A stretch of DNA of 64,000 nucleotides, taken from positions 124,001 to 188,000 of the forward strand of contig JADLCB010000011.1 in assembly GCA_020847375.1 (NCBI GenBank). The letters are read 5' to 3'. Within the stretch, counting starts at the first letter, position 1, and each line of letters starts with the position of its first letter. This document shows positions 1 through 64,000 of this stretch, in pieces. Both the position numbers and the translations under genes were made by a program. Under the pieces are notes generated by a model. It saw only the letters and a list, made by a program, of their open reading frames with translations. It had not been told where the DNA came from and searched no databases. This DNA is from Phycisphaerales bacterium. Lineage in GTDB: Bacteria; Planctomycetota; Phycisphaerae; Tepidisphaerales; Tepidisphaeraceae.

Positions 1-2
1 TG

Positions 3-683
3 CCGGTATATATCCGAAATCTGGAGGTGGCACTCCATGAGAGATTCGCAGCCACCGGAGGCGGATTTTTCTTTACCGACCGTTACGCCGATGACCTGAT
101 CGTCCGCCAGATGATCGGTGACGATTCTCCTCTGCCCAGCGGCAACGCACTGGCCGCCCGCGCGCTGTTTAAGCTGGGGGAACGGGATCAAGCCCGTCAG
201 ACCATTGCCCCTTTCGCCGAGTCCCTCCGTCGCGGGGGCGAGGGCATGAGCGCCTTGCTTCAATGCATCCTGCAAATGAGGGATCGTCAGCTGTTTCCGC
301 AAACGAGCGACCACCACTTATTTCCCAGCGAGCGGTTCGTCACCAAACCTGTTGTCGCGCTCAGCGCCCATTGGATAGCGCCGAGCTTGCTGCAGGTCGG
401 TCTGAAGATCGACAAGGATTTCCACCTCAACGCGCACGATGCGCCGGCTGACTTGATCTCGACGAAACTTAAGATCGAGCCGCCATATGCCCGGAATGTG
501 AGATTCATCGAATATCCGCCGGGCCAATATGTCGACGCCGCCACGATCATTGTCCACTTCCAGACGGTGCCCGATCAGGGCGGCGACCCGCTGCGCATTG
601 CCTTGAGCTATCAACCATGCACTGATTCGGCCTGCCTGGCGCCAGCCGTGGCCCGGCTGAGCGTGGCGTGGCCGGGACAATAG
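3..683 (+). CDS. YyaL/DUF255 protein, C-terminal part, with DsbD-alpha-like tail (partial)
   Basis: The reading frame is open to the left edge, so this is the 3' end of a longer gene; the GTG at 27 is not a real start. The first ~70 residues match the end of the DUF255/YyaL (spermatogenesis-associated protein 20-like) family: a GGFFFTD segment, then the PSGNALAARALFKLG helix of the (alpha/alpha)6 barrel. Residues after about 100 look like the N-terminal domain of DsbD, with the typical YQPCTDSACLAPA signature holding two cysteines that would trade a disulfide. Full-length DUF255 proteins start with a thioredoxin-like domain, so a thiol/disulfide role is plausible. The fusion of the barrel with a DsbD-alpha-like domain is seen directly; the function is inferred. 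No partner gene is visible on this side of the edge. Confidence 0.75.
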   Translation, partial: PVYIRNLEVALHERFAATGGGFFFTDRYADDLIVRQMIGDDSPLPSGNALAARALFKLGERDQARQTIAPFAESLRRGGEGMSALLQCILQMRDRQLFPQTSDHHLFPSERFVTKPVVALSAHWIAPSLLQVGLKIDKDFHLNAHDAPADLISTKLKIEPPYARNVRFIEYPPGQYVDAATIIVHFQTVPDQGGDPLRIALSYQPCTDSACLAPAVARLSVAWPGQ

Positions 684-1074
684 TAATCTTCGACGCCAAC
701 GGTGGGCGCATCAGTGTTGGACGGCGCTGATTACTGGTCTGCCCCAGAATGATTCAGGAACGGGGCAGCCGAGCAGCCAAAGGGCTGTTGCGGCTGGTCA
801 GAGCAGTACCTGTTCAACACCCTCTTCAGCAGACTCCCAGCCCGGTGGAGCTACATGCAAAGCCCTATCTGAGGCGATGAACTAATTGGAGCGCATTATG
901 ATCCTGCGCACCGATGCAGGTGCACCTCTGGGGGCACATGGAATAAGCAGCGTGAAAAAAGTGTGACAAAAAAAGGGGCGGGTAGGCGTAGACAGTTTTT
1001 GCGCCTACACTTAGGACTGATGAGCGCCATGTGTCGGCGCGAAGGTTCAACGTTTATGTAAAAGGAGAATTGTC
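684..1074. other. intergenic region with hairpins, no gene seen
   Basis: I see no convincing coding frame here. Two inverted repeats follow the first gene: CTGCCCC (739-745) with GGGGCAG (762-768), and CAGCC (774-778) with GGCTG (783-787). They could end transcription or stabilise the 3' end, but neither is followed by a T tract. A third inverted repeat, GTAGGCG (982-988) with CGCCTAC (1002-1008), lies about 65 bp before the OsmC start and could be an operator or leader hairpin of that gene. I could not pick a clear -35/-10 pair. Confidence 0.4.
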
Positions 1075-1500
1075 ATGTCAGTTAAAAGTGCTCATGCGGT
1101 ATGGAACGGCTCGTTGAAAGAGGGCAACGGCAAACTTACCACGCCCAGCGGCTTGGCTCTTGATTACACTTGGAAGGACCGTGCTGAAGGCGCGCCGGGC
1201 ACCAGCCCAGAGGAGTTGATCGCCGCAGCCCATGCAGGTTGTTTTTCCATGGCGCTGTCGCTGCTGCTGGGGTTGTCAGGCCATAAACCAACGCGCATTT
1301 CCACCTCAGCCGATGTGCGTTTTGAACAGGTGGGTGGCGGTTTTTCCATTACGAAAATCTCGTTGAAAACAGAAGGACAGGTTCCTGGTATTACCGAAGC
1401 TGTCTTCCGTGAACATGCGGAAAAAGCCAAGGTTGGTTGCCCGGTCAGCAAGGCGCTGGCTAATGTGCCGATCGATCTGCAAGTGAAGTTCATCGGTTAA
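1075..1500 (+). CDS. OsmC family peroxiredoxin
   Basis: OsmC/Ohr-fold thiol peroxidase that reduces organic hydroperoxides with two reactive cysteines. Both are present: Cys56 in the HAGCFSMAL helix and Cys122 in VGCPVSKAL. The 141-residue length and the opening pattern (AVWNGSLKEGNGKLTTPSG) fit the OsmC (SACOL1771-like) subgroup rather than Ohr. The start is supported by an AAGGAG box 8 bases before the ATG. It stands alone, with a 390-bp upstream region that holds a 7-bp inverted repeat. Cytoplasmic; no signal peptide. Known for the family: peroxide defence. Which peroxide or regulator is involved here cannot be told. Confidence 0.93.
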   Translation: MSVKSAHAVWNGSLKEGNGKLTTPSGLALDYTWKDRAEGAPGTSPEELIAAAHAGCFSMALSLLLGLSGHKPTRISTSADVRFEQVGGGFSITKISLKTEGQVPGITEAVFREHAEKAKVGCPVSKALANVPIDLQVKFIG

Positions 1501-1683
1501 ACAAGTGGGGTGGCTGCCGCATGATTCAGCCGGTGATCTTTATAAAATCAACGATCAGTTGAGCTGAAAAATACGCATCGATGCGGCCACAACATTCAGT
1601 CAGCCGTCGCCTGTGCGATCAGTCCAGGCGCGGCTGTTTTTGTGTCTGTTGCAGTTGTTGCCCTCACGGAAGGAAACGTAGCA

Positions 1684-3078
1684 ATGCTTGATCAAGTTTT
1701 GCAGCACATTGATCGTCAGCGCGAAACCGCCGTCGAAGGACTGAAGCAGCTTCTGGCCATTGAGTCGATCAGTGCCCAGCCGGATCACACCGATGATTGC
1801 CGCCGTTGTGCGGGATTTCTGGGGAAAAATCTCGAACAACTCGGATTGTCGGTTCAAATCCATGAAACCGGCGGACACCCAATTATCACGGCGCGCAATC
1901 AGCACCAGAAAGACCGGCCAACCGTGCTGCTTTATGGTCATTACGATGTGCAACCTGCCCAACCGCTGGAACAATGGACCACGCCGCCATTTCAGCCGGT
2001 TATTCGCAATGATGCCAATGGTTTCCCATCCATTTTTGCCCGCGGCGCATCCGATGACAAAGGGCCGATCTGGGCGCATGTGCAGGCGATTGCCGCGTGG
2101 CAGAAACAGGCTGGCCAATTGCCGGTAAATCTCATCGTGCTGTTTGAGGGCGAGGAGGAAATTGGCAGTAAAAACCTCGAAAACTTCATCCATTCGCATC
2201 GGCAGTGGCTGCAGGCCGATGTGGCGTTGATTTCTGATACCGCCCAGTTTGCCCGCAATTTGCCAGCCATTGTCTATGGTCTGCGTGGGTTGGTTTATCT
2301 GGAAGTTTTTCTCACCGGTGCCAGCCATGATTTGCATAGTGGCTTGTTCGGTGGGGCAGTGCCTAATCCAGCCAATGTGCTTTGTCAGATGCTGGCATCG
2401 CTGCATGATGAAAACGGGCGTGTGACCGTGGCGGGATTTTATGATGATGTTGTCGAACTTAGTGCGCAGGAACGGGCACTGTGGGGGCGATTACCGGTGG
2501 ATGAAGCCAGATTTTTCCAAGAAATCGGGCTGGCTGCGGGTTATGGCGAAGCTGGCTTTACGAGTGTTGAACAGCGTTGGGCCAGGCCAACACTTGATAT
2601 CAACGGTCTGACAGCCGGTTATCAGGGCGCGGGGGCTAAGACGGTGATTGCATCTGTAGCCTCAGCCAAGTTTTCCTGCCGGCTGGTTCCCAATCAGGAT
2701 CCGGAGAAAATAGAGCGCAGTGTGAAGCAGCACCTGATGAATTTGTGTCCGCCGATGATGAAAATTGAATTTGCTTCGCATGGTGCTTCGCCGGGCATTC
2801 TGGTTCCGCACGACAGTCAGGCCGTCAAGCTGGCCAGCCAGGCGATCGAGATCGGTTTTGGTCATCAGGCGGTGCTGATGCGTGAAGGAGGGAGCATTCC
2901 TGTTGTTGGGTTGATCCAGCAGGAACTGGGTATTGATACCTTGTTGGTCGGTTTTGGCCTGCCCGATGATCGCATCCACTCACCCAATGAAAAATTAGAC
3001 CTCGGCAGTTTTTACAATGGAATTCGCACTGCAGCGGCGCTGTATGAACGCCTGAGCCATCTGAACAAACGCAAATAA
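1684..3078 (+). CDS. M20 family metallopeptidase (dipeptidase)
   Basis: Di-zinc aminoacylase/dipeptidase of the M20/M25/M40 family, 464 residues from the ATG at 1684, which has a GGAAGGAAA box 8-14 bases upstream. A GTG 42 bases earlier is also in frame but lacks such a box. The metal and catalytic residues are in place: His86 and Asp88 in YGHYDVQP, the bridging Asp124 in GASDDKG, the catalytic glutamate in EGEEEIGS (157-159), Asp185 and His432 in DRIHSPNE. The middle part (about 200-320) is the lid/dimerisation domain. The DRIHSPNE tail and overall length are typical of the carnosinase/CNDP-like dipeptidases. Cytoplasmic by lack of a signal peptide. Substrate unknown. Confidence 0.92.
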   Translation: MLDQVLQHIDRQRETAVEGLKQLLAIESISAQPDHTDDCRRCAGFLGKNLEQLGLSVQIHETGGHPIITARNQHQKDRPTVLLYGHYDVQPAQPLEQWTTPPFQPVIRNDANGFPSIFARGASDDKGPIWAHVQAIAAWQKQAGQLPVNLIVLFEGEEEIGSKNLENFIHSHRQWLQADVALISDTAQFARNLPAIVYGLRGLVYLEVFLTGASHDLHSGLFGGAVPNPANVLCQMLASLHDENGRVTVAGFYDDVVELSAQERALWGRLPVDEARFFQEIGLAAGYGEAGFTSVEQRWARPTLDINGLTAGYQGAGAKTVIASVASAKFSCRLVPNQDPEKIERSVKQHLMNLCPPMMKIEFASHGASPGILVPHDSQAVKLASQAIEIGFGHQAVLMREGGSIPVVGLIQQELGIDTLLVGFGLPDDRIHSPNEKLDLGSFYNGIRTAAALYERLSHLNKRK

Positions 3079-3235
3079 TTCAGCATAGGATATCCTGAGT
3101 TTTCCATAGGCACGTTGTCGCGTCGTTTTGCATGCGATTAAATTATCGCATTGATTAAGATATTTATAAATGCTGTAACAGCAAATAGATAAGCTGCGAT
3201 ATTCTGCTGTGAACCTCGTAAAATCACGTTGTTTC

Positions 3236-3282
3236 TGGACAAGGCCAAGCATCGGTATATAATGTCATTCAGATTGTGAATG
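3236..3282 (+). promoter_or_regulatory. promoter and operator of the TetR-RND operon
   Basis: A good sigma70-type promoter is visible: TGGACA (3236-3241), 16-bp spacer, TATAAT (3258-3263). Directly after the -10 box is a perfect inverted repeat, CATTCA (3266-3271) and TGAATG (3277-3282), over the expected transcription start. A repressor bound there would block the promoter, which fits autoregulation by the TetR protein encoded next. The repeat covers the ATG at 3280, which argues for the ATG at 3295 as the true start. Confidence 0.65.
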
Positions 3283-3294
3283 TGTATTCGCCTT

Positions 3295-3945
3295 ATGAAT
3301 GACGATTCAGAAATTCTCAGTGAACCGTGTTGCTCGCGCAAAGAGCGGCAGCGCGAGCAGCATCGCCGCGAGATTTTAGGCGCTGCCGAGCAGATTTTCG
3401 CGCGCAAGGGGTATCACGCAGCCACTATCGAAGAAATTGCGCGCGAATCACAATTTGCAGTGGGGACGCTCTACAATTTATTCAAAAACAAGGATGAGCT
3501 GTACCATCGCGTGATCGAGGGGTTTATCTGCCAGTTTCGGGAAGAACTGGAAGAAAAAGTGCTGAAAGTGACCGACAGCGAGCAGGCGATTGCTGCGCTG
3601 ATCGACCTGCGTGTTCGCCACTTTGAACGGCATCGCGAATTTATCCGTATTTCGTTGGAGCTATCGCCGGCAAGCCGACTCGATCCGTGTCGGGCGCTAC
3701 CAAAAGATTTACAGCAGCAGCATGAACGGTATGTCAAAGCGGTCACCGCCATTTTCAAACGCGGTGTTGATCAAGGCGTGTTTGACGCGGTTGATCCTCT
3801 TTATCTTACGCTTGGGTTGGATGGGATTATCAACGCCTTCATGGCTTACTGGAGCCAGCAGGAAGTCAATGGGTCGCTGGAGGAACGTATCCATGACCTT
3901 CAGCGTCAGTTTATCGGGCGCATCAAGGTCAGGCTAACTGATTGA
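3295..3945 (+). CDS. TetR/AcrR family repressor of the downstream RND pump
   Basis: The N-terminal 70 residues are a textbook TetR DNA-binding domain: helix-turn-helix around TIEEIARESQFAVGTLYNLF with the following KNKDELY. The rest is a helical ligand-binding domain of about 150 residues with no motif that names the ligand. It lies just before an AcrA-AcrB pair on the same strand, separated by 58 bp, so it is probably the local repressor and part of the same transcript. The ATG at 3295 is chosen because the other ATG (3280) sits inside the palindromic operator. Neither has a clear ribosome binding site. Cytoplasmic. Confidence 0.88.
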   Translation: MNDDSEILSEPCCSRKERQREQHRREILGAAEQIFARKGYHAATIEEIARESQFAVGTLYNLFKNKDELYHRVIEGFICQFREELEEKVLKVTDSEQAIAALIDLRVRHFERHREFIRISLELSPASRLDPCRALPKDLQQQHERYVKAVTAIFKRGVDQGVFDAVDPLYLTLGLDGIINAFMAYWSQQEVNGSLEERIHDLQRQFIGRIKVRLTD

Positions 3946-4003
3946 TTCCTGATGTTTGACGGATCCTATTATTTATACGACCGAAATTATGGAGTGATCG
4001 GGT

Positions 4004-5419
4004 ATGACCACAATAGCAATGAAAATGAAGCTGATTCTGGCTGGAGCGGTTGGGCTGGCGGTTGTTGCAGGCTGCAATCAACAAAGCGAAGTGCACGAAC
4101 CACCTGCGCCGGAAGTGGCGGTAGTGACGATGGCACCGCAAAGCGTCTCGCTGCTGACCGAATTGCCGGGACGAATAAGCAGTTATCGCCAGTCAGAAAT
4201 CCGCCCGCGTGTCAGTGGACCGATTCTTAAGCGTCTGTTTGAGGAAGGGGCGGATGTCAAGGCGGGCGATAGTCTTTATCAAATCGACCCTGAACCATTT
4301 CAGGTCGCCTTTGACAGCGCCCAGGCGGCGCTGGAGACAGCCAAACGTGCTGCCCAGCAGTCGCGGGCGGCGTTGCACGCAGCCGAGGCTGATGTCGATC
4401 GCTATCAGGCCAACCTCAGCCTGGCGCAGGTGCAGTCGCGTCGTTACGATGAACTTCGCCAGCGCGGGGCCAGCTCAGCCATTGAATTCGACCAGGCTAA
4501 GACCGATCTGGCCGTGGCAGAAGCGGCGCTGAAAGTGGCGCAGGCGCAGGTCGCCAGCCATGCTGCTTCGGTCGATGCCGCTGACGCTGCCGTGCAGGAA
4601 GCGGAGATGAAGGTGAAAAGCACTTCCCTGGACCTGGGATACACCCATGTTGTTTCTCCCATCAGCGGACGTATTGGTCGATCCAACGTAACCGAAGGGG
4701 CCATGGTTACAGCCTACCAGTCCGGCTCGCTGGCGACGGTGCAGACACTTGATCCGGTTTATGTTGACGTGCCGCAATCAACGGTTGACCTGATCCGATT
4801 GCGCCGCAATCTGGCTTCGGGTGATTTGACCGCCAATGGCACGGATCATGTTGTCATTCATCTGGAAGACGGAACAGTCTATCAACATTCTGGTACGTTG
4901 AAATTCCGCGATGTGAGTGTTGATCCGACAACTGGCTCGGTCATGTTGCGTATTGTCGTTCCCAATCCCGACGCCATTCTTCTACCCGGAATGTTTGTTC
5001 GGGCGGTGATTGAAGAAGCGGTCAATCCCAATGCGGTGCTCGTGCCGCAGCAGGCGGTCTTGCGCAATATGCGCAGCGAGCCGTATGTGTTGCTGATCAA
5101 CGCCCAAGGCGCCATCGAGCAGAAAGATATTCAACTGGGCCGGGCCATTGGCGATAAATGGCTGGTTGCGGCTGGTTTGACCGGTGGTGAGCAGGTTGTG
5201 GTGGAAGGCCTGCAGCGCGTGCGTGCGGGCGTGACCCCGCGCGTTGTCGCGTACAACGATCCGACCCCGACACCAGCGCCGGCTTCTTCCGCGCCAGCGT
5301 CTGCTTCGCCCAAACCCTCCGCCGCTGCATCGCCGGAGGCCGGCACGACTTCCGCTGATATTGCCTATGCCGGGGCATCGGACTCGTCTGATATTGCCCC
5401 TGTTGCCCAAGCGAACTGA
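4004..5419 (+). CDS. RND efflux periplasmic adaptor (AcrA/MexA type lipoprotein)
   Basis: Membrane fusion protein that links the inner-membrane RND pump to an outer-membrane channel. It starts with a lipoprotein signal (LAVVAGC, Cys24), followed by a split biotinyl-lipoyl domain (about 60-100 and 210-240, with PRVSGPILKRLFEEGADVKAGD), a long alanine/glutamine-rich coiled-coil hairpin (about 105-205), and beta-barrel and membrane-proximal domains to about 400. The last ~45 residues are a Pro/Ala/Ser-rich tail that is probably disordered. GGAG lies 9 bases before the ATG. The pump gene follows after 12 bp. No TolC-type gene is adjacent, so the outer-membrane partner must be encoded elsewhere. 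Confidence 0.95.
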   Translation: MTTIAMKMKLILAGAVGLAVVAGCNQQSEVHEPPAPEVAVVTMAPQSVSLLTELPGRISSYRQSEIRPRVSGPILKRLFEEGADVKAGDSLYQIDPEPFQVAFDSAQAALETAKRAAQQSRAALHAAEADVDRYQANLSLAQVQSRRYDELRQRGASSAIEFDQAKTDLAVAEAALKVAQAQVASHAASVDAADAAVQEAEMKVKSTSLDLGYTHVVSPISGRIGRSNVTEGAMVTAYQSGSLATVQTLDPVYVDVPQSTVDLIRLRRNLASGDLTANGTDHVVIHLEDGTVYQHSGTLKFRDVSVDPTTGSVMLRIVVPNPDAILLPGMFVRAVIEEAVNPNAVLVPQQAVLRNMRSEPYVLLINAQGAIEQKDIQLGRAIGDKWLVAAGLTGGEQVVVEGLQRVRAGVTPRVVAYNDPTPTPAPASSAPASASPKPSAAASPEAGTTSADIAYAGASDSSDIAPVAQAN

Positions 5420-5431
5420 CGGAGTATTACT

Positions 5432-8400
5432 GTGTTATCCCGTTTCTTTCTTGACCGGCCGGTTTTTGCCTGGGTTACCGCCATCATCGTGATGCTGGCT
5501 GGTGCGCTGGCGATTTATGGTTTGCCGATTTCTCAATATCCACCCATCGCGCCTCCCTCAATCGCGATTGACTCGTTCTACCCCGGTGCCTCAGCCAAAA
5601 CGGTGGAAGACAGCATCACCCAGATCATCGAACAGAAGATGACCGGGTTTGACAACATGCTGTATTTGTCAGCCACCAGCAGCTCATCCGGTGCCAGCCG
5701 AATCGAATTGACCTTTACCCCCGGTACGGATCCCGATGTCGCCTGGTCGCAGGTGCAGAACAAACTGCAGTTGGCGATGGCCAGCCTGCCGGAAGTGATC
5801 CAGCGTCAGGGTGTGAAGGTCAGCAAGTCCACGAGAAATTATCTCATGATCGTGAACTTGTATTCCGCCAATGGTGCGCTGACTGCCATTGACCTGCGCG
5901 ATTACGCGACCAGTAATATCCAAAACGTTCTGGCCCGCGTGCCCGGTGTCGGCGAGGTGGAAGCCTTTGGCGGCCAATATGCCATGCGCGTCTGGCTGGA
6001 TACCGCTAAACTGACCAATTACAGCCTGACGATTGCCGATGTGGTTGCGGCTCTGCGTTCGTACAACGTCGAAGTTTCAGCCGGACAGTTTGGCGGTGCG
6101 CCGGCGGTGGCCGGTCAGCAGCTCAATGCTGCCATCACGGTTCAGAATCTGCTCAAAATGCCCGAAGAATTTGCCAACATTCCTGTCCGCACCAATGACG
6201 ATGGTTCAGTGGTTCGTGTCAGCGATGTGGGTTCTACCGAGCTGGGAACCGAGCGCTATGACCAGGATGTGCAGTACAACGGTAAACCCGCAGCCGGGCT
6301 GGCCGTGCGCCAGGCGCCCGGCGCCAACGCGCTGGATACCGCTGATGCGGTCAAAGCCAAAATGGCTGAACTGAAGCAGTTTTTCCCGGATGGGATGGAC
6401 TATTCCTTCCCGTATGAAACCACGCCGTTCGTGCGCGTCGCCATACATGAAGTAGTGCGCACGCTGTTTGAAGCCATCGTGCTGGTCTTTCTGGTGATGT
6501 TCCTGTTCATGGGCAATATGCGGGCGACGTTGATCCCGACCATTGCCGTGCCAGTGGTGTTGCTGGGTACTTTTGGCGTGCTGGGCATTTTTGGGTTTTC
6601 CATCAACATGCTGACCATGTTTGCCATGGTGCTGGCAATCGGTCTGCTGGTGGACGATGCCATCGTGGTGGTGGAGAACGTCGAACGCATCATGAGCGAA
6701 GAAGGCCTGAACCCCCTTCAGGCAACGCGCAAGAGTATGGATGAAATCACCAGCGCGCTGATCGGCATTGGTTTGGTGCTCTCAGCCGTCTTCGGGCCGA
6801 TGGCGTTTATGGGCGGTTCAACCGGCATCATCTACCGCCAATTTTCCGTGACGGTGGTGGCGGCCATGCTGCTGTCGGTGCTGGTGGCATTGATTCTCAC
6901 GCCGGTGCTGTGCGCTTCGTTGCTTAAACCGCTGCCGCCGGGCAAACACTCACCAGCCGAAGCCGGCATTTGGTTCTTACGCCCGTTTTTTCGGTGGTTT
7001 GATCGGGTTTTTGAACATTCACGCAACGTTTATCTGAAGCAGGTCAAGCTCACGATTCGCCACACCATCAGTTTCGGGGTTATTTTTGTGCTGCTGTCGC
7101 TGGCATTGGTGTATCTATTTCGACGCATGCCCACAGCCTATCTGCCTGACGAAGACCAGGGCATGATGATGGTTCAAGCGATTTTGCCGCCCAATACCAC
7201 GATGCAGTCCACCAATGAAGTGCTCAACCGTATCCGCGATTATTTCCTGACAGAGGAAAAGGATTCGGTTGACACGATCATGCAGATTTCCGGGTTCAGC
7301 TTTGCCGGTCAGGGTCAGAACATGGGTATGGCCTGGATCAAACTGAAGAACTGGGACGATCGTCAGTCCGCAGCGTTGAAGGTTCAGGCGGTGGTCGGAC
7401 GGGCGATGGGCCGGTTTTCGCAGTGGCGTGATGCGATGGTCTTTGCCTTTGCGCCGCCAGCCGTGCTGGAATTGGGCAACGCCAAGGGGTTTGATTTTCA
7501 GTTGCAGGATCGCGGCGGCATTGGTCACGAGGCATTGATGCAAGCCCGCAATGATTTGTTGCAGATGACCGCCAAAGACCCGCGTCTGGCAGCGGTGCGT
7601 GCCAACGGCATGGAAGACGTGCCGGAATATCGCGTCGATATTGACTGGGAAAAAGTGGGTGCGCTGGGTGTGCCAATCGATGCGGTGCATCAGACGATCA
7701 GTGCTGCTTTTGGTAGTGCCTATGTCAATGACTTTATCCAGGGCGGGCGCGTCAAGCGCGTCTACCTGCAAGCCAACGCATCGGACCGCATGCTACCGTC
7801 GGACATTGATAAGCTGTATGTCCGCAATACGGCGGGGAGGATGGTGCCGTTTACCTCGTTTGCCAGCGGACGATGGGATTTTGGTTCTCCCAAGCTCGAG
7901 CGCTACAACGCATTTTCATCCATCAATATCCAGGGTGAGGCAGCGCCCGGCCATAGTTCAGGTGAAGCGATGGCTGCCATGGAAGAGCTGGCTGGGAAAC
8001 TGTCGCAAGGCATTGCCTATGACTGGACCGGAATCAGCTATCAGGAGCGCATGGCCAGCTCGCAGACCGGCATCCTCTATACGTTTTCCGTGTTGGTGAT
8101 CTTTTTGTGCCTGGCTGCGTTGTATGAAAGCTGGGTGGTCCCGATTTCGATTCTGCTGGTGCTGCCCCTTGGCGCCATTGGTGGTGTAATCGCCACCTCG
8201 ATAATGGGTCTGCCCAATGACGTCTACTTCCAGATTGGTATCCTGACGACACTGGGTTTGACAACCAAAAACGCGATTCTGATCGTGCAGTTTGCCAAGG
8301 CGCGCGTCGAGGAGGGTATGAATGTGGTGGATGCAGCCATGGAGGCATCCAGGCTGCGTCTGCGTCCGATTATCATGACCTCACTGGCCTTCGGATTTGG

Positions 8401-8629
8401 TGTGCTGCCTCTGGCGATTGCCCGCGGCGCCGGTGCTGGTGCTCAGCAGGCGATTGGCGTCGGCGTGGTGGGCGGTGTGGTAACCGCCACGTTCCTTGTG
8501 ACCCTTTTTGCGCCAATGTTCTATGTGGTGATCCATCGCACCTTCGCCAAAAAACGCCGTGACGATGACAAACCGCATCAGGTACGGGTTGAACCGCAGG
8601 AGAGCGAACCAGTCCTGATCGGTCAGTGA
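5432..8629 (+). CDS. RND multidrug efflux permease (AcrB/MexB, HAE1 family)
   Basis: Proton-driven inner-membrane exporter of about 1065 residues with 12 membrane segments and two large periplasmic loops. The proton-relay residues are visible: Asp408-Asp409 in GLLVDDAIVVVENVERIM and Lys946 in GLTTKNAILIVQFAKAR. The opening (SRFFLDRPVFAWVTAIIVM) and the SQYPPIAPPSI segment are standard for HAE1 drug pumps, as opposed to the metal pump at 52.7 kb. The start is a GTG with GGAG 7 bases before it; no better ATG exists. It is the last gene of the TetR-adaptor-pump unit and is followed by a strong terminator. Substrates cannot be read from the sequence. Confidence 0.96.
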   Translation: MLSRFFLDRPVFAWVTAIIVMLAGALAIYGLPISQYPPIAPPSIAIDSFYPGASAKTVEDSITQIIEQKMTGFDNMLYLSATSSSSGASRIELTFTPGTDPDVAWSQVQNKLQLAMASLPEVIQRQGVKVSKSTRNYLMIVNLYSANGALTAIDLRDYATSNIQNVLARVPGVGEVEAFGGQYAMRVWLDTAKLTNYSLTIADVVAALRSYNVEVSAGQFGGAPAVAGQQLNAAITVQNLLKMPEEFANIPVRTNDDGSVVRVSDVGSTELGTERYDQDVQYNGKPAAGLAVRQAPGANALDTADAVKAKMAELKQFFPDGMDYSFPYETTPFVRVAIHEVVRTLFEAIVLVFLVMFLFMGNMRATLIPTIAVPVVLLGTFGVLGIFGFSINMLTMFAMVLAIGLLVDDAIVVVENVERIMSEEGLNPLQATRKSMDEITSALIGIGLVLSAVFGPMAFMGGSTGIIYRQFSVTVVAAMLLSVLVALILTPVLCASLLKPLPPGKHSPAEAGIWFLRPFFRWFDRVFEHSRNVYLKQVKLTIRHTISFGVIFVLLSLALVYLFRRMPTAYLPDEDQGMMMVQAILPPNTTMQSTNEVLNRIRDYFLTEEKDSVDTIMQISGFSFAGQGQNMGMAWIKLKNWDDRQSAALKVQAVVGRAMGRFSQWRDAMVFAFAPPAVLELGNAKGFDFQLQDRGGIGHEALMQARNDLLQMTAKDPRLAAVRANGMEDVPEYRVDIDWEKVGALGVPIDAVHQTISAAFGSAYVNDFIQGGRVKRVYLQANASDRMLPSDIDKLYVRNTAGRMVPFTSFASGRWDFGSPKLERYNAFSSINIQGEAAPGHSSGEAMAAMEELAGKLSQGIAYDWTGISYQERMASSQTGILYTFSVLVIFLCLAALYESWVVPISILLVLPLGAIGGVIATSIMGLPNDVYFQIGILTTLGLTTKNAILIVQFAKARVEEGMNVVDAAMEASRLRLRPIIMTSLAFGFGVLPLAIARGAGAGAQQAIGVGVVGGVVTATFLVTLFAPMFYVVIHRTFAKKRRDDDKPHQVRVEPQESEPVLIGQ

Positions 8630-8704
8630 GACGGTGTAACCACCCGCCATGTCGGTCTGGATCGAACAAAATCGATTCGGAAAAAACCAATTGTGAGAAA
8701 AATA

Positions 8705-8739
8705 CAAGCCCGCGGACGATGATCCGTGGGCTTGTTTTG
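8705..8739. terminator. bidirectional rho-independent terminator
   Basis: A 12-bp stem with a single G-T type mismatch (8705-8716 with 8723-8734) and a 6-base loop is followed by TTTT on the plus strand. On the minus strand the same hairpin is followed by TATTTTT. It sits between the convergent RND pump gene and the Rrf2 gene and can serve both. Confidence 0.85.
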
Positions 8740-8760
8740 GTATTGAATTGTTCAGCAGGC

Positions 8761-9255
8761 TTAGATGGACAAAACCTTCTGCATCTCGCCTTCAAACCCA
8801 GTCCGCTGCTTATCAGCGATCTGTTTGTCAGCCTTAAGCGTATGAAGCATCGGCTCATCTTCATTCATCAGATCAGCCAGCGTGGTCTCTTTCAGCAGTT
8901 GCTCGTACATCTTGTTAATGCGGTTGAACCGCATGCACAGGCACTGTAGCTCGGGGGTCTGTTCAGCCTGACAGTCGCAGGGCTGCTCGAAGTCCGCCGG
9001 CAGGGCGTCAATCGCCCGCAGCACGTCGTAAATGCGCACCTGCTCAGGAAGCAGGGCAGAACGAAAACCGCCATGCAGACCTTTCTGGCTATCCACCAGC
9101 CGGGCACGAGCCAGCTTCTGAAGTGTCTTACCAAGATAATTGGCAGGCACTTTGATCCGCTCGGCAATACGGCAGGCCTGATGATAATCATCATCTGGTT
9201 TCTGCGTGAGGTGGATCAGGGCATGCAACGCGTACCGTGACGTTTGTGTGAGCAT
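8761..9255 (-). CDS. Rrf2 family transcriptional regulator
   Basis: 164 residues from the ATG at 9255, which has an AAGGAG box; the longer frame upstream has no such signal. The winged-helix N-terminus (MLTQTSRYALHALIHL, then VPANYLGKTLQKLARARLV and KGLHGGF) is characteristic of Rrf2/IscR/NsrR proteins. Four cysteines lie in the region where IscR and NsrR hold their Fe-S cluster: Cys93 and Cys95, then Cys105 and Cys107. The spacing differs from the usual three-Cys pattern, so an iron-sulfur cluster is likely but not certain. A palindrome lies over its own promoter, so it probably represses itself. No iron-sulfur assembly or nitric oxide gene is next to it to name its regulon. Confidence 0.88.
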   Translation of the reverse strand: MLTQTSRYALHALIHLTQKPDDDYHQACRIAERIKVPANYLGKTLQKLARARLVDSQKGLHGGFRSALLPEQVRIYDVLRAIDALPADFEQPCDCQAEQTPELQCLCMRFNRINKMYEQLLKETTLADLMNEDEPMLHTLKADKQIADKQRTGFEGEMQKVLSI

Positions 9256-9269
9256 GTCGCTCTCCTTGT

Positions 9270-9311
9270 AATAAGACAAAAGTATCTTATTAGGTTCGCC
9301 GCAAAATGCAA
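9270..9311 (-). promoter_or_regulatory. Rrf2 promoter with palindromic operator
   Basis: On the minus strand: TTGCAT (9306-9311), 16-bp spacer, TAAGAT (9284-9289). The -10 box lies within an inverted repeat of AATAAGA and TCTTATT (9270-9276 and 9285-9291, 8-bp spacer). A further half site ATCTTATT lies upstream at 9331-9338. The repeat ends 15 bp before the start codon. This is the layout expected for an autorepressed Rrf2 gene. Confidence 0.6.
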
Positions 9312-9504
9312 GCACTAATCGCATAAAATCATCTTATTTTTTCCACCCTTGAAAAGACTGATTTGTAAGACGAAGAATAATTTCTGTAAACTATTTTAAT
9401 TGCAGTGGTTATGATACGTTGAGATTTGGATAGACGCTGAACAACAGGGAAATATAATCGCTCGCCTAAAATTGTTTTTCAGCTGTTTTGCTGTTCGTCG
9501 GGGT

Positions 9505-12500
9505 CTAATTTGTCTGATCGACCAGTGCTTTTTTGCCGCGATTTTTCTTCCGTGCTGGCTTGGGGGCAGATTCGCGAATATGCAGCTTGGGTTTGAGATA
9601 TTGCGCAGTATATGAACCAGCCACTTCACATAACGATTCGGGCGTACCCTGTCCGATGATCTGTCCGCCACCTTGACCACCCTCAGGGCCAAGATCGATC
9701 AACCAGTCAGCGCATTTAATCACGTCCAGATTATGCTCGATCACCAGAATCGTATTGCCAAGATCAGCCAGCCGGTTCAGCACATTCAACAGATTGTTGA
9801 TATCCGCAAAATGCAGACCGGTGGTCGGTTCGTCCAAGGTATAGAGCGTATGTCCGGTGGAATTTTTACCCAGTTCACTGGCCAGCTTGACGCGCTGCGC
9901 CTCCCCGCCAGATAGCTGCGTGCTGGGTTGGCCTAATCGTAGATAAGACAACCCCACATCATTGACCGCCTTAAGCATGCGATGAATTGAGGGAAAGTTA
10001 TCAAAGAAGACCAGTGCTTCCTCCATCGTCATGTCCAGAACATCCGCGATGGTCTTGCCGCGGTAACGAATCTCCAGCGTCTCAGCGTTGTAACGCTTGC
10101 CGTGGCATACTTCGCAATCAACATAGACATCCGGCAAAAAGTGCATCTCGATACACTTGGTGCCCTGGCCCTGACAGGCTTCACATCGTCCACCTTTGAC
10201 GTTGAAACTGAATCGACCCGCTTGGTATCCGCGCAGCTTGGCTTCGCGCGTTTTGGCGAAAATCTTGCGGATTTCATCGAATATGCCGGTATAAGTCGCG
10301 GGATTGGAACGACTGGTCCGCCCGATGGGTGACTGGTCAATTTCGATCACTTTGTCGATGTGCTGCGTTCCGCTGATTGATTTGTACGCGCCGGGCTTGA
10401 GCTTTGATCCATACAATTTGCGCTTCAGGGCCGGCAGCAGCGTCTGGTTGACCAGCGTACTTTTACCCGAACCGGAAACACCGGTCACGCAGATGAGTCC
10501 ACCCAGCGGAATGCGCACATCAATGTCTTTCAGGTTGTTGGCGCTGCAGCCCTTGAGTTCGATGCAATGACGCGCTGGCGCTAATGGGCGGCGTTCATCC
10601 GGCAATTTGATTTCCAGTTCACCCGTCAGGTAACGAATGGTTGTCGATTGTTTCTGATTAAGCACCTCCGGCATGTCGCCCTGGGCAACCACCATGCCGC
10701 CATGCGCACCAGCCGCCGGGCCGATGTCGATTAAATGATCTGCCGCACGGATGCAGTCTTCATCATGCTCGACCATCAACACCGTGTTGCCAATGTCGCG
10801 CAGACGCAGCAGGGTGCGGATCAAACGCGCATTATCGCGCTGATGCAGACCAATGGTTGGTTCATCCAGCACATAACAGACGCCAACCAATCCCGACCCA
10901 ACCTGCGTCGCCAGGCGAATACGCTGGGCTTCACCACCGGAGAGCGACCCGGTTTTTCGATCCAGCGTCAAATAACCCAGGCCAACATCCACCATAAAAC
11001 CGAGTCGCGCGCCAATTTCCTTGATGATGGGTGCGGCGATTTTTTGCCCTTCACTGTTCAACTGCAGATTTTCAAAAAACGTCCTGGCTGAATCGACCGT
11101 CATGATGGCAACATCATGGATCGAATAACCGGGTAGCTGGAGGCCACCGGCAGCGCCTCCGTTCTTTTTTGCTTTGCCCGCCTTGCCGTTTTCGCCAGCC
11201 TGCTTTGAGGACTTATTGAGTGGCTCGGGCGATTGATCCATGCCGTTGGCTGCAGCCCTTGGGAAGGCTTCATCCGCCAGACTATGCAGGCGCACAGCCA
11301 GAACTTCTGGTTTAAGTCGCGTGCCTTTGCACGTTTCGCACGGTTGTTCTGATTGATAATGAAAAAGTCGGGTTTTGACCCATTCTGATTCGGTTGTCTC
11401 GAAACGTCGTTGCAGATTGGGAATGACACCTTCAAACCAGCCGTCAGCGTCGCTGCCCGTCACATGATCACTGCCAAACATGAGAATATCGCGCACTTTT
11501 TTAGGCATTTGGCTGAACGGCGCGCTGTAATCGACGCCATGCTCGCGGCAGAACTGACGTAGCGCCCGGCTGTAGTAGATGTTCATCCGCTTGCCGTTCT
11601 TGCGCCACGCTTCAATCGCTCCGTTCTCCAGGCTGAGCGATTCATCGGGGACGATCAGATCGGGATCAAAATCGCTGGTCGTGCCCAAGCCATGGCAATC
11701 AGGGCATGCCCCCTGCGGGGCATTGAACGAAAAGACCCGCGGTTCCAGCTCCGGCAGATTCACTTCCGGATGACGCGGACAGGAAAAACGCTGGCTGAAA
11801 ATCTGGTCCGACCAATTACCATCTGGCTGGGCAATGCTGGCAATGACAAGTCCCTGACTCAGTCCGCCGGCCGTCTCGATTGAATCAGCCAGGCGCGAAC
11901 GTATCTCCGGCTTGAGGACAATCCGGTCAATCACCGCCTCGATATCGTGCTTAAAGTGTCTGCCCAGCTCTGGCAACTTGGCCTGGCTCAGTTCAATGAT
12001 CTGTCCATCAACTCGGGCACGCACGAATCCTTGTTTGATTAGCGCCGAAAAAACTTCCTTGTGGTGTCCTTTCATGGCGCGAACCACCGGGGCCAGAATC
12101 ATCACCTTCGTCCCAGCCGGCAGGGCGAACACGGCATCAGTAATCTGGCTGGCGCTTTGCGCTGTGATGCGCGTACCACATTTGTAGCAGTAGGGCGTTC
12201 CGGCCCGGGCAAAGAGCACGCGCAGATAGTCGTAGATTTCGGTCGTGGTGGCGACGGTGGATCGCGGGTTGGAACTGGCTGAACGCTGTTCAATGGCAAT
12301 GGTTGGAGGCAGGCCCTCAATCTCGTCGATGTCCGGTTTTTGCAGTTGATCTAGGAACTGCCGCGCGTAGGCGCTGAGCGATTCCATGTATTTACGCTGG
12401 CCTTCAGCGTAAATCGTATCGAACGCCAGTGTGCTTTTCCCCGAACCTGACAAACCGGTGATCGCCACCAGCCGATCACGCGGGATATCAAGATTAAACC

Positions 12501-12573
12501 CGCGCAGATTATGCTGGCGGGCCCCGACAATACGAATGTACTTGCTGTGATTACCGTTCATAAAGTCATGCAA
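9505..12573 (-). CDS. uvrA: excinuclease ABC subunit A
   Basis: Damage-recognition ATPase of nucleotide excision repair; works as a dimer with UvrB. Two ABC-type ATPase modules are visible, each with Walker A (GLSGSGKSTLAF at 40-51 and GVSGSGKSTLVN in the second half) and the signature LSGGEAQR (twice). The zinc-binding CxxC pairs are there: CYKCG, CPDCHG, CETCKG, CEACQG and CEVCHG. Length 1022 residues. Between CETCKG and the first signature is a Lys/Gly/Ala-rich stretch of about 30 residues that looks like a flexible insert. Start at 12573 or the ATG four codons later; no strong ribosome binding site at either. Stands alone on the minus strand. Confidence 0.98.
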   Translation of the reverse strand: MHDFMNGNHSKYIRIVGARQHNLRGFNLDIPRDRLVAITGLSGSGKSTLAFDTIYAEGQRKYMESLSAYARQFLDQLQKPDIDEIEGLPPTIAIEQRSASSNPRSTVATTTEIYDYLRVLFARAGTPYCYKCGTRITAQSASQITDAVFALPAGTKVMILAPVVRAMKGHHKEVFSALIKQGFVRARVDGQIIELSQAKLPELGRHFKHDIEAVIDRIVLKPEIRSRLADSIETAGGLSQGLVIASIAQPDGNWSDQIFSQRFSCPRHPEVNLPELEPRVFSFNAPQGACPDCHGLGTTSDFDPDLIVPDESLSLENGAIEAWRKNGKRMNIYYSRALRQFCREHGVDYSAPFSQMPKKVRDILMFGSDHVTGSDADGWFEGVIPNLQRRFETTESEWVKTRLFHYQSEQPCETCKGTRLKPEVLAVRLHSLADEAFPRAAANGMDQSPEPLNKSSKQAGENGKAGKAKKNGGAAGGLQLPGYSIHDVAIMTVDSARTFFENLQLNSEGQKIAAPIIKEIGARLGFMVDVGLGYLTLDRKTGSLSGGEAQRIRLATQVGSGLVGVCYVLDEPTIGLHQRDNARLIRTLLRLRDIGNTVLMVEHDEDCIRAADHLIDIGPAAGAHGGMVVAQGDMPEVLNQKQSTTIRYLTGELEIKLPDERRPLAPARHCIELKGCSANNLKDIDVRIPLGGLICVTGVSGSGKSTLVNQTLLPALKRKLYGSKLKPGAYKSISGTQHIDKVIEIDQSPIGRTSRSNPATYTGIFDEIRKIFAKTREAKLRGYQAGRFSFNVKGGRCEACQGQGTKCIEMHFLPDVYVDCEVCHGKRYNAETLEIRYRGKTIADVLDMTMEEALVFFDNFPSIHRMLKAVNDVGLSYLRLGQPSTQLSGGEAQRVKLASELGKNSTGHTLYTLDEPTTGLHFADINNLLNVLNRLADLGNTILVIEHNLDVIKCADWLIDLGPEGGQGGGQIIGQGTPESLCEVAGSYTAQYLKPKLHIRESAPKPARKKNRGKKALVDQTN

Positions 12574-12769
12574 ACTGCTGAAACGAATATCCTAAAGCCT
12601 GCATCCATTGTTGCAACGCAGACGCTTCCGTGATGATGATAGCAATCAAGTCAATCGCGCGGAGTTGCCCGCGCCGGCCGTTGCGCACACAGGCCATTGT
12701 AGGCAGGCATCCAGCAACGGGTGGCTGGTGGGGTTTGATATGAAATTGCCCGCAGACGCGGATGCGCAA

Positions 12770-13267
12770 TCATTCAGCGGCATGCGGCCGCTCCCGCAGC
12801 GCCTGCATCAGCTCCTGGGTGTCCAGAACATTCATAAACGGCAACAGATCGGAGGCGCGCTCGATGACGTAGTGGGTTAATTGTTCACGAACAACGTCAT
12901 GGAGATTCTCCACCGTCCAGGGTTTGGCGATGTAGTGATGCAACCGAGCCTGGTTGACGGCTTTGATCGTATCGGCCAGACCAGCCTGAGCCGTCACCAG
13001 CACCTTGCGCGAGGAGCTGGTGCGCGGATCGGCATTGAGTGACACCAAAAAATCAACACCAGTCATCCCGGGCATGACATGATCCGCCAGTACCAGCGCC
13101 AATCGACCGCCACCTGACAGAAAATCGTCAACCGCCTGACGCGCATCGGTGGCATCTTCAGCGGCTTCGATCCGAAATGCTGCTGCAAATGGTTCCAGAT
13201 CGCGCACGAGGGCATCCAAAACCGCCCGTTCATCTTCGATACACAAAATCATGTATTGCTGCTTCAT
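12770..13267 (-). CDS. single-domain response regulator with C-terminal extension
   Basis: Receiver domain (about 1-125) with the acidic pair Glu11-Asp12, the phosphoacceptor Asp62 in LADHVMPGMTG, a Thr in VLVTAQAG and the conserved Lys in YIAKPW. The remaining ~40 residues contain no recognisable output domain. The gene overlaps the upstream histidine kinase by 4 bp (ATGA), so the two are translationally coupled and surely partners. The C-terminal extension (HYVIERASDLLPFMNVLDTQ) resembles a segment in the N-terminal part of the kinase. With no DNA-binding domain it likely acts by protein-protein contact. Confidence 0.88.
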   Translation of the reverse strand: MKQQYMILCIEDERAVLDALVRDLEPFAAAFRIEAAEDATDARQAVDDFLSGGGRLALVLADHVMPGMTGVDFLVSLNADPRTSSSRKVLVTAQAGLADTIKAVNQARLHHYIAKPWTVENLHDVVREQLTHYVIERASDLLPFMNVLDTQELMQALRERPHAAE

Positions 13268-15432
13268 GATTCAGTCCTTCGGTTAGAGGGTCTGCCCTCA
13301 TCAGACGAGCCAACCTGGCCAGATAAATCAACAGAGTTCAAGGTGCTGTCCGGGCTTGCTGTTTCGTCCGCGTTAACTGGATCGGCCGGCAGGATAACCT
13401 GCACGGTGGTTTGCCCGGGTTGCGATTCGATATGGATGCTCCCCCGGTGCCTATGGACAATCTGCTGGCAGATGACCAGCCCCATGCCCAGCCCAAAACC
13501 CGCCCCGGCTCGTTTGGTTGTAAAGTTGAGGTCAAATACCCGCGACAGATTTTCTGAGGTGATACCTGCGCCGTTATCCGTAATACGCACCATCACGCGC
13601 TGATGGTCAGCGGGCTGATTGTGTTGAGTATTTTCCGGTTGATCATCCTCCAGAACCATCGTCTGGATCGTCAGCTCGCCGGGTTGCGGCATGGCATCAA
13701 TGGCATTGGCGATGAGATTTGACCAGACCTGATTAAGCTGGGCAGCCCACCCGCGAATTTTCGGTAGCTGACCAAACTGACGATGCACATTCACTTGTTT
13801 TAAGCGATCGTGAAATAGTAGCAGCGTATCTTCCAGACCCTCATTGAGATCAATCTCCGCCAACTCTTCCTGCGGGCGGGCGTAGGAACGCAGACTCTTG
13901 ACGATGGCGCTGATTCGTTCGCCACTGATGCGGATGTTGCGCAGGCTGGTTCCAAACTGCCAGGCCCGTTCAAGGGTTGCCAGGCGAAGATCGCGGCGGC
14001 TGGCGGGCAGGTTGCCGATCGTTTGTTTATACGCATCGAGCGTTGTAATACCCACTTTCAGCAAGCGCCGGACCAATTCCTGATCGCCGATCGATTTTTC
14101 CAGTGCCTGACGACATTGCCGCAGTTCAGCCGTCGGTAGTGGCGTGCTGTTCATGGCCGTCTGCACGGACTTGACCAGCATCGGCCCATCAACTTGCGCA
14201 CCGATGAACGGCAGGGCGTCTTCCACGACATAATCCGTTGCCCGAATGATTGCGGTCGCGGGGTTGTTCAATTCGTGACCGACACCCGCCACCAGCTGGC
14301 CAAGAATGACCATTTTTTCCTGTTCGATCAATCGCGCCTGCGCATCCTCCAGTTGTTTGAGCGCATCAGCCAGATTATCGCGCTGGCTGGCCAGTGCCAG
14401 GTTCAAATCTTCAATCTGCAACTGCAATTCGACGATCCGGCGCAGGCGTTTAACCAGCGAGCGGACATGCACGATCATGAAATAGAGCAACAGTGCCGGT
14501 TCGCGCTGCAACGCCTCGTCCAGCTCCTGCCAGCTCAGAAAAATCGTGCGGACGCTGGTGATGCTCCGGGCGGTGAAAAAAGTCTTTTGCCGGCCGGCCA
14601 GCGCCAGTAAACCGACGATTCGCCCGACGGATTTGCTGTGAAAAACGATATTTTTATCCCCATGCCGGCGCGATAATTCAATCTGGCCGTCCAGAATCAC
14701 CCAGATTCCGTCGATGGTTTCATCCTCAGTCAACAGAACCGTGTCGGCAGGCAGTTGCTGAATGGTTGGATCAACCAGAACCTGCTGTAAAAGGTCGAGC
14801 ATTCGCGCTTCGGCTGCTTCATCACTTAAACGACTGGCCGAGGTGATCGAATGACGCAACAGGCGCAATCGCCCGCCCAATTCGTCATTGGCGCGCTGCG
14901 ATTCCACCAGCGCATCAGCCAGTACCCGGCTGTCCAGCACGCTGCACATTTTCGTCAGCGCCTCCGGCGCATGGTGAACGATGTAATCCGTTATCAGTTC
15001 GCGCGCCAGTCGCAATAGTTCCGCGTGATTCTCCTGATGTTTGACCAGTCCATCGGCCGCCGAGGGCATTTCATCGCTGCCGATTGCCAGCAGACGCGGC
15101 GGCGCCTGTCGGTGCGCTGTGCCCACGTTATCCAGCGCAGCCAACGAGTCTGATCCCAATGAATCAGCCGCAATGGTCAGGGGTGGTTGCTCCATGATCG
15201 CCGCGTAGCCCACGATCAGAGGCACGGCGGCCTGCTCGCTGTTTAACGCCTGTATGCGCCATGCACCAACCTGCATGTTGTCAACCAGTTCGACGGCAAC
15301 CATGTCTCCCAGCGCATTGCGCAGAACCGGCGCGACAGCCGTACCGACCTGCCCGACACACAGCACGATGAATCGCGTCAGTGGCCCGCGTTTTTCGGTC
15401 ATGGTTTGATTCTTGTGATGAATCTCGTTCAT
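13264..15432 (-). CDS. hybrid-like sensor histidine kinase: pseudo-receiver, cNMP-binding domain, HisKA, HATPase
   Basis: Soluble kinase of about 722 residues, without membrane segments. Order: N-terminal receiver-like region (about 18-165) that lacks the phosphoacceptor Asp; a cyclic-nucleotide-binding domain (about 205-320, DGIWVILDGQIELSRRHG); a coiled coil (about 335-375); the H-box LVAGVGHELNNPATAII with His386; and the HATPase domain (N box NLIANAIDAM, DNGAGI, GFGLGMGL). Residues around 133-165 resemble the C-terminal tail of its partner regulator. It overlaps that regulator by 4 bp and lies 82 bp behind the SLC13 transporter gene on the same strand. Start at 15432 or at ATG 15402; neither has a clear ribosome binding site. 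The ligand is unknown. Confidence 0.88.
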   Translation of the reverse strand: MNEIHHKNQTMTEKRGPLTRFIVLCVGQVGTAVAPVLRNALGDMVAVELVDNMQVGAWRIQALNSEQAAVPLIVGYAAIMEQPPLTIAADSLGSDSLAALDNVGTAHRQAPPRLLAIGSDEMPSAADGLVKHQENHAELLRLARELITDYIVHHAPEALTKMCSVLDSRVLADALVESQRANDELGGRLRLLRHSITSASRLSDEAAEARMLDLLQQVLVDPTIQQLPADTVLLTEDETIDGIWVILDGQIELSRRHGDKNIVFHSKSVGRIVGLLALAGRQKTFFTARSITSVRTIFLSWQELDEALQREPALLLYFMIVHVRSLVKRLRRIVELQLQIEDLNLALASQRDNLADALKQLEDAQARLIEQEKMVILGQLVAGVGHELNNPATAIIRATDYVVEDALPFIGAQVDGPMLVKSVQTAMNSTPLPTAELRQCRQALEKSIGDQELVRRLLKVGITTLDAYKQTIGNLPASRRDLRLATLERAWQFGTSLRNIRISGERISAIVKSLRSYARPQEELAEIDLNEGLEDTLLLFHDRLKQVNVHRQFGQLPKIRGWAAQLNQVWSNLIANAIDAMPQPGELTIQTMVLEDDQPENTQHNQPADHQRVMVRITDNGAGITSENLSRVFDLNFTTKRAGAGFGLGMGLVICQQIVHRHRGSIHIESQPGQTTVQVILPADPVNADETASPDSTLNSVDLSGQVGSSDEGRPSNRRTES

Positions 15433-15514
15433 GGCGCCATGTCGTCCAATCAGGTCATGTTATCCGTTCGTTCATTGGGTCATGCTCTATTGAACACGCT
15501 GGTTTTCGTCCGCA

Positions 15515-16972
15515 TCATGCCGGGATGATTCCCAGCAGTCTCCAGAACCAAGGCCCGACGATTACCAATATACCCCAGGTGACAATGCCGATGATCCCGC
15601 CAATCAGCGCCATGTCCTTCACTTTGACAGCGCCGGTGCTGAAGGCGATGGCATTGGGGGGTGTGGAGATCGGCAGGGCCATGGCCAGCGATGAACCTAC
15701 CGCGATCCAGATTCCCGCCTCGATCGGGCTGACGCTGATTTCCGGACTTTTGGCCAGGGCGATACCAATCGGCACCATCAAGTTGGCCGTCGCGCTGTGG
15801 CTGATAAAGGTGCCCATGGTCAGTGCCGCCAGTGCCAGGGTCGCCACGATAATGCCAGGACTCATCGACTCCCACGGGAACAGTCCGATGAACCATTTAT
15901 CCATGCCGGTCTGGCCAATTCCCAATCCCAGGGCAATACCGCCAGCCACCAGCCACAACACATGCCAGTCAAGCTCCTGCACGTCCTTGACGGTGAAGAC
16001 GCGCGTACACAGCAGAATGACGACCGGTACGAATCCGATCAAGTTTGAATTCATGCCATGAATGGCTTCGGTCAACCAGAGCACCACGGTCAAAATGAAT
16101 GTAACGTAAAAAATAATTGCCTTGGGGCTTTTGTCGAATGCACTTTTCAACTCCAGTTTGATCGATTTCTGGTCTGAACGATAAAACCCTGCCAGCAGCG
16201 CCCAGCAGATCGCCAGAAAGACCAGCATCAGCGGTACGGCGCCCATCGTCCAGTGCAAGAATGAGGGAATTTGGTACATTAAAGTTGGGTCGGCGGCTTT
16301 GGCGCTGCTCAGCGCACCCAAGGCAATGGCATTGGGTGGCGTGCCAATCGGCGTGCCGATACCGCCGATGTTGGCAGCGAACGGAATCGCCATGGCCAGG
16401 CCCGTGCGCATACGGTCGCCCGTCGGCAGGCTGGCCATGACCGGAATCGCCACCGCCATCATGGTTGCAGTCGTGGCGGTGTTGCTCATGAACATCGAAA
16501 AAATCGCAGTCACCAGCATCAGCCCCATCAGGACCATCGGCGGCCGCGAACCAAATGGTCGCAGAACGACGGCTGATAAACTGTGATCGAGTTTGAATTT
16601 TGAAGCCCCGGCTGCCAGAAAAAAACCGCCGAGAAACAGAATAATGACCGGATCGGCCATCGTGGCGAAAATATCCTTGTAATTCAGCAGAACCTGCCGG
16701 TCGATGCCGCTGGTCAACGCCACCGGAGCCTGGCGGCTGAGCATTAAAACCATCAGCAACATCACCAGCATGGCGGTGGCGTGCATCGGTACGGCCTCGC
16801 TGACCCACAACACGATCGCCAGAATGAAAATGGCGAACATGCGGTGCCCAGCCGGACTCAATCCATCGATTGTTATCACCAGGGGCAGGCAGAAACCGGC
16901 TATACCAACCAGCAGACCAATGAGTTGAGTAACGGAGATCTGAAATCCCGAACGTGCTACTGAGACGGTCAT
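15515..16972 (-). CDS. SLC13/DASS family anion (dicarboxylate) transporter
   Basis: Integral membrane protein of 485 residues with about 11-12 hydrophobic segments. Both halves carry the DASS substrate/sodium site: Ser-Asn-Thr at 163-165 in MSNTATTATMM with GTPPNAIALG near 215, and SHSATANLM with STPPNAIAFS in the second half. This family imports dicarboxylates, citrate or sulfate with sodium. The ATG at 16972 has AAGG 8 bases before it; a TTG two codons earlier is also in frame. The kinase and regulator genes follow on the same strand, so the transporter may be co-transcribed with, or serve as a target of, that two-component system. Confidence 0.92.
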   Translation of the reverse strand: MTVSVARSGFQISVTQLIGLLVGIAGFCLPLVITIDGLSPAGHRMFAIFILAIVLWVSEAVPMHATAMLVMLLMVLMLSRQAPVALTSGIDRQVLLNYKDIFATMADPVIILFLGGFFLAAGASKFKLDHSLSAVVLRPFGSRPPMVLMGLMLVTAIFSMFMSNTATTATMMAVAIPVMASLPTGDRMRTGLAMAIPFAANIGGIGTPIGTPPNAIALGALSSAKAADPTLMYQIPSFLHWTMGAVPLMLVFLAICWALLAGFYRSDQKSIKLELKSAFDKSPKAIIFYVTFILTVVLWLTEAIHGMNSNLIGFVPVVILLCTRVFTVKDVQELDWHVLWLVAGGIALGLGIGQTGMDKWFIGLFPWESMSPGIIVATLALAALTMGTFISHSATANLMVPIGIALAKSPEISVSPIEAGIWIAVGSSLAMALPISTPPNAIAFSTGAVKVKDMALIGGIIGIVTWGILVIVGPWFWRLLGIIPA

Positions 16973-17197
16973 CGGCAACGCCTTCTTTCAAAAAAGCGAT
17001 GAAAAACTAACAAACCAATGCACGCACCAACACCAGGACAAATCGTCCACGTATCATCCTGCCCGAGTCAATCCAATCAAGGCTGACATTAATAAAGAGT
17101 CTGCAAAGGTGTGAATTAGTGATTCTTCCAAAGGTTAAACTCCGGTATCCTTGTGTTACGATTCCGGCGATAACGGCTTTCAACAGGAAAGAACTCC

Positions 17198-18427
17198 ATG
17201 CGCGGGTTGACGATCAATCAGTGGCTGAAACGACTTGCGTTGTGTATCGGCGTTATCGGGCTGTTCATCGGGCCAAGTTTTGCGCAAACTCAACCATCCA
17301 ATGCCGAATTGCCCGCCACGCAGGGCAACACCAACCCGACCGCACCGCAACCAACGGCTGATCCGGTCGCGGCAGCCAAACCGATTGTTGCAATTTTCCC
17401 ACTGGCTGGCGATACGCCACAGGAGCTGCGTGACAAGGTTGGTTTTTCACTGCGCGCCAAATTGGATCGCGATGAGCACTATGAGGTTATCGACGGTTAT
17501 ACCATCGCCGATGTAGTTTCAGCTTTGGATGAACCGGTCAGCCTGGCAACGCCGTTGCAGCAGGTATTCAGATTAGCCGGGTCGCTGGAGGCGCAAGTCG
17601 CCATCTGGGGTGAATTGAATCAATCATCGCAAGGCACGCTGCTCAAATTACATATAGCCAATATCGCGCAGCCCGACAGCGCCCCGCGCACGATCAGCCA
17701 GAGTATCATCAAACCGACTGATCTTCGTTTTGTGTCAGAAAAAATACTCGCAGCGCTCCCACTGGTCGGTTCATTCAAGCACCCCAGCCAGATCGCTGTT
17801 CACAATGATGCCGACGCCGAACTGCTCTGGCAGACGAATCCGAACCTTGTTTCCAACGGAGATTTTTCTCAGTCCGGGATGTGGGAATTTATTTACATGG
17901 GGGATAAGCGCCTTGTGGGTTTTCAAACGCAACTGCCGCCGCCTGAGTCGGATCAGGCAGCGGTTGTGGAAGTGGACGGTAATCGCGTGCTGGCGCTGCA
18001 GGTGTCAAAAACAGCCGCTGAAAACAATGGCCTGGCGGTTTTGTCGCAGCCGATTGAGATCAAACCCGATACGCGCTATCGCCTGAGCTTTCGTTATCTC
18101 AGCCAAGGGCCGCGCCTGCATGTGTTTGTAAAAGGCTATACATTGTTTGAGGACATTAACGGCCAGAAAACTCAGCGCGAAGTCTATCGTCGTCAAGTGC
18201 CACCCAGCGGGGACACCCATGGTCAATGGGTAACGGTTGTTAATGAGTTGAACCCACAGCATGTAACACTGCCTGTACAAACGCTGCGAATTGATCTGTA
18301 TGTCTACTTTCAGTCCGGGCTGGTGCTGTTTGATGATGTCATTCTCAAAGCCATCGGCCAACCAACCCACCGCGCCGACGATGCTGCACTGGATCTGCCC
18401 GTTACGCGCCCGGCTGAAACGCCGTAA
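17198..18427 (+). CDS. secreted protein of unknown function with FlgO/TolB-like and carbohydrate-binding-like parts
   Basis: I do not recognise a named family over the full length. Residues 1-29 are a Sec signal peptide ending in SFAQT. After a Pro/Thr/Gln-rich linker, about 62-190 (VAIFPLAGDTPQELRDKVGF, then YEVIDGYTIADVV) resembles periplasmic domains that sense or build on short-lived assemblies (FlgO or TolB N-terminal type). Residues about 215-390 read like a jelly-roll carbohydrate-binding module: NLVSNGDFSQSGMWEF at its start and DTRYRLSFRYLSQGP in the middle. AGGAA lies before the ATG. It is divergent from the SLC13 gene. The 225-bp gap between them has no feature I can defend. Confidence 0.6.
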   Translation: MRGLTINQWLKRLALCIGVIGLFIGPSFAQTQPSNAELPATQGNTNPTAPQPTADPVAAAKPIVAIFPLAGDTPQELRDKVGFSLRAKLDRDEHYEVIDGYTIADVVSALDEPVSLATPLQQVFRLAGSLEAQVAIWGELNQSSQGTLLKLHIANIAQPDSAPRTISQSIIKPTDLRFVSEKILAALPLVGSFKHPSQIAVHNDADAELLWQTNPNLVSNGDFSQSGMWEFIYMGDKRLVGFQTQLPPPESDQAAVVEVDGNRVLALQVSKTAAENNGLAVLSQPIEIKPDTRYRLSFRYLSQGPRLHVFVKGYTLFEDINGQKTQREVYRRQVPPSGDTHGQWVTVVNELNPQHVTLPVQTLRIDLYVYFQSGLVLFDDVILKAIGQPTHRADDAALDLPVTRPAETP

Positions 18428-18737
18428 CGAGGCGCCGCAGGTTCTGTGTACCTAATAAAAACAGAATAAAAAATATGGAAAACAACGCAAGAGTTGCGTA
18501 ATCACCGCGACGAATTGCGCCATATAAAAAATAATTCTTCTAAAAATAACTGTAAAATAACGAGTTAGGGATTTTGAGTTTCAGGAAATACATTTTTGTT
18601 TGTAAATAGGGGTACAATCGCATATAAATGTGCTTAGTCTTACTGATTGGCAGGGTGTGTAGGGGGGTGGATCGTCCTGCCATTGCGTGGGCGGTGTGAC
18701 TGAGGACCTCATCTCAGGGGCGTAGCAAGGAGTACAG
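18428..18737 (+). promoter_or_regulatory. AT-rich intergenic region and long leader of the cold-shock gene
   Basis: The first half is very AT-rich. A candidate promoter is TTTGTA, 18-bp spacer, TATAAA near 18600-18630, which would give a leader of about 105 bases. The leader contains a small hairpin, CTGAG (18700-18704) with CTCAG (18713-18717), just before the AAGGAG box. Long structured leaders are known for cspA-type mRNAs, where they control translation by temperature; that this one does so is inference. Confidence 0.4.
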
Positions 18738-18989
18738 ATGGCTAAGGGTACGGTTAAATGGTTTGATACGAAGAAGGGCTTTGGTTTCCTGTTGAATGAT
18801 CAGGGCCAGGACGTTTTCGTTCATTACAGCGTCATCCAGGGCGAGGGGTTTCGTTCGCTCAAAGAAGGTGAAGTGGTGGAATACGAACCGGCAACAGGCG
18901 AAAAAGGCCTGTCCGCGCAACAGGTTCGGCGGGTCTCTGCTCCGCGCACGAAAGAGACACCCGGCAACCCGCTTTCGGCTGCGGTGTAA
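18738..18989 (+). CDS. cold-shock domain protein (CspA family)
   Basis: 83-residue nucleic-acid chaperone. The OB-fold cold-shock domain fills residues 1-66, with the RNP1 motif KGFGFL and the RNP2 motif VFVHY that stack on single-stranded RNA. The opening [18 protein letters not shown] is diagnostic. The last ~17 residues (after [13 protein letters not shown]) are an extra tail not found in the smallest members. A strong AAGGAG box precedes the ATG. It is monocistronic by its spacing, with a long leader. Confidence 0.95.
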
Positions 18990-19120
18990 TGGGGCGCTTG
19001 GCATAAACACCAGACAATGAACAGACTTCGGTTCCGGCGGGTAAAATCCGGACTGGGTTCGGCGTTTTGTGCTGGGCTGATCATGGACAAAACGGGGTCG
19101 TTGCCTCTACTGTTGACAAC

Positions 19121-19912
19121 ATGGACTCTTTTGCCTGGGGCTTGGTGCTCGGCATTGTCATTATGTTTGTCATTGGCGCTGTAGGTACGGCTTGGGCCTA
19201 CCGCCGCTTCGTGACTCTGGAACGGCGTTCGCGCCAGCAGCAGCGGCTGGCTGAGCTGGGAACGTTGACGGGTGGATTGGCTCATGAGCTGAAAAATCCA
19301 CTTTCCACGATTTCGCTCAATTTGCAGTTATTACGCGAAGATATTCCCAGTGATAGTCCAACCAGCGCTCGTATTGTCCATCGCATCGCAACGGTTCAGC
19401 AGGAAGCCAACCGTCTCAAAAGCATCCTCGATGATTTCCTTCGTTACGGTGGGAAGATGGAGCTGGAGCGCCAGCCCACCGACTTGAATGAGCTGTGTGA
19501 AGACCTGCAGGATTTTTTTCTACCGCAGGCGCAACTGCAACGGGTGACGCTGAGGCTAAAACGATCGCCCGAACCTGTCATCGCCGATGTCGATCCGCGC
19601 CTGATCAAGCAAAGCGTATTGAATCTGCTGATCAACGCCCTGCAGGCGCTGGGCGATGGCGGGGAGATTATCATCGCTGTCTCACGCCAGTCGCAGTGGG
19701 GCGTGATTGATGTGATCGATACCGGAGATGGTATCCCCTCGGAGGTGCGCGATATGGTCTTTGCGGCCTATTATTCGACCAAACGCACCGGTACCGGTCT
19801 GGGGCTGGCCATGACGCGCCGCATTATCGAGGAACATCACGGGCGCATTAACTTTCGCAGCGAAGCGGGCAAGGGAACTGATTTCACCCTGCAACTGCCG
19901 TTGAAGCGATGA
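19121..19912 (+). CDS. membrane-anchored sensor histidine kinase (NtrB-like)
   Basis: 263 residues from the ATG at 19121. One membrane helix (about 6-27), then a HisKA domain with His55 in LTGGLAHELKNPLSTISL, and a HATPase domain (NLLINALQAL, DTGDGI, TGLGLAM). There is no separate sensor domain: the protein has only a very short N-terminus outside the membrane. The GGLAHELKNP H-box is the type found in kinases that pair with NtrC-family regulators, and such a regulator follows 78 bp downstream. A TTG at 19067 in the same frame is an alternative start; neither start has a clear ribosome binding site. Confidence 0.88.
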   Translation: MDSFAWGLVLGIVIMFVIGAVGTAWAYRRFVTLERRSRQQQRLAELGTLTGGLAHELKNPLSTISLNLQLLREDIPSDSPTSARIVHRIATVQQEANRLKSILDDFLRYGGKMELERQPTDLNELCEDLQDFFLPQAQLQRVTLRLKRSPEPVIADVDPRLIKQSVLNLLINALQALGDGGEIIIAVSRQSQWGVIDVIDTGDGIPSEVRDMVFAAYYSTKRTGTGLGLAMTRRIIEEHHGRINFRSEAGKGTDFTLQLPLKR

Positions 19913-19990
19913 TGAATCATCCTGCCCGGGTCGCACCTTGGCCTGATTGGGTCTATACTACCGGTTTCGGTGCATCCGTGGGATAAATGT

Positions 19991-21361
19991 ATGGCGGATT
20001 CGATTCATAAATCTCAAATTTTGGTCATTGATGATGAGCGTGAGCATGCGGAGGTGATGTGCGAAGCGCTGGTGCGCCAGGGGCATCGTTGCGATGTGAC
20101 CTATTCGCTGGCCCAGGCGCGGGATAAACTTCAGCACAAGGCGTACGATATCATCGTAACCGATCTGGTGATGGAAGGCCGTCGCGACGGATTACTGGTG
20201 TTGGAAGCCGCCGCCAGCCAGACACCAACGCCACCGGTGATTCTGGTGACCGCTCATGCGGATATTCCCACCTGCAAGGAAGCCCTCAGCCAGGGGGCGT
20301 ATGACTACATCGAAAAACCGCTCGATCTGGAATATTTCCGTGCCCAGGTGAATCGTGCGGCTGAACGCATGGCTTTGGAAAAGCAAAACCACGCCTTGCG
20401 CGAACAGTTGGTTCATAATTCGGGTTTTGAAGGAATCATTGGCACAAGCCAGGCGATGCAGCAGGTGCTGCAGATGGCCCGGCAGGTCGCCCCCAGCGAT
20501 ATTCCCGTGCTGCTCACCGGCGAGTCGGGTACAGGCAAGGAGCTGTTCGCCCGTGCCATTCACAACCACTCGCGCCGTGGCAAAAACCGGATGGTTCCGC
20601 TGAACTGTGCGGGGTTGAGTGAATCAATCCTCGAAGATGAATTGTTCGGCCATGTGCGCGGTGCTTTTACCGGCGCCACCTCCGACCGCGAAGGGCGTTT
20701 TGAACACGCAGACCGCGGTACGCTGTTTCTCGACGAGATCGGGGACATGCCGCTGACCATGCAGGCTAAACTCCTGCGCGTCCTGGAAAATGGTGAAGTG
20801 GTGCGCGTGGGTTCCAACGAGCCGCGCCAGGTCAATGTTCGCTTCATCAGCGCAACCAACCGCAACCTTGAACAGGCGGTGGAGGAGAAACATTTTCGTG
20901 AAGACCTGTATTTCCGCATTAAAGGCGTGACGATTCGCCTGCCGGCTTTGCGCGAACGTCGCGAGGATATTCCGCTGCTCATCCACTACTTCATTGAGCA
21001 GTTCAACCGCAAATACAATAAGGAAATTACTGCGGTCGAGCCACAGGCCCAGCAGATGCTCATGGGCTATGGATGGCCGGGCAACGTGCGTCAATTACGC
21101 AACGCGGTGGAAAACATGGTTGTGCTGGCACAGGGGGAGCGTTTGTCGGCTTCGACGCTGCCTGTGGAGATTCAGCCGCGCGCCGGGGGTGCTTCCAGCG
21201 GAATGAATAATCTTGTCGGTATCAGCATCGAGCAGGCGGAGAAAGAGCTGATTCGCAACACCTTGAAAATGGTTAATGGCAATCGCGAACAGGCGTCTGA
21301 GATTCTTGGAATTGGCGAGCGCACTCTCTATCGCAAGATCAAGGAATACGAGCTGGGGTAG
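19991..21361 (+). CDS. sigma-54-dependent response regulator (NtrC family)
   Basis: 456 residues in three domains. Receiver (1-120) with Asp58 in VTDLVMEG; AAA+ domain (about 150-385) with Walker A GESGTGKE (177-184), the sigma-54-contacting GAFTGA loop (224-229), Walker B LFLDEIGD and the R-finger region LRERREDIP; and a Fis-type helix-turn-helix at the C-terminus (NREQASEILGIGERTLYRKI). It opens sigma-54 promoters when phosphorylated, presumably by the kinase encoded just upstream. The ATG at 19991 is chosen because the receiver begins right after it; a GTG at 19970 is in frame. Targets are unknown. Confidence 0.95.
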   Translation: MADSIHKSQILVIDDEREHAEVMCEALVRQGHRCDVTYSLAQARDKLQHKAYDIIVTDLVMEGRRDGLLVLEAAASQTPTPPVILVTAHADIPTCKEALSQGAYDYIEKPLDLEYFRAQVNRAAERMALEKQNHALREQLVHNSGFEGIIGTSQAMQQVLQMARQVAPSDIPVLLTGESGTGKELFARAIHNHSRRGKNRMVPLNCAGLSESILEDELFGHVRGAFTGATSDREGRFEHADRGTLFLDEIGDMPLTMQAKLLRVLENGEVVRVGSNEPRQVNVRFISATNRNLEQAVEEKHFREDLYFRIKGVTIRLPALRERREDIPLLIHYFIEQFNRKYNKEITAVEPQAQQMLMGYGWPGNVRQLRNAVENMVVLAQGERLSASTLPVEIQPRAGGASSGMNNLVGISIEQAEKELIRNTLKMVNGNREQASEILGIGERTLYRKIKEYELG

Positions 21362-21383
21362 CTTTTCACGGACTTATGGTTTA

Positions 21384-21884
21384 ATGACGATGACAATTTC
21401 CTCGATGCGTATCGGTCATGGTTACGATATTCACCGCCTGCAGACGGGCGGGCGGTTGATGCTGGGCGGCGTGCAGGTGTCGGATCAGATTTCGCCGATT
21501 GCCTACAGTGATGGCGATGTGGTGATTCATGCCCTCGTGGACGCGATTCTCGGCGCCATGGGGTGGGGTGATATCGGCGAACATTTCTCGGATACCGATC
21601 CGCGTTGGCGCGGTCGTTCCTCCAGCGATTTTCTGATCCCGACGGTTCAGCGCTTGAATCAAGCGGCGTATACGCTGGTCAACTGCGACGTGACCATCAT
21701 GGCAGAACGCCCGCGCCTGAAGGATTTCAAACCCGCCATGAAAACAGCGCTGGCCAAACTACTCGGCATCAGCACTGATCGCATCAATATCAAAGCAGGC
21801 ACCAATGAAGGCTGCGACGCAGTTGGCCAGGGCCAGGCGATTGCGGCTCACGCCGTGGTTTTGTGTTGCCCGACCGGATCGTAA
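21384..21884 (+). CDS. ispF: 2-C-methyl-D-erythritol 2,4-cyclodiphosphate synthase
   Basis: Fifth step of the MEP isoprenoid pathway: closes the cyclodiphosphate from CDP-ME 2-phosphate. The sequence MRIGHGYDIHRL carries two zinc ligands (Asp and His), and SDGDVVIHALVDAILGA holds the third. DIGEHFSDTDP, ERPRLKDF and the cysteine-containing TNEGCDAVGQGQ with IAAHAVVL complete the family pattern. The conventional start would be the ATG at 21405; the ATG at 21384 adds seven residues and is the better placed one after a GGA. It follows the NtrC-like gene by 22 bp and precedes cysS, as ispF and cysS often do. Confidence 0.95.
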   Translation: MTMTISSMRIGHGYDIHRLQTGGRLMLGGVQVSDQISPIAYSDGDVVIHALVDAILGAMGWGDIGEHFSDTDPRWRGRSSSDFLIPTVQRLNQAAYTLVNCDVTIMAERPRLKDFKPAMKTALAKLLGISTDRINIKAGTNEGCDAVGQGQAIAAHAVVLCCPTGS

Positions 21885-22024
21885 TTCGTTTTGCGCATGC
21901 CAACGTATCACTCGCCACGCAATGAAATTCCTGATGAGATATTGCCCTGACTGAATCCCCTGTGAAAAGAAGATACGCCGCCTGCTTCCCGTTTGCGGTT
22001 AATCCTCATAGAATCAGCCTGTCT

Positions 22025-23497
22025 ATGGCGTTGCGCATTTACAATACACTGTCACGGAAAAAAGAACCTTTCCAGCCGGTTACACCGGGAAAGGTCAGGA
22101 TGTATCTCTGCGGGCCGACGGTCTACAAGTCGCCGCACATCGGGCACATGGTCGGGCCGGTCATTTTTGACGCCATCAAGCGTTATCTGGTCTATCGCGG
22201 TTTTGAAGTGACGTGGATTGTCAACATCACCGACATCGAGGACAAGCTCATCGAGGCTGCCCATCGTTTTAACACCACGGTTCAGGCACTGGTCGAAAAG
22301 CACACGGCTGAATACATGAAAGTTCTGAGCGATCTGGGGATTGATACGATCGATCGCTTCCCGCGGGCCACTGAGCACATGGCGGAAATTATCGCGCTGT
22401 GCCAGACGTTGATCGACAAAGGTTACGCCTACGAAGCACAGGGCAATGTCTGGTTTTCAGTTGAAAAAGATGAAGACTACGGGAAACTCTCCGGCCGGAA
22501 AATTGAGCAGCAGGAATCAGGCCTGCGCGCCAATCTCGCTGGTGAAGGCAAACGCAATCCAGCCGATTTCGGCCTGTGGAAAAGTACCAAACCGGGTGAA
22601 CCTTCATGGAATTCGCCGTGGGGGCCGGGGCGTCCCGGCTGGCATATCGAATGTTCCGCAATGGCGATGAAATATCTCGGCCAGACATTTGATATTCATG
22701 GTGGCGGCATGGATCTGGTTTTCCCACACCATGAAAACGAAATCGCCCAGAGTGAAAGCGCCACCGGCCAGCCTTTTGCCCGATGCTGGATGCACAACGG
22801 TCTGACACGCATCCGAACCAAGGCGGCCAGCGGTCAGTGGCAGGTCGAAAAAATGGCTGGCTCGGTTGGTAACGTTGTTTCCGCCCAGCAGTTGATCGAT
22901 CAATACGGCCCTGACATCGTTCGCTATTTCCTGCTGGCGACGCACTATCGCAGCCCCATCGAGTTTACGGATCAGGTACTGGCGGATACCAAAAAAGCGT
23001 ATGCGGTCTTTACCCGTCTGTTTGAGCGCGTTCAGCGGTTGACGAATCAACCGGTTTCTTCCCAGGGCCCGTCTGTCGATGAACTTGGGGCATTCAAGGA
23101 ACATCGCCAGTTGTTTGAAACCCGGATGGATGATGATTTCAATACCGCCGGAGCGATTGCGGAGCTGCATCAGATGGCCGGGCAGATCAATGCCCTGATT
23201 GAGAGCAGCAAACTTGAGCAATCTCCTGATCCGAAAGTGCTGGCACAAGTTCTCGCTGCTGTCCAGGAGCTGCGCAATCTCGGCGGCATCCTTGGCCTGT
23301 TTCGTGTTTCAGCCTCGGCTGCGACTGCGTCTGATGGCGAGTTGAGCCAGGCGTTGATGCAGTTGATTATCCAGTTGCGGGCTGAGGCGCGTAAAAACAA
23401 GAACTTTGCTCAGGCTGACGCCATTCGTCAGGGATTGGAAAAGATCGGTGTTGTTCTGGAAGATCGGCCGGGCCAGACGCTCTGGCGCAAGCAGTGA
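22025..23497 (+). CDS. cysS: cysteinyl-tRNA synthetase with variant KMSKS loop
   Basis: Class I aminoacyl-tRNA synthetase of 490 residues. Seen: Cys29 in YLCGPTVY (zinc ligand), the HIGH motif at 38-41, the zinc-site region [14 protein letters not shown] and [12 protein letters not shown], and a C-terminal anticodon-binding helical domain. Odd: the KMSKS signature reads K276-M-A-G-S280 (KMAGSVGN), so the second lysine, which normally stabilises the adenylate transition state, is a glycine, and there are about ten extra residues just before it. The frame extends 63 bp upstream to a GTG, but the ATG at 22025 gives the usual N-terminus ([10 protein letters not shown]). No other cysS is in the window. 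Confidence 0.95.
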
Positions 23498-23522
23498 AAA
23501 GACCGTTCTTGGGAGATTATTG

Positions 23523-24113
23523 ATGCGCGCGCTGGTACTGGGTTTGCTGGTGATGCTGATGACGGGCGGCTGTTTACCAGCCCGGCCGGGCGGTGCTTTG
23601 GAGATCAAGCAGATTTCGCAATCGCACCAGCTTGTTCAGCGCTTTGATCAAGCGTTCATCAGTCAAAACAACAGCGGGGAGTACCATATCATTCTGATCG
23701 CCGACGTTATGCCTGATCAAAACAAGCCCAGCGATGATGATACGCTCAGCCCCGCTGCCAGCGTGCCGGTCAGGCATCTGGTTCATTTGCGCGTTCTCTG
23801 GCGACCGCTTGATAGCGCTGGTGCCCAGATGTCAGCCACCGGCAACAGCTCGATCGATTGGTATGTGTTCACGCCCGGCGTTCATGAGGGTCATGATCTG
23901 CTGCGCTATCGCGGGTCCGGCCTGGCGACAATTCGCCCTGATGCGGGCGGGGCCGCGATTCGACTGGATAACGCTGAAATTCATCCGCTGCTTCATCGCG
24001 GACAGATGGTTGATCCAATGGGTTCATCAAGCGTAGCCGGCCATGTTCACGCCAGCCAAAACGATCATGCCGTCTCCAACTGGCTGGCGGAAATCGAACG
24101 ACTGTCTCAGTGA
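23523..24113 (+). CDS. lipoprotein of unknown function
   Basis: 196 residues from the ATG at 23523, which has GGGAG before it. The first 17 residues are a lipoprotein signal (MLMTGGC, Cys17). No family is recognised. The body has predicted strands such as YHIILIADVMP and HLVHLRVLWRP, and a WYVFTPGVHEGHDLLRYRG segment, which suggest a compact beta-rich domain. It follows cysS by 25 bp and could share its transcript. A frame extension into cysS exists but is not a better start. Confidence 0.6.
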   Translation: MRALVLGLLVMLMTGGCLPARPGGALEIKQISQSHQLVQRFDQAFISQNNSGEYHIILIADVMPDQNKPSDDDTLSPAASVPVRHLVHLRVLWRPLDSAGAQMSATGNSSIDWYVFTPGVHEGHDLLRYRGSGLATIRPDAGGAAIRLDNAEIHPLLHRGQMVDPMGSSSVAGHVHASQNDHAVSNWLAEIERLSQ

Positions 24114-24213
24114 ATTAAATTTATGTGCGCCCTGGGTTGCTGAACCACGCAAACTCTGCTGAAATCAGACTGACTTTTGCCAATGTCCCTGACCCTTGCC
24201 ACGGTGGATCAAC

Positions 24214-24621
24214 ATGCCCGATTTTCAGATGCACCCAATTCTGCCTGCCAAACCCGGTGATGAGCCGTTTTCGCAGCGCATCGATTTGATCGTCAACGGC
24301 AAACCAGCCGGTTCTGCCCTGTGGAATACATCCGGTTCAGCCGATGCGGTGGTGCAGTTGGTCAGCCTGCATGTGGGGGTATCGCTGCGTCGTCAGCATC
24401 TGGCCACAGCGCTTCTGGAAGTAGTGATTGCGCAGGGGCGCGAATATTTTCGTCGTCGTGGTGGAAAAATGAAACTGCGCCAACTCTGGTATGCGGTGGA
24501 ACAGAAATCACAGGTGGGGGGGCGCGCATTTTTAATGCACAACAATTTCCACCATGTTGGCACACTACCTGATCTGCTCAAAAAACAGGATCTGCTGTTT
24601 TATAAAAAGTCGCTGGTTTAA
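24214..24621 (+). CDS. GNAT family N-acetyltransferase-like protein
   Basis: 135 residues. The middle holds what looks like the GNAT core: a strand (VQLVSLHVGVS) followed by the acetyl-CoA pyrophosphate-binding loop and helix (LRRQHLATALLEVVIAQG), and then a tail with AFLMHNNFHHVG, which is the usual last strand region. The loop is not the perfect Q/RxxGxG/A pattern, so confidence is moderate. The ATG at 24214 follows GGTGG; a TTG at 24196 is in frame. Substrate unknown. It is convergent with the GH42 gene, with 74 bp between them and no clear terminator. Confidence 0.6.
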   Translation: MPDFQMHPILPAKPGDEPFSQRIDLIVNGKPAGSALWNTSGSADAVVQLVSLHVGVSLRRQHLATALLEVVIAQGREYFRRRGGKMKLRQLWYAVEQKSQVGGRAFLMHNNFHHVGTLPDLLKKQDLLFYKKSLV

Positions 24622-24695
24622 TTCCGGTATGGCAGGACTGGCGCAAACCGCTGCGCTGTTGGACAATACTGGGAATAATCGACTATTTCATCAAT

Positions 24696-26684
24696 TCAGC
24701 GGCGGCACTGAACGACCGCCACGCCGTACTTGTCCAGAACAATCCGGCCATCTTCCACCGCCTGCCCGCGCAATAGTTCCCGCCCCGCGGGCAAACCTGT
24801 CACAATTTGCGTTGACGCTGCGTGATTCAAAAGCACCAGGAACAGCCACTCTTTGCTGGTGCGCACAATCACCTCGACATCGGCTGACGCCTTGGCATGC
24901 ACCGGCAGCGCCAGTTGTTTGCTCAGCCATCCAACCAGAACCCTGACTGTTTCGGACGGGCAATACCCGCCAATATAAATCACGCTCCCTTTCCCCACCT
25001 GGTGGCGTGTCATTGCGACTGCGCCGTGCAGCAGGGCGTCGGGGCAATTCCACTCAGCCAGCGTTGCGGCCCCGCAAGGCCGCAGCCTTTCAACCCAGAC
25101 ATTCAACTGCAATTCATCATATCCCGCCAGTCGCGCTGTGCGATGCGTTGCTTTCTCCAGCGTTGTCCAATCCTCGATTTCCACACCGCACAACTTTTGC
25201 AGCAAGCCCGGCAGCGGCTGCTGTACGATGTGCCCATGGCGGTCCATGCTGCCACTCTGTGCCCCCAGTATCAGCGTGCCGCCCTGGCGAACGTATTGAG
25301 TTAGCTTGCGTACCAGCGTCTTGTCAACGATCTTCAAGTGTGGCGCGATCAGCAACGGATAGTCGTTCCAATCCTGCCGGCTCCAGATCATGTCCGCCGA
25401 AATGTGCTGCCGACTCAATTCCGCCAGCCACCGACTGTATTCAAATTGACCCTCAGCCACATAGGTATTGATGCGCCGTTCATCGGTTTCGTTGTCAAAC
25501 TCCCGAAGAACTGCCGCCACACACTCTACGGTGGAATCAAAGAAAGCCTTGCCAAGATGTTTGATCTCTCCGCCCAACCGGCTGGCCTCGTCCAACCATC
25601 GCGTATCGCCGTTGTCCTGACGTAAAAGACCATGCCAATGCTGCTCGCTGCCATAAGGGCAACTCCGCCAGCGGAAATAGCTGATGAGTTTGGCCCCGTG
25701 CGCCACACTCTGCATTGCCCACAAGCGAAGTTGTCCCGGGCGGGGCGTGCGCAGCACGTAGCTCATCTGCCCGCCCGGGCCAGCCTGCTGCTCCATGATC
25801 GCAAACGGATAAGACAAGCTGCGCGCCTGCACCAACCCCCAGGCAGCCCACGGCCAATCCTCATCCGGCGCAAACAGCGGATATTGGTCATGCGAGAAAA
25901 AGTCGAGCGGTTTGGCCAGCGCCTGCCCGTCGATATTGCCGAAGATGCCGTTGTGCGTAATCGGCCAGCGCTTGTTGACCCGACGCAGAATATCCGCCTG
26001 ACGCCGGGCGAATTGTACAACACAATCACTGATAAACCGCGTCTCATCCAGCAACTGATGGGGATTCAGCTTGGTGGCCGTCGGATGCGGCAGATCGATC
26101 TGTTCCCAGTCAGTGTAGGTCTGTGACCAGAAGGCTGTCCCCCATGCCGCGTTGAGCTGATCCAAAGTCGTGTAGCGATCCTCCAACCACCGCCGAAACG
26201 CCCGCGTATCGCTGGGCGCATAGCTGACATCCATGTGGCAGTTGAATTCATTATCCAATTGCCACGCGATGATCTGCGTTTCATCGCGATAGTGCTCAGC
26301 CAGGGCGGTGCAGATCCGATCCGAAAGCTCCAGATATTTTGGGGAGGTGTAATTGAGGTTGCGCCGGCTGCCATGTGCCATGGGGACGCGGTTGAAATCC
26401 CATCGCAGAATTTCAGGATAATTGGTCGCCGCCCATGCCGGCGCGGAATACGTCGGCGTTCCCATGACGACATGGATTCCATGCCGGCGGCACAGATCGA
26501 TCACGCGGTCAAATATGTCGAATTGATATTCACCCTCGCGCGGCTCCCAGTAGGACCAGGCGCTCTCGCCCATCCTGATCATATTGAAGCCGGCTGCGGC
26601 AATGCGCTGGATATCCTCGGCATATTTTTCAGCAGGCCAATGCTCCGGGTAATAACAGACACCGTAATAAAACTGACGCCACAT
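24696..26684 (-). CDS. GH42 family beta-galactosidase
   Basis: Glycoside hydrolase of 662 residues; cytoplasmic, as no signal peptide is present. Residues 1-380 form the TIM barrel (MWRQFYYGVCYYPEHWP and FNMIRMGESAWSYWEP are typical). Acid/base Glu146 lies in WQLDNEFNC, nucleophile Glu298 in FAIMEQQAG. A trimerisation-type alpha/beta domain (about 390-590, with LLIAPHLKIVDKTLV) and a short beta domain follow. The ATG at 26684 fits the family start; upstream in-frame codons add 22 unlikely residues. It is the last gene of the lacI-led minus-strand run, 73 bp behind a beta-helix gene. GH42 enzymes cut beta-1,4/1,3-galactosides or, in some members, arabinosides; the substrate here is unknown. 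Confidence 0.93.
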   Translation of the reverse strand: MWRQFYYGVCYYPEHWPAEKYAEDIQRIAAAGFNMIRMGESAWSYWEPREGEYQFDIFDRVIDLCRRHGIHVVMGTPTYSAPAWAATNYPEILRWDFNRVPMAHGSRRNLNYTSPKYLELSDRICTALAEHYRDETQIIAWQLDNEFNCHMDVSYAPSDTRAFRRWLEDRYTTLDQLNAAWGTAFWSQTYTDWEQIDLPHPTATKLNPHQLLDETRFISDCVVQFARRQADILRRVNKRWPITHNGIFGNIDGQALAKPLDFFSHDQYPLFAPDEDWPWAAWGLVQARSLSYPFAIMEQQAGPGGQMSYVLRTPRPGQLRLWAMQSVAHGAKLISYFRWRSCPYGSEQHWHGLLRQDNGDTRWLDEASRLGGEIKHLGKAFFDSTVECVAAVLREFDNETDERRINTYVAEGQFEYSRWLAELSRQHISADMIWSRQDWNDYPLLIAPHLKIVDKTLVRKLTQYVRQGGTLILGAQSGSMDRHGHIVQQPLPGLLQKLCGVEIEDWTTLEKATHRTARLAGYDELQLNVWVERLRPCGAATLAEWNCPDALLHGAVAMTRHQVGKGSVIYIGGYCPSETVRVLVGWLSKQLALPVHAKASADVEVIVRTSKEWLFLVLLNHAASTQIVTGLPAGRELLRGQAVEDGRIVLDKYGVAVVQCRR

Positions 26685-26757
26685 AAGAAAACCACTGATG
26701 CCCGCAATACCCGAACCTGTAAACCGTTTCACGCACCAACGTCGGCGCATTGATGCG

Positions 26758-28419
26758 CTACGGCTGGCTGGTCACCGGTTTGTCCTGCCATCCCATTCCC
26801 TCCGCGGGGCTGCCGGGCTTGAGATGGAAATCATCCTTGATCGGGTTGACCCATCGCGGGTTAGCCACCTTGGCGCCTTCGGCCAGACCCAGCTCATGCG
26901 CCCTTTTAAGATCATCACGCTGACCTAAATTGAAGATTTCATATTTTTTAGGATCATTGTCAACCTGGATGAGGCCCAGCATGTAGATTTTACTGACCGG
27001 ACGGAGTTCAAAGAAATTGTTCCTGATGATGTTGTCCATCGAGTTCGCGCCAACAAAAAGGGCGATATCACCAAGCGTCGGGCTGCCGACAATATTATTC
27101 TCGACCCGGTTATCCTTCAGCGGCAAATCCCAGCCCCAGTCGCGTCGGGGCATGCCATGCAGAAGAATGTTGTACAAGTTCCCGTAACAGGTGTTGTTTT
27201 CCACAATCGCATCGGAGGAACCGGCAATATAAATGCCCTGGGATTTATTTTTAATCACCCGGTTGTTTCGGATCAGAACCCCGTATTCATCTCCTTCGTC
27301 TTTATTGCTGATTTCGTAGAAGATTCCAGCCCCGTTGTTGTACGCGGTGAAGTTGTCCAGCACCTGGTTGTTACCCAGCGCGCCATCGAACCAGATCCCC
27401 GCCCCGTTGTTATACGTCACCTGGCAATTACGGACCGTAACCGCTTTGATTCCCGGAATCAGCTTCATCCCACCGCCATGCCAGGCGCGATTGAAATTGC
27501 GGTAATTGTTGTAGTTGATCGTCGAATCTTCCAATACCACATTCTGCGGCGCAATGCCGGCATACTTGACTTTACGAACCCCTGCCGGAACATTGGGAAA
27601 CTCCTCCCAGTTTCCACTCATGCCGACACCCACAATACCGTTATGGGAAAAATCGCAGCGGCGGATCACCGAGTCGTGGGCAACCAGCGTGATTCCGCCA
27701 CCATCACCATAATTCATCACGCAATCTTCAATCGTCCAGTTTGTGCTCGAGGCGACCGTGACCAGTCCCAACAGCCTGTTGGCTGCGCTGGCGTTATTGT
27801 GCATGAAACCGATCTTGCGCAGGACAACATGCGATACGCCCTTGGCCAGCAGGAGCTGGCCCGGCACGATCGACGCCTCCATCACATGCTTGTTGGGGTC
27901 CGATCGATCAGCCAACATGCAATAGAGAACCTGGGCAACGCTGTCATAGAAAAACGAACCGGGAACCAGATCTTCCAGCCCCATGCCCACCGGAGGCAGC
28001 AGCGCTTTGCTCTCGTACTCGCCCGATTTTTGAAAGGTGTTCTGAATACCGATCTGCTGAAGGGGCTGGCCATCAGCAAATAACTGTTGGCTGTTGACCC
28101 GAACACCGGCAAGCTTCCAGACACCCGGTTTGTCCGCCTGCCAGTTTTTCACCAGCACTGATCCTTTGATGATCGTTTTATCCGCCCCGGCCCCTTCGAT
28201 GATCAGCGGTTTTTTATCCGTTCCGCCCCGCGTCACATTCACGGTGGTTTCAAGGCGATAGGTTCCAGCCCCCAGACGGATCGTGTCGCCAGGGTTGGCC
28301 TTATTCATAACGGCTTGCAGCGCGTTGGAATCCGCTCCAACCGGTACATTGATGACCTTTCCCAAGGTCGGAGACAAAATAACGAAACAGAGAATCCCCG
28401 TCAGCAGTGTTCGTGCCAT
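26758..28419 (-). CDS. secreted right-handed beta-helix protein, paralogue A
   Basis: 553 residues from the ATG at 28419 with an AAGGAA box. Signal peptide (about 1-19, LCFVILSPTLG), then a pectate-lyase-like N-terminal region (VINVPVGADSNALQAVMNKA, PGDTIRLGAGTYRLE, PLIIEGAGADKTIIKG), and a parallel beta-helix from about 200 to 450 with repeating Asn-ladders such as VRNCQVTYNNGAGIWFDG and NAIVENNTCYGN-like turns. The end (WVNPIKDDFHLKPGSPAEG) is a common tail of such proteins. It is one of four paralogues in this island and pairs with the pseudopilin just upstream (32 bp). Catalytic residues cannot be assigned; it could be a lyase, an isomerase or a binding protein for a polysaccharide. Confidence 0.85.
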   Translation of the reverse strand: MARTLLTGILCFVILSPTLGKVINVPVGADSNALQAVMNKANPGDTIRLGAGTYRLETTVNVTRGGTDKKPLIIEGAGADKTIIKGSVLVKNWQADKPGVWKLAGVRVNSQQLFADGQPLQQIGIQNTFQKSGEYESKALLPPVGMGLEDLVPGSFFYDSVAQVLYCMLADRSDPNKHVMEASIVPGQLLLAKGVSHVVLRKIGFMHNNASAANRLLGLVTVASSTNWTIEDCVMNYGDGGGITLVAHDSVIRRCDFSHNGIVGVGMSGNWEEFPNVPAGVRKVKYAGIAPQNVVLEDSTINYNNYRNFNRAWHGGGMKLIPGIKAVTVRNCQVTYNNGAGIWFDGALGNNQVLDNFTAYNNGAGIFYEISNKDEGDEYGVLIRNNRVIKNKSQGIYIAGSSDAIVENNTCYGNLYNILLHGMPRRDWGWDLPLKDNRVENNIVGSPTLGDIALFVGANSMDNIIRNNFFELRPVSKIYMLGLIQVDNDPKKYEIFNLGQRDDLKRAHELGLAEGAKVANPRWVNPIKDDFHLKPGSPAEGMGWQDKPVTSQP

Positions 28420-28451
28420 TGCCAGTTCCTTTCGGTAAAATGATGTCGAGG

Positions 28452-29246
28452 TCAGGGCAGCATCGTTGTCAGGTTCGGATCGACCGTCCACATGCCACCG
28501 GCGTAACTGCCGGGCGTACGACCTTGCAGCGTATCAACGGGTAACATCATGCTGACGTGCCCATCAACAAAAGCGTAGTTATAATATTTACCGCCACCGT
28601 GAATCGGTTTGCCACCGATCGGCGCCTGGTTGGAAGGTACGTAGGCTAATTCGCGTGTCCCCAAGTCCGACCCGATGACGTTTTCCGGGTGAATGACTTC
28701 AACCAGCAACAGCGTTTCCGTCGGCCGGCGCGTCTGCGTTACCTTAACCCATCCCAAATTATTCGGCATGCTCCCATCGGTGTTCATCACGATGCGGCAA
28801 GCCATGCCACCCGGATCGGAAAGTTTGTATCGGCCGGTCATCGCGTAGCTGCGCCGGCGGGCAACAAGGCTCATGCCGGGATCGATCGGATAGGCATCAG
28901 CCGGGCAGCGCAAGACGGGCACATCAACATCCGATCGCCACGACTTCAGAGTTGCATCAGAGCGATTCAGACCCAACTGCCGGTCAATAATGTCATCCCA
29001 GGTATATTGGTTACTCGCCCAGCCAGCTCCAGAGACAGTCACCACGCCGGCGGGCAAAGCACCCTTGTTTTCACTGGCGTACATCAACATGGCGGTGGCG
29101 ATCTGCCGCATATTGCTGGCGCACGCGACCGTATTGGCTGCTGCACGGGCCTTATTCAGCGCAGGGAGCAAAATGGCAATCAGGACGCTGATGATCCCGA
29201 TAACAACGAGCAGCTCGACGAACGTGAAGGCTGATTTACGTGACAT
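28452..29246 (-). CDS. type II secretion-like pseudopilin (planctomycete prepilin-type), copy 1
   Basis: 264 residues. Prepilin peptidase site and helix: MSRKSA cut before FTFVELLVVIGIISVLIA, with Glu at mature position 5. The rest is a periplasmic globular domain with PVLRCPADAYP, and the tail has His, 11 residues, Asp-Gly (NYAFVDGHV), close to the H-X9-DG motif of planctomycete proteins of this kind. ATG at 29246 has GAGAGG before it. It precedes beta-helix A in the same run. Its first ~165 bases and its upstream 50 bases are about 93% identical to those of copy 2, while the body has diverged (264 versus 255 residues). Confidence 0.88.
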   Translation of the reverse strand: MSRKSAFTFVELLVVIGIISVLIAILLPALNKARAAANTVACASNMRQIATAMLMYASENKGALPAGVVTVSGAGWASNQYTWDDIIDRQLGLNRSDATLKSWRSDVDVPVLRCPADAYPIDPGMSLVARRRSYAMTGRYKLSDPGGMACRIVMNTDGSMPNNLGWVKVTQTRRPTETLLLVEVIHPENVIGSDLGTRELAYVPSNQAPIGGKPIHGGGKYYNYAFVDGHVSMMLPVDTLQGRTPGSYAGGMWTVDPNLTTMLP

Positions 29247-29295
29247 GGCACACCTCTCAATTCGTTGAAACACGTAACCGTGCTTGCGCCGCCGG
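29075..29295. repeat. duplicated pseudopilin 5' segment, copy 1
   Basis: 221-bp block that aligns without gaps to 31724-31944; by eye I count 16 mismatches (about 93% identity). It spans the first ~57 codons of pseudopilin copy 1 and 49 bp before its start, ending at GCGCCGCCGG. Beyond this point copy 1 continues into lacI-like sequence and copy 2 into unrelated sequence. Confidence 0.85.
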
Positions 29296-29398
29296 AATCA
29301 CTCAGGTGATCGTCAAATGTCATGACGGATAAATCATGAGGGATCCGCATTCGCAATTCGACCCCGGCAGTCCAGAGAACCGGCCACGGTTGATGCAC
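29296..29398 (-). pseudogene. remnant of a lacI-type repressor gene
   Basis: The minus strand reads as LWTAGVELRMRIPHDLSV and then MTFDDH-SDSGG, which matches the effector-binding domain of the intact LacI protein encoded at 32808-33872 (there LWAAGAELRMRIPQDLSV, MTFDDHPCDSGG). At DNA level 29296 onward aligns with 33020 onward for about 80 bp at roughly 87% identity. Nothing else of the gene is left: both ends run into unrelated sequence. It sits between beta-helix B and pseudopilin copy 1. Confidence 0.85.
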
Positions 29399-29400
29399 AG

Positions 29401-31047
29401 CTAATTACCTGATACCGGTTCCTGCCATCCTTTACCCTCCGCCGGGCTGCCCGGCTTGAGGCGAAAATCCATCCCTGCAATGTCCACAAACTGTGGATCG
29501 CCGATCTTGGCGCCCTGCGCGTATCCCAGCTTATTCGCCGCCGCGCGCCTGCGTGGGTCGCGCAGATCGAACACCGAATCCATGCCGCTGTAGCTGGCAC
29601 TTCCCACCAGCGACAGCAGATGTGTTCTGCCCGGTTTGTCCATATAAAAGTTATCCTTGATGACGTTGTTCGACGAGTTCTCGCCGACGAAAAGAACGAT
29701 GTCATTCAGCGACGCCTCTATCTCCTTGGGAGAACCGCCCACAATGTTGTTGGTCACGACATTGCCGGTCAGCGCGTTGCCCCACGCCGGCTCCGTCCGC
29801 GGCATTCCATGCAACGAGATGTTGTACCGGTTGCCGTAACAGGTGTTGTGATCCACGATCGCATCGCGGGAACTGGCAATGTAAATGCCCTGGGTCTCGT
29901 TGTTGATGACGCGGTTGTTGCGGATAAGACAGCTATAGCGGTCCTCCTGATCCCGTACGCCGATCTCATACATGATCCCCGCCCCCATGTTGTCGGCTAC
30001 GAAATTGTCCTCGATGAGATTGTCGCCCAACGGGCCGTCAAACCAGATGCCCGCCCCCAGGTTGCCGACCACCCGGCAGCGCCGCACCGTGGCGCCGCGG
30101 ACGCCGGGAATCAGTTTCATTGCCCCGGCGTGGTCATACTTGTCAAAATTCCGGTAGTTGTTGTGCGAGACGTTCAGATCCTCCAACACCACATGCTGGT
30201 TGGGTAAACCGAAATACTTGTACTCGCCGGCGGGCGCTGTCGATTTCCACTCTTTCCACGGCCCGCTCACCCCTATGCCCATTCGCCCGTTCCACGAGAT
30301 GTCGCAATGACGAACGACCGTGTCGTGAACCGACAGTCCAAGCCCCGCCATGGCGCCAAAACGCATCGCACAATTTTCAATCAGCCAGTCCATTGCCCCG
30401 GCAATCCCGACCAGCGTGTCGGTGGAGTGCATGAAACCGATGCCGCGAATCACCCCATGCGATGCCTCGGAGATCATCAGAAGCTGCCCTTGGACGATCG
30501 TCGCCTCCATGACATGCCCGTTGGGATCGGACTGGTCCGCCAACATGCAGTAGATCGAATGGCTCGTCTTGTCGTAATAGAACGATCCGGGACGCAGGTC
30601 GCGCAAGTCCTCGCCCACCACCAAAAGCTGGGTCTTGCCGGTGCTTTGACGATTCGCCTGCCATTGGTTCTGCACGCCAATCTGCTGGAGCGGCCAACCG
30701 TCGACCAGCAACTGCTGGCTGTTGATCTCCCGGTCGCCGACTTTCCAGACGCCGGGCCTGACTTTCACCCACCCCGTGACCAGCTCCGATCCCTTCAGGA
30801 TCGTCTTGCCCGCGCCAGCGCCCTCGATCACCACCGGCCGGCCCGTCGCACCTCCGCGCGTGAGCGTGAGCGTCTTATCCACGCGGTAAACACCGGCCGC
30901 CAGCCGCACCGTATCGCCCGGCTCGACCTGACTCAACGCCGTCTGGATGGCTTTGGTATCCGCACCGGCCGGTACTTGAATCACCCGCCCCATTGCCGGG
31001 GACAGGATGCTGAAAACCAGGAATCCAACCAGAAGTATCTGCGCCAT
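29401..31047 (-). CDS. secreted right-handed beta-helix protein, paralogue B
   Basis: 548 residues; ATG at 31047 preceded by AAAGGA. Signal peptide (about 1-20, FLVFSILSPAMG), the same pectate-lyase-like start (VIQVPAGADTKAIQTALSQ, PGDTVRLAAGVYRVD) and a beta-helix (about 200-450) with turns such as VRRCRVVGNLGAGIWFDG and AIVDHNTCYGNRYNISLHG. It ends with FRLKPGSPAEGKGW. The middle segment (QSTGKTQLLVVGEDL) is shared with paralogue C but not with A and D. It follows pseudopilin copy 2 by 80 bp. The lacI remnant lies 3 bp behind its stop codon. Confidence 0.85.
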   Translation of the reverse strand: MAQILLVGFLVFSILSPAMGRVIQVPAGADTKAIQTALSQVEPGDTVRLAAGVYRVDKTLTLTRGGATGRPVVIEGAGAGKTILKGSELVTGWVKVRPGVWKVGDREINSQQLLVDGWPLQQIGVQNQWQANRQSTGKTQLLVVGEDLRDLRPGSFYYDKTSHSIYCMLADQSDPNGHVMEATIVQGQLLMISEASHGVIRGIGFMHSTDTLVGIAGAMDWLIENCAMRFGAMAGLGLSVHDTVVRHCDISWNGRMGIGVSGPWKEWKSTAPAGEYKYFGLPNQHVVLEDLNVSHNNYRNFDKYDHAGAMKLIPGVRGATVRRCRVVGNLGAGIWFDGPLGDNLIEDNFVADNMGAGIMYEIGVRDQEDRYSCLIRNNRVINNETQGIYIASSRDAIVDHNTCYGNRYNISLHGMPRTEPAWGNALTGNVVTNNIVGGSPKEIEASLNDIVLFVGENSSNNVIKDNFYMDKPGRTHLLSLVGSASYSGMDSVFDLRDPRRRAAANKLGYAQGAKIGDPQFVDIAGMDFRLKPGSPAEGKGWQEPVSGN

Positions 31048-31127
31048 CTTAAAAATCCTTTCATTGGCTAATGCTCACAGTGGCATCGACCGCCGGCATC
31101 CCAGCCATCCATGCTGCCGCGCGGCGA

Positions 31128-31895
31128 TCAATGATTGTAGGTTCGCGTCCACATTCCACCGGCGTACGTCAGCGGTTGTCCAGCGGGAATCGTGTCCTGC
31201 GGTGCCATCAGTCGGACATGCCCATCGGCGAAGGCGTAGTTGTACTTACCATTGTGAATTGGCTTGAAGCCGGGCGACTGATCAGCGGGCCGGAGGTGGC
31301 AATCGTGGCCGGAGTAACCGATAACGTTGTCTGGCCAGATCGCCTCGAACAGGAGGATGGTTTCCGTTGGACGGCGCGCGGAGGTGATTTTGACAAATGG
31401 TGCGCCCGTGTCGGTGATCATACCGGAAGCATCCACACTCAATTGGCGTCCAAATCCGCCCCCGATCGGCGGATTGGTCTCTGCGGTGATCGCATAACTG
31501 CGCCGGCGAGCCACGACGCCCAGGCCAGGATCCACGGGGAGCGTATCCGCCGGGCAGCGCAGCACCGGCACATCGACGGAAGAGCGCCAGGATTCCAGCA
31601 CCGCCTGGGATCGTTGCAGCCCCAGGTAGGGGTCGAGCAAATCATCCCAGGTCAGAACCTGTGGATTGCCCGGCGAGCCAGGTAGCCGTAGATCGGCCGG
31701 CGGCAGGTAGCCGTGATTGTTGTTGGCGTACATAAACATGGCGGTGACGATCTGCCGCATGTTGCTGGCGCACGCGACCGTATTGGCAGCTGCACGGGCC
31801 TTATTCAGCGCAGGGAGCAAAATCGCAATCAGAACGCTGATAATTCCGATAACGACCAGCAGCTCGACCAACGTGAAGGCTGATTTACGTGACAT
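31128..31895 (-). CDS. type II secretion-like pseudopilin (planctomycete prepilin-type), copy 2
   Basis: 255 residues from the ATG at 31895 (GAGG box). The N-terminus MSRKSA, then FTLVELLVVIGIISVLIA, is a type IV prepilin signal with Glu5. The tail has an exact H-X9-DG motif (His, NGKYNYAFA, Asp-Gly). The domain between contains PVLRCPADTLP and a SARRPTETILLFEA segment seen in many planctomycete members. In the run it follows the PEP-CTERM gene (136-bp gap with nested inverted repeats) and precedes beta-helix B. No secretion ATPase or secretin is encoded nearby, so it would rely on a machinery elsewhere. Confidence 0.88.
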   Translation of the reverse strand: MSRKSAFTLVELLVVIGIISVLIAILLPALNKARAAANTVACASNMRQIVTAMFMYANNNHGYLPPADLRLPGSPGNPQVLTWDDLLDPYLGLQRSQAVLESWRSSVDVPVLRCPADTLPVDPGLGVVARRRSYAITAETNPPIGGGFGRQLSVDASGMITDTGAPFVKITSARRPTETILLFEAIWPDNVIGYSGHDCHLRPADQSPGFKPIHNGKYNYAFADGHVRLMAPQDTIPAGQPLTYAGGMWTRTYNH

Positions 31896-31944
31896 GGAAC
31901 ACCTCGCAACTAGTTGAAACACGTAACTGTGCTTGCGCCGCCGG
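31724..31944. repeat. duplicated pseudopilin 5' segment, copy 2
   Basis: Partner of 29075-29295, about 93% identical and ungapped. The shared stretch runs 49 bp upstream of the pseudopilin start and stops abruptly at GCGCCGCCGG. Confidence 0.85.
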
Positions 31945-31946
31945 CT

Positions 31947-32026
31947 GCAAGTGGAGCCAAAGTGCTGGTCGCCGCAAACAAAAGCACGTACCAGCACTCT
32001 GGGACTTCACGTTCCAGTGCACTTGC
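31947..32026. repeat. nested inverted repeats between PEP-CTERM and pseudopilin genes
   Basis: Outer arms GCAAGTG (31947-31953) and CACTTGC (32020-32026) enclose inner arms AGTGCTGGT (31961-31969) and ACCAGCACT (31990-31998). The whole could fold into an RNA hairpin in the minus-strand transcript just after the PEP-CTERM stop codon. There is no T tract on the minus-strand side, so it is more likely a processing or 3'-end-stabilising element than a simple terminator. Confidence 0.6.
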
Positions 32027-32031
32027 TGTTG

Positions 32032-32796
32032 TTACGATCGTCGCCGCAACAGAAGCAATCCACCTGCGCCCAGCAGGCTTAGCGTCCCTGGTTCGGGTAT
32101 CGACTCAATCTTCACGTTGTCGATGTAGTAGGTGCTGGCGGCGTTGTATTTAGGCGACATAAACTGGAACACTTTCATGAGGTCATTCGTAGCCCACGAT
32201 GCACCATAACCAAAAACGTCAGTAGTATAGTCCGTTCCATCCAGATTGATCGTGTATTTGGTCGCATCCTGATCGGAAGCTGGAACCGTCACGACAACCG
32301 AGTGCCAGTCGTTCATAGTATACGTCGTCACTGCATCAAACTTGGAGCCGGTAGGCATGTTGTGAACAGTCCCCCCACTGCCGAGTTGGAATTGGATATA
32401 GTTTTCATTACCGACGGGACCGCCTTGGATTCTGAAAACTATGTTCGAGTCGACATTGTAAAAATTAAACGAAACTTTCAGGCCAAGATTGGCATCAATG
32501 CCACTGAGATCCCGCCAATCAAACGCAGGATAGACGTAAGAAGGAGAAGTCCCGGTACCGTCAACGACCTTGAGGACGTAGGCGGATTCATTGCCCGACC
32601 CGGAGGATGAATCGGGATTGGTTGCTCGCGTGACGCTGCTACCATCGCCAGAATTTAAGAAGATGTTTGGGACGACCGGATTAGGACTATTGTCTGTCTC
32701 GAAATTCTCATTAATGTTGATGGTGGCAGCTCCGGCTGACCCAACCAGTACCACAGACGCACATGCCGCACTCGCGGCCAACAATAAACGATTCAT
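32032..32796 (-). CDS. PEP-CTERM sorting domain protein, LamG/jelly-roll-like
   Basis: 254 residues from the ATG at 32796 with AAGGAG before it. Signal peptide (1-23, ASVVLVGSAGA), then a beta-rich domain of about 200 residues that reads like a concanavalin/LamG-type or CBM jelly roll (INENFETDNSP at its start, YYIDNVKIESI at its end). The C-terminus is a PEP-CTERM signal: PEPGTLSLLGAGG, a short hydrophobic stretch and RRRS. Such proteins are processed by an exosortase and sent to the cell surface or matrix. It lies 11 bp behind lacI. Likely role, inferred from context: surface binding of the polysaccharide the island handles. Confidence 0.85.
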   Translation of the reverse strand: MNRLLLAASAACASVVLVGSAGAATININENFETDNSPNPVVPNIFLNSGDGSSVTRATNPDSSSGSGNESAYVLKVVDGTGTSPSYVYPAFDWRDLSGIDANLGLKVSFNFYNVDSNIVFRIQGGPVGNENYIQFQLGSGGTVHNMPTGSKFDAVTTYTMNDWHSVVVTVPASDQDATKYTINLDGTDYTTDVFGYGASWATNDLMKVFQFMSPKYNAASTYYIDNVKIESIPEPGTLSLLGAGGLLLLRRRS

Positions 32797-32807
32797 ATCC
32801 ACGCTCC

Positions 32808-33872
32808 TTAGATAAGAGGTTTTTCCCGGAAGTCTTGGCGCAGGACACGCGCCTGCTCCGATGGATTGGTGCAACTCGATCCCCGCTCCAGAGTCAGCGG
32901 CAAAGCGCGACTGGGAAGGGGAGAGGTTGTGGTTTCGATTTTTTCAAACAGCATTTCCGCCGCCACCTGGCCCAGGTCATAGCCGGGCAGGATCATTGTG
33001 TCGATCGCCACACCGCCGGAATCACACGGATGATCGTCAAATGTCATGACGGATAAATCCTGTGGAATCCGCATTCTCAATTCAGCACCGGCAGCCCAGA
33101 GAATGGGCTGGGCGGTTGTGGCGGAATAGGTCAGCACCGCGGTGGGTCGGTCGTCGGCGGTCAACCAGGGGATCGATGCAGCAACCCGCTGGGAGCGGGC
33201 GATCGATCCGGGCACGTTCGGTTCGATGACCTGCGGTTTTAACCCCGCCCGCACCATCGCCTGAATGTACCCATCGCGTCGATCCACCGTGCTGTAGTGA
33301 CCAACGCCGGAATAGTTGACATACGCGATACGCTGATGCCCCAGACGCAGAAGATGTTCAGTGGCCTGCACACCAGCCTGGAAGTCATCAGGATAGACCC
33401 GATCCATCTCCTGTTTGGCATTCATCCAGACCGAAGGAATGCGATATTTGTCGATCAGCTCGAGCATTCGAGCAGGCACGCGGGCGACGTAGTTGATGAT
33501 CAACCCATCGCACGACCACTCGCGCAGCAAGTTGGGCATGACTTGTTCGCTGGTCAGTTTGGCATTGGGCAGACTCGCGACGGTAAGACGCAAATCTTTT
33601 TTCGCCAGCGCATCTTGAATACCCGACAGCGTTTGCCCGAGCAGATCGCTGTGATGAGGCTCGGAACTGAGTAGCAGACCGATACAGCCGAACGCACCTT
33701 TGCGAATCGCGCGGGCAGCGGTATTGGGACGGTAATCCATCTCGCGGGCGACGCGCAAAACCCGATCGCGCGTCTCCGGACGCAAATGCCCCGCTTTCCC
33801 ATTCAACACCATGCTGACGCCGGCGCGGGAAATTTTGGCGCGTTGAGCAATTTGTTCCATTGTGACTGACAT
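32808..33872 (-). CDS. LacI family transcriptional repressor of the island
   Basis: 354 residues. The first ~55 form the LacI helix-turn-helix and hinge helix (TMEQIAQRAKISRAGVSMVL, then RPNTAARAIRKG). The rest is a periplasmic-binding-protein-like effector domain (ILWAAGAELRMRIPQDLSVM and the DDH segment near the end). Start at 33872 or the ATG four codons later. It heads the leftward run of seven genes and its own promoter carries the TCRAGTAACT site that also occurs at 45.1 and 45.3 kb, so it likely represses itself and the other three units until a sugar binds. The inducer is not known. Confidence 0.93.
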   Translation of the reverse strand: MSVTMEQIAQRAKISRAGVSMVLNGKAGHLRPETRDRVLRVAREMDYRPNTAARAIRKGAFGCIGLLLSSEPHHSDLLGQTLSGIQDALAKKDLRLTVASLPNAKLTSEQVMPNLLREWSCDGLIINYVARVPARMLELIDKYRIPSVWMNAKQEMDRVYPDDFQAGVQATEHLLRLGHQRIAYVNYSGVGHYSTVDRRDGYIQAMVRAGLKPQVIEPNVPGSIARSQRVAASIPWLTADDRPTAVLTYSATTAQPILWAAGAELRMRIPQDLSVMTFDDHPCDSGGVAIDTMILPGYDLGQVAAEMLFEKIETTTSPLPSRALPLTLERGSSCTNPSEQARVLRQDFREKPLI

Positions 33873-33903
33873 AAAGTTAATCCAAACCGCATGAAAATGA
33901 GTC

Positions 33904-33952
33904 AGTTACTTGATTTATTAACTAAATATACGTACTATACCGCCACTGTCAA
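33904..33952 (-). promoter_or_regulatory. lacI promoter and operator site
   Basis: On the minus strand: TTGACA (33947-33952), 16-bp spacer, TATATT (33925-33930), then after 11 bp TCAAGTAACT (33904-33913). The same three elements with the same spacing recur at 45086-45135 (minus) and 45274-45322 (plus). The operator lies around +5 to +15 of the expected transcript. Confidence 0.7.
33910..33938 (+). promoter_or_regulatory. divergent promoter of the AGE-GH141 unit
   Basis: TTGATT (33910-33915), 17-bp spacer, TACTAT (33933-33938) on the plus strand. The -35 box overlaps the lacI operator, so a single bound repressor could shut both directions. Confidence 0.5.
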
Positions 33953-34026
33953 GAATAAAAAATAAAAAGAGAGCAATTATATTATCGGAAATTGCTTGGA
34001 GGTGAGTGGGAAGGTTAGTGAAGCCT

Positions 34027-35229
34027 ATGGACACCCCGCGAATTGAACATTATCGGTCGATTTATCGTCAGGGATTGTTGGATGATGTCATGCCTTTCTG
34101 GCAGCGGCACGCGCCGGATCGGACGTGCGGGGGTTTTTATAGTTTTCTGGATATCGATGGTTCGGTCATGGGAACCGATAAGGGAATCTGGATGGCCGGG
34201 CGAACGACCTGGTGCTACGCCACACTCTATAATAAGGTCGAGCAACGCGCCCAATGGCTGGAGTTGGCGCAACACGGGGTGAAATTTCTTCGTCAGCACG
34301 CATTCGATACCGATGGACGGATGTTTTTCACGGTGACACGCGACGGGCGTCCGTTGCGCAAGCGCCGTTATCTGTATTCCGAATGTTTCGCTGCCATTGC
34401 CCTGGCCGAGTACGCCATGGCTTCGGGCGATGCGGCTGTCGGTCAGACCGCGATCGATCTTTACAAACTCATTTTGCGTTATTACACGACGCCGGGATTG
34501 CTGGAACCGAAGGTAAATCCGCAGACGCGCCGGCTCAAGTCGCATGGCATGTGCATGATTCTGCTGGCGATCAGCCCGATCCTGCGCCAGCTTGATCCGG
34601 GCAACCCGCTGTATGAAAAGACCATGGATCAAGCCGTAGCCGGTATTCGGGATCATCACCTCAAACCGGAATTTCAGGCGCTTCTGGAAGCGGTGGGGCC
34701 GCAGGGCGAATTTCTCGATGAACCAGAGGGGCGAGTGGTTAATCCGGGGCACGCCATTGAATCAGCCTGGTTTATTCTGGCTGAGGCGCGATACCGCCGC
34801 GATCGGCAGCTGCTGGCCCTGGGGCTGAAGATCATTGACTGGCATTTGGAATGTGGCTGGGATCAGCAATATGGTGGTTTGCGGCATTATGTTGATTGTC
34901 GGGGCATGCCCTGTACTCAGTATGACCACGAGGTGAAACTCTGGTGGCCGCATAACGAGGCGATCATCGCGACACTTCTAGCCCATCATCTCAGCGGAGA
35001 TGAGAAATACCTGCGCTGGCATGAAAAGCTGCATGACTGGGCGTACGCCCATTTCCCCGATCCGCAACATGGGGAATGGTTCGGCTATCTAAATCGCGAT
35101 GGTGGCGTGCTGACGCGCATCAAGGGGTCTATCTGGAAAGGTCCATTCCATCTGCCGCGCATGCTGCTGTACTGTTACAAACTTCTGGAACAGATGAAAC
35201 CCGGCTACGCCGAGGCAGATCAGTGGTAA
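34027..35229 (+). CDS. AGE family epimerase/isomerase (N-acylglucosamine 2-epimerase-like)
   Basis: 400 residues, (alpha/alpha)6-barrel enzyme. Members interconvert sugars at C2 (N-acetylglucosamine/N-acetylmannosamine, mannose/glucose, cellobiose). Family marks: GGFYSFLDIDG near the start, WMAGRTTWCYATLYN, and the catalytic-type histidines His242 (NPGHAIESAW), His309 (WWPHNEAI) and His375 (GPFHLPRML). The closing FGYLNRDG-, KGSIWKGPFHLPRM pattern is common to this family. No signal peptide, so cytoplasmic. The ATG at 34027 is preferred; GTG codons at 34006 and 34018 are in frame and a GGAGG lies close to the first. First gene of the rightward unit from the lacI promoter region. Confidence 0.88.
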   Translation: MDTPRIEHYRSIYRQGLLDDVMPFWQRHAPDRTCGGFYSFLDIDGSVMGTDKGIWMAGRTTWCYATLYNKVEQRAQWLELAQHGVKFLRQHAFDTDGRMFFTVTRDGRPLRKRRYLYSECFAAIALAEYAMASGDAAVGQTAIDLYKLILRYYTTPGLLEPKVNPQTRRLKSHGMCMILLAISPILRQLDPGNPLYEKTMDQAVAGIRDHHLKPEFQALLEAVGPQGEFLDEPEGRVVNPGHAIESAWFILAEARYRRDRQLLALGLKIIDWHLECGWDQQYGGLRHYVDCRGMPCTQYDHEVKLWWPHNEAIIATLLAHHLSGDEKYLRWHEKLHDWAYAHFPDPQHGEWFGYLNRDGGVLTRIKGSIWKGPFHLPRMLLYCYKLLEQMKPGYAEADQW

Positions 35230-35274
35230 TCGCCAGGCGTCCGCCAGTGAACATGATTATCAGGGAAACACACA

Positions 35275-37344
35275 ATGAGTAATGCGTTTTACCAACCGCT
35301 GCCGGTCACGGAGTTTTATGTTTCGCCGGCAGGTAATGATCGCTGGTCTGGTAAAAAACCCTCAGCCCGAAAAGGCCGGACCGATGGTCCGTTCAAAACG
35401 ATCGAGCGCGCACAAAAAGCCGTGCGGGCGTTGAAGAAAAAAGGACGCCTCTCCACGGCTGTCAAAGTATGGTTGCGCGGTGGATTATACGAACTGAATA
35501 AACCGCTCGTTTTCACCTCAGCCGATTCAGGCACGTCGCGCCTCAAGACTGAACGGCTGCAACTGCCGATGACCATCACCTATGCTGCCTATCAGGATGA
35601 GCAGCCCGTCATCAGCGGTGGGCGTCGTATTACCGGCTGGAAACCTGCCCGGGTGAATGGCTGCGATGCGTGGGTCTGCACTATTCCTCCTGTGCGTCAG
35701 GGTAAGTGGAACTTCACACAACTATGGGTCAACGGTCAGCGGGCGACCAGACCTTGCACCGACAAGAAACGCCTGTTCCAGATCACCCAATTGCTGGGCA
35801 AGGTCTGCTGGGAAGGAACCGTCTGGCAGATGTATGATACCGGTCAGGATACGTTCCAATTCAAACAAGGGGATCTCCAGGACTGGCATAATGTTCAAGA
35901 TGTCGATTTCGTGGCGCTGCACTTCTGGATCGAAAGCCGGATTCCCTTTGCAGCAATCAACGTCAAAACGCATACCGCCCGGCTGCAACACAAATCGAGA
36001 ATGCGTCTGACCAACGACAGCGGTTCAGAAGGCGCTTTTTATTATGTTGATAATGTTTTTGAGTTGCTGCGTGAACCGGGACAATGGTATCTGGATCGGC
36101 CGGCGGGAAAACTTTATTACATTCCACGGGCAGGGGAAACAATCGAAACGGCCGAGGTGGTGGCGCCGGTGTTACCGCGTCTGGCGGTTTTTCAGGGTAG
36201 CGAAGATGCGCCGATTCGCCATCTGAATCTGCAAGGGCTGACGTTCAGCCATAACCAGTGGGTCTGCGGACCGGAGGCGCTGACCGCCACCCGTCAGGCG
36301 GCGTGTCATCTGGGTGGGGCGGTGGCATTTTTTCAGGCGGAGCATTGCGCGATGCAGCAATGCACGGTTGAGCATGTGGACGGGTACGCCATCGAGATCA
36401 ATCAGAATAGTTTTGATGTGGATATTCTCAGCAGCCGAGTTACCGACCTGGCCGGCGGGGGTATCAAGATCTGGCACGCAGCGTCAGGGCACGATAGGCA
36501 AATGGCTGATGGTTGTCAGGATATCACGGTCGCTGACTGCCAGATCTCCGATGGCGGGCACTACCATCATCAGGCGGTCGGGGTTCTTGTCGGCAAATGC
36601 AGCGGGACGCAGGTGATCCACAACGACATTCATCACTTTAACTACACCGGTATCAGTATTGGCTGGCAGTGGGGTTATGAAAAGGGTGATTCCTACGGCA
36701 ATGTGATCGAATACAATCATGTCCACCATATCGGGCATGGCGTTTTAAGTGATCTTGGGGGTATCTATGCGCTGGGTGTGCAGCCAGGCACACGCATCCG
36801 TTACAACATCGTGCATGATGTCACCAGCCGAACCTATGGTGGCAGCGGCATTTATACGGATGAGGGGTCGTCGAACATTTTGATCGAAGGCAATCTGGTC
36901 TATCGCACTGGCACCCAGCCGTTTACCCAACATTACGGTCAGAGCAATATGATTCGCAATAATATCTTCGCTTTTGGAGGTAAGACCCAGGTTAACCGCT
37001 CTGTCCCGGGGCCTGGAGATGACTTCACCCTGACGAAAAATATCATTTATTTCGATAATGACAGCGGAGTTGCCATTGACGGTAATTGGTCCAAAATCCG
37101 CGCGGTGATCAATCGGAATCTGTACTTTCACCGCCGTAAAAAACCACTTGTATTTGATGGTGGATCATTGAAACAGTGGCAGGCGCGCGGGCTGGATCGT
37201 GACAGCACCGTGGCCGATCCGTTGTTTGTGAACCCGGATAAGGGCGATTTCAGACTCAAACCCAATTCACCGGCAATCAAGATGGGGTTCCAGCCGATCG
37301 ACTTTTCGCTTGTTGGCCCGCGCCCCAGTCCCAAGCGTAAATGA
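35275..37344 (+). CDS. right-handed beta-helix protein, GH141-like, without signal peptide
   Basis: 689 residues; AGGGAA box before the ATG. N-terminal TEFYVSPAGNDRWSGKKPS, GPFKTIERAQKAVRALK, VWLRGGLYELNKPLVFTSAD and QPVISGGRRITGWKPA follow the opening pattern of the GH141 family (alpha-L-fucosidase/xylanase type). A long beta-helix (about 320-620) follows with HLNLQGLTFSHNQW, YAIEINQNSFDVDILSSRVT and GSGIYTDEGSSNILIEGN. Family assignment is from memory of the pattern and should be checked. It lacks any signal peptide, unlike the four smaller beta-helix paralogues, so it probably acts on imported oligosaccharides. It follows the AGE gene by 45 bp. Confidence 0.75.
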   Translation: MSNAFYQPLPVTEFYVSPAGNDRWSGKKPSARKGRTDGPFKTIERAQKAVRALKKKGRLSTAVKVWLRGGLYELNKPLVFTSADSGTSRLKTERLQLPMTITYAAYQDEQPVISGGRRITGWKPARVNGCDAWVCTIPPVRQGKWNFTQLWVNGQRATRPCTDKKRLFQITQLLGKVCWEGTVWQMYDTGQDTFQFKQGDLQDWHNVQDVDFVALHFWIESRIPFAAINVKTHTARLQHKSRMRLTNDSGSEGAFYYVDNVFELLREPGQWYLDRPAGKLYYIPRAGETIETAEVVAPVLPRLAVFQGSEDAPIRHLNLQGLTFSHNQWVCGPEALTATRQAACHLGGAVAFFQAEHCAMQQCTVEHVDGYAIEINQNSFDVDILSSRVTDLAGGGIKIWHAASGHDRQMADGCQDITVADCQISDGGHYHHQAVGVLVGKCSGTQVIHNDIHHFNYTGISIGWQWGYEKGDSYGNVIEYNHVHHIGHGVLSDLGGIYALGVQPGTRIRYNIVHDVTSRTYGGSGIYTDEGSSNILIEGNLVYRTGTQPFTQHYGQSNMIRNNIFAFGGKTQVNRSVPGPGDDFTLTKNIIYFDNDSGVAIDGNWSKIRAVINRNLYFHRRKKPLVFDGGSLKQWQARGLDRDSTVADPLFVNPDKGDFRLKPNSPAIKMGFQPIDFSLVGPRPSPKRK

Positions 37345-37347
37345 TCC

Positions 37348-39246
37348 TCAGGGCAACGTGTTGCTCGGTTGGCGCAATTGAGCCAGAAATGCTTCTTCGT
37401 TGCATCCACGCTTACGGGCTGCTGCAATCAGTCGTTCGGCTTCTTCCACGTGGCATTGCTTGAGCAGACATACCGCTGCAAGCACAACAACCGGTGTGGT
37501 AATCTCCATCCCCCCAGCCAGGTGGCGCTGCAGCTCATGCCTCACCCGGAAAACCGCCCGGCATGATTCATCATATGGCCGGTTGGTCAAAAGGCTGACA
37601 TAGCGTGTGGCGCGGTCGTTCAGTTTTTTGTTGCTGGGAACCACCCAGGTCATGACATTGCCGTAAACGCGTCCCAGCAGGCACATCGTGACGGTGGACG
37701 CAGCATTCATGAACATCTTGAAGCAAAGGTGTTCATGAATATTGAGCAGGCTGTTGCAGGTATCGGGGATCACCAACCGCAGGACAATCATGTCATTCAG
37801 GCTGTTCAACCATGAATCAGCCGCTGCGAGCTGGTGTTGCGTGCCCATTGCGAAAATGGCCAGTTTGGCACCACATTGCCTGGCCTTGGTGATCGTGGTT
37901 GTGTAGCGGTCAGCCTGAGCAGCAGCGTCGTGTAGTTCCTGTCCGCATAAAAAGAGGATCAAACCATCGTGATGATCCCGCAGGCGTGTGTTCAAGCCCG
38001 CAAGGGTGATATCAAAACGCAGAATTTCCCTGAGTGTCAGCTTCGGCAGTGACGGTGGTCGGATTCCCGCCGGCAGCATTGTTGCTATTTCTTCAAGGCT
38101 CCAGTCAAGACCGATCGGATCGCGCCCGAGCAACCTAGTCCACGCTTGCACGTTGGGCTGCTGGGGTGTCACAACATAAGCCCAGGAAGGCTCGGCATCA
38201 GGATCATCATGCTTGGCAAAGGGGGGTACGGAAAACGTTGGTGCCCGCTCGGTGGTGTCGGTCAGAAGATCAAGTGAATAATGATCCGCCGCATAGGTTA
38301 TAAAACCATGCGATTGGTAAATCGCACGTTCCAGAGCGACCATTTGGCTGAGGCTGCCGATATTGTCCAGCCTTGTGAACGCCCCGTTTAATACTTCCAA
38401 TTCAGACAGCCGCGCCAAACCTCCCACGGGGGATGATGTCGGCACCTGGGCATCGGCGAAGAGTCGGCCTAGTGCTTCTTCCATGGCAGCGCCGACAATC
38501 GCAAATTCCGACGAGGTTGCCTGCATCCGGGTGGATCCTGTAATCGCCATTGGGCCGGTCGCCAGGCATATCCTGCGAATCTGCTCGCATTCAAGCACTT
38601 GGCGGCAACGCTGGAATCGATACAGCACCTCATCGGGATTGTTGTAGACAAACCATGTTTTTGCCCCTTCTGAAACGCCTGCCCACGCCGCCCCGATCAC
38701 AAAGCTGGTCTCGCCGCCTTCGGTAATGGCAACCACCAGATCATGGGATGTCAGGCCGGCATCGCGCATCTGACGCTGCCCGAATTCTGCGAAATCTTCG
38801 TAACCCTCCACCGATTTGATCAAGGCGTGGTCGCCGCCGGACATGATGCTGCGTGTTGCATCCGCATAAGCCGCCAAAGCCTTGAAGCTGTCGGGCGATT
38901 GTTCCGACAGTTGCTTAAAAAACTTGCGCCAGATTGAATCAAGAAGAATCGACAACCGTCCGGTGGATCCACAGCCAACGAAAAAGATCCTCCCCTTGTT
39001 GACCAGTGTCTGATACATCTCCCCGGCCAGTCGGGCTGGCGCGTCCGAACGTATGATCGGCGTCAGGGCCTTGAGCATGGCTGTGTCAACCGACAGTAGC
39101 TGCGACAGCGCCTCGGATGGATTTCCGGCTGCAGTAGCACTCAGGTCAACTGTCAGTGGGTGTGACTGTTCAGTGACAAGACAGCCAAGGTGAAATTCCG
39201 TTTCGTATTTGATGAAATGCGATGCTTGTTCGTCTGGATTTGACAT
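37348..39246 (-). CDS. double-SIS protein of the MurQ/GCKR type
   Basis: 632 residues, about twice the size of MurQ (N-acetylmuramic acid 6-phosphate etherase). The first half has the family pattern: GRIFFVGCGSTGRLSILLDS, VVAITEGGETSFVIGAA and ITGSTRMQATSSEFAIVGAA. The second half (about 360-600) is a further SIS-like domain (LILFLCGQELHDAAAQ, CNSLLNIHEHLCFKMFMN). This layout is that of the glucokinase regulatory protein rather than of bacterial MurQ. SIS domains bind phosphosugars, so it may be an isomerase, etherase or a sensor of the pathway. GAGGAA before the ATG at 39246. Last gene of the 45.1-kb minus-strand run; converges with the GH141-like gene, 3 bp apart. Confidence 0.8.
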   Translation of the reverse strand: MSNPDEQASHFIKYETEFHLGCLVTEQSHPLTVDLSATAAGNPSEALSQLLSVDTAMLKALTPIIRSDAPARLAGEMYQTLVNKGRIFFVGCGSTGRLSILLDSIWRKFFKQLSEQSPDSFKALAAYADATRSIMSGGDHALIKSVEGYEDFAEFGQRQMRDAGLTSHDLVVAITEGGETSFVIGAAWAGVSEGAKTWFVYNNPDEVLYRFQRCRQVLECEQIRRICLATGPMAITGSTRMQATSSEFAIVGAAMEEALGRLFADAQVPTSSPVGGLARLSELEVLNGAFTRLDNIGSLSQMVALERAIYQSHGFITYAADHYSLDLLTDTTERAPTFSVPPFAKHDDPDAEPSWAYVVTPQQPNVQAWTRLLGRDPIGLDWSLEEIATMLPAGIRPPSLPKLTLREILRFDITLAGLNTRLRDHHDGLILFLCGQELHDAAAQADRYTTTITKARQCGAKLAIFAMGTQHQLAAADSWLNSLNDMIVLRLVIPDTCNSLLNIHEHLCFKMFMNAASTVTMCLLGRVYGNVMTWVVPSNKKLNDRATRYVSLLTNRPYDESCRAVFRVRHELQRHLAGGMEITTPVVVLAAVCLLKQCHVEEAERLIAAARKRGCNEEAFLAQLRQPSNTLP

Positions 39247-39283
39247 TGTGTTCCTCAAGGTTGGAGATTGAGTTCAGGTCAAT

Positions 39284-40333
39284 TCATCCACCGCGCAGTA
39301 GTTCCTCGCCCGTTTGAGCCACCTGCCAGACGTGCTTATAAAGATCAATTGGCAACGGGCCAGCCCGATAGGCGGCCAGGCAATCGTTCCATTGCTCAAG
39401 CCCGGATGGCCCCACGACGACATAATCCACCTGTGGCATTGATAGTAGAAATCGCAAGGCGATCTGGGATAACGTCATGCCAGCTTCGGCGGCGATGGCA
39501 GCAACGTGCTGGGCGCGCTGAATGATGATTCGTTCCTGCTTCACCAGTTGACCGGTTGCAATCTGGCGAACACCGATCAGATTCTGGTCTGTTGGCGCGG
39601 TTGAAAGCTGCTGAACGTATTGCTCATAGCCGCTCCCCAGAAGCCCCATCTCAAATGGACTGGCTGCCCAGATCCGCGCCTTCATCCTCCGGCACAGCGG
39701 AACCAGATCGCTTACACCCTGAAGCGTCACGGCATTGATACGCTGAAAAGTCATCACGTAATCGACGACTTGTTTCCCCAGCCACCGCTGTTGTTGCCCA
39801 AAACCACCGCCACCCATTCCTATTGCTGCGATTCGTCCTTCATCCCGAAGTGCCAGCAGCGTATCCAAACATTCGGCCTCTGCGTCGGGGCGACAATTCT
39901 GAGGTTCATGCACCGAAAGCAGGTTGACAGGCCGGCCAAAGCGTTGTTCGCTGCGGAGCAACATGTTGCCAATGAACTGGCGGCTGAAATCAACAATCGC
40001 CCGGCCTCGTTCAATCCCACATTTGGTCGCCAGCACTGGATCAGGCCCCTGCCAATTCATCAGCGCCGCACCAACCACCTTTTCGGCATCACCATAGAGG
40101 GGGGCACAATCGGTTAACAAAAAACCATCCGCCCAGGCCTGTTGCAGCATGGTGACCGCCTCCTGCAAGCAATTGGTCTCAATGGCACACCAGCACTGCG
40201 ATGTTCCCAGCGCCATGCGTGGAACAGCAGCCAGCCCAGCAGCAGGGGGGTGATGGGCAAAGAATGCCTCCCGTGTCAGAGGTCCTTCAACGGGAAGATT
40301 CAATGAAAACGATGAAAAGGTTGTCTGAGACAT
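39284..40333 (-). CDS. aldo/keto reductase
   Basis: 349 residues, NAD(P)H-dependent TIM-barrel oxidoreductase. The catalytic tetrad is present: Asp75 and Tyr80 (FLLTDCAPLYG), Lys104 (LATKCG) and His142 (SVHEPQ). GRIAAIGMGGGG and YVVVGPSGLEQ follow the usual pattern. The subgroup resembles L-fucose/galactose dehydrogenase-type reductases, but I cannot name the substrate. It lies between the enolase-superfamily and double-SIS genes, 15 bp behind the former, in a minus-strand operon; an oxidised sugar produced by it could feed the dehydratase. Confidence 0.9.
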   Translation of the reverse strand: MSQTTFSSFSLNLPVEGPLTREAFFAHHPPAAGLAAVPRMALGTSQCWCAIETNCLQEAVTMLQQAWADGFLLTDCAPLYGDAEKVVGAALMNWQGPDPVLATKCGIERGRAIVDFSRQFIGNMLLRSEQRFGRPVNLLSVHEPQNCRPDAEAECLDTLLALRDEGRIAAIGMGGGGFGQQQRWLGKQVVDYVMTFQRINAVTLQGVSDLVPLCRRMKARIWAASPFEMGLLGSGYEQYVQQLSTAPTDQNLIGVRQIATGQLVKQERIIIQRAQHVAAIAAEAGMTLSQIALRFLLSMPQVDYVVVGPSGLEQWNDCLAAYRAGPLPIDLYKHVWQVAQTGEELLRGG

Positions 40334-40348
40334 GACTCTTGCGCGACG

Positions 40349-41455
40349 TTAGACAATCGCCACCGCCATTTTTTCCAGGTTGGCCCAGTCAGGATTCAGC
40401 CCCATTCCCGGCTCCATCGGCACTTGTAAAATCCCGTCAATAATAGGCAAGTCAGGCAGGTTTTTCAGTCCCCGGATCTGCGCTTCATCGATCACAAGCT
40501 GTTCGTAATAATCATTGTTGACAATCGCAGCACAAAGCTGGGCATTGCCCCATCCCAAGCCGTGCACCTGCGCCCTCATGCCGAATGACTCCGCCAGATG
40601 CGCTGTTTTCATCGCGCCGGTGATACCCCCTTTATAGCCGACACCGGTGCGCATCATGTCCAGGGCGCGATTTTCGATCCAAGTGGCTGCGTTCCAGTGG
40701 CATCCATCGGAGGTCTCGGCTGCCAGTACCGGAATTTCCAGATCGTGACACAACTTGGAATAGCTGACCAGATCAAACTCGCGCATTGGTTCTTCATACC
40801 AGAGATAATTCAGATCCTCTAAAATGCGACCAAACCGCAACGCTGTCACAAAGTCCCAGCCAGCCGAGCCATCGAACATCAGGTCGGCCTCGTCGCCCAC
40901 CCACTTGCGTAAATTGGCTGCCAGTTTCGCATCCTCTTTGGCATCGCCCCATGCGTGCAACTTAAAAGCGGTGAACCCAACGTCTGCGCACAGTTTGATG
41001 TGCTTCTCGTACTCCTGCATCGTCGGCCAGGTAACGGTCGATGCATACGCGGGCACGGGTCGTCCGTGTCCACCGATCAACTGATGGATGGGCAGCCCTG
41101 CCCGGCGCGACTTGATATCCCACAACGCCTGATCAAAAAGCCCCAGATGACGAATATGCAATTCCTCAATCCGGTCAATCTCCCACACTTCGTGCCAGAG
41201 CGCTTCGGTCATCAATGGGTCGCGCCCGATCAATGTTTTCAAACGCCGCCGAACCAGGCTGGCAACGGTTTGTCCATCATTGGCTCGAACGCAACCATCA
41301 ATTCCTTCGTCGGTCTGAACCCGCAAAATCGCGGAATAAGACGGTTCCCCCGGCGGTGTTCCGTCTCCATCGCCCGCCAAACCTCGACGCCAGGCGTATT
41401 GTGGAACTGCAGCGGGATGTTCCAGGATGTAACAATTAATGTCGGTAATTTTCAT
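40349..41455 (-). CDS. enolase-superfamily sugar-acid dehydratase (mandelate racemase/muconate lactonising)
   Basis: 368 residues from the ATG at 41455. Capping domain 1-125, then a TIM barrel. Active-site residues line up with the mandelate racemase subgroup: Lys165-x-His167 (FKLHAWGD), metal ligands Asp195 (LMFDGSAG), Glu221 or Glu222 (WYEEPM) and Glu247 (LAAETS), and a second base His298 (AQVHGLGWGN). This subgroup removes water from aldonic acids or epimerises them. With the aldo/keto reductase next door it suggests a non-phosphorylating route through a sugar acid; that is inference. No clear ribosome binding site at the ATG. Cytoplasmic. Confidence 0.88.
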   Translation of the reverse strand: MKITDINCYILEHPAAVPQYAWRRGLAGDGDGTPPGEPSYSAILRVQTDEGIDGCVRANDGQTVASLVRRRLKTLIGRDPLMTEALWHEVWEIDRIEELHIRHLGLFDQALWDIKSRRAGLPIHQLIGGHGRPVPAYASTVTWPTMQEYEKHIKLCADVGFTAFKLHAWGDAKEDAKLAANLRKWVGDEADLMFDGSAGWDFVTALRFGRILEDLNYLWYEEPMREFDLVSYSKLCHDLEIPVLAAETSDGCHWNAATWIENRALDMMRTGVGYKGGITGAMKTAHLAESFGMRAQVHGLGWGNAQLCAAIVNNDYYEQLVIDEAQIRGLKNLPDLPIIDGILQVPMEPGMGLNPDWANLEKMAVAIV

Positions 41456-41552
41456 GGCATGACTGTTGAAACCAAACGCACCGGCCGAAATACACGAGCG
41501 GCCTGTCCGCACGGTAGTGTTCCGGCTGAAATTTCCAAAACCAGCATCCCGT

Positions 41553-43220
41553 TTACCGGGCCAGATCTTTGCCGCTCCACCCTTTGCCGGCGGCGGGGCT
41601 GTCTGGCTTGAGACGAAAATCCATCGTGTCCGGGTTCATGAACTGTGGATCGCCAACCTTGGCGCCTTGGGCGTACCCAAGGTCATTGGCGGACTTGAGT
41701 CCGCTTGGATTACGCAAGTCATGAACGGAGCCATCGATCACATACCCACCGGTTGTGAGCGACAACAGAATGGTTTTCCCCGGCTTTTGTGCGTAGAAAT
41801 TATCCCGGACAACATTCCCGGATGAATCCTTGCCGGTGAAGACAACCATATCGATCAGTGAGGCCGACTCGTTCCAGATCGGGCCGCCCATAACATTGTT
41901 CACGACACGGTTGCCCACCAGCGTGTTGCCCCAATCGGGCTGAGGCCGGGGCATCCCATGCAGGACAATGTTGTACCGGTTGCCATAACAGGTATTGTTC
42001 TCGACGATTGCATCATTGGAACCGGCGATGTAAATCCCCTGCGTGTCGTTCTCAATGACACCGTTGTTGCGAATGAGGATGCCGTAGGTGTCCCCTTCTT
42101 CTTTGATACTAATCTCATTCATGATTCCGGCGCCAAAATTGTGCGCGACAAAGTTGTCCTCGACACGGTTGTTGCCAAGATCGCCGTCGAACCATATGCC
42201 CGTTGCAAGATTATCCGTGACGTGGCAGCGGCGGACTGTGACGCTGCGGACGCCGGGGATCAACTTCATGCCGCCGGCCATCCAGGATCGGTCAAATCGG
42301 CGGTAATTGTTGTGCGTGATATTCAAATCCTCCAGCACAACATTCTGCGGCGGTGTGCCGGCGTACTTGTGGACGCCCGAGTCCGGCTTAAAGGAATCGT
42401 AAGGCTTCCAATTTCCGCTCACAGCGACGCCCACCAGACCGTTGTAGGACATGTCGCAGCGGCGGACGACCGAGTCCCTGAAAACGATCGCCAGCCCGCC
42501 GCCGTCTCCGTATTTCATGGCGCAATCTTCAATGGTCCAATCGACGCCAAGAACAACCGTTACAAGTCCGGTCAGCTTTTCGGCGGCGCTTCCGTTGCTG
42601 TGCATGAAGCCCAGGTTACGAACCACGCCGTGCGAAATGCCGTTGGCCAACAGGAGCTGGCCTGGAACAATTGACGCTTCCATGACATGGCCATTGGGAT
42701 CGGATCGATCCGGCAACATGCAGTAGAGCGTCTTGGTGTTCTGGTCGTAAAAAAAAGAGCCGGGATACAAATCTCCCAGATCTTTACCCACGATCAGGAG
42801 CTGTGTTTTCCCGGTGCTTTGCATGTGCGCGTGCCAGATGTTCTGCTCGCCGATCTGCTGAAGCGACTGGCCATCGACAAATAACTGCTGGCTGTTGATT
42901 GTCCAGCCGCTAACCTTCCAGACATTGGGTTGGGTTTCCTGCCAGTTCTCCACCAGCTTCGACCCTTTCAGAATTGTCTTCCCAGCTCCGGCGCCTTCGA
43001 TGATCAGCGGTTGGCCCGGCGAGCCGCCATGCGTCACGTTAACGGTTTTATCGAGGCGATAGATTCCAGCCGCCAGGCGCACCGTATCTCCCGGACCTGC
43101 CTTGTCCATCGCCTCCTGCAGCGCATTGGAATCCGCGCCGGCCGGAACATCGATGATTCTTCCAAAGGCCGGAGAAATAAGGGCGAAAGTGAAAAATACG
43201 ACCAGTAGACACCGCATCAT
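41553..43220 (-). CDS. secreted right-handed beta-helix protein, paralogue C
   Basis: 555 residues; AAGGAA before the ATG at 43220. Signal peptide (about 1-20, VVFFTFALISPAFG), start region IIDVPAGADSNALQEAMDKA, PGDTVRLAAGIYRLD, then a beta-helix with VRRCHVTDNLATGIWFDG and AIVENNTCYGNRYNIVLHG. Its middle (QSTGKTQLLIVGKDLGDL) resembles paralogue B, whereas its residues ~24-122 are nearly identical to paralogue D. It follows D by 46 bp and precedes the dehydratase by 97 bp. Ends in FRLKPDSPAAGKGW. Function as for A: polysaccharide lyase, hydrolase or binder; catalytic residues not assignable by eye. Confidence 0.85.
   Translation of the reverse strand: MMRCLLVVFFTFALISPAFGRIIDVPAGADSNALQEAMDKAGPGDTVRLAAGIYRLDKTVNVTHGGSPGQPLIIEGAGAGKTILKGSKLVENWQETQPNVWKVSGWTINSQQLFVDGQSLQQIGEQNIWHAHMQSTGKTQLLIVGKDLGDLYPGSFFYDQNTKTLYCMLPDRSDPNGHVMEASIVPGQLLLANGISHGVVRNLGFMHSNGSAAEKLTGLVTVVLGVDWTIEDCAMKYGDGGGLAIVFRDSVVRRCDMSYNGLVGVAVSGNWKPYDSFKPDSGVHKYAGTPPQNVVLEDLNITHNNYRRFDRSWMAGGMKLIPGVRSVTVRRCHVTDNLATGIWFDGDLGNNRVEDNFVAHNFGAGIMNEISIKEEGDTYGILIRNNGVIENDTQGIYIAGSNDAIVENNTCYGNRYNIVLHGMPRPQPDWGNTLVGNRVVNNVMGGPIWNESASLIDMVVFTGKDSSGNVVRDNFYAQKPGKTILLSLTTGGYVIDGSVHDLRNPSGLKSANDLGYAQGAKVGDPQFMNPDTMDFRLKPDSPAAGKGWSGKDLAR
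42853..43150. repeat. near-identical tract shared with beta-helix D, in paralogue C
   Basis: 298 bp aligning without gaps to 44579-44876 with about 12 mismatches counted by eye (about 96% identity). It encodes residues ~24-122 of both proteins. Outside this tract the two genes are clearly less alike. Confidence 0.85.
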
Positions 43221-43266
43221 GCAATTCCTTGATCAGGATCCGCCTCGCGGAGGCGCGCAATACTGT

Positions 43267-44946
43267 TCACCGACTTGCATTCTGCTCGTTCCACCCCATG
43301 CCCGCCGCCGGGCTGTCTGGTTTAAGGCGGAAATCGTCCTGCATCGGATCAACCCACATGGGATCGCCAAGTTTTATACCCTGGGCATAACCCATGGCCT
43401 GAACCGCCTTGAGTTGTTCAGGGTCGCGCAAATCGCGAATACCTTCCTTGGCCACATAATCGCTGACGCTCGGAAGCGTCATCAGGTGGGTTGTCTTGGA
43501 ATTATCCGCATAGAAGTTGTTGTCAACCGTGTTGTCAAATACATCCTTGCCGGCAAAGATAATCATATCGACAACAGACACGTAATTGCCCTGCGTTGCG
43601 CCACCAACAATATTGTTCTCGACCCGGTTGTTTTTAAGCGGCAAAATCCAGCCCCAGTCACGCCTGGGCATGCCATGCAGGACGATGTTGTACGCATTGC
43701 CATAACAGGTGTTGTTTTCCACGATCGCATCGGATGAGGCGGCAATATAAATGCCCTGTCCTTTATTTTTGATGGCGCGGTTGTTGCGAACCAGAACGCC
43801 ATATTCATCATCCTCATCCTTATTGCTGATTTCGTAGAAGACCCCGGCGCCGTTGTTGTACGCGGTGAAGTTGTCCAGCACGCGGTTGCTGCCCAGCGCG
43901 CCATCGAACCAGATCCCCGCCCCGTTGTTATGGGTCACATGGCAATTGCGAATGGTGACGGCCTTGATCCCTGGGATCAGCTTCATCCCGCCGCCGCTCC
44001 AGGCCCGATTGAAATTACGATAATTGTTGTAGCTGAGGTTGGAATCCTCCAAAGTTACGTTGAGCGGTTCAACTCCTGCATATTTATGTTTGTGAACGCC
44101 TGGCGGGACGTTGGGAAACTCCCTCCAGTTCCCGCCCATGCCAACACCCACAACGCCGTTATGGGAAATGTCACAGCGGCGAATGACTGAATCCCGACAG
44201 GACAGTGTCAGCCCACCACCATCACCATGATTCATCACGCAATCTTCAATGGTCCAATTCACACCGAAGACCACGGTCACCAGCCCCGTCAGTTTGTTCT
44301 CAGCCGAAGAATTGTTATGCAGGAAGCCGATCTTCCGCAAGACCACATGCGATACGGGCGACGCCTCCTTGGTCATTAGAAGTGGGCCAGGAACGATCGA
44401 TGCCTCCATGATGCGGCCGTTGGGATCGGAGCGATCCGGCAGCATGCAGTACAGACTCTGCGTATCAGTGTCATAAAAAAATGATCCCGGAACCAGATCG
44501 TCCAGCCCTTTACCCACTGGAGGCAATATCGGTTTGCTGTCGTACTCGCCTGACTTTTGGAAGGCGTTCTGGGCACCAATCTGCTGAAGCGACTGGCCAT
44601 CGACAAATAACTGCTGGCTGTTGATTGTCCAGCCGCTAACCTTCCAGACATTGGGTTGAGTTTCCTGCCAGTTCTCCACCAGCTTCGAGCCTTTCAGAAT
44701 AGTCTTCCCGGCTCCGGCGCCTTCGATGATCAGCGGTTGGCCTGGTGAGCCGCCATGCGTCACATTAACGGTTTTACCGAGGCGATAGATTCCAGCCGCC
44801 AGGCGCACCGTATCTCCCGGACCTGCCTTGTCCATCGCCGCTTGCAGTGCGTTGGAATCCGCGCCGGCCGGAACATTGATGACTTCTCCGAGGGCTGGAG
44901 ACAGAGCGCCCAAGCACACTATTCCCGTCAGCAAGGTCCGTAGCAT
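43267..44946 (-). CDS. secreted right-handed beta-helix protein, paralogue D (mosaic)
   Basis: 559 residues from the ATG at 44946 with AAAGGA before it. Signal peptide like that of paralogue A (MLRTLLTGIVCLGALSPALG). Residues ~24-122 match paralogue C almost exactly, while from IGAQNAFQKSGEYDSK onward the protein follows A again (FQKSGEYESK there), including VRNNRAIKNKGQGIYIAASS and RRDWGWILPLKNNRVENNIV. It is thus an A-type gene carrying a C-type tract. First gene of the minus-strand run controlled from 45.1 kb. Ends in FRLKPDSPAAGMGW. Confidence 0.85.
   Translation of the reverse strand: MLRTLLTGIVCLGALSPALGEVINVPAGADSNALQAAMDKAGPGDTVRLAAGIYRLGKTVNVTHGGSPGQPLIIEGAGAGKTILKGSKLVENWQETQPNVWKVSGWTINSQQLFVDGQSLQQIGAQNAFQKSGEYDSKPILPPVGKGLDDLVPGSFFYDTDTQSLYCMLPDRSDPNGRIMEASIVPGPLLMTKEASPVSHVVLRKIGFLHNNSSAENKLTGLVTVVFGVNWTIEDCVMNHGDGGGLTLSCRDSVIRRCDISHNGVVGVGMGGNWREFPNVPPGVHKHKYAGVEPLNVTLEDSNLSYNNYRNFNRAWSGGGMKLIPGIKAVTIRNCHVTHNNGAGIWFDGALGSNRVLDNFTAYNNGAGVFYEISNKDEDDEYGVLVRNNRAIKNKGQGIYIAASSDAIVENNTCYGNAYNIVLHGMPRRDWGWILPLKNNRVENNIVGGATQGNYVSVVDMIIFAGKDVFDNTVDNNFYADNSKTTHLMTLPSVSDYVAKEGIRDLRDPEQLKAVQAMGYAQGIKLGDPMWVDPMQDDFRLKPDSPAAGMGWNEQNASR
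44579..44876. repeat. near-identical tract shared with beta-helix C, in paralogue D
   Basis: Partner of 42853-43150 at a constant offset of 1726 bp. Both ends coincide with a change in which paralogue gene D resembles most, as expected for gene conversion or unequal recombination. Confidence 0.85.
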
Positions 44947-45085
44947 CGCAAAATCCTTTCGTATTGAGAGATATTGACTCGTGGTGCTTACGCCGGATTC
45001 TCTGCATACCACCAGCAGGAACACTCCGCCGGTAGCCCTATTAACTGAAACGTATCACGTCAGTTTCAAAAATGCCCACAAATCT

Positions 45086-45135
45086 AGTTACTTGATTCAC
45101 TACAGCTAAAATAGCGTTATTTTATAGTCCGTCAA
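45086..45135 (-). promoter_or_regulatory. promoter and LacI-type operator of the beta-helix D operon
   Basis: Minus strand: TTGACG (45130-45135), 16-bp spacer, TATTTT (45108-45113), then after 12 bp TCAAGTAACT (45086-45095). The transcript would have a leader of about 150 bases before the start at 44946. This leader holds another inverted repeat, AACTGA (45043-45048) with TCAGTT (45060-45065). The rest of the 393-bp gap between 44947 and 45339 contains no gene. Confidence 0.7.
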
Positions 45136-45273
45136 GTGAAATATTCGGATGTTTTATTTTGCTATTTTTAACTAGGGAATTGAATGGATCGGGCCTCCTT
45201 GAATTGGCTGCCGTAATTGCCAAAAAATTAAAATCTCTGCTACGCCTTGGTAAGTACAGATGGATCTCAATGG

Positions 45274-45329
45274 TTGACAGGGCCAAATCCTGCGATATAT
45301 TGTTAAGTATATCGAGTAACTACTTGATT
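45274..45329 (+). promoter_or_regulatory. promoter and LacI-type operator of the HAD-PHP-Gfo unit
   Basis: Plus strand: TTGACA (45274-45279), 16-bp spacer, TATATT (45296-45301), then after 11 bp TCGAGTAACTACTTGA (45313-45328), which is an imperfect palindrome. The site is near +5 to +20. The ATG of the HAD gene follows 11 bp behind the operator. Confidence 0.72.
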
Positions 45330-45339
45330 TTTAACCTTT

Positions 45340-46119
45340 ATGGCGTGCAACCCAAACTATATGGCAGTGTTTTCACCTGATCGCGATGCCTTACTGATCG
45401 ATATTGACGGCACTCTGACGGACTGGATTGGTCAGCCGCCGGTCGAAGGACGTGGTCTGTTGCTGGGGCAAAGCCTTTTGTGGCAGATGCGCGAATTTGC
45501 GGCGCAACGAAATGTGATGGACTCAGCTGAAGCCGAGCGACGAATTCGTGATGTCCTGCAAACCGTTCGCTGGTGGCACTGGAGTGATTTTTTGCGTGCG
45601 TTGGATCTGGAAGGCTACGCATTCTGGCAATTTGCTTATGAGCGAGAATCCCATTATCTCGGCGCCATCGAGGGCGGACTGATATCGGTCTTCGACCGCC
45701 TGCATCAGGCTGGTTATCGCATGTTCATCACCAGCAACAACCCAAACACCGGTATTTTGCACAAGCTGCGTCTGGCGGGGCTGGCTGAGATTTACGGTTC
45801 GCACTATTTCCTTCAGTATTTCAGCCCCTGTGATTTGCATTACATGAAACAGGATCCCGAATTCTGGCGGCGTGTTCTGACACATAGTGGTTTGTCAGCC
45901 CGAACGACGATCGTTATTGGGGACTCATGGGCCGATGATATTCTGGCGCCGCAAGAGGCTGGCATTGGCCGACGAATTCATCTGAATAGCGCTGGCCACG
46001 ACCTTGCCGAGCACTCCGGCCAGCAGGAAGGCGTCTGGAATGTTTCCAACTGGCAACAGATTACCCGGTTATTACTTCAAGCCGCTCCTGCAACAAAACC
46101 TGCCGTGATCAATCAATAA
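45340..46119 (+). CDS. HAD superfamily phosphatase
   Basis: 259 residues. HAD motif I LLIDIDGTLTDW (nucleophile Asp21, Asp23), motif II FITSNNP, a Lys-containing motif III near MKQDPEFW, and motif IV GDSWADDI. A helical cap (about 45-110) sits between motifs I and II, so this is a C1-cap phosphatase of sugar-phosphate or related small substrates. The ATG at 45340 starts the frame; an ATG at 45361 would remove seven odd residues and is equally possible because neither has a ribosome binding site. First gene of the rightward unit under the 45.3-kb operator. Confidence 0.85.
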   Translation: MACNPNYMAVFSPDRDALLIDIDGTLTDWIGQPPVEGRGLLLGQSLLWQMREFAAQRNVMDSAEAERRIRDVLQTVRWWHWSDFLRALDLEGYAFWQFAYERESHYLGAIEGGLISVFDRLHQAGYRMFITSNNPNTGILHKLRLAGLAEIYGSHYFLQYFSPCDLHYMKQDPEFWRRVLTHSGLSARTTIVIGDSWADDILAPQEAGIGRRIHLNSAGHDLAEHSGQQEGVWNVSNWQQITRLLLQAAPATKPAVINQ

Positions 46120-46153
46120 CGCGCTGCGCGCAAATGTCGCGCAAGAAGGAATC

Positions 46154-48082
46154 ATGCTTGAACTGGCTGGGCGGACCATATTTTTAGGGGGCTTTCACGA
46201 CCATTGGTCGCGTGCTGATGGAGGTAATCCTTCGCTGTTGCTGGCGGCGCTGAACTATTATCACTACGACTTCATTTGTCTGATGGATGGCAACTCCGCT
46301 GATGCGGATGTGCAGCGTGCAGCGGCCGCCTGGAGTAATCGCATAAAAATCTATCTGGGTCGGGAGGAATTTTATGGGTGGGGGCATCTGGTAACGCTTA
46401 CTCCGCGCGCGCCTCAGTTACCGCAGGACGATCCCGACTGGGAACGAGTGCTGAAAAAGACCAAGGCCAATTACGATCTGCTGATGTTGGCGCATCCGTC
46501 TCATCATCGCACCTGGAAGGAGATATTCCTCACCGGAAAAATGGATCGGTTGATCGATGAAGGGTTCATCGACGGAGTGCAGATGCACCCCGACAGCCCG
46601 GAATTGGTCGCTTGGTTTCAAAAGAGAGATCAGGCTGGCAAATTGACACCGATTGTCAGTGGCTGGGATCTCCATCTGGTTAAATCGCTGGAGCATCTGC
46701 CGCCGGTGCTTTACACGCCGCAGCGACCTCCCAACGGACATTACGAGGCCCCCTGCACAACGCGTACTCTGGTTTTTGCTGAACAAAACGAGCTGGCCGA
46801 CATCTGTCATGCTGTGCGCCAAGGGCGGGCGGTCGTGGAGGATTTGCAAACCGGGCGCTTGGTCGGCCCTGCATCATTGGTTCATTTTCTGGAATGCAAC
46901 GGATATCGGGATGCCCTCGCCGCGATGGATGAGGCTCGTGATGCGGTTGAGTTGCAGACCTCAACCGTGTGGACGGGCGGGAAGGTTGCGCAATTCACAA
47001 TTGCCTCGGATCGTGCTGGAACACTCTGCTGGCCGGTCGATTCGTATCAAACGCAAAAGATCGCAACCATGGCGGACGGGAAAGAAATCCGCTGCACCGT
47101 GCCCTTGACGCTGGATCGTGATGAGTACTATCTCCCAGTTGCCTGGCGGGACGACAAGGGGTTTGAGCGCATATGGGCAGTTCAAGTCCAACATCCCATC
47201 CAGTACGATATCGTGCCATGGCTGCGGCAAGATGAAACCGCCATTGCATTCATACCCGGGTTGCCATTGGATGGCGCTTTGCAACTGGATTTCCAAGACG
47301 GGTTTGGCTCGATTCAACAGCGCGTTGCAGGGCGGACATTATTGCCGCTGCCGTCAGGAAGAATATCTTCAGCGCCAATTCACTATAACGCTCGAGTACG
47401 GCTGGACGATGCAACGCAACGATCCGTCAGCGGTTATCTCACCTATATACCTGTTGAACGCTTCACAGGTGACTGGAATAACATCCCTGTGATCGGCGTG
47501 GATCAACCTCGAAATGATGCTGTCGGCGCCTATGGACATTCGCGACCGTGGCCGGGGCCGGAAGTCTTCTCCGCCCGGTTGCAATTTGCCTGGGATGCGC
47601 GGGCGCTGTGGATGCGGGCTGATGTACGCGACGAAATTCATCATCAACGGGGTAGCGGCAATTCTGCGTATGAAGGCGATTGTCTGCAGTTGGCGATTGA
47701 TCCCGTGATGATTCGCCAGGGGACCGTCGGTTATTTTTATTGCTACAACCTCATCTTGAATGACCAAGGGCCGGAGTTGTATCGCGCATTCACCTTCTCC
47801 CAGGATATGGGAAAACCATTTTCACCCTTGCCAGTCGGACAGATACTGGAAAAACGACTGTTGAACGTCACACCGATCGAAAAGGGGTTGCGCTATGAGC
47901 TTCAATTGCCGTGGACGCAATTGGTACCAGCTGAACCAGCCGTCGGCGTGCGTCTGGGCGTCTATTACATCATGTTCAACAACGATGGAGAGGGGCTGCT
48001 CGATACGCTTCACTGGCCTGTTCCAGCCAGGGGAATGTGGATGAAACCAAGGCAGTGGGGCGTTTTAACGCTTATGGATTAG
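46154..48082 (+). CDS. PHP-like metal-dependent domain fused to a CBM9-like domain
   Basis: 642 residues; AAGGA box 3-4 bases before the ATG. The N-terminal ~240 residues look like a PHP-type metal-binding barrel: GGFHDHWSRADGG near the start (His15, His17), DFICLMDGN, LMLAHPSHHRTW and IVSGWDLHLV. The C-terminal ~190 residues (from about 455) read as a CBM9/DOMON-like jelly roll: FSARLQFAWDARALWMRADV and GDCLQLAIDP, ending in WGVLTLMD. No signal peptide, which is unusual for a carbohydrate-binding module. I know of no described enzyme with this pairing, so function is open; a hydrolytic or phosphatase activity on a saccharide is a guess. Between the HAD and oxidoreductase genes. Confidence 0.65.
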   Translation: MLELAGRTIFLGGFHDHWSRADGGNPSLLLAALNYYHYDFICLMDGNSADADVQRAAAAWSNRIKIYLGREEFYGWGHLVTLTPRAPQLPQDDPDWERVLKKTKANYDLLMLAHPSHHRTWKEIFLTGKMDRLIDEGFIDGVQMHPDSPELVAWFQKRDQAGKLTPIVSGWDLHLVKSLEHLPPVLYTPQRPPNGHYEAPCTTRTLVFAEQNELADICHAVRQGRAVVEDLQTGRLVGPASLVHFLECNGYRDALAAMDEARDAVELQTSTVWTGGKVAQFTIASDRAGTLCWPVDSYQTQKIATMADGKEIRCTVPLTLDRDEYYLPVAWRDDKGFERIWAVQVQHPIQYDIVPWLRQDETAIAFIPGLPLDGALQLDFQDGFGSIQQRVAGRTLLPLPSGRISSAPIHYNARVRLDDATQRSVSGYLTYIPVERFTGDWNNIPVIGVDQPRNDAVGAYGHSRPWPGPEVFSARLQFAWDARALWMRADVRDEIHHQRGSGNSAYEGDCLQLAIDPVMIRQGTVGYFYCYNLILNDQGPELYRAFTFSQDMGKPFSPLPVGQILEKRLLNVTPIEKGLRYELQLPWTQLVPAEPAVGVRLGVYYIMFNNDGEGLLDTLHWPVPARGMWMKPRQWGVLTLMD

Positions 48083-48125
48083 GCGAGTCGTTCAATAACA
48101 CACGTAAATCATAAGGGAGATCAAT

Positions 48126-49262
48126 ATGAGTGATTCAAATCCATCAATCCGTATCGCACTTGTTGGTGCTTCAGGGCGGGGACAGAGTTTCGTCGATAAC
48201 GCGCGCAGTGCGGGCTATACGATGGCAGCCATCTGCGATTGGAATAAGGAACGATTGGCTGAATGCCAGCAAAAGGAGATGGCAGAATCGTATTATGACA
48301 ACTATGAGCAGATGCTCGACCAGGCGAAACTCGACGCCGTTCTGATCTCCACACCCATGCAGTTTCATGCGCCACAGGCGACCCTGGCGCTGCAGCGTGA
48401 TATTCACGTGATCTCCGAAGTGACCGCCGCCGTCTCCATTGATCAGTGCCAGGAGCTGGTTCGTGCAGCCCGTAAATCGAAGGCTGTTTACATGATGGCG
48501 GAAAACTGCAATTACCTGCGGTTCGTGCAGTTCATCAAGGGGCTGGTGACGGCCGGACTGTTCGGAGAACTGTATTACGCACAGGGCGCTTATGTGCATG
48601 ATGTAAAATGGCTCATGGAACTGACCCCGTGGCGGCGTATCTGGCAGAGCGGTGTGCGCGGTGTCACCTACTCCACCCACAGCATGGGGCCAATCCTCGC
48701 CTGGATGGACGATGACCGCGTTCGCCAGGTCTGTTGTGCCGATAGCGGGTCGCACTACAAGGATCCCCGTGGCGAGCCGTATGCTTGCGACACCTCCGTA
48801 TTCCTGGCCCGTACGGTCAAAGGCAGGCTGATTCAAATTCGTGGCGATCTGGTTTCGGATCGACCGAGTTTGCGCTTTAACACCTATCAGCTTCAGGGAA
48901 CCGATGGATGCTTCGAATCTTCGCGCGGCGGCCCGGGGGATCAGGATAAAATCTGGTTGCGTGAAATCAGTCGCAACCGCGACAATTGGCTTGACCTTGA
49001 GACGCTCATGTCGCTCAAGGCCTTCGAGCAATACCTGCCTGATATATGGCGAAATCCCAGCGAAGCTATGACGCGCGCCGGTCATGATGGTACGGATTAT
49101 GCCACATTGGACCGTTTCGCCCGTGTCATTCGCAACGAGATTGCCAATCCGATCGATATCGATTGCGCAATGGATATGACCTTGCCCGGCCTGATCAGCC
49201 AGCAGGCGGTCTCGGGCGATCAGTGGCTGGAAGTGCCAGATTCGCGCCAGTGGACGATCTGA
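48126..49262 (+). CDS. Gfo/Idh/MocA family oxidoreductase
   Basis: 378 residues; GGGAG before the ATG. Rossmann fold at the N-terminus (IRIALVGASGRGQSF, then ICDWNKERLAEC), followed by the substrate domain with GVTYSTHSMGP. Known members oxidise or reduce sugars and inositols with NAD(P). The usual Glu-Lys-Pro motif is altered: residues 98-100 are Glu-Val-Thr (HVISEVTAAVS), so the catalytic lysine is missing; it may act differently or only bind the sugar. Last gene of the rightward unit (43 bp behind the PHP-CBM9 gene). Confidence 0.88.
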   Translation: MSDSNPSIRIALVGASGRGQSFVDNARSAGYTMAAICDWNKERLAECQQKEMAESYYDNYEQMLDQAKLDAVLISTPMQFHAPQATLALQRDIHVISEVTAAVSIDQCQELVRAARKSKAVYMMAENCNYLRFVQFIKGLVTAGLFGELYYAQGAYVHDVKWLMELTPWRRIWQSGVRGVTYSTHSMGPILAWMDDDRVRQVCCADSGSHYKDPRGEPYACDTSVFLARTVKGRLIQIRGDLVSDRPSLRFNTYQLQGTDGCFESSRGGPGDQDKIWLREISRNRDNWLDLETLMSLKAFEQYLPDIWRNPSEAMTRAGHDGTDYATLDRFARVIRNEIANPIDIDCAMDMTLPGLISQQAVSGDQWLEVPDSRQWTI

Positions 49263-49397
49263 CGGATGATCGATATGCCCTGATTCAAGGATGATGCTCC
49301 TATCCGAATAAAGCAGGCGGTCATTCGATCTGCTTGCAATAAATCGTACGGAACGAGACGCGACTTTATATCAAATTGCGGTTATAGTGCCCGGCTG

Positions 49398-49829
49398 GTG
49401 AGTTGGCGTTTGACACAATCTCTGCTTGTCGTGCTGATCCTGGCGGGCTATCTGCTCTCCCTGGGCAACTTGCCGGGAGCGAGCGTGGTTTGCTACGGAG
49501 CTGATGGCCATGTTGCCGTCGAACGGGCGGAACAGGCGTGTGAAGTTCCACCCAATGGCGAACTGCCAATCTCTGGATCCGGTCAAGAGGTTGCTGATGC
49601 CGCGATTGCGTCGTGTGTTGATATTCCCATTTCAGGCCAAGCTGACAACGCACCGGCGCTGCGCATTTGGCGCGAGCGAAACCCGGTGGCTGATGCTGTG
49701 ATCGCGGCGGTTGTGGTCGCGCATCTAAATGATTCTGATTCACCGGCACGCCTTTGCCGTCTCTCCTTCGTGCCGATGCCTTCCAGCAGTTCGCATACCG
49801 CGCTGCGCACGATCATCCTGCTCGTGTAA
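49398..49829 (+). CDS. small secreted/membrane protein upstream of the metal efflux operon
   Basis: 143 residues from a GTG; no family recognised. A hydrophobic N-terminal helix (LTQSLLVVLILAGYLL) acts as signal or anchor, followed by a short domain with four cysteines and the tail HTALRTIILLV. Its place 137 bp before the czcCBA genes on the same strand suggests a helper or sensor role like that of CzcI in other metal operons, but no sequence match to CzcI is claimed. Start codon is uncertain; the ribosome binding site is weak. Confidence 0.5.
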   Translation: MSWRLTQSLLVVLILAGYLLSLGNLPGASVVCYGADGHVAVERAEQACEVPPNGELPISGSGQEVADAAIASCVDIPISGQADNAPALRIWRERNPVADAVIAAVVVAHLNDSDSPARLCRLSFVPMPSSSSHTALRTIILLV

Positions 49830-49893
49830 ACCACTTCAATTGAATGCAGCGATCCGGGTTATTTGGGCAAACGGATGCTGCGCCGTTTTGTTT

Positions 49894-49913
49894 AACACCG
49901 TAACCATGGTGTT
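49894..49913. promoter_or_regulatory. inverted repeat before the czcC-like gene
   Basis: AACACC (49894-49899) and GGTGTT (49908-49913) with an 8-bp spacer lie 53 bp before the TolC-family start. It may be an operator for a metal-responsive regulator or a leader hairpin. No regulator gene is next to it. Confidence 0.4.
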
Positions 49914-49966
49914 CAGTGCATATATGAGCATTGCGCTCAAACTGTTTTTTATCAGGAACAATTGAC

Positions 49967-51367
49967 ATGACGAGTTTAAGGTCATGGTGCGCCTTGGCGT
50001 CAATGGCAGCAGCCGGTTGTACGGTTGCGCCGCACTGGCCGGCTCCGGAAGTGGTGGCGTCAAGGTTGACTGGCGTATCAGCGTTGATTGTCATGGACAG
50101 GACGGGCGGATCACTGGATACGCCGGCGCTGATGGAGAACCAGCTTCATCAGGCCGATGCGCTGCGCATGGCATTGACCACCTCGCCGAGCATCCAGGCC
50201 GCGCTGGCGCGGGTGCACCAGGCGTATGCCGAGGCCTATCAACAACGCCTGCTGCCCAATCCGCTGCTGTCAGTGGTACTCAAGTTTCCGATCCATGGCG
50301 GCGCGCCGACCGCCGAACCGGGTATCAGTGCTGATCTGCTGGCGCTATTGCAGAAACCCGGGAAGATCAAGGCGGCAGAGAGTCGCCTGCGTGCGGCCAG
50401 TGCTGAAGCGGTGGTGGTTGTTCTTGATACGCTGGCGCAAGCGCAGGAATGCTATGCCCGGGCGCAATCGCTGGATGCCATGATGCCGGTCCTGCGCCAA
50501 CGCCAACAGTTGACCGAGCGCCTTGCCGATATTGCGCGATCACGACTGACCGCCGGGGAGGGAACCCGTCTGGATGTGACCACACTGGAGGCGCAAAAGA
50601 TCGAACTGGAGGTCGAAATTGCCGAGCGCGAGCTTGAACGGCAGGAGGGGCGGCTGGAATTGGCGCGGTTGATCGGCCAACCAAGCGGCACGATTGAATG
50701 GCAGCTCGACAGTTGGAACGCGATGAATGCTGAGGACACCATGGTGCAGGCGTGGATACAGGCTGGCCTTGATCATCGCCCGGAAATAACAGCCAGTATA
50801 TGGGAACTCAGGGCGCTGGGGGTGGAGTTTGCTCAGGCACGCTGGGATGGGTTTGAAGCAATGGAAGTCGGCGCGGCGGGAGAGGGGACTGTTAAATCTG
50901 GCGCCCGGGACTGGGCAATCGGGCCAGCCCTGACCGTGCCTCTGCCACTGTTTGACTGGGGACAGGCCCGGCGTGATTTGGTCGGCGCACGCCGATTGGA
51001 AGCGGCACACCTGCTCAACGATAAGCGCCGGCAGATCGTCGAGGAGATCCGCCGCGCTCATGGGGCATATCGCGCAGCCGTCGATGCGCATCAACGTGTC
51101 AGCCAGGAATTGATCCCCTTGCTGCAGCAGCGCCGCAATGAGGCGGACTCACAATATCGGGCGGGTCAGAGTGACATTATTTCACTCATTCTGGCTGACC
51201 AGGATTTGCAGGCTGCGCAGATAAGGCGGATTGAATTGGAGTGTCGCACCGCCATATCACGGGCGCGGCTGCATCGGGCCGTTGGCGGGTCAGGCGTAGC
51301 GGTACCCAAACCCGCAACGCAACCGGCACCAGCCGTAACTATTCAACAAAATAATGAGGGAATCTAG
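49967..51367 (+). CDS. czcC: outer-membrane efflux channel, TolC family (CzcC-like)
   Basis: 466 residues from the ATG at 49967, which has AGGAA 9 bases before it. A lipoprotein signal (MAAAGC, Cys18) anchors it to the outer membrane. Two OEP repeats form the long helical barrel, with coiled-coil stretches (ALARVHQAYAEAYQQRLLPN; RLDVTTLEAQKIELEVEIAE) and the PLFDWGQARRDLVGARR segment in the second half. The gene is followed by adaptor and pump genes in the usual C-B-A order, 2 bp before the adaptor start. The pump type points to divalent metals. Confidence 0.92.
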   Translation: MTSLRSWCALASMAAAGCTVAPHWPAPEVVASRLTGVSALIVMDRTGGSLDTPALMENQLHQADALRMALTTSPSIQAALARVHQAYAEAYQQRLLPNPLLSVVLKFPIHGGAPTAEPGISADLLALLQKPGKIKAAESRLRAASAEAVVVVLDTLAQAQECYARAQSLDAMMPVLRQRQQLTERLADIARSRLTAGEGTRLDVTTLEAQKIELEVEIAERELERQEGRLELARLIGQPSGTIEWQLDSWNAMNAEDTMVQAWIQAGLDHRPEITASIWELRALGVEFAQARWDGFEAMEVGAAGEGTVKSGARDWAIGPALTVPLPLFDWGQARRDLVGARRLEAAHLLNDKRRQIVEEIRRAHGAYRAAVDAHQRVSQELIPLLQQRRNEADSQYRAGQSDIISLILADQDLQAAQIRRIELECRTAISRARLHRAVGGSGVAVPKPATQPAPAVTIQQNNEGI

Positions 51368-51369
51368 TC

Positions 51370-52689
51370 ATGAAAAAAGAGAGATGGATTATCGTTGTCA
51401 TACTGCTGGTGTCGCTGGGACTGCTCGCTGGCTGTGAGCAAAGGAATCTTGCTGCAACGATCGACAAAAACGGCAAACATGATGCTGACGATGAGCACGA
51501 TCACGATGAAAAACATGCCCATGCCCATGGCGCACAAGAACCGGCCCACGATGATGACGCCCACGATGCAGAGATTCAACTCAGCTCCGAAGGGGTGAAA
51601 AAGGCTGGCCTGCAGATTGAGACCGTTGGCCGACACAGACTTGTGGAGGCTATCCTGGCTCCGGCGCGGGTAGCGTTTAACGCCGAGAGCATGGCACATG
51701 TTGGCTCACCGGTGTCTGGTCGAATTTCTGAGATCAAAGTCAGGATTGGCGACAAGGTGGAAAAAGGCGACCCGCTGTTGATCGTGCAAAGTCCTGATCT
51801 GGCGGAAGCGCAAAACGATTATCTGCTCAAACGCATGGCTGCCGAGGCTGCCGGGCCGGTGGCCGAGCTGGCCAAGCTCGCCCATGAGCGCGCCAAAACG
51901 CTCCATCTTGAAAGTCAGGGTATCGCATTGACCGAAGTGCAAAAGCGCGAAGCTGAATATCAAACGGCCTTAGGCGCGCACTTGGCAGCCCAGGCGCAGG
52001 CCACCGCAGCTGCCAATCGATTGCAAATGTACGGAATGAATCAACAAGCGTTGCAAACTCTGGAGCAATCGAGGGAAATTGCGCCATACTACATCATTCA
52101 CGCGCCAATCAGCGGGCAGGTGATTCAGCACCAAGTGACCTTGGGCGAGCTGGTCAACCCTGACCGTCAGGCGCTGCTTGTGCTGGCGGATATGAGCACA
52201 TTGTGGGTATTGGCTGACGTGCCTGAGTCGCGCATGAATAAGGTGGCCCTGGGAGCCAAGGCCCGGGTCAGTGTTCTGGCACTTCCGGGCAAATCTCTCG
52301 ATGGTACGGTCAGCTTCATCGCCGCGGCACTGGACCACAACACCCGCACCATCTCCGTGCGTATCGAAATCAAAGCAAACGATCAAAGGTTAAGTCCGGG
52401 GATGTTCGCACAGGCGTTAATCGTCGAAGCCGGCGGAGAAGAAAATCATGAACCGGTACTGGCCATTCCTGAACAAGCCACGCAACTGATCGCTGGTGAA
52501 CACGTCGTTTTCGTCCCGGTGGAAGGTGAGGAAAACACATTCGCCATACGCCCGGTTGAGGTCGGGCCGGCGGTCGGAAATATGTTGCCGATCATTTCGG
52601 GGCTTGATGAAGGCGAGCACGTTGTGACCGCTGGCAGTTTTATTCTCAAGGCGGAACACGGCAAGGGCACCGCCGGACACGAGCACTAA
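51370..52689 (+). CDS. czcB: heavy-metal RND adaptor (CzcB-like) with His/Asp-rich segment
   Basis: 439 residues, lipoprotein signal with Cys22 (SLGLLAGC). Residues ~36-66 are a His/Asp/Glu-rich stretch (HDADDEHDHDEKHAHAHG) able to bind zinc-like ions. Then lipoyl halves (VGSPVSGRISEIKVRIGDKV and IIHAPISGQVIQHQVTLGEL) around a helical hairpin (about 150-235), and a barrel and membrane-proximal domain. A further His-rich C-terminal end (KGTAGHEH). It overlaps nothing and follows the channel gene by 2 bp. It ferries metal or the channel contact to the pump next door. Confidence 0.94.
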   Translation: MKKERWIIVVILLVSLGLLAGCEQRNLAATIDKNGKHDADDEHDHDEKHAHAHGAQEPAHDDDAHDAEIQLSSEGVKKAGLQIETVGRHRLVEAILAPARVAFNAESMAHVGSPVSGRISEIKVRIGDKVEKGDPLLIVQSPDLAEAQNDYLLKRMAAEAAGPVAELAKLAHERAKTLHLESQGIALTEVQKREAEYQTALGAHLAAQAQATAAANRLQMYGMNQQALQTLEQSREIAPYYIIHAPISGQVIQHQVTLGELVNPDRQALLVLADMSTLWVLADVPESRMNKVALGAKARVSVLALPGKSLDGTVSFIAAALDHNTRTISVRIEIKANDQRLSPGMFAQALIVEAGGEENHEPVLAIPEQATQLIAGEHVVFVPVEGEENTFAIRPVEVGPAVGNMLPIISGLDEGEHVVTAGSFILKAEHGKGTAGHEH

Positions 52690-52707
52690 TTCAAGGAACC
52701 GCAACTC

Positions 52708-55700
52708 ATGCTTGAAGCGATTTTGCGATTTTCAGTTCAACACCGCTGGCTGGTTCTGCTGGGGGCAATCGTGGTGGTGGTTGTCGGGGCGTTCTCGCTG
52801 CGCAATCTGACCATCGACGCCGTACCTGATATCACCAACAATCAGGTGCAGATCAACACATTGTTTCCGGCACTTTCACCGATCGAGGTGGAGAAGCAGA
52901 TCACCTTCACCATTGAAACAGCGCTGACGGGCATTCCTGGGCTGGAATATACGCGATCCTTGTCACGCAACGGTTTTTCGCAGGTGACAGCGGTTTTTCA
53001 TGACAATGTGGATATCTATTTTGCGCGGCAGCAGGTGCTGGAACGATTAAGTCAGGCGCGCGAGAATCTACCGCCCGGCGCCGAGCCACAGATGGGCGCC
53101 ATTACAACCGGGCTGGGCGAAATCTATGTCTGGACGGTGGAATTTACTGATCCTCACGGCAGGGGCACGCCTGCCGCCGATGGTCAGGCAGGTTGGCAAA
53201 GTGATGGCAGCTATCTCACCCCGGAAGGTCAGCAGTTGACGACGGATCTGGAGCGTATCGCCTACTTGCGCGAAGTTCAGGACTGGATTATCCGCCCCCA
53301 GATCAAAGGTGTGGCGGGCGTGGCGGGTATCGACGCGATTGGAGGGTATGTCAAACAGTATCACGTCCAGCCTGATCCAATGAAACTGGTCAGCTATGGG
53401 TTGACATTCCATCACATCATCGAGGCCCTGGAAAAAAACAATACCAGCACCGGTGCCGGTTACATCGAACACAAGGGCGAGTCATACCTTGTTCGCGCTA
53501 CCGGGCGCATTTTCAACAAGAAACAGATTGATGACATTGTGGTCGGTCAATACCGGGGAACGCCCATCCGGGTGCGGGACGTGGCGACGGTCGGAATCGG
53601 GCGCGAGCTGCGCACCGGATCAGCCAGCGAAAACGGCGAAGAAGTCGTGATCGGCACAGCCATGATGCTCATCAAGGCCAACAGCCGCCAGGTCGCCAGT
53701 GACGTTGATGCCCGGATGGCCGAGGTCAATAAGACGCTGCCGCCAGGGATTCGTACACGAACCGTCCTCAACCGGACACAATTGGTCAATGCAACCATTA
53801 ATACGGTGGAGAAGAATCTGGCCGAGGGTGCGATTCTGGTGATCGTGGTGCTCTTTGCCCTGCTGGGTAATTTCCGGGCGGCGTTCATCACAGCGCTGGC
53901 GATTCCCCTGTCCATGCTGATGACAGCGACTGGAATGGTGCAAAGCCGGATCAGCGGCAATCTCATGAGTCTAGGCGCAATCGACTTCGGTCTGATCGTC
54001 GATGGATCGGTCATCATTGTCGAAAACTGTCTGCGCCGTCTGGCGGAAAAACAACATCAGGCCGGGCGCAGGCTTACACTGGCTGAACGACTGGACGAAG
54101 TTCTGGCCGCCAGCAAGGAGATGATCAAGCCTTCGGTTTTTGGTCAGGCGATCATCATTATCGTCTATCTGCCCATCCTGACACTCACCGGCGTGGAGGG
54201 CAAAATGTTCACGCCCATGGCGATTACCGTGGTTTTTGCGCTGGTGGCCGCCTTCATCCTGTCACTCACGTTTATTCCGGCGATGGTGGCTCTGGGGATC
54301 ACCGGCAAGGTCAAGGAGAAGGAAAATGTGCTCGTGCAGGCGATCAAGCGGGCCTATGCGCCGACGCTGCGCTGGGCGGTTCGCCTGCGCTACGTGACCG
54401 TGGGCGCGGGTGTGTTTGCCTTTGCGCTGTCACTGCTGGTTTTCATGCAACTGGGTCAGGAGTTCATCCCTACGCTGGATGAGGAGAACATCGCCATGCA
54501 GGCGATCCGCATTCCCAGTACAAGCCTGAGTCAATCCACCCAGATGCAGTTCGAGGTTGAAAAGACGCTGAGCCAGTTTCCCGAAGTTGCCATTGTCTAT
54601 TCCAAGACGGGAACGGCGGAAATGGCGGCTGATCCAATGCCGCCCAGCATCTCCGACACTTTTGTTATTCTCAAACCGCAGCACGACTGGCCCAATCCGC
54701 GTGGGACCAAACAGCAATTGCTGGAACGTATGGAAAAAGCCGTGGCCTATCTGCCGGGCAACAGCTACGAATGGACCCAGCCAATCCAGATGCGGTTCAA
54801 TGAGTTGATCGCCGGCATTCGCAGCGATGTGGCTGTGAAACTCTATGGCGATGATTTCGCCAAGCTCACGCCGACCGCCGACGCCATTGCACAGGTGCTG
54901 CAAAGCATCGCAGGAGCAGCCGATGTAAAGGTTGAACAAACCGAAGGTCTGCCGGTGATGAACGTGGAGATCGACCCAGCCATAATCGCCCGTTACGGCT
55001 TGAACGTGGCTGACGTGCAGGACGTGATTGCCGTTGCCATCGGCGGACGCCAGGCCGGGCTTGTCTTTGAAGGCGATCGGCGGTTTGATCTGGTGGTTCG
55101 TTTGCCCGAGGAGATTCGTGGTGATATTGGCGTGCTCCAGCATTTGCCCATTCCGCTGCCACAGGCAGAGGGTGAGTCTGCCCAACTCGCCGTAGCGGGG
55201 CACGTGGCAGGCATTGATGAAAACGACACTCGAAGGATTGGATTTGTCCCGCTGGGTTCTGTTGCCAGGATCGAGGTCGTTGAAGGCACGAACCAGATCA
55301 GCCGCGAAAATGGCAAGCGGCGCGTGGTCGTTCAAGCCAACGTCCGTGGCCGCGATATCGGCTCGTTCGTGGCCGAGGCTCAACAGAAGCTCGCCAGCCA
55401 AGTCGCGATTCCGGCGGGATATTGGATTGACTGGGGCGGGCAGTTTGAAAATCTGATGGCTGCCCGTCAACGACTGCTCATCGTGGTACCCATCTGCTTT
55501 TTCATGATCTTCCTGCTGCTGTTCAGCACGTTTAATTCGGTCAAGCACGCCATGATCGTCTTCACGGGTGTCCCGCTGGCGCTTACCGGTGGCATCCTTG
55601 CCCTATGGTTGCGGGCAATGCCATTCTCCATTTCCGCTGGCATCGGTTTTATCGCGTTATCGGGAGTGGCCGTGCTTAATGGGCTGGTCATGATTACGTT

Positions 55701-55989
55701 TATCAATCAGTTGCGCAGCCAGGGTGTTGCGCTGGATGAGGCGATTCAACGCGGCGCTTTGACGCGATTGCGCCCGGTGTTGATGACGGCGCTGGTTGCC
55801 TCGCTGGGGTTCGTGCCCATGGCACTGGCGACCGGAACCGGCGCTGAAGTGCAGCGGCCGCTGGCGACCGTGGTCATTGGCGGTCTGATCTCCAGCACCT
55901 TGCTGACGCTGGTACTTTTGCCGGCGTTGTATCGATTGTGGCACCGATCCGAAGCAGTCAACCTGAAAACGGAGGCGATTGTCACCTGA
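52708..55989 (+). CDS. czcA: heavy-metal efflux RND pump (CzcA type, HME family)
   Basis: 1093 residues, 12 membrane segments. The opening (MLEAILRFSVQHRWLVLLG, then PDITNNQVQINT) is that of HME pumps. The transmembrane signature reads DFGLIVDGSVIIVEN with Asp426 and Asp432, which in the HME classification is the Co/Zn/Cd (CzcA) pattern and differs from that of copper/silver CusA. GAIDFGLIVDG and the closing RLRPVLMTALVASLGFVPMALATG are standard. 18 bp behind czcB. It exports divalent metal from the periplasm or cytoplasm through the CBA complex. Actual ions are inferred. Confidence 0.95.
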   Translation: MLEAILRFSVQHRWLVLLGAIVVVVVGAFSLRNLTIDAVPDITNNQVQINTLFPALSPIEVEKQITFTIETALTGIPGLEYTRSLSRNGFSQVTAVFHDNVDIYFARQQVLERLSQARENLPPGAEPQMGAITTGLGEIYVWTVEFTDPHGRGTPAADGQAGWQSDGSYLTPEGQQLTTDLERIAYLREVQDWIIRPQIKGVAGVAGIDAIGGYVKQYHVQPDPMKLVSYGLTFHHIIEALEKNNTSTGAGYIEHKGESYLVRATGRIFNKKQIDDIVVGQYRGTPIRVRDVATVGIGRELRTGSASENGEEVVIGTAMMLIKANSRQVASDVDARMAEVNKTLPPGIRTRTVLNRTQLVNATINTVEKNLAEGAILVIVVLFALLGNFRAAFITALAIPLSMLMTATGMVQSRISGNLMSLGAIDFGLIVDGSVIIVENCLRRLAEKQHQAGRRLTLAERLDEVLAASKEMIKPSVFGQAIIIIVYLPILTLTGVEGKMFTPMAITVVFALVAAFILSLTFIPAMVALGITGKVKEKENVLVQAIKRAYAPTLRWAVRLRYVTVGAGVFAFALSLLVFMQLGQEFIPTLDEENIAMQAIRIPSTSLSQSTQMQFEVEKTLSQFPEVAIVYSKTGTAEMAADPMPPSISDTFVILKPQHDWPNPRGTKQQLLERMEKAVAYLPGNSYEWTQPIQMRFNELIAGIRSDVAVKLYGDDFAKLTPTADAIAQVLQSIAGAADVKVEQTEGLPVMNVEIDPAIIARYGLNVADVQDVIAVAIGGRQAGLVFEGDRRFDLVVRLPEEIRGDIGVLQHLPIPLPQAEGESAQLAVAGHVAGIDENDTRRIGFVPLGSVARIEVVEGTNQISRENGKRRVVVQANVRGRDIGSFVAEAQQKLASQVAIPAGYWIDWGGQFENLMAARQRLLIVVPICFFMIFLLLFSTFNSVKHAMIVFTGVPLALTGGILALWLRAMPFSISAGIGFIALSGVAVLNGLVMITFINQLRSQGVALDEAIQRGALTRLRPVLMTALVASLGFVPMALATGTGAEVQRPLATVVIGGLISSTLLTLVLLPALYRLWHRSEAVNLKTEAIVT

Positions 55990-56100
55990 GAATCCGTGCT
56001 ACGGGCAGGGAACGAAAAAGCACCGGATCGCAGCGCTGATCAAGTGCCTCTGGTCGTTTGGCACTATTGATATCCTTACGTGTTGCAACAATTTCTGGAG

Positions 56101-57273
56101 TCAGGAGTCAGGCTCGATGCGGGCGCGGTGGATGGACGACTTGCCGAAGCGGCCATTGATTTTGTCCACCACATGATCGATCCGGCTTTGGCGCTGGTTG
56201 GTCTGCTGGTCAAACAAGCCCAGTTGACCACCGCCACTGACCAGGCTGGCCGCGGTAATGCCAATCAGACGCACGGGCTGAAACGATTGCCTGGCCCAGG
56301 TGTCAAACAAGTTCAGGGCGGCCTTCCAGATGGTGTCGGTGGAATCGGTGGCAGTCTCCAATGCAGTTGAGCGGGAGATTGTCTTGAAATCATCGAAGCG
56401 CAACTTCAACCGGACGCTTTGCGCTTTAAGCCCGGAACGCCGCAGCCGCCAGGTTACATTTTCCACCTGTTCCAACAGCAGGGAACGCATGATCTGCGCC
56501 TCAATCGCATTCTGACTGAACGTATGTTCGTGGCTGATACTGCGGGCCTGCTCGTCGGGCGTAACCGGCCGATCATCAATTCCCAAAGTCAGATTATGTA
56601 ACCGCTGACCATCGATTCCGAAGTGCCCGACAAACCAATCCAGCGGCATACGGCGCAGATCGGCAATGCTTCGCAGGTTGATCGCTTCCAATTTGGCGGT
56701 TGTTCGCGGGCCGATACCCCAGATACGGCTGATGGGTAAAGGGCACAGAACCGTATCAATATCCGACGTATTGATCACCATCAGGCTATCCGGCTTTTTC
56801 AGATCGGATGCGAGTTTAGCCAGGAACTTATTGGGAGCGATACCGACCGATGCCGTCAACTGCAGCTCATTCTTAATCCGCTGGCGAATGGCAGCACCAA
56901 TGGTAGGCCCATCGCCCAGCAGGCGCTGGCTGGCGGTTAAATCGACATAGGCTTCGTCGATACTCACGGGTTCGACCAGCGGGCTGAAGTCGCACAGGAT
57001 GGCCAGCATCTGCTTGGACAACTCGCGATAGCGCCAGCCGCGCATCGGTACAACAATCGCCTGCGGGCACAATCGTCGCGCCACCGCCATGGGCATGGCG
57101 GATCGGCAACCGAAGGGGCGGGCCTCATAGCTGGCTGTGGTGACGACGCTGCGCGGGCCGTCATGACCGACCAGAATCGGTTTGTCACGCAGCCCCGGAT
57201 TATCCAATTGCTCGACCGATGCGAAAAACGCATCCATGTCGATATGGGCAATAACACGATCGGGGCTGGCCAT
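56101..57273 (-). CDS. dinB: DNA polymerase IV
   Basis: Y-family translesion polymerase of 390 residues. Palm carboxylates: Asp12 in HIDMDAFFASVEQ and the Asp-Glu pair in VSIDEAYVD. VTTASYEARPFGCRSAMPM and IAPNKFLAKLASDLKKP are typical, as are the helix-hairpin-helix (ISRIWGIGPRTTAKLEAI) and the little-finger domain. The C-terminal QLGLF is a sliding-clamp-binding motif. The ATG at 57273 starts the conserved part; an upstream frame to 57348 adds 25 residues that do not fit. Divergent from hisF with about 93 bp between the start codons. Confidence 0.95.
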   Translation of the reverse strand: MASPDRVIAHIDMDAFFASVEQLDNPGLRDKPILVGHDGPRSVVTTASYEARPFGCRSAMPMAVARRLCPQAIVVPMRGWRYRELSKQMLAILCDFSPLVEPVSIDEAYVDLTASQRLLGDGPTIGAAIRQRIKNELQLTASVGIAPNKFLAKLASDLKKPDSLMVINTSDIDTVLCPLPISRIWGIGPRTTAKLEAINLRSIADLRRMPLDWFVGHFGIDGQRLHNLTLGIDDRPVTPDEQARSISHEHTFSQNAIEAQIMRSLLLEQVENVTWRLRRSGLKAQSVRLKLRFDDFKTISRSTALETATDSTDTIWKAALNLFDTWARQSFQPVRLIGITAASLVSGGGQLGLFDQQTNQRQSRIDHVVDKINGRFGKSSIHRARIEPDS

Positions 57274-57366
57274 CGGACGTATTTTACCATCAAAATCGTC
57301 TGATGGTTTGCTACCGCAATTGGACAGGGTTGGTGAAGCTGCAAACATTGCCTAGAATGGCCTGTC

Positions 57367-58137
57367 ATGCTTACCAAACGCATTATTCCGTGTCTGGATG
57401 TTGATAAGGGGCGCGTGGTCAAAGGGGTTAAATTTTTTGATCATGTCGATGCCGGAGATCCCGTCGAGCAGGCTCGGCGTTATCAGGCTGACGGGGCGGA
57501 TGAATTGGTGTTTTATGACATCAGTGCCAGCCATGAGGGACGCAAAATCATGGCGGATCTTGTGCGCCAGGTGGCGGATAATGTCTTCATGCCGCTGACG
57601 GTGGGCGGGGGGATCCGCACGCTGGATGATGCCACCCGGCTGATCCAGGCTGGGGCGGAGAAAGTCAGCGTCAACAGTGCTGCGGTTAAACGTCCTGAGT
57701 TGATTGCCGAAATTGCGCAGAAATTCGGAAGCTGCGCAACGGTACTCGGACTGGATGCCAACCGTGTGATGATTGATGGGGTGGAAAAGTGGCGCGTTTT
57801 TGTCAATGGCGGGCGCGTTGATACCGGTGTTGATGTGATGAGCTGGGCCAAACAGGCGCAGGAGCTGGGAGCGGGGGAAATTGTGCTGAATGTCATGAAT
57901 GCGGATGGTACGACGGCGGGTTATGACATTGAAATGACGGCTGCTGTGAGTGATGCGGTAAGCATTCCGGTGGTCGCCAGTGGCGGGGCGGGTTCACCGC
58001 AGCACATGCTGCGCGTGCTGAAGGAGGGAAAAGCAGATGCGGCGCTGGCGGCATCGATCTTCCATTTCAACCAGTACACAGTTCAGCAAGTCAAACAATA
58101 TCTGCACGAGCATGGTGTTGCAGTCCGCCTGAGTTGA
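57367..58137 (+). CDS. hisF: imidazole glycerol phosphate synthase cyclase subunit
   Basis: 256-residue TIM barrel; joins the HisH glutaminase to make IGP and AICAR in histidine synthesis. Catalytic Asp11 (IIPCLDVDKGRVVKG) and Asp130 (LGLDANRV) are both present, and both phosphate sites are seen (TVGGGIRTLDDA; VVASGGAGSP). The loop that usually reads Asp-x-Asp-Gly-Thr reads NADGTTAGYD, with Asn for the first Asp. Isolated from other his genes. Weak ribosome binding site. Confidence 0.96.
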   Translation: MLTKRIIPCLDVDKGRVVKGVKFFDHVDAGDPVEQARRYQADGADELVFYDISASHEGRKIMADLVRQVADNVFMPLTVGGGIRTLDDATRLIQAGAEKVSVNSAAVKRPELIAEIAQKFGSCATVLGLDANRVMIDGVEKWRVFVNGGRVDTGVDVMSWAKQAQELGAGEIVLNVMNADGTTAGYDIEMTAAVSDAVSIPVVASGGAGSPQHMLRVLKEGKADAALAASIFHFNQYTVQQVKQYLHEHGVAVRLS

Positions 58138-58194
58138 GACGCAATAGAAATCAGCCAAGTGGTTCAGCCCGGCGGCCGTGGCACTGAAGCGGAT

Positions 58195-58965
58195 TTACTC
58201 GATGCGCCCGCCTTGTTTGGCGCGATTGATGGCTTGGATGATCGTCTGGTAGACCTGGCGCGGGCGGGCAATGGTCTGCCACAGGCCGATGGGTGATTCT
58301 TCCTTCAGAGGAATGATTTCCAACGTACCCAGCCCCAGCAATCGCTCGCGCGTAGTGGTAACACGGCGCACGCGCGCCACCTGGCGCAGGGCGCAGTCGA
58401 AGATATCAACCGCAAAAACACCCTGCAGTCGCAAAATGCGCAAATCAGTCAAAACATAGTAACGCGCCATCCACTGCATTGCGCCGACCATCAGGCGGCC
58501 GGAAATGAGAATCATGCCGGTCCAGGTGATGTAAAAGGGTGTGCGCGGTGGCAGCAACTGGCGGTAAACCTGAGCGGCAATCATCACGATCAATGTCGCC
58601 GCGATAAAGCGCAACGAGTGCAGCACAATGAACCACCACGAAGGTTTGATCAGCAAAATCACGATTTCGCCGTCGTGCAGAATATGGCGGGTGAGCAGGG
58701 CTGCCAGCGAGCTGGGCGCGGTTTCATCAGCGGGAAGGGCGGTGGCGCCCGATTCGCTGGAGCAGACCGGAGCGGACTTTTTACGCACCAGATCAAGCGG
58801 CTGACGCAACCAGCCAGGCCACCGCATCAGTTTGTTACGCCAGCTCATCATACCGTCATATGATACGCACGAGTCCGGCAGATCAACAACCCGCAATGAA
58901 ATCCGCCGGGGTATCACGACTGGATCGGCAGGTTCGTTATCGCGAAGTTCGCAGTTTAGATTCAT
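58195..58965 (-). CDS. membrane protein with bacterial PH (YdbS/DUF304) domain
   Basis: Two adjacent membrane helices (about 125-145 and 150-170: WWFIVLHSLRFIAATLIVMI and FYITWTGMILISG) are followed by a bacterial PH-like domain (YYVLTDLRILRLQGVFAVDI, VRRVTTTRERLLGLGTLEII). This is the YdbS-type bPH2 arrangement; function in the family is poorly known. The full frame of 256 residues overlaps hpt by 29 bp; shorter starts at 58851/58848 would avoid this. It ends 57 bp short of hisF's stop region (convergent). Confidence 0.75.
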   Translation of the reverse strand: MNLNCELRDNEPADPVVIPRRISLRVVDLPDSCVSYDGMMSWRNKLMRWPGWLRQPLDLVRKKSAPVCSSESGATALPADETAPSSLAALLTRHILHDGEIVILLIKPSWWFIVLHSLRFIAATLIVMIAAQVYRQLLPPRTPFYITWTGMILISGRLMVGAMQWMARYYVLTDLRILRLQGVFAVDIFDCALRQVARVRRVTTTRERLLGLGTLEIIPLKEESPIGLWQTIARPRQVYQTIIQAINRAKQGGRIE

Positions 58966-59518
58966 TCGCGCGGCATTTTAGGTCAAAAACACGGGGTTTC
59001 AGCGCGACAATATCGGGAAGATTGCGGTAGTCGTCGTTGTGGTCCAAACCATAGCCGACGACAAATTCATCGGGAATGTCAAAACCGATGTAGTCGGCAG
59101 AGATGGCGGGTTGTGGCTGGCGATCCTTACGCAGCAGCACGCAGCTACGCACGACAGCAGCGCCGTGCTGATAGAGCAGCGGTACGGCCGCCTGTAGTGT
59201 GTTGCCGCTGTCAATAATATCATCAACGACCAGCACTTTGCGGCCTTTAACGTGCCCCAGATGCTGATCGAGAATCGTCACGCCTTGGCTTTTAGTCGTT
59301 GCGCCGGGATAACTGCTGATCGTAAGCAGCCCGATCTTCATGGGGATGGGCATGTGGCGGATCAGATCGGCACAGAAAATCATCGCGCCGGTCAGAATTG
59401 GCACGATCGTAAGCTGGCCATCGCCGGCGTAATCAGTGGTAATCTGGTGAGCCATCTGAACCACGCGGTGCGCGATTTGCTGCTGACTGATGAGGATGTG
59501 GTCAATATCGTCGTGCAT
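58937..59518 (-). CDS. hpt: hypoxanthine phosphoribosyltransferase
   Basis: 193 residues. Purine salvage: joins hypoxanthine or guanine to PRPP. The PRPP-binding loop VLVVDDIIDSGNTL is exact; PILTGAMIFCADLIRHM, ISSYPGATTKSQG and the base-contacting FVVGYGLDHNDDYRNLP are all present. It overlaps the downstream PH-domain gene by 29 bp if that gene starts at 58965. No close ribosome binding site was found before the ATG at 59518. Confidence 0.94.
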   Translation of the reverse strand: MHDDIDHILISQQQIAHRVVQMAHQITTDYAGDGQLTIVPILTGAMIFCADLIRHMPIPMKIGLLTISSYPGATTKSQGVTILDQHLGHVKGRKVLVVDDIIDSGNTLQAAVPLLYQHGAAVVRSCVLLRKDRQPQPAISADYIGFDIPDEFVVGYGLDHNDDYRNLPDIVALKPRVFDLKCRANESKLRTSR

Positions 59519-59683
59519 GTCGGGATGTAACTCGACTGGCGTCTATTTGATCTTATCGGCATCTTCGCCGCCGGTGTAAATATTACTGGCTGATATTGAA
59601 TGCGCCGATGACACCGGCAGGGCAAATACGGGCGCTACAGGCGGAAGATGCACAATTTTATCTGAAGCGGCTATGATTGGGGT

Positions 59684-60844
59684 ATGCTCAGTATGGAATC
59701 ACTTATCGGCAACACGCAGGCATTTCCCATTCTTCAGCACTGGAATTTTTTTAATCATGCCGGTGTGGCGCCCTGCACGCAGGCAGCAGCGACCGCGATG
59801 AAAAAGTTTTGTGATGAGCTGCGCGAAGGCGCTTACCTGGGAACACGCTGGTACGCCGATTTGGAGGCGTTTCGTCAACTGGCCGCCAAGTTGATCAATG
59901 CCTCGGCGGGTGAGATTTCATTCATCAAAAATACCAGCGAGGGTCTGTGTACCGTAGCCAAGGGAATCGATTGGCAGCACGGCGACCGGATCATCACAAC
60001 CAATGTCGAGTATCCAGCCAACATTTATCCCTGGATGGAGGCTGCCAAACGCCATGGCTGTGAGCTGGTCATGGTGGAGGAAATCGCCAATGCCAAGGGG
60101 CAGCGCGAAGTTCCGTTGCAGCGTATTCTGGATGAAATCAAACATCCCAGAACCCGGCTGGTGACGTTATCACATGTGGAATTTGCCAGCGGCCAGCGCC
60201 ATGATCTGGTTACGATTGGTCAGACCTGCCGCCAGTATGGCAAGTTGCTGTGTGTGGATGCAATTCAGTCACTGGGAATCCTGCCGGTTGATGTGCAGGC
60301 GATGAATATCGACTATCTGGCAGCCGACGGGCACAAGTGGTTGCTCGGCCCGGAAGGGGCGGGTGTGTTTTATGTGCGCCAAGCCTTGCAGGATCATACC
60401 CAGCCGCTGGCGGTGGGGTGGATGAATGTCATCAATGCCGAGGAATTCGGCCATTACGATTACACCCTGCGTCAGGATGCCCGCCGCTATGAATGTGGCA
60501 GCCACAATGTCATGGGCCTGCTGGGTTTGAAAGCGTCAACCGAATTGCTGATGCAAGTCGGCACTGAGGCTATTTCCGCGCGGCTGGAAACGCTGACCAG
60601 CCGCCTGATTGCCGGCCTGGAGGCCAAGGGATACCAGATTATTTCGCCACGTTGCCCCGGGCAATTCAGCGGTAGTGTCAGTTTTACCAGCGCGGTGCAT
60701 CCACAGGGGGCACTGGTTAATCAGCTGCGCAAGGAGCATCGCACCGAAATCGCCCTGCGTGAAGGGCGTCTACGTGTCAGCCCGCATTTTTACAACACCG
60801 AGGCACAGATCGATGCGCTGCTGGCACTTTTGCCGGCGCATTGA
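59684..60844 (+). CDS. class V aminotransferase / cysteine desulfurase-like PLP enzyme
   Basis: 386 residues, fold-type I PLP enzyme. The Schiff-base lysine is Lys218 in AADGHKWLLGPEG; the cofactor Asp lies in LLCVDAIQSLG. FFNHAGVAPC and FIKNTSEGLCTVAKG are characteristic of the isopenicillin N epimerase/CsdA-like branch. The closing LREGRLRVSPHFYNTEAQID also fits. The reaction cannot be named (transamination, desulfuration or lysis are all possible). Start is ATG 59684 or 59693. Stands alone between divergent hpt and convergent secreted-protein genes. Confidence 0.88.
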   Translation: MLSMESLIGNTQAFPILQHWNFFNHAGVAPCTQAAATAMKKFCDELREGAYLGTRWYADLEAFRQLAAKLINASAGEISFIKNTSEGLCTVAKGIDWQHGDRIITTNVEYPANIYPWMEAAKRHGCELVMVEEIANAKGQREVPLQRILDEIKHPRTRLVTLSHVEFASGQRHDLVTIGQTCRQYGKLLCVDAIQSLGILPVDVQAMNIDYLAADGHKWLLGPEGAGVFYVRQALQDHTQPLAVGWMNVINAEEFGHYDYTLRQDARRYECGSHNVMGLLGLKASTELLMQVGTEAISARLETLTSRLIAGLEAKGYQIISPRCPGQFSGSVSFTSAVHPQGALVNQLRKEHRTEIALREGRLRVSPHFYNTEAQIDALLALLPAH

Positions 60845-60903
60845 TCAAAGTGGAGCTGGAGCAGATGAGACAAACGCCGGGAGCAATGAGATCGCTCCAA
60901 GAG

Positions 60904-62235
60904 TTATTGCGCGACTGACATTCGTTGCCAGTTGTAGTGGCTGCGTTTGGTGTCGATGTTCGGATCGTACTGGCCGTTGTTGGTCAGAATATATTGCCCG
61001 GAGGAATTGGTGTAGACGTATTTGTAATTATCGGGCAACTGCACTTTGGTGTTACTGCCCGGGACGGTGTAATCTTCGACTTCGCGAATCATCTTGATGA
61101 ATTTGTCATTCGTACGATCGATGCTGGCGGTGCTGTCTTGATACGTTTTGTCTGCAATCGCCCGGAGTTCGCGATTGGTATCAGCGATAATTTTGCGGCG
61201 ATCGGCGGCACCCTTGGCGTCAATCTGACTCATTTTGCCCTGATGGTCGGCCAGCATCTGTCTCCATTGCGGCGTTGATTGCACCGAGCTGGCCAGTGCC
61301 CACAGGAGCGGCAGGCTGGCCTCGAGCTGCCCAGCGGGCGCGCGGAAAGCCAGATTGGGTTCAACCACCCAGAAAATCGAGCGGGCGAACTGGCTGTCAA
61401 AACCAAAATAAAGCGTCCCAAACATCAGCAGCTCTTCGAAATGCTGACCATTCAGATCATAGGTGAGAGGGACTGCCAGAAAAGTCGCATCGCCGAAGCT
61501 GCGCGAGTAGATTCCCATCGCCTGCGACTGTTGATCATTTTGCTGCTGCATCTGCAGGACAGGCGCAATCTTTTGTTGGAGCATCTGCGTCAATCCGGGT
61601 ATGACTGAAATCTGACCGATTTGCAGGTTCGTTGCACCCTGGTGGGTGGAAGGCAGGACGCGTTCCAGCCACATCCGCCATTGGTTAAGATCCGCCGGCA
61701 TGTAAGCGATCATCGTGCCATTATCAATGGTTCCTTCAGCCGGGCGTGGTATTGGCATACCGGCATTGGGATTCGGAATGATATCCTTTACCGAAAATGT
61801 CGGAGCCACGATGACCGCTCGCCCGTCGGGAGCAATCATCGAAATATTGGGGCTGGGCAGCCCGCGAAAGACCTGCGGAGATGGCCAGACCGTCTGGCCG
61901 GTAACATTCCAACCCACCGGAGCCAGCGCCGTATGCGAATCCATATTGCCCGACCCCGGATCCTTGAACGTGTGCAGCTCCACAATTAATTCCTGGCTAT
62001 CGCTGCTTGGCGCTACGCCAGCAGCCGGCGAGGTTTGAGTATCAAACGGATTGGGATTGCCCGAAGCGCCTTGGTTATCAAACGGATTTTGTGCGCTTGG
62101 CGGACCCTGGGTATCGAAAGGATTTGATTGACCGAAGACGGTTGATCCAGCAACGGGCAACAACAAGCCTATTGCAATGAGAACAGGAGAGTTGACTATC
62201 AAACGACGCAAAACACCTAGCTTGTGCTGCTTCAT
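60904..62235 (-). CDS. secreted protein of unknown function with NPFD repeats
   Basis: 443 residues. Signal peptide (about 1-35, ending VFGQS), then three copies of Asn-Pro-Phe-Asp within 30 residues (NPFDTQGPPSAQ, NPFDNQGASGNP, NPFDTQ). The rest has a beta-rich part (LIVELHTFKDPGSGNMDSHT, FRGLPSPNISMIAPDGRAVI) and a helical part rich in Gln/Asp (about 325-390, DRRKIIADTNRELRAIADKT). The overall pattern resembles large uncharacterised secreted proteins in planctomycetes and other bacteria; no function is known to me. It ends 59 bp from the aminotransferase stop (convergent). Confidence 0.6.
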   Translation of the reverse strand: MKQHKLGVLRRLIVNSPVLIAIGLLLPVAGSTVFGQSNPFDTQGPPSAQNPFDNQGASGNPNPFDTQTSPAAGVAPSSDSQELIVELHTFKDPGSGNMDSHTALAPVGWNVTGQTVWPSPQVFRGLPSPNISMIAPDGRAVIVAPTFSVKDIIPNPNAGMPIPRPAEGTIDNGTMIAYMPADLNQWRMWLERVLPSTHQGATNLQIGQISVIPGLTQMLQQKIAPVLQMQQQNDQQSQAMGIYSRSFGDATFLAVPLTYDLNGQHFEELLMFGTLYFGFDSQFARSIFWVVEPNLAFRAPAGQLEASLPLLWALASSVQSTPQWRQMLADHQGKMSQIDAKGAADRRKIIADTNRELRAIADKTYQDSTASIDRTNDKFIKMIREVEDYTVPGSNTKVQLPDNYKYVYTNSSGQYILTNNGQYDPNIDTKRSHYNWQRMSVAQ

Positions 62236-62339
62236 AATGACAATTTACAACAAAGCGGCGGTGCGACAAGATAAAATAACGTTTCTTTGCGGATTATTTT
62301 ACGCTGATGGTGACTGCCGACGATAAATTGGGGTGGAAG

Positions 62340-63179
62340 TTACGGCGTTTTCATCAATTTTTGCAGATCAGAATGAGCCAACGTGGTTTGCAGATGGCCA
62401 AACCGACCGGTGTCACGAAGCTCTAGGGCCGAGTGCTGAAGTGCTTCCAAGGCGAGGATTGCCAGACGGGTTGCGGTGCTGACGCGGGCGATGCCCATTT
62501 GCTTTAGTTCGTTTAATGGTGGCAGGTCAGGGTGCGCTGCAACATTGATGGGTGCATCCAGCCTGGCTGCCAATTGACGCAGTATCTGACCATCGTGCAG
62601 GCCTATTGGGAAAATACAGTCCGCGCCGGCAGCCAGATAGCTTTGAGCCCGCCGGATGGTTTCAGCAAATCTTTCCGCATCGCTCGAACCAAATTGGCGC
62701 GCATAAGTGTCAACCCTGGCGTTGATAACGATGGATACGCCAGATTTGCTGGCTGCCTGACGTGCTGCATCAATTCGGTTGGCTGCATCCACCGGATCGC
62801 GCAGTTGTCCGGTTGCAGGCATGGTATCTTCCAGATTGATCCCCACAGCTCCAACCTGAATGACCTGGCCGACGTGTCTTGCCACATCCTCTGTTGTTTG
62901 ACCAAAACCACCTTCAATGTCCGCCGTTACGGGAATTTTTACAGCGCGGGTAATACGCCCGATGGCTGCCAGCATTTCTTCCCACGGTATTTTTTCGCCA
63001 TCGGCATAGCCCATGGACCAAGCCACACCTCCGCTGGTTGTGGCAATGGCAGCAAAATTAAGATTCTCCAGCACCTTGGCGCTGGCGGCATCCCAGGCGT
63101 TGGGTAAAAGCAGAACGTTTGAGCGATCGTGGAGTTGGCGGAAAGATTGTGCTTGAAAAATCTGGATTGATTGAATCAT
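62340..63179 (-). CDS. isocitrate lyase/PEP mutase family protein
   Basis: 279-residue TIM-barrel protein of the ICL/PEPM superfamily. Signature regions: LLPNAWDAASAKVLENL, ATTSGGVAWSMGYADG, VTADIEGGFG, GINLEDTMP and VINARVDTYARQFG. The loop cysteine and KKCGH motif of true isocitrate lyases are absent, so it is one of the small members (methylisocitrate lyase- or oxaloacetate decarboxylase-like, or phosphonopyruvate hydrolase-like). No propionate or phosphonate genes are near to decide. Start at 63179. Confidence 0.88.
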   Translation of the reverse strand: MIQSIQIFQAQSFRQLHDRSNVLLLPNAWDAASAKVLENLNFAAIATTSGGVAWSMGYADGEKIPWEEMLAAIGRITRAVKIPVTADIEGGFGQTTEDVARHVGQVIQVGAVGINLEDTMPATGQLRDPVDAANRIDAARQAASKSGVSIVINARVDTYARQFGSSDAERFAETIRRAQSYLAAGADCIFPIGLHDGQILRQLAARLDAPINVAAHPDLPPLNELKQMGIARVSTATRLAILALEALQHSALELRDTGRFGHLQTTLAHSDLQKLMKTP

Positions 63180-63251
63180 GCGCGATTTTATGCTGTCCAG
63201 GTTGTTCCGTCAGCCCAAAACAAAATTACTTCAGGCTCGGTGGCTACCGAG

Positions 63252-63791
63252 TCAAAGGCTGCGGGCAAATTGCTCCAGCCGCTCGACCGTTTCCCTGCCG
63301 ATTTGCTGGTCCAATTCATCAAATTTGGCGGCCAATTCCTGACCGTCGGCTGAGGAGATCATTCTATCGCCCATGGGGAAGACCATGGCATCTTCCATCC
63401 AGATGTGATGGCGGTAATGTTTGACAAGATCTTCCAGGGTCTTTTTGATTTTTTCGCAGGCATCCGCCTGTTTTTGTTCGTAGGCATCAATTTGCCCAAC
63501 AAGGGTTGCGACCATTTCCCGACCCTGGGCATGCCCATGATTCAAGCCACCGATCGGGCAACCCTGCGGGGGCACCCCGAGTTTGACCAGCAGCGGAAAG
63601 AAAATTGCCTCCTCGCGCTGATGGTGACGTTGATCGGCGTAGACACGCAAAAATTCGGTTGCCCCCCTGAGCTTCCTGGCATCGATTGACCCATGATGTT
63701 CGCAGGAAGCGGATAGACTCTCCAGCCAGTTCACAACACGGGTGATCAGTTGATGCTCTTCAGTCATTTGGGCGATGGCTGATACGTTCAT
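63252..63791 (-). CDS. hemerythrin-domain protein
   Basis: 179 residues, four-helix bundle with metal-ligand histidines and carboxylates: EEHQL near residue 13, DQRHHQREEAIFFPLL, GLNHGHAQGREM and HYRHHIWMEDAMVFP. This pattern is that of the YtfE/RIC-like or bacterial DUF-type hemerythrins that bind a di-iron centre and sense or store oxygen or nitric oxide. Nothing else suggests the exact role. The remaining 209 bp to the right edge hold no gene I can support. Confidence 0.85.
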   Translation of the reverse strand: MNVSAIAQMTEEHQLITRVVNWLESLSASCEHHGSIDARKLRGATEFLRVYADQRHHQREEAIFFPLLVKLGVPPQGCPIGGLNHGHAQGREMVATLVGQIDAYEQKQADACEKIKKTLEDLVKHYRHHIWMEDAMVFPMGDRMISSADGQELAAKFDELDQQIGRETVERLEQFARSL

Positions 63792-64000
63792 GTTTTTACT
63801 CCGATGGTTGGGGGAAGAAGATCGAATTTGATTTGTTAGAGTATGATGCCAACTCCGTTGATGCTAGGTCTACTACCCGCGAATCTCAAGGTAGGATTTT
63901 ATCGTCTTTAAAAAATCGTGCGCTATGTGCGCCTTGCTTTTCTCTATCTCAATCAGCGGTTAGGCTCAGCAGCATGCCCCGGGTAATTGCCATTGAAACA

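Follow-up and report, generated by a model that had tools for sequence, protein, structure and literature searches.

Our analysis indicates that gene C very likely overwrote some 260–300 bp of its neighbour, gene D, through interlocus gene conversion (i.e., non-reciprocal homologous recombination) within the window, by which we mean the whole stretch of 64,000 nucleotides that was analysed. C and D are separate, older paralogues within a four-gene family of GH120-like beta-helix proteins located in a carbohydrate-utilisation locus. The contig is one of 31 that make up the draft genome (3.02 Mb), and this genome holds no close member of the family besides A, B, C, and D; all four lie on the minus strand with intact frames encoding 548–559 aa (Table 1), and gene C starts 46 bp past the end of gene D. 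Outside the tract C and D are only about 62% identical. The original prediction had reported a gap-free match of 298 bp with about 12 mismatches between 44579–44876 in D and 42853–43150 in C, and we recovered exactly this alignment, with 12 mismatches and the first differences beyond it at 44877 and 44578. At the scale of the genome, the best match to the tract apart from C is paralogue A at 74%.

Table 1. Positions in the window of the paralogues, the tract, the predicted catalytic codons and the second copied block.
Feature	Position	Strand	Description	Basis
Gene D	43267..44946	-	559 aa; signal peptide and GH120-like right-handed beta-helix protein; supported as conversion recipient	ORF, Pfam Beta_helix, XylC match
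Gene C	41553..43220	-	555 aa; supported as conversion donor	ORF, Pfam
Paralogue A	26758..28419	-	553 aa; nearest to D outside the tract, 71.5% nt overall	Pairwise identity
Paralogue B	29401..31047	-	548 aa	Pairwise identity
Converted tract in D, maximal extent	44579..44876	-	Residues ~25-122; 12 mismatches to C	Alignment, site table
Best-supported tract core	44579..44839	-	261 bp, 8 mismatches to C	Two-state likelihood scan, log-odds 103; site table
Donor stretch in C	42853..43150	-		Alignment, genome-wide match, site agreement
Asp348 codon of D (GIWFDG)	43903..43905	-	Outside tract; aligned with XylC Asp382	Profile alignment
Glu372 codon of D (FYEI)	43831..43833	-	Outside tract; aligned with XylC Glu405	Profile alignment
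Second locally copied block	29075..29379	-	LacI scrap (29289-29379), noncoding leader and start of DUF1559 gene 1	Copies at 33013-33103 and 31724-31944

The similarity of C and D in the tract extends to silent sites. Ten of the 12 mismatches fall on third and two on second codon positions, 2 of 98 residues differ, and dS amounts to 0.154 in the tract as against about 1.7 to saturated values downstream. In the sliding-window check that had been proposed, with windows of 90 bases, C and D are 93–98% identical in the tract and 47–77% identical in windows well outside it. Over the same stretch A and B are about 60% identical (about 55–64% in 90-base windows), and the four remaining pairs (A-C, A-D, B-C, B-D) about 65–75%. 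One could argue that the N-terminal cap is under strong purifying selection, which has kept C and D alike in the absence of any recombination, since this part is somewhat more conserved than large parts of the protein and 52% of its columns are identical in all four paralogues. This explanation has virtually no chance of being correct: third positions are alike between C and D in 88 of 98 codons of the tract compared with 186 of 432 outside (downstream), while A and B have diverged freely there, with 39 of 98 third positions of the tract alike. Purifying selection is thus refuted by the silent sites.

Several tests converge on an exchange between the two genes. In a GENECONV-like permutation the C-D segment scored 106.5 against a maximum of 24 over 5000 shuffles (p<=2e-4), and a segment scan across gene pairs gave a LOD of 98 for C-D and at most 15 for every other pair. 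In the tract, 17 four-taxon informative sites support AB|CD and one supports AD|BC; elsewhere the counts are 41 and 114 (Fisher p=1.9e-8). Approximately unbiased (AU) topology tests were carried out on tract and flanks with two outgroups added. A common topology for both parts had been named as the outcome that would contradict recombination, and the trees for the most part disagree with it: the flanks reject all topologies that unite C and D (AU of at most about 5e-5), and in the tract it is ((A,D),(B,C)) that fails, with AU of 0.002 for protein and 0.03 for nucleotides. However, neither tract nor flanks reject ((A,D),C),B, and topology alone is therefore insufficient as proof, which rests instead on branch lengths and on the divergence of silent sites. 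Proportional branch lengths shared by tract and flank were rejected with 2dlnL of 106–226 (8 degrees of freedom), compared with 4–16 for the same taxa in four equally sized control windows and no more than 17 in any control. Taken together, the permutation, the informative sites, the trees, the branch lengths, and a dS of 0.15 uphold the proposal of a recent recombination between paralogues, recent being understood relative to the age of the family. The pattern is that of gene conversion, with two switch points, inclusion of silent sites, different histories of tract and flanks, and a non-reciprocal character as judged from four paralogues only.

The switches at the two ends of the tract, both of which had been described as sharp, are not equally well defined. 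In a two-state likelihood scan the right edge is indeed sharp (95% interval 44576–44590), but the left edge is fuzzy by about 45 bp (95% interval 44836–44882): over the 37 bp from 44840 to 44876, D matches C at 33 and A at 32 positions, and three of the four D-C mismatches agree with A. As this 37-bp portion can be assigned to A as well as to C, the length of the tract is given as 261–298 bp. The mosaic pattern claimed for the flanks likewise stands in part. Downstream, D follows A as far as about 43597 (86 sites for AD|BC, 17 for AB|CD, and 22 for AC|BD), but the signal becomes mixed in the last ~330 bp (23:22:11). In this terminal portion of D (43267–43596) neither A nor C is clearly followed, as might result from fast divergence or from an older exchange. 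The claim that C follows B in its middle is weak at best; the protein tree does pair B with C (support 89), but at the nucleotide level C is equidistant from both (146 sites agreeing with A and 148 with B) and the nucleotide tree shows no such pair.

The direction of the transfer can be read from the sites at which A and B differ. In D, the ratio of agreement with A to agreement with B is 53:40 in the tract and 246:71 in the flanks (p=1.7e-4), while the corresponding ratios for C, 51:42 and 146:148, do not differ (p=0.41). Since the affinity changes in D but not in C, the data support C as putative donor and D as recipient, mainly through this one contrast among four paralogues. Neither the set A, B, C nor the set A, B, D fits a tree of strictly proportional branch lengths; both donor models fail this test, and the site-agreement contrast is the better guide to direction. 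The opposite event, in which D overwrote C, would be in line with the protein tree of the tract, which sets C and D beside A (AU 0.97, versus 0.07 beside B), A being the partner of D elsewhere. We nevertheless regard it as improbable, given that C relates to A and B in the tract as it does in the flanks, which D does not, and given that the A-D protein distance reaches 0.35 in the tract as against 0.22 in the flanks of D at a similar A-B distance.

With C as donor, D probably suffered a strand break or a gap, for the repair of which C, 1.7 kb away, would have served as template. The product would be a chimeric D composed of an A-like signal peptide, a C-type N-terminal cap with the first coils, and an A-like catalytic body, and 8–12 mostly silent differences between C and D (dS 0.12–0.15) would have gathered after the event. 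Two points count against conversion. Before the event C and D were probably ~70% identical here, which is a poor substrate for RecA-type recombination (the longest run of identity between A and C in the tract stretch is 19 bp), and the genome encodes both MutS and MutL. The presence of these two proteins also led us to discard the loss of mismatch repair as an explanation. The case also shows a conversion at what was probably no more than ~70% identity between the two paralogues, in a bacterium with genes for MutS and MutL.

Since 8–12 bases already differ between C and D, one may imagine that the C-like stretch came, by transformation or some other transfer, from a homologue of C carried by a different cell instead of from the resident C. 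We hold this to be very unlikely: the tract fits the history of C itself, its GC content is similar in both genes, and with C only 1.7 kb off another source is unneeded. The draft state of the genome, with its 31 contigs, likewise invites the thought that reads of C were joined into D during assembly, yet such a misjoin would have copied C exactly, at odds with the 12 mismatches and the preference of 10 of them for third positions, and all four frames are intact; an artefact of this kind appears extremely improbable. Conversion of D by the resident C is the reading that we retain.

As to the nature of the proteins, A–D are putative, distant GH120-like enzymes with a right-handed beta-helix. 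Pfam returned mainly generic beta-helix domains for the four proteins. A profile built from seven homologues has as its best match the GH120 beta-xylosidase XylC (PDB 3vst; E 9.7e-13), where only residues 32–103 score strongly and two further collinear stretches are weak. The AlphaFold model (pLDDT 74, pTM 0.79, from the seven-sequence alignment) adopts a right-handed beta-helix fold, and a fold search with this model again placed XylC first (E 2.3e-14, TM 0.57, about 14% identity over the fold alignment). XylC is therefore the best solved relative both by sequence and by fold. Its catalytic residues, the nucleophile Asp382 and the acid/base Glu405 (PMC8954004), align with Asp348 and Glu372 of D, which are invariant in all seven homologues (the four paralogues and three outside relatives) and form a predicted catalytic pair, although the aligned stretch that holds them is a weak match when taken alone. 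GH141 (BT_1002, PDB 5mqp) and the PL6 chondroitinase B and alginate lyases share with D a right-handed beta-helix and a similar N-terminal cap; their matches are weaker than that of XylC, with sequence similarity mostly confined to the cap. Tailspikes and mannuronan epimerases match the catalytic region weakly and were set aside in favour of XylC.

The genes surrounding the family comprise, according to domain matches, a GH42, an AGE epimerase, an MR/MLE enzyme, a CBM9 protein, and a LacI regulator, together with a beta-helix protein carrying a GH141-type insertion domain and an oxidoreductase with a GH109-type C-terminal domain. The former of these last two, at 35275–37344, is a fifth and distant beta-helix protein of the locus. 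Judging from these matches and neighbours, A–D are probably secreted glycosidases of a glycan-utilisation locus. None of the 150 genomes considered as relatives is of the same genus. An alignment-based scan of contigs retrieved only three distant homologues of the four genes, from one Phycisphaerales, one other Planctomycetota, and one Abditibacteriaceae genome; a single-protein scan of the relatives' contigs found no homologue. In the Abditibacteriaceae genome (L044:7583-14437) the order is LacI, DUF1559, GH120-like beta-helix, HAD, and CBM9-like protein, the kinds of genes being those of the window, which suggests a cassette that is either old or transferred. In a genome of the same family (L039) the homologue is broken into two overlapping frames, 8232–9233 and 9172–9816, by a frameshift or a sequencing error.

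The tract corresponds to residues 25–122, that is, the N-terminal cap helix and the first coils, most of which the model predicts with high confidence; it precedes the predicted catalytic pair by more than 200 residues in sequence and leaves the catalytic region untouched. It had been suggested that recombination might diversify the binding surface. We found no support for this idea, since the tract made D like C (2 of 98 residues differ) over a fairly conserved cap, outside the predicted catalytic region. The event gives no sign of having been adaptive, and adaptive diversification is not shown by the event itself. The combination of a C-type cap with an A-like body may nonetheless have effects beyond those legible in the sequence. 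For annotation, a more practical warning follows: trees built from full-length D or from its N-terminal part will misplace D.

A second block points to more than one episode of copying in this locus. The segment 29075–29295 is 93% identical over 221 bp to 31724–31944. The match takes in 49 bp of noncoding leader ahead of two pseudopilin-like DUF1559 genes, and it drops sharply once about 170–180 coding bases are passed; the remaining DUF1559 genes of the genome attain no more than 69–75%, and their match begins with the coding part. Directly upstream, between DUF1559 gene 1 and gene B, 29289–29379 is an 88% copy of a part of the LacI gene (33013–33103). A microhomology of the CCGGCGG type is seen at the join of this LacI scrap, and scrap and join together look like the scar of a duplication followed by a deletion. 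It is tempting to go further and to picture a locus of repeated ectopic copying (the cap from C to D; LacI-leader-DUF1559) that swaps GH120-like caps between catalytic bodies and changes substrate choice; we consider this improbable.

As interlocus gene conversions among clustered genes go, this one is ordinary: it illustrates a known process well, and does so cleanly for a little-studied bacterial lineage. Conversion between bacterial paralogues is well documented, with concerted evolution of tuf and other genes (PMC6053082), and more than 300 events have been counted among paralogues of M. tuberculosis (PMC13061034). As mean tract lengths of 200–300 bp are commonly reported in yeast (PMC3924818), the tract in D is of ordinary size. 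Like the PE/PPE/ESX genes of M. tuberculosis and like tuf, C and D show the replacement of a short stretch in which silent sites are copied while the flanks and both genes are kept; they differ from these systems in that a single event is seen, in a single genome, in that the two genes share only ~62% identity beyond the tract, and in belonging to a family devoted to glycan degradation.

Follow-up and report, generated by a model that had tools for sequence, protein, structure and literature searches.

What does a PHP-type metal-binding barrel do when it is joined to a sugar-binding module inside the cell? PHP domains are best known as phosphoesterases with three metals and as proofreaders of polymerases. 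The question is raised by one gene in the window, by which we mean the whole 64,000-nucleotide stretch of DNA that was analysed. An earlier note had read an open reading frame there, and its bounds proved exact: 46154-48082 on the plus strand, 642 amino acids. The gene encodes a real protein with the look of a cytoplasmic one, in which such a barrel is linked to a module of sugar-binding type; its fold, domains, ligand conservation and gene neighbours are established. The number of metals, the role of H174, sugar binding, action in series with a HAD phosphatase, location in the cytoplasm and the type of bond cut are what we infer. The gene and its domains are laid out as follows.

46143..46150, plus strand: AAGAAGGA, a ribosome-binding-like stretch preceding the ATG (read from sequence)
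46154..48082, plus strand: complete gene of the PHP-Ig-CBM9 protein, 642 aa (open reading frame, ATG start, family matches, relatives)
46154..46951, plus strand: PHP barrel domain, residues 1-266 (AF2, Foldseek, VIA)
46955..47449, plus strand: Ig/FnIII-like beta domains, about residues 268-432 (VIA Z ~7-9, low-confidence model)
47441..48079, plus strand: CBM9 domain, residues 430-642, with a putative aromatic clamp of Y506 and W629 (Pfam CBM9_1, VIA, alignment to 1i82)

Nine relatives were found. With the window protein itself they make ten members from nine genomes, which belong to Planctomycetota, to Cohnella (one genome) and to a Lentisphaerae MAG with others of its phylum; a second copy in the window's own genome has 56% identity. 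A GTDB pattern scan yielded three relatives among 21 matched stretches, namely one from the Lentisphaerae MAG (44%), one from Cohnella silvisoli (39%) and, from a Planctomycetota MAG, a fragment of the N-terminal part. The class sample added G479 (47% identity), and the phylum sample of the Lentisphaerae MAG (L032) added four distant members (L085-L088), two of them incomplete, with 23-26% identity to the window protein where they are long enough to count. All seven complete members can be aligned over their whole length. The PHP-domain relative of the Planctomycetota MAG (L034, 10001-10315) has a frame that stops after about 105 residues and may be a truncated gene or a contig mis-join. This MAG turned up in the class sample of the window as G410, which agrees with G394 in contig number, place and score, so the window most likely belongs to the Planctomycetota.

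A protein query of 392 phylum genomes matched 63 at E <= 0.001, and among the matches listed outside the window genome all lay on the CBM9 side except two on the PHP side (G102, G324). Profile A2 matched three of 298 class genomes (the window's own, G410 and G479), one of 26 in the window's family (its own), two of 35 in the family of G479 (G479 and G410), one of 240 in the class of L032 (itself), five of 387 in the phylum of L032 (itself and the four new members) and one of 344 in the Cohnella family (Cohnella itself). With profile A10, nine of 259 genomes of the Cohnella phylum matched, only Cohnella's own over the full length and the rest in the CBM9 part only. Across these samples, which overlap and in which each genome was scored on its best candidates only and distant members can escape, the family looks sparse. 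Searches of plasmids and of viral contigs gave no relative. PADLOC returned no match, so there is no sign of a role in defence. In a midpoint-rooted FastTree tree, which omits the L034 fragment and the four distant members and does not place the clade of close members, the five close full-length proteins group together with a support of 1.0, and those of Lentisphaerae and Cohnella are sisters (0.98). This sisterhood suggests that the gene has been transferred between phyla.

At E <= 1, the sole Pfam match in the protein is CBM9_1 (PF06452; residues 471-641, E 1.5e-5), with 25.4 bits against a gathering threshold of 23.4. The sole NCBIfam match is the CehA/McbA metallohydrolase family NF038032 (residues 13-234, E 1.6e-11), with 44.2 bits, below the curated cut-off of 80. 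Chance is unlikely for both the PHP-side and the CBM9 matches, because both families recur in all five close full-length members (NF038032 at E <= 0.01, CBM9_1 at E <= 0.1). NF038032 also matches three of the four distant members.

The PHP domain (residues 1-266) was predicted by AF2 from four sequences with pLDDT 82.1 and pTM 0.85, in one good model of five, the other four having pLDDT 54.7-67.7; the prediction of the full-length protein from three sequences was poor (pLDDT 57). Foldseek ranked 3E38 (E 1.5e-9), 2ANU and RNase AM as the best matches of the domain model. VIA aligned 224 residues to 3E38 (Z 16.9, 3.6 A, 18% identity) and gave Z 15.7 for 2ANU. The top 32 of the best 50 VIA rows were PHP-domain proteins, either by title or, like PsfC, EndoQ and the bacterial DNA polymerases, as proteins that have such a domain. 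By the barrel fold the domain belongs to the PHP superfamily, the best matches being PHP structures with Z up to 16.9. The earlier note had proposed a PHP barrel, to be abandoned if a predicted structure lacked the barrel or the ligands; the NF038032 match and the AF2, Foldseek and VIA results bear it out: the barrel is predicted, and most of the metal ligands are present in the sequence. A PDB sequence search with the protein and its profiles gave no PHP match; the matches it did give, to flavivirus envelope proteins (E from 0.013 upward) and a glycerol dehydrogenase (0.041), are put down to chance.

The middle and C-terminal domains were read from the full-length model (pLDDT 57). Residues 268-432 resemble Ig/FnIII-type domains at VIA Z ~7-9, weak matches to a common fold. 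Residues 430-642 match the CBM9 structures 7NWN (Z 11.1) and 1I82 (Z 10.6), and residues 427-641 match 4JPQ, a putative carbohydrate-binding protein (Z 11.0). The C-terminal part had been called CBM9-like from the letters, and the Pfam score above cut-off and the fold agree. Six of the seven complete members match CBM9. Among the distant members, L085 reaches 27.7 bits for CBM9_1, L086 and L088 have no Pfam match to CBM9 although both align across the region, and L087 stops short of it. A profile of the domain aligns weakly to 1I82 (whole-sequence E 0.0014, no single stretch significant), and in this weak alignment Trp71 and Trp175 of TmCBM9-2 fall on Y506 and W629. Placed in the same way, position 506 is Tyr in four of eight members, Phe in three and Met in one, and position 629 is Trp in seven and Phe in one. 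PMC8280721 describes Trp71 and Trp175 as the sugar clamp of TmCBM9-2, and a Tyr/Trp clamp with preferred reducing-end binding in CBM9.3. Sugar binding by the CBM9 domain of the PHP protein is plausible.

The protein opens directly with its first beta strand, as do the relatives whose start is visible. No export signal is evident by eye, which accords with the cytoplasmic look noted earlier, and none of the nine N-termini seen among the members looks like a signal peptide by eye. The protein is probably cytoplasmic.

The metal ligands were counted in an alignment of the ten members, and each count out of nine leaves out one member without the region.

46196..46204, plus strand: motif I, H15-x-H17, alpha-metal ligands (H15 in 9/9; position 17 His in 6/9, Gln in 3/9)
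46283..46291, plus strand: M44-D45-G46, the canonical (T/S)-D-His with the gamma-metal His changed to Gly (His at 46 in 0/9)
46364..46387, plus strand: E71, bridging alpha and beta metals, to H78, beta ligand (both 9/9)
46493..46495, plus strand: H114, beta ligand (9/9)
46667..46675, plus strand: D172, alpha ligand, and H174, the canonical gamma ligand that is kept (both 9/9)

PMC3666897 gives the nine PHP ligand positions as H H D/H H E H C/H D/N H. The family does not have all nine: the second is His in six of nine members, the third Asp in three and the fourth His in none. Six positions (H15, E71, H78, H114, D172 and H174) are invariant, in members as low as 23% identity, as is W18, which adjoins motif I. 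At the gamma site, position 22 is Asp in three members (the window protein included), Gly in three and a gap in three, and position 46 is Gly, Lys, Gln, Thr or Val but never His. For the phosphodiesterases Sb-PDE and No-PDE, PMC11656708 assigns H61, H63 and D260 to the alpha metal, H203 and H142 to the beta metal, E135 and a water to the bridge, and the role of Lewis acid for the leaving group to the gamma metal. The complete alpha, beta and gamma ligands of this type are not found, the gamma His being gone in all nine members. The putative alpha/beta ligands remain, while the gamma set is incomplete, its last His still in place. A two-metal site in which H174 takes the role of an acid is what we infer from the sequence; in the window protein, D22 may still allow a weakly held third metal. 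The histidine motifs picked out earlier stand in part: the histidines of FHDHW, H15 and H17, form PHP motif I, and LAHP with H114 corresponds to motif III, but the further histidines of AHPSHH are not conserved. The depletion of the gamma-metal ligands had been overlooked, as had the recurrent HAD neighbour described below.

This family is not alone in losing the gamma site. Of 30 comparators, 29 have the gamma His; the set is biased, since its first part was filtered for the (T/S)-(D/E)-His motif and its second part was collected with a profile made from the first. The set comprised 32 ORFs from 31 of 35 loci, from which a duplicate (L049) and a family member (L067) were dropped. The one comparator without the gamma His is L062. 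Of the four loci missed by the comparator profile, L051 and L079 were read by eye, and L069 and L075 lie outside the assessment. L051, the strongest CehA/McbA match (272 bits), also lacks the gamma His by eye. As judged from L062 and L051, gamma-less PHP domains also occur in other CehA/McbA lineages. Both belong to the CehA/McbA family and lack the last His together with the gamma-site His, L051 as read by eye. L079, of PHP type, carries H-x-Q in place of H-x-H in motif I (by eye), like three distant members of the family.

Genes for phosphatases and for sugar degradation lie near members of the family, and in the window two neighbours run codirectionally with the PHP-CBM9 gene.

45340..46119, plus strand: HAD phosphatase-like gene directly upstream, 34 bp gap (Pfam PF00702, E 1.4e-13)
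48126..49262, plus strand: Gfo/Idh/MocA oxidoreductase with a GH109-type C-terminal domain, 43 bp downstream (Pfam PF01408, PF21252)

A HAD gene directly adjoins the PHP-CBM9 gene in five of ten loci (window, L035, L045, L032 and L085); it overlaps by 4 bases in L045 and is divergent in L032. The HADs of the first four loci are one orthologous type, with 29-61% identity to that of the window. In their alignment D21, D23, T25, K170, G194-D195 and D200 are invariant, as is proper to the HAD family; we take these residues to have roles in the HAD catalytic motifs. The neighbour in L085 is a HAD-IIB protein, missed by the profile of the first type, and L033 has a HAD-IIB gene ~7 kb upstream, beside a GH29 fucosidase. 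No adjacent HAD was seen in L034, L086, L087 or L088, of which L087 and L088 end at contig ends and L086 has partly typed flanks. Because two different HAD subclasses adjoin the same PHP-CBM9 protein, a functional link between the two proteins is suggested.

Glycoside hydrolase families over the Pfam cut-off lie near the gene in six of ten loci: GH141_M in the window (35275-37344, 46.1 bits) and L035, GH95, GH4 and GH123_N in L032, GH29 in L033, GH94 and GH31 in L034, and GH1 in L087. None over cut-off was found among the typed neighbours in L045, L085, L086 and L088; L088 has a glucosamine-6-phosphate isomerase family protein nearby. At L087 one neighbour resembles phospholipase C (E 0.05, under cut-off), too weak a match to retain. 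GH29, GH95 and GH141 hold other activities besides that on fucose. PMC10154630 lists the three among the fucosidase families. They occur in four of ten loci, but GH94, GH31, GH1, GH4 and GH123_N occur as well; fucose was therefore rejected as the sole theme and may serve as a lead only. Judged by sequence, the Cohnella gene (L033) has directly upstream of it two genes that look like permeases and one for a lipoprotein similar to a sugar-binding protein. Pfam gives no match for the lipoprotein, and the word 'imported' for the substrate accordingly rests on sequence resemblance.

We give about an even chance to a cytoplasmic, metal-dependent two-metal hydrolase that acts on imported pieces of glycan, or on substituents of these, and works in series with the HAD phosphatase. 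The PHP barrel would most likely hold an alpha/beta two-metal centre bridged by E71 and a water, which would become the nucleophile. There is probably no gamma metal, which normally acts on the leaving group as Lewis acid; H174, which is kept, may protonate the leaving group instead. The CBM9 domain would hold the end of an oligosaccharide and present the substrate, the bond cut would be an ester, a lactone or similar on the imported oligosaccharide, and the adjacent HAD phosphatase would handle the product, or the substrate beforehand.

The main rival is a phosphodiesterase, in which the PHP domain would open a phosphodiester, either of a sugar or linked to a glycan, to the monoester, from which the HAD would then remove the phosphate. 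The choice hinges on whether the missing gamma metal is compatible with phosphate chemistry. A HAD neighbour that recurs with two non-orthologous subclasses speaks for such a pathway, yet the ligands of the Lewis-acid metal are depleted, His46 being lost in nine of nine members and Asp22 in six of nine. Sb-PDE and No-PDE share the PHP family and the alpha/beta ligand set with the window protein; unlike it, they keep all nine ligands and a trinuclear zinc site, according to PMC11656708. Sb-PDE has a putative signal peptide (PMC5460133), and none is evident in the window protein. We regard a phosphodiesterase as possible but rather unlikely. Two observations lean, tentatively, towards non-phosphate esters: CehA and McbA, the named enzymes of the nearest family, are of esterase type, and the best-scoring CehA/McbA match found, L051, lacks the gamma His. 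CehA and McbA, known here by description only, appear in PMC8292978 as esterase-type carbamate (carbaryl) hydrolases with essential His residues.

Two further rivals were weighed. With two gamma ligands lost or variable, the barrel could be a catalytically dead scaffold, as in the PHP domain of E. coli Pol III, and the CBM9 domain a cytoplasmic glycan sensor; PHP variants with lost ligands and activity are known (PMC3666897). Six of nine ligand positions that stay invariant down to 23% identity are unexpected for a decayed site, however, and in E. coli Pol III, by contrast, five of nine are replaced according to the same source. A dead scaffold seems improbable to us. An ordinary three-metal PHP phosphatase, its gamma site filled by another residue, would draw on D22 and H174, which remain in the window protein, and on the invariant W18 beside motif I. 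Since position 46 varies among Gly, Lys, Gln, Thr and Val, and position 22 among Asp, Gly and a gap, no shared replacement ligand is seen, and we consider this reading very improbable.

Several known proteins resemble the window protein in part. The best fold match of the PHP domain, 3E38 (BVU_3505 of Bacteroides vulgatus, a PHP-like two-domain protein), has 18% identity, and the match is confined to residues 1-260 of the window protein; 3E38 has a second domain by title. PMC11656708 describes its typical trinuclear centre, which differs from the ligand set of the window protein. The five close members match NF038032, yet they stand on their own long branch in the tree, and the window protein adds Ig-like and CBM9 domains to a CehA/McbA-type domain (CehA and McbA being compared by description only). 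The protein at 1399-2955 of L055, in the same-phylum genome G324, likewise has a PHP domain followed by CBM9_1 (25.5 bits, over cut-off). It keeps the gamma-site Asp and His, hence a nine-ligand site, and falls in another clade. The PHP-CBM9 fusion is thus not unique. The CBM9 fold is shared with 1I82 (Thermotoga maritima Xyn10A) and 7NWN (C. kristjanssonii CBM9.3), which are xylanase modules, whereas the module of the window protein is part of a PHP protein in which no export signal is evident. In the open-licence literature, no CBM9 link appeared among the matches listed for PHP domain, histidinol phosphatase or metallohydrolase, nothing joined the PHP domain with polysaccharide utilization and carbohydrate binding, and no biochemistry of any PHP-CBM9 family member was found.

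What is new is a PHP-CBM9 variant with an altered metal site; the fusion and gamma-less PHP domains already occur elsewhere. The idea of a metal-dependent hydrolase with a sugar module survives, carbohydrate-derived substrates being the best reading, but its billing as a new type is only partly borne out, because the fusion recurs in the nine-ligand L055. We think it unlikely, as a whole, that the protein acid H174 has replaced the gamma metal and so turned the scaffold of a phosphoesterase into an enzyme with two metals for esters or lactones linked to carbohydrates, one with its own glycan-end module and interchangeable HADs, acting on imported, possibly fucose-containing oligosaccharides and spread by transfer among Planctomycetota, Lentisphaerae and Cohnella. 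A lineage that keeps the metal pair making the nucleophile and loses the ligands of the leaving-group metal would make the role of the gamma metal directly testable, with L055 as a ready nine-ligand comparison. The family would also point to an uncharacterised cytoplasmic step in complex glycan breakdown, and a HAD partner that recurs, in two subclasses, suggests that two enzymes act one after the other.

Several other features of the window were observed. A glycan-type cluster at 32808-41512 encodes a LacI regulator, a GlcNAc 2-epimerase family protein, a GH141-like protein, a GKRP-type SIS protein, an aldo/keto reductase and a mandelate racemase/enolase-type protein. Four paralogous right-handed beta-helix proteins, whose N-termini look signal-like by eye, are all encoded on the minus strand (26758-28491, 29401-31047, 41553-43220 and 43267-45024). 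The last two share 64% identity overall and a long near-identical stretch near the N-terminus, which suggests a recent duplication or gene conversion. Lastly, 49931-55989 holds an RND efflux operon with an outer membrane efflux protein, a CusB/HlyD adaptor and an AcrB-family pump, the N-terminus of the adaptor being His-rich.
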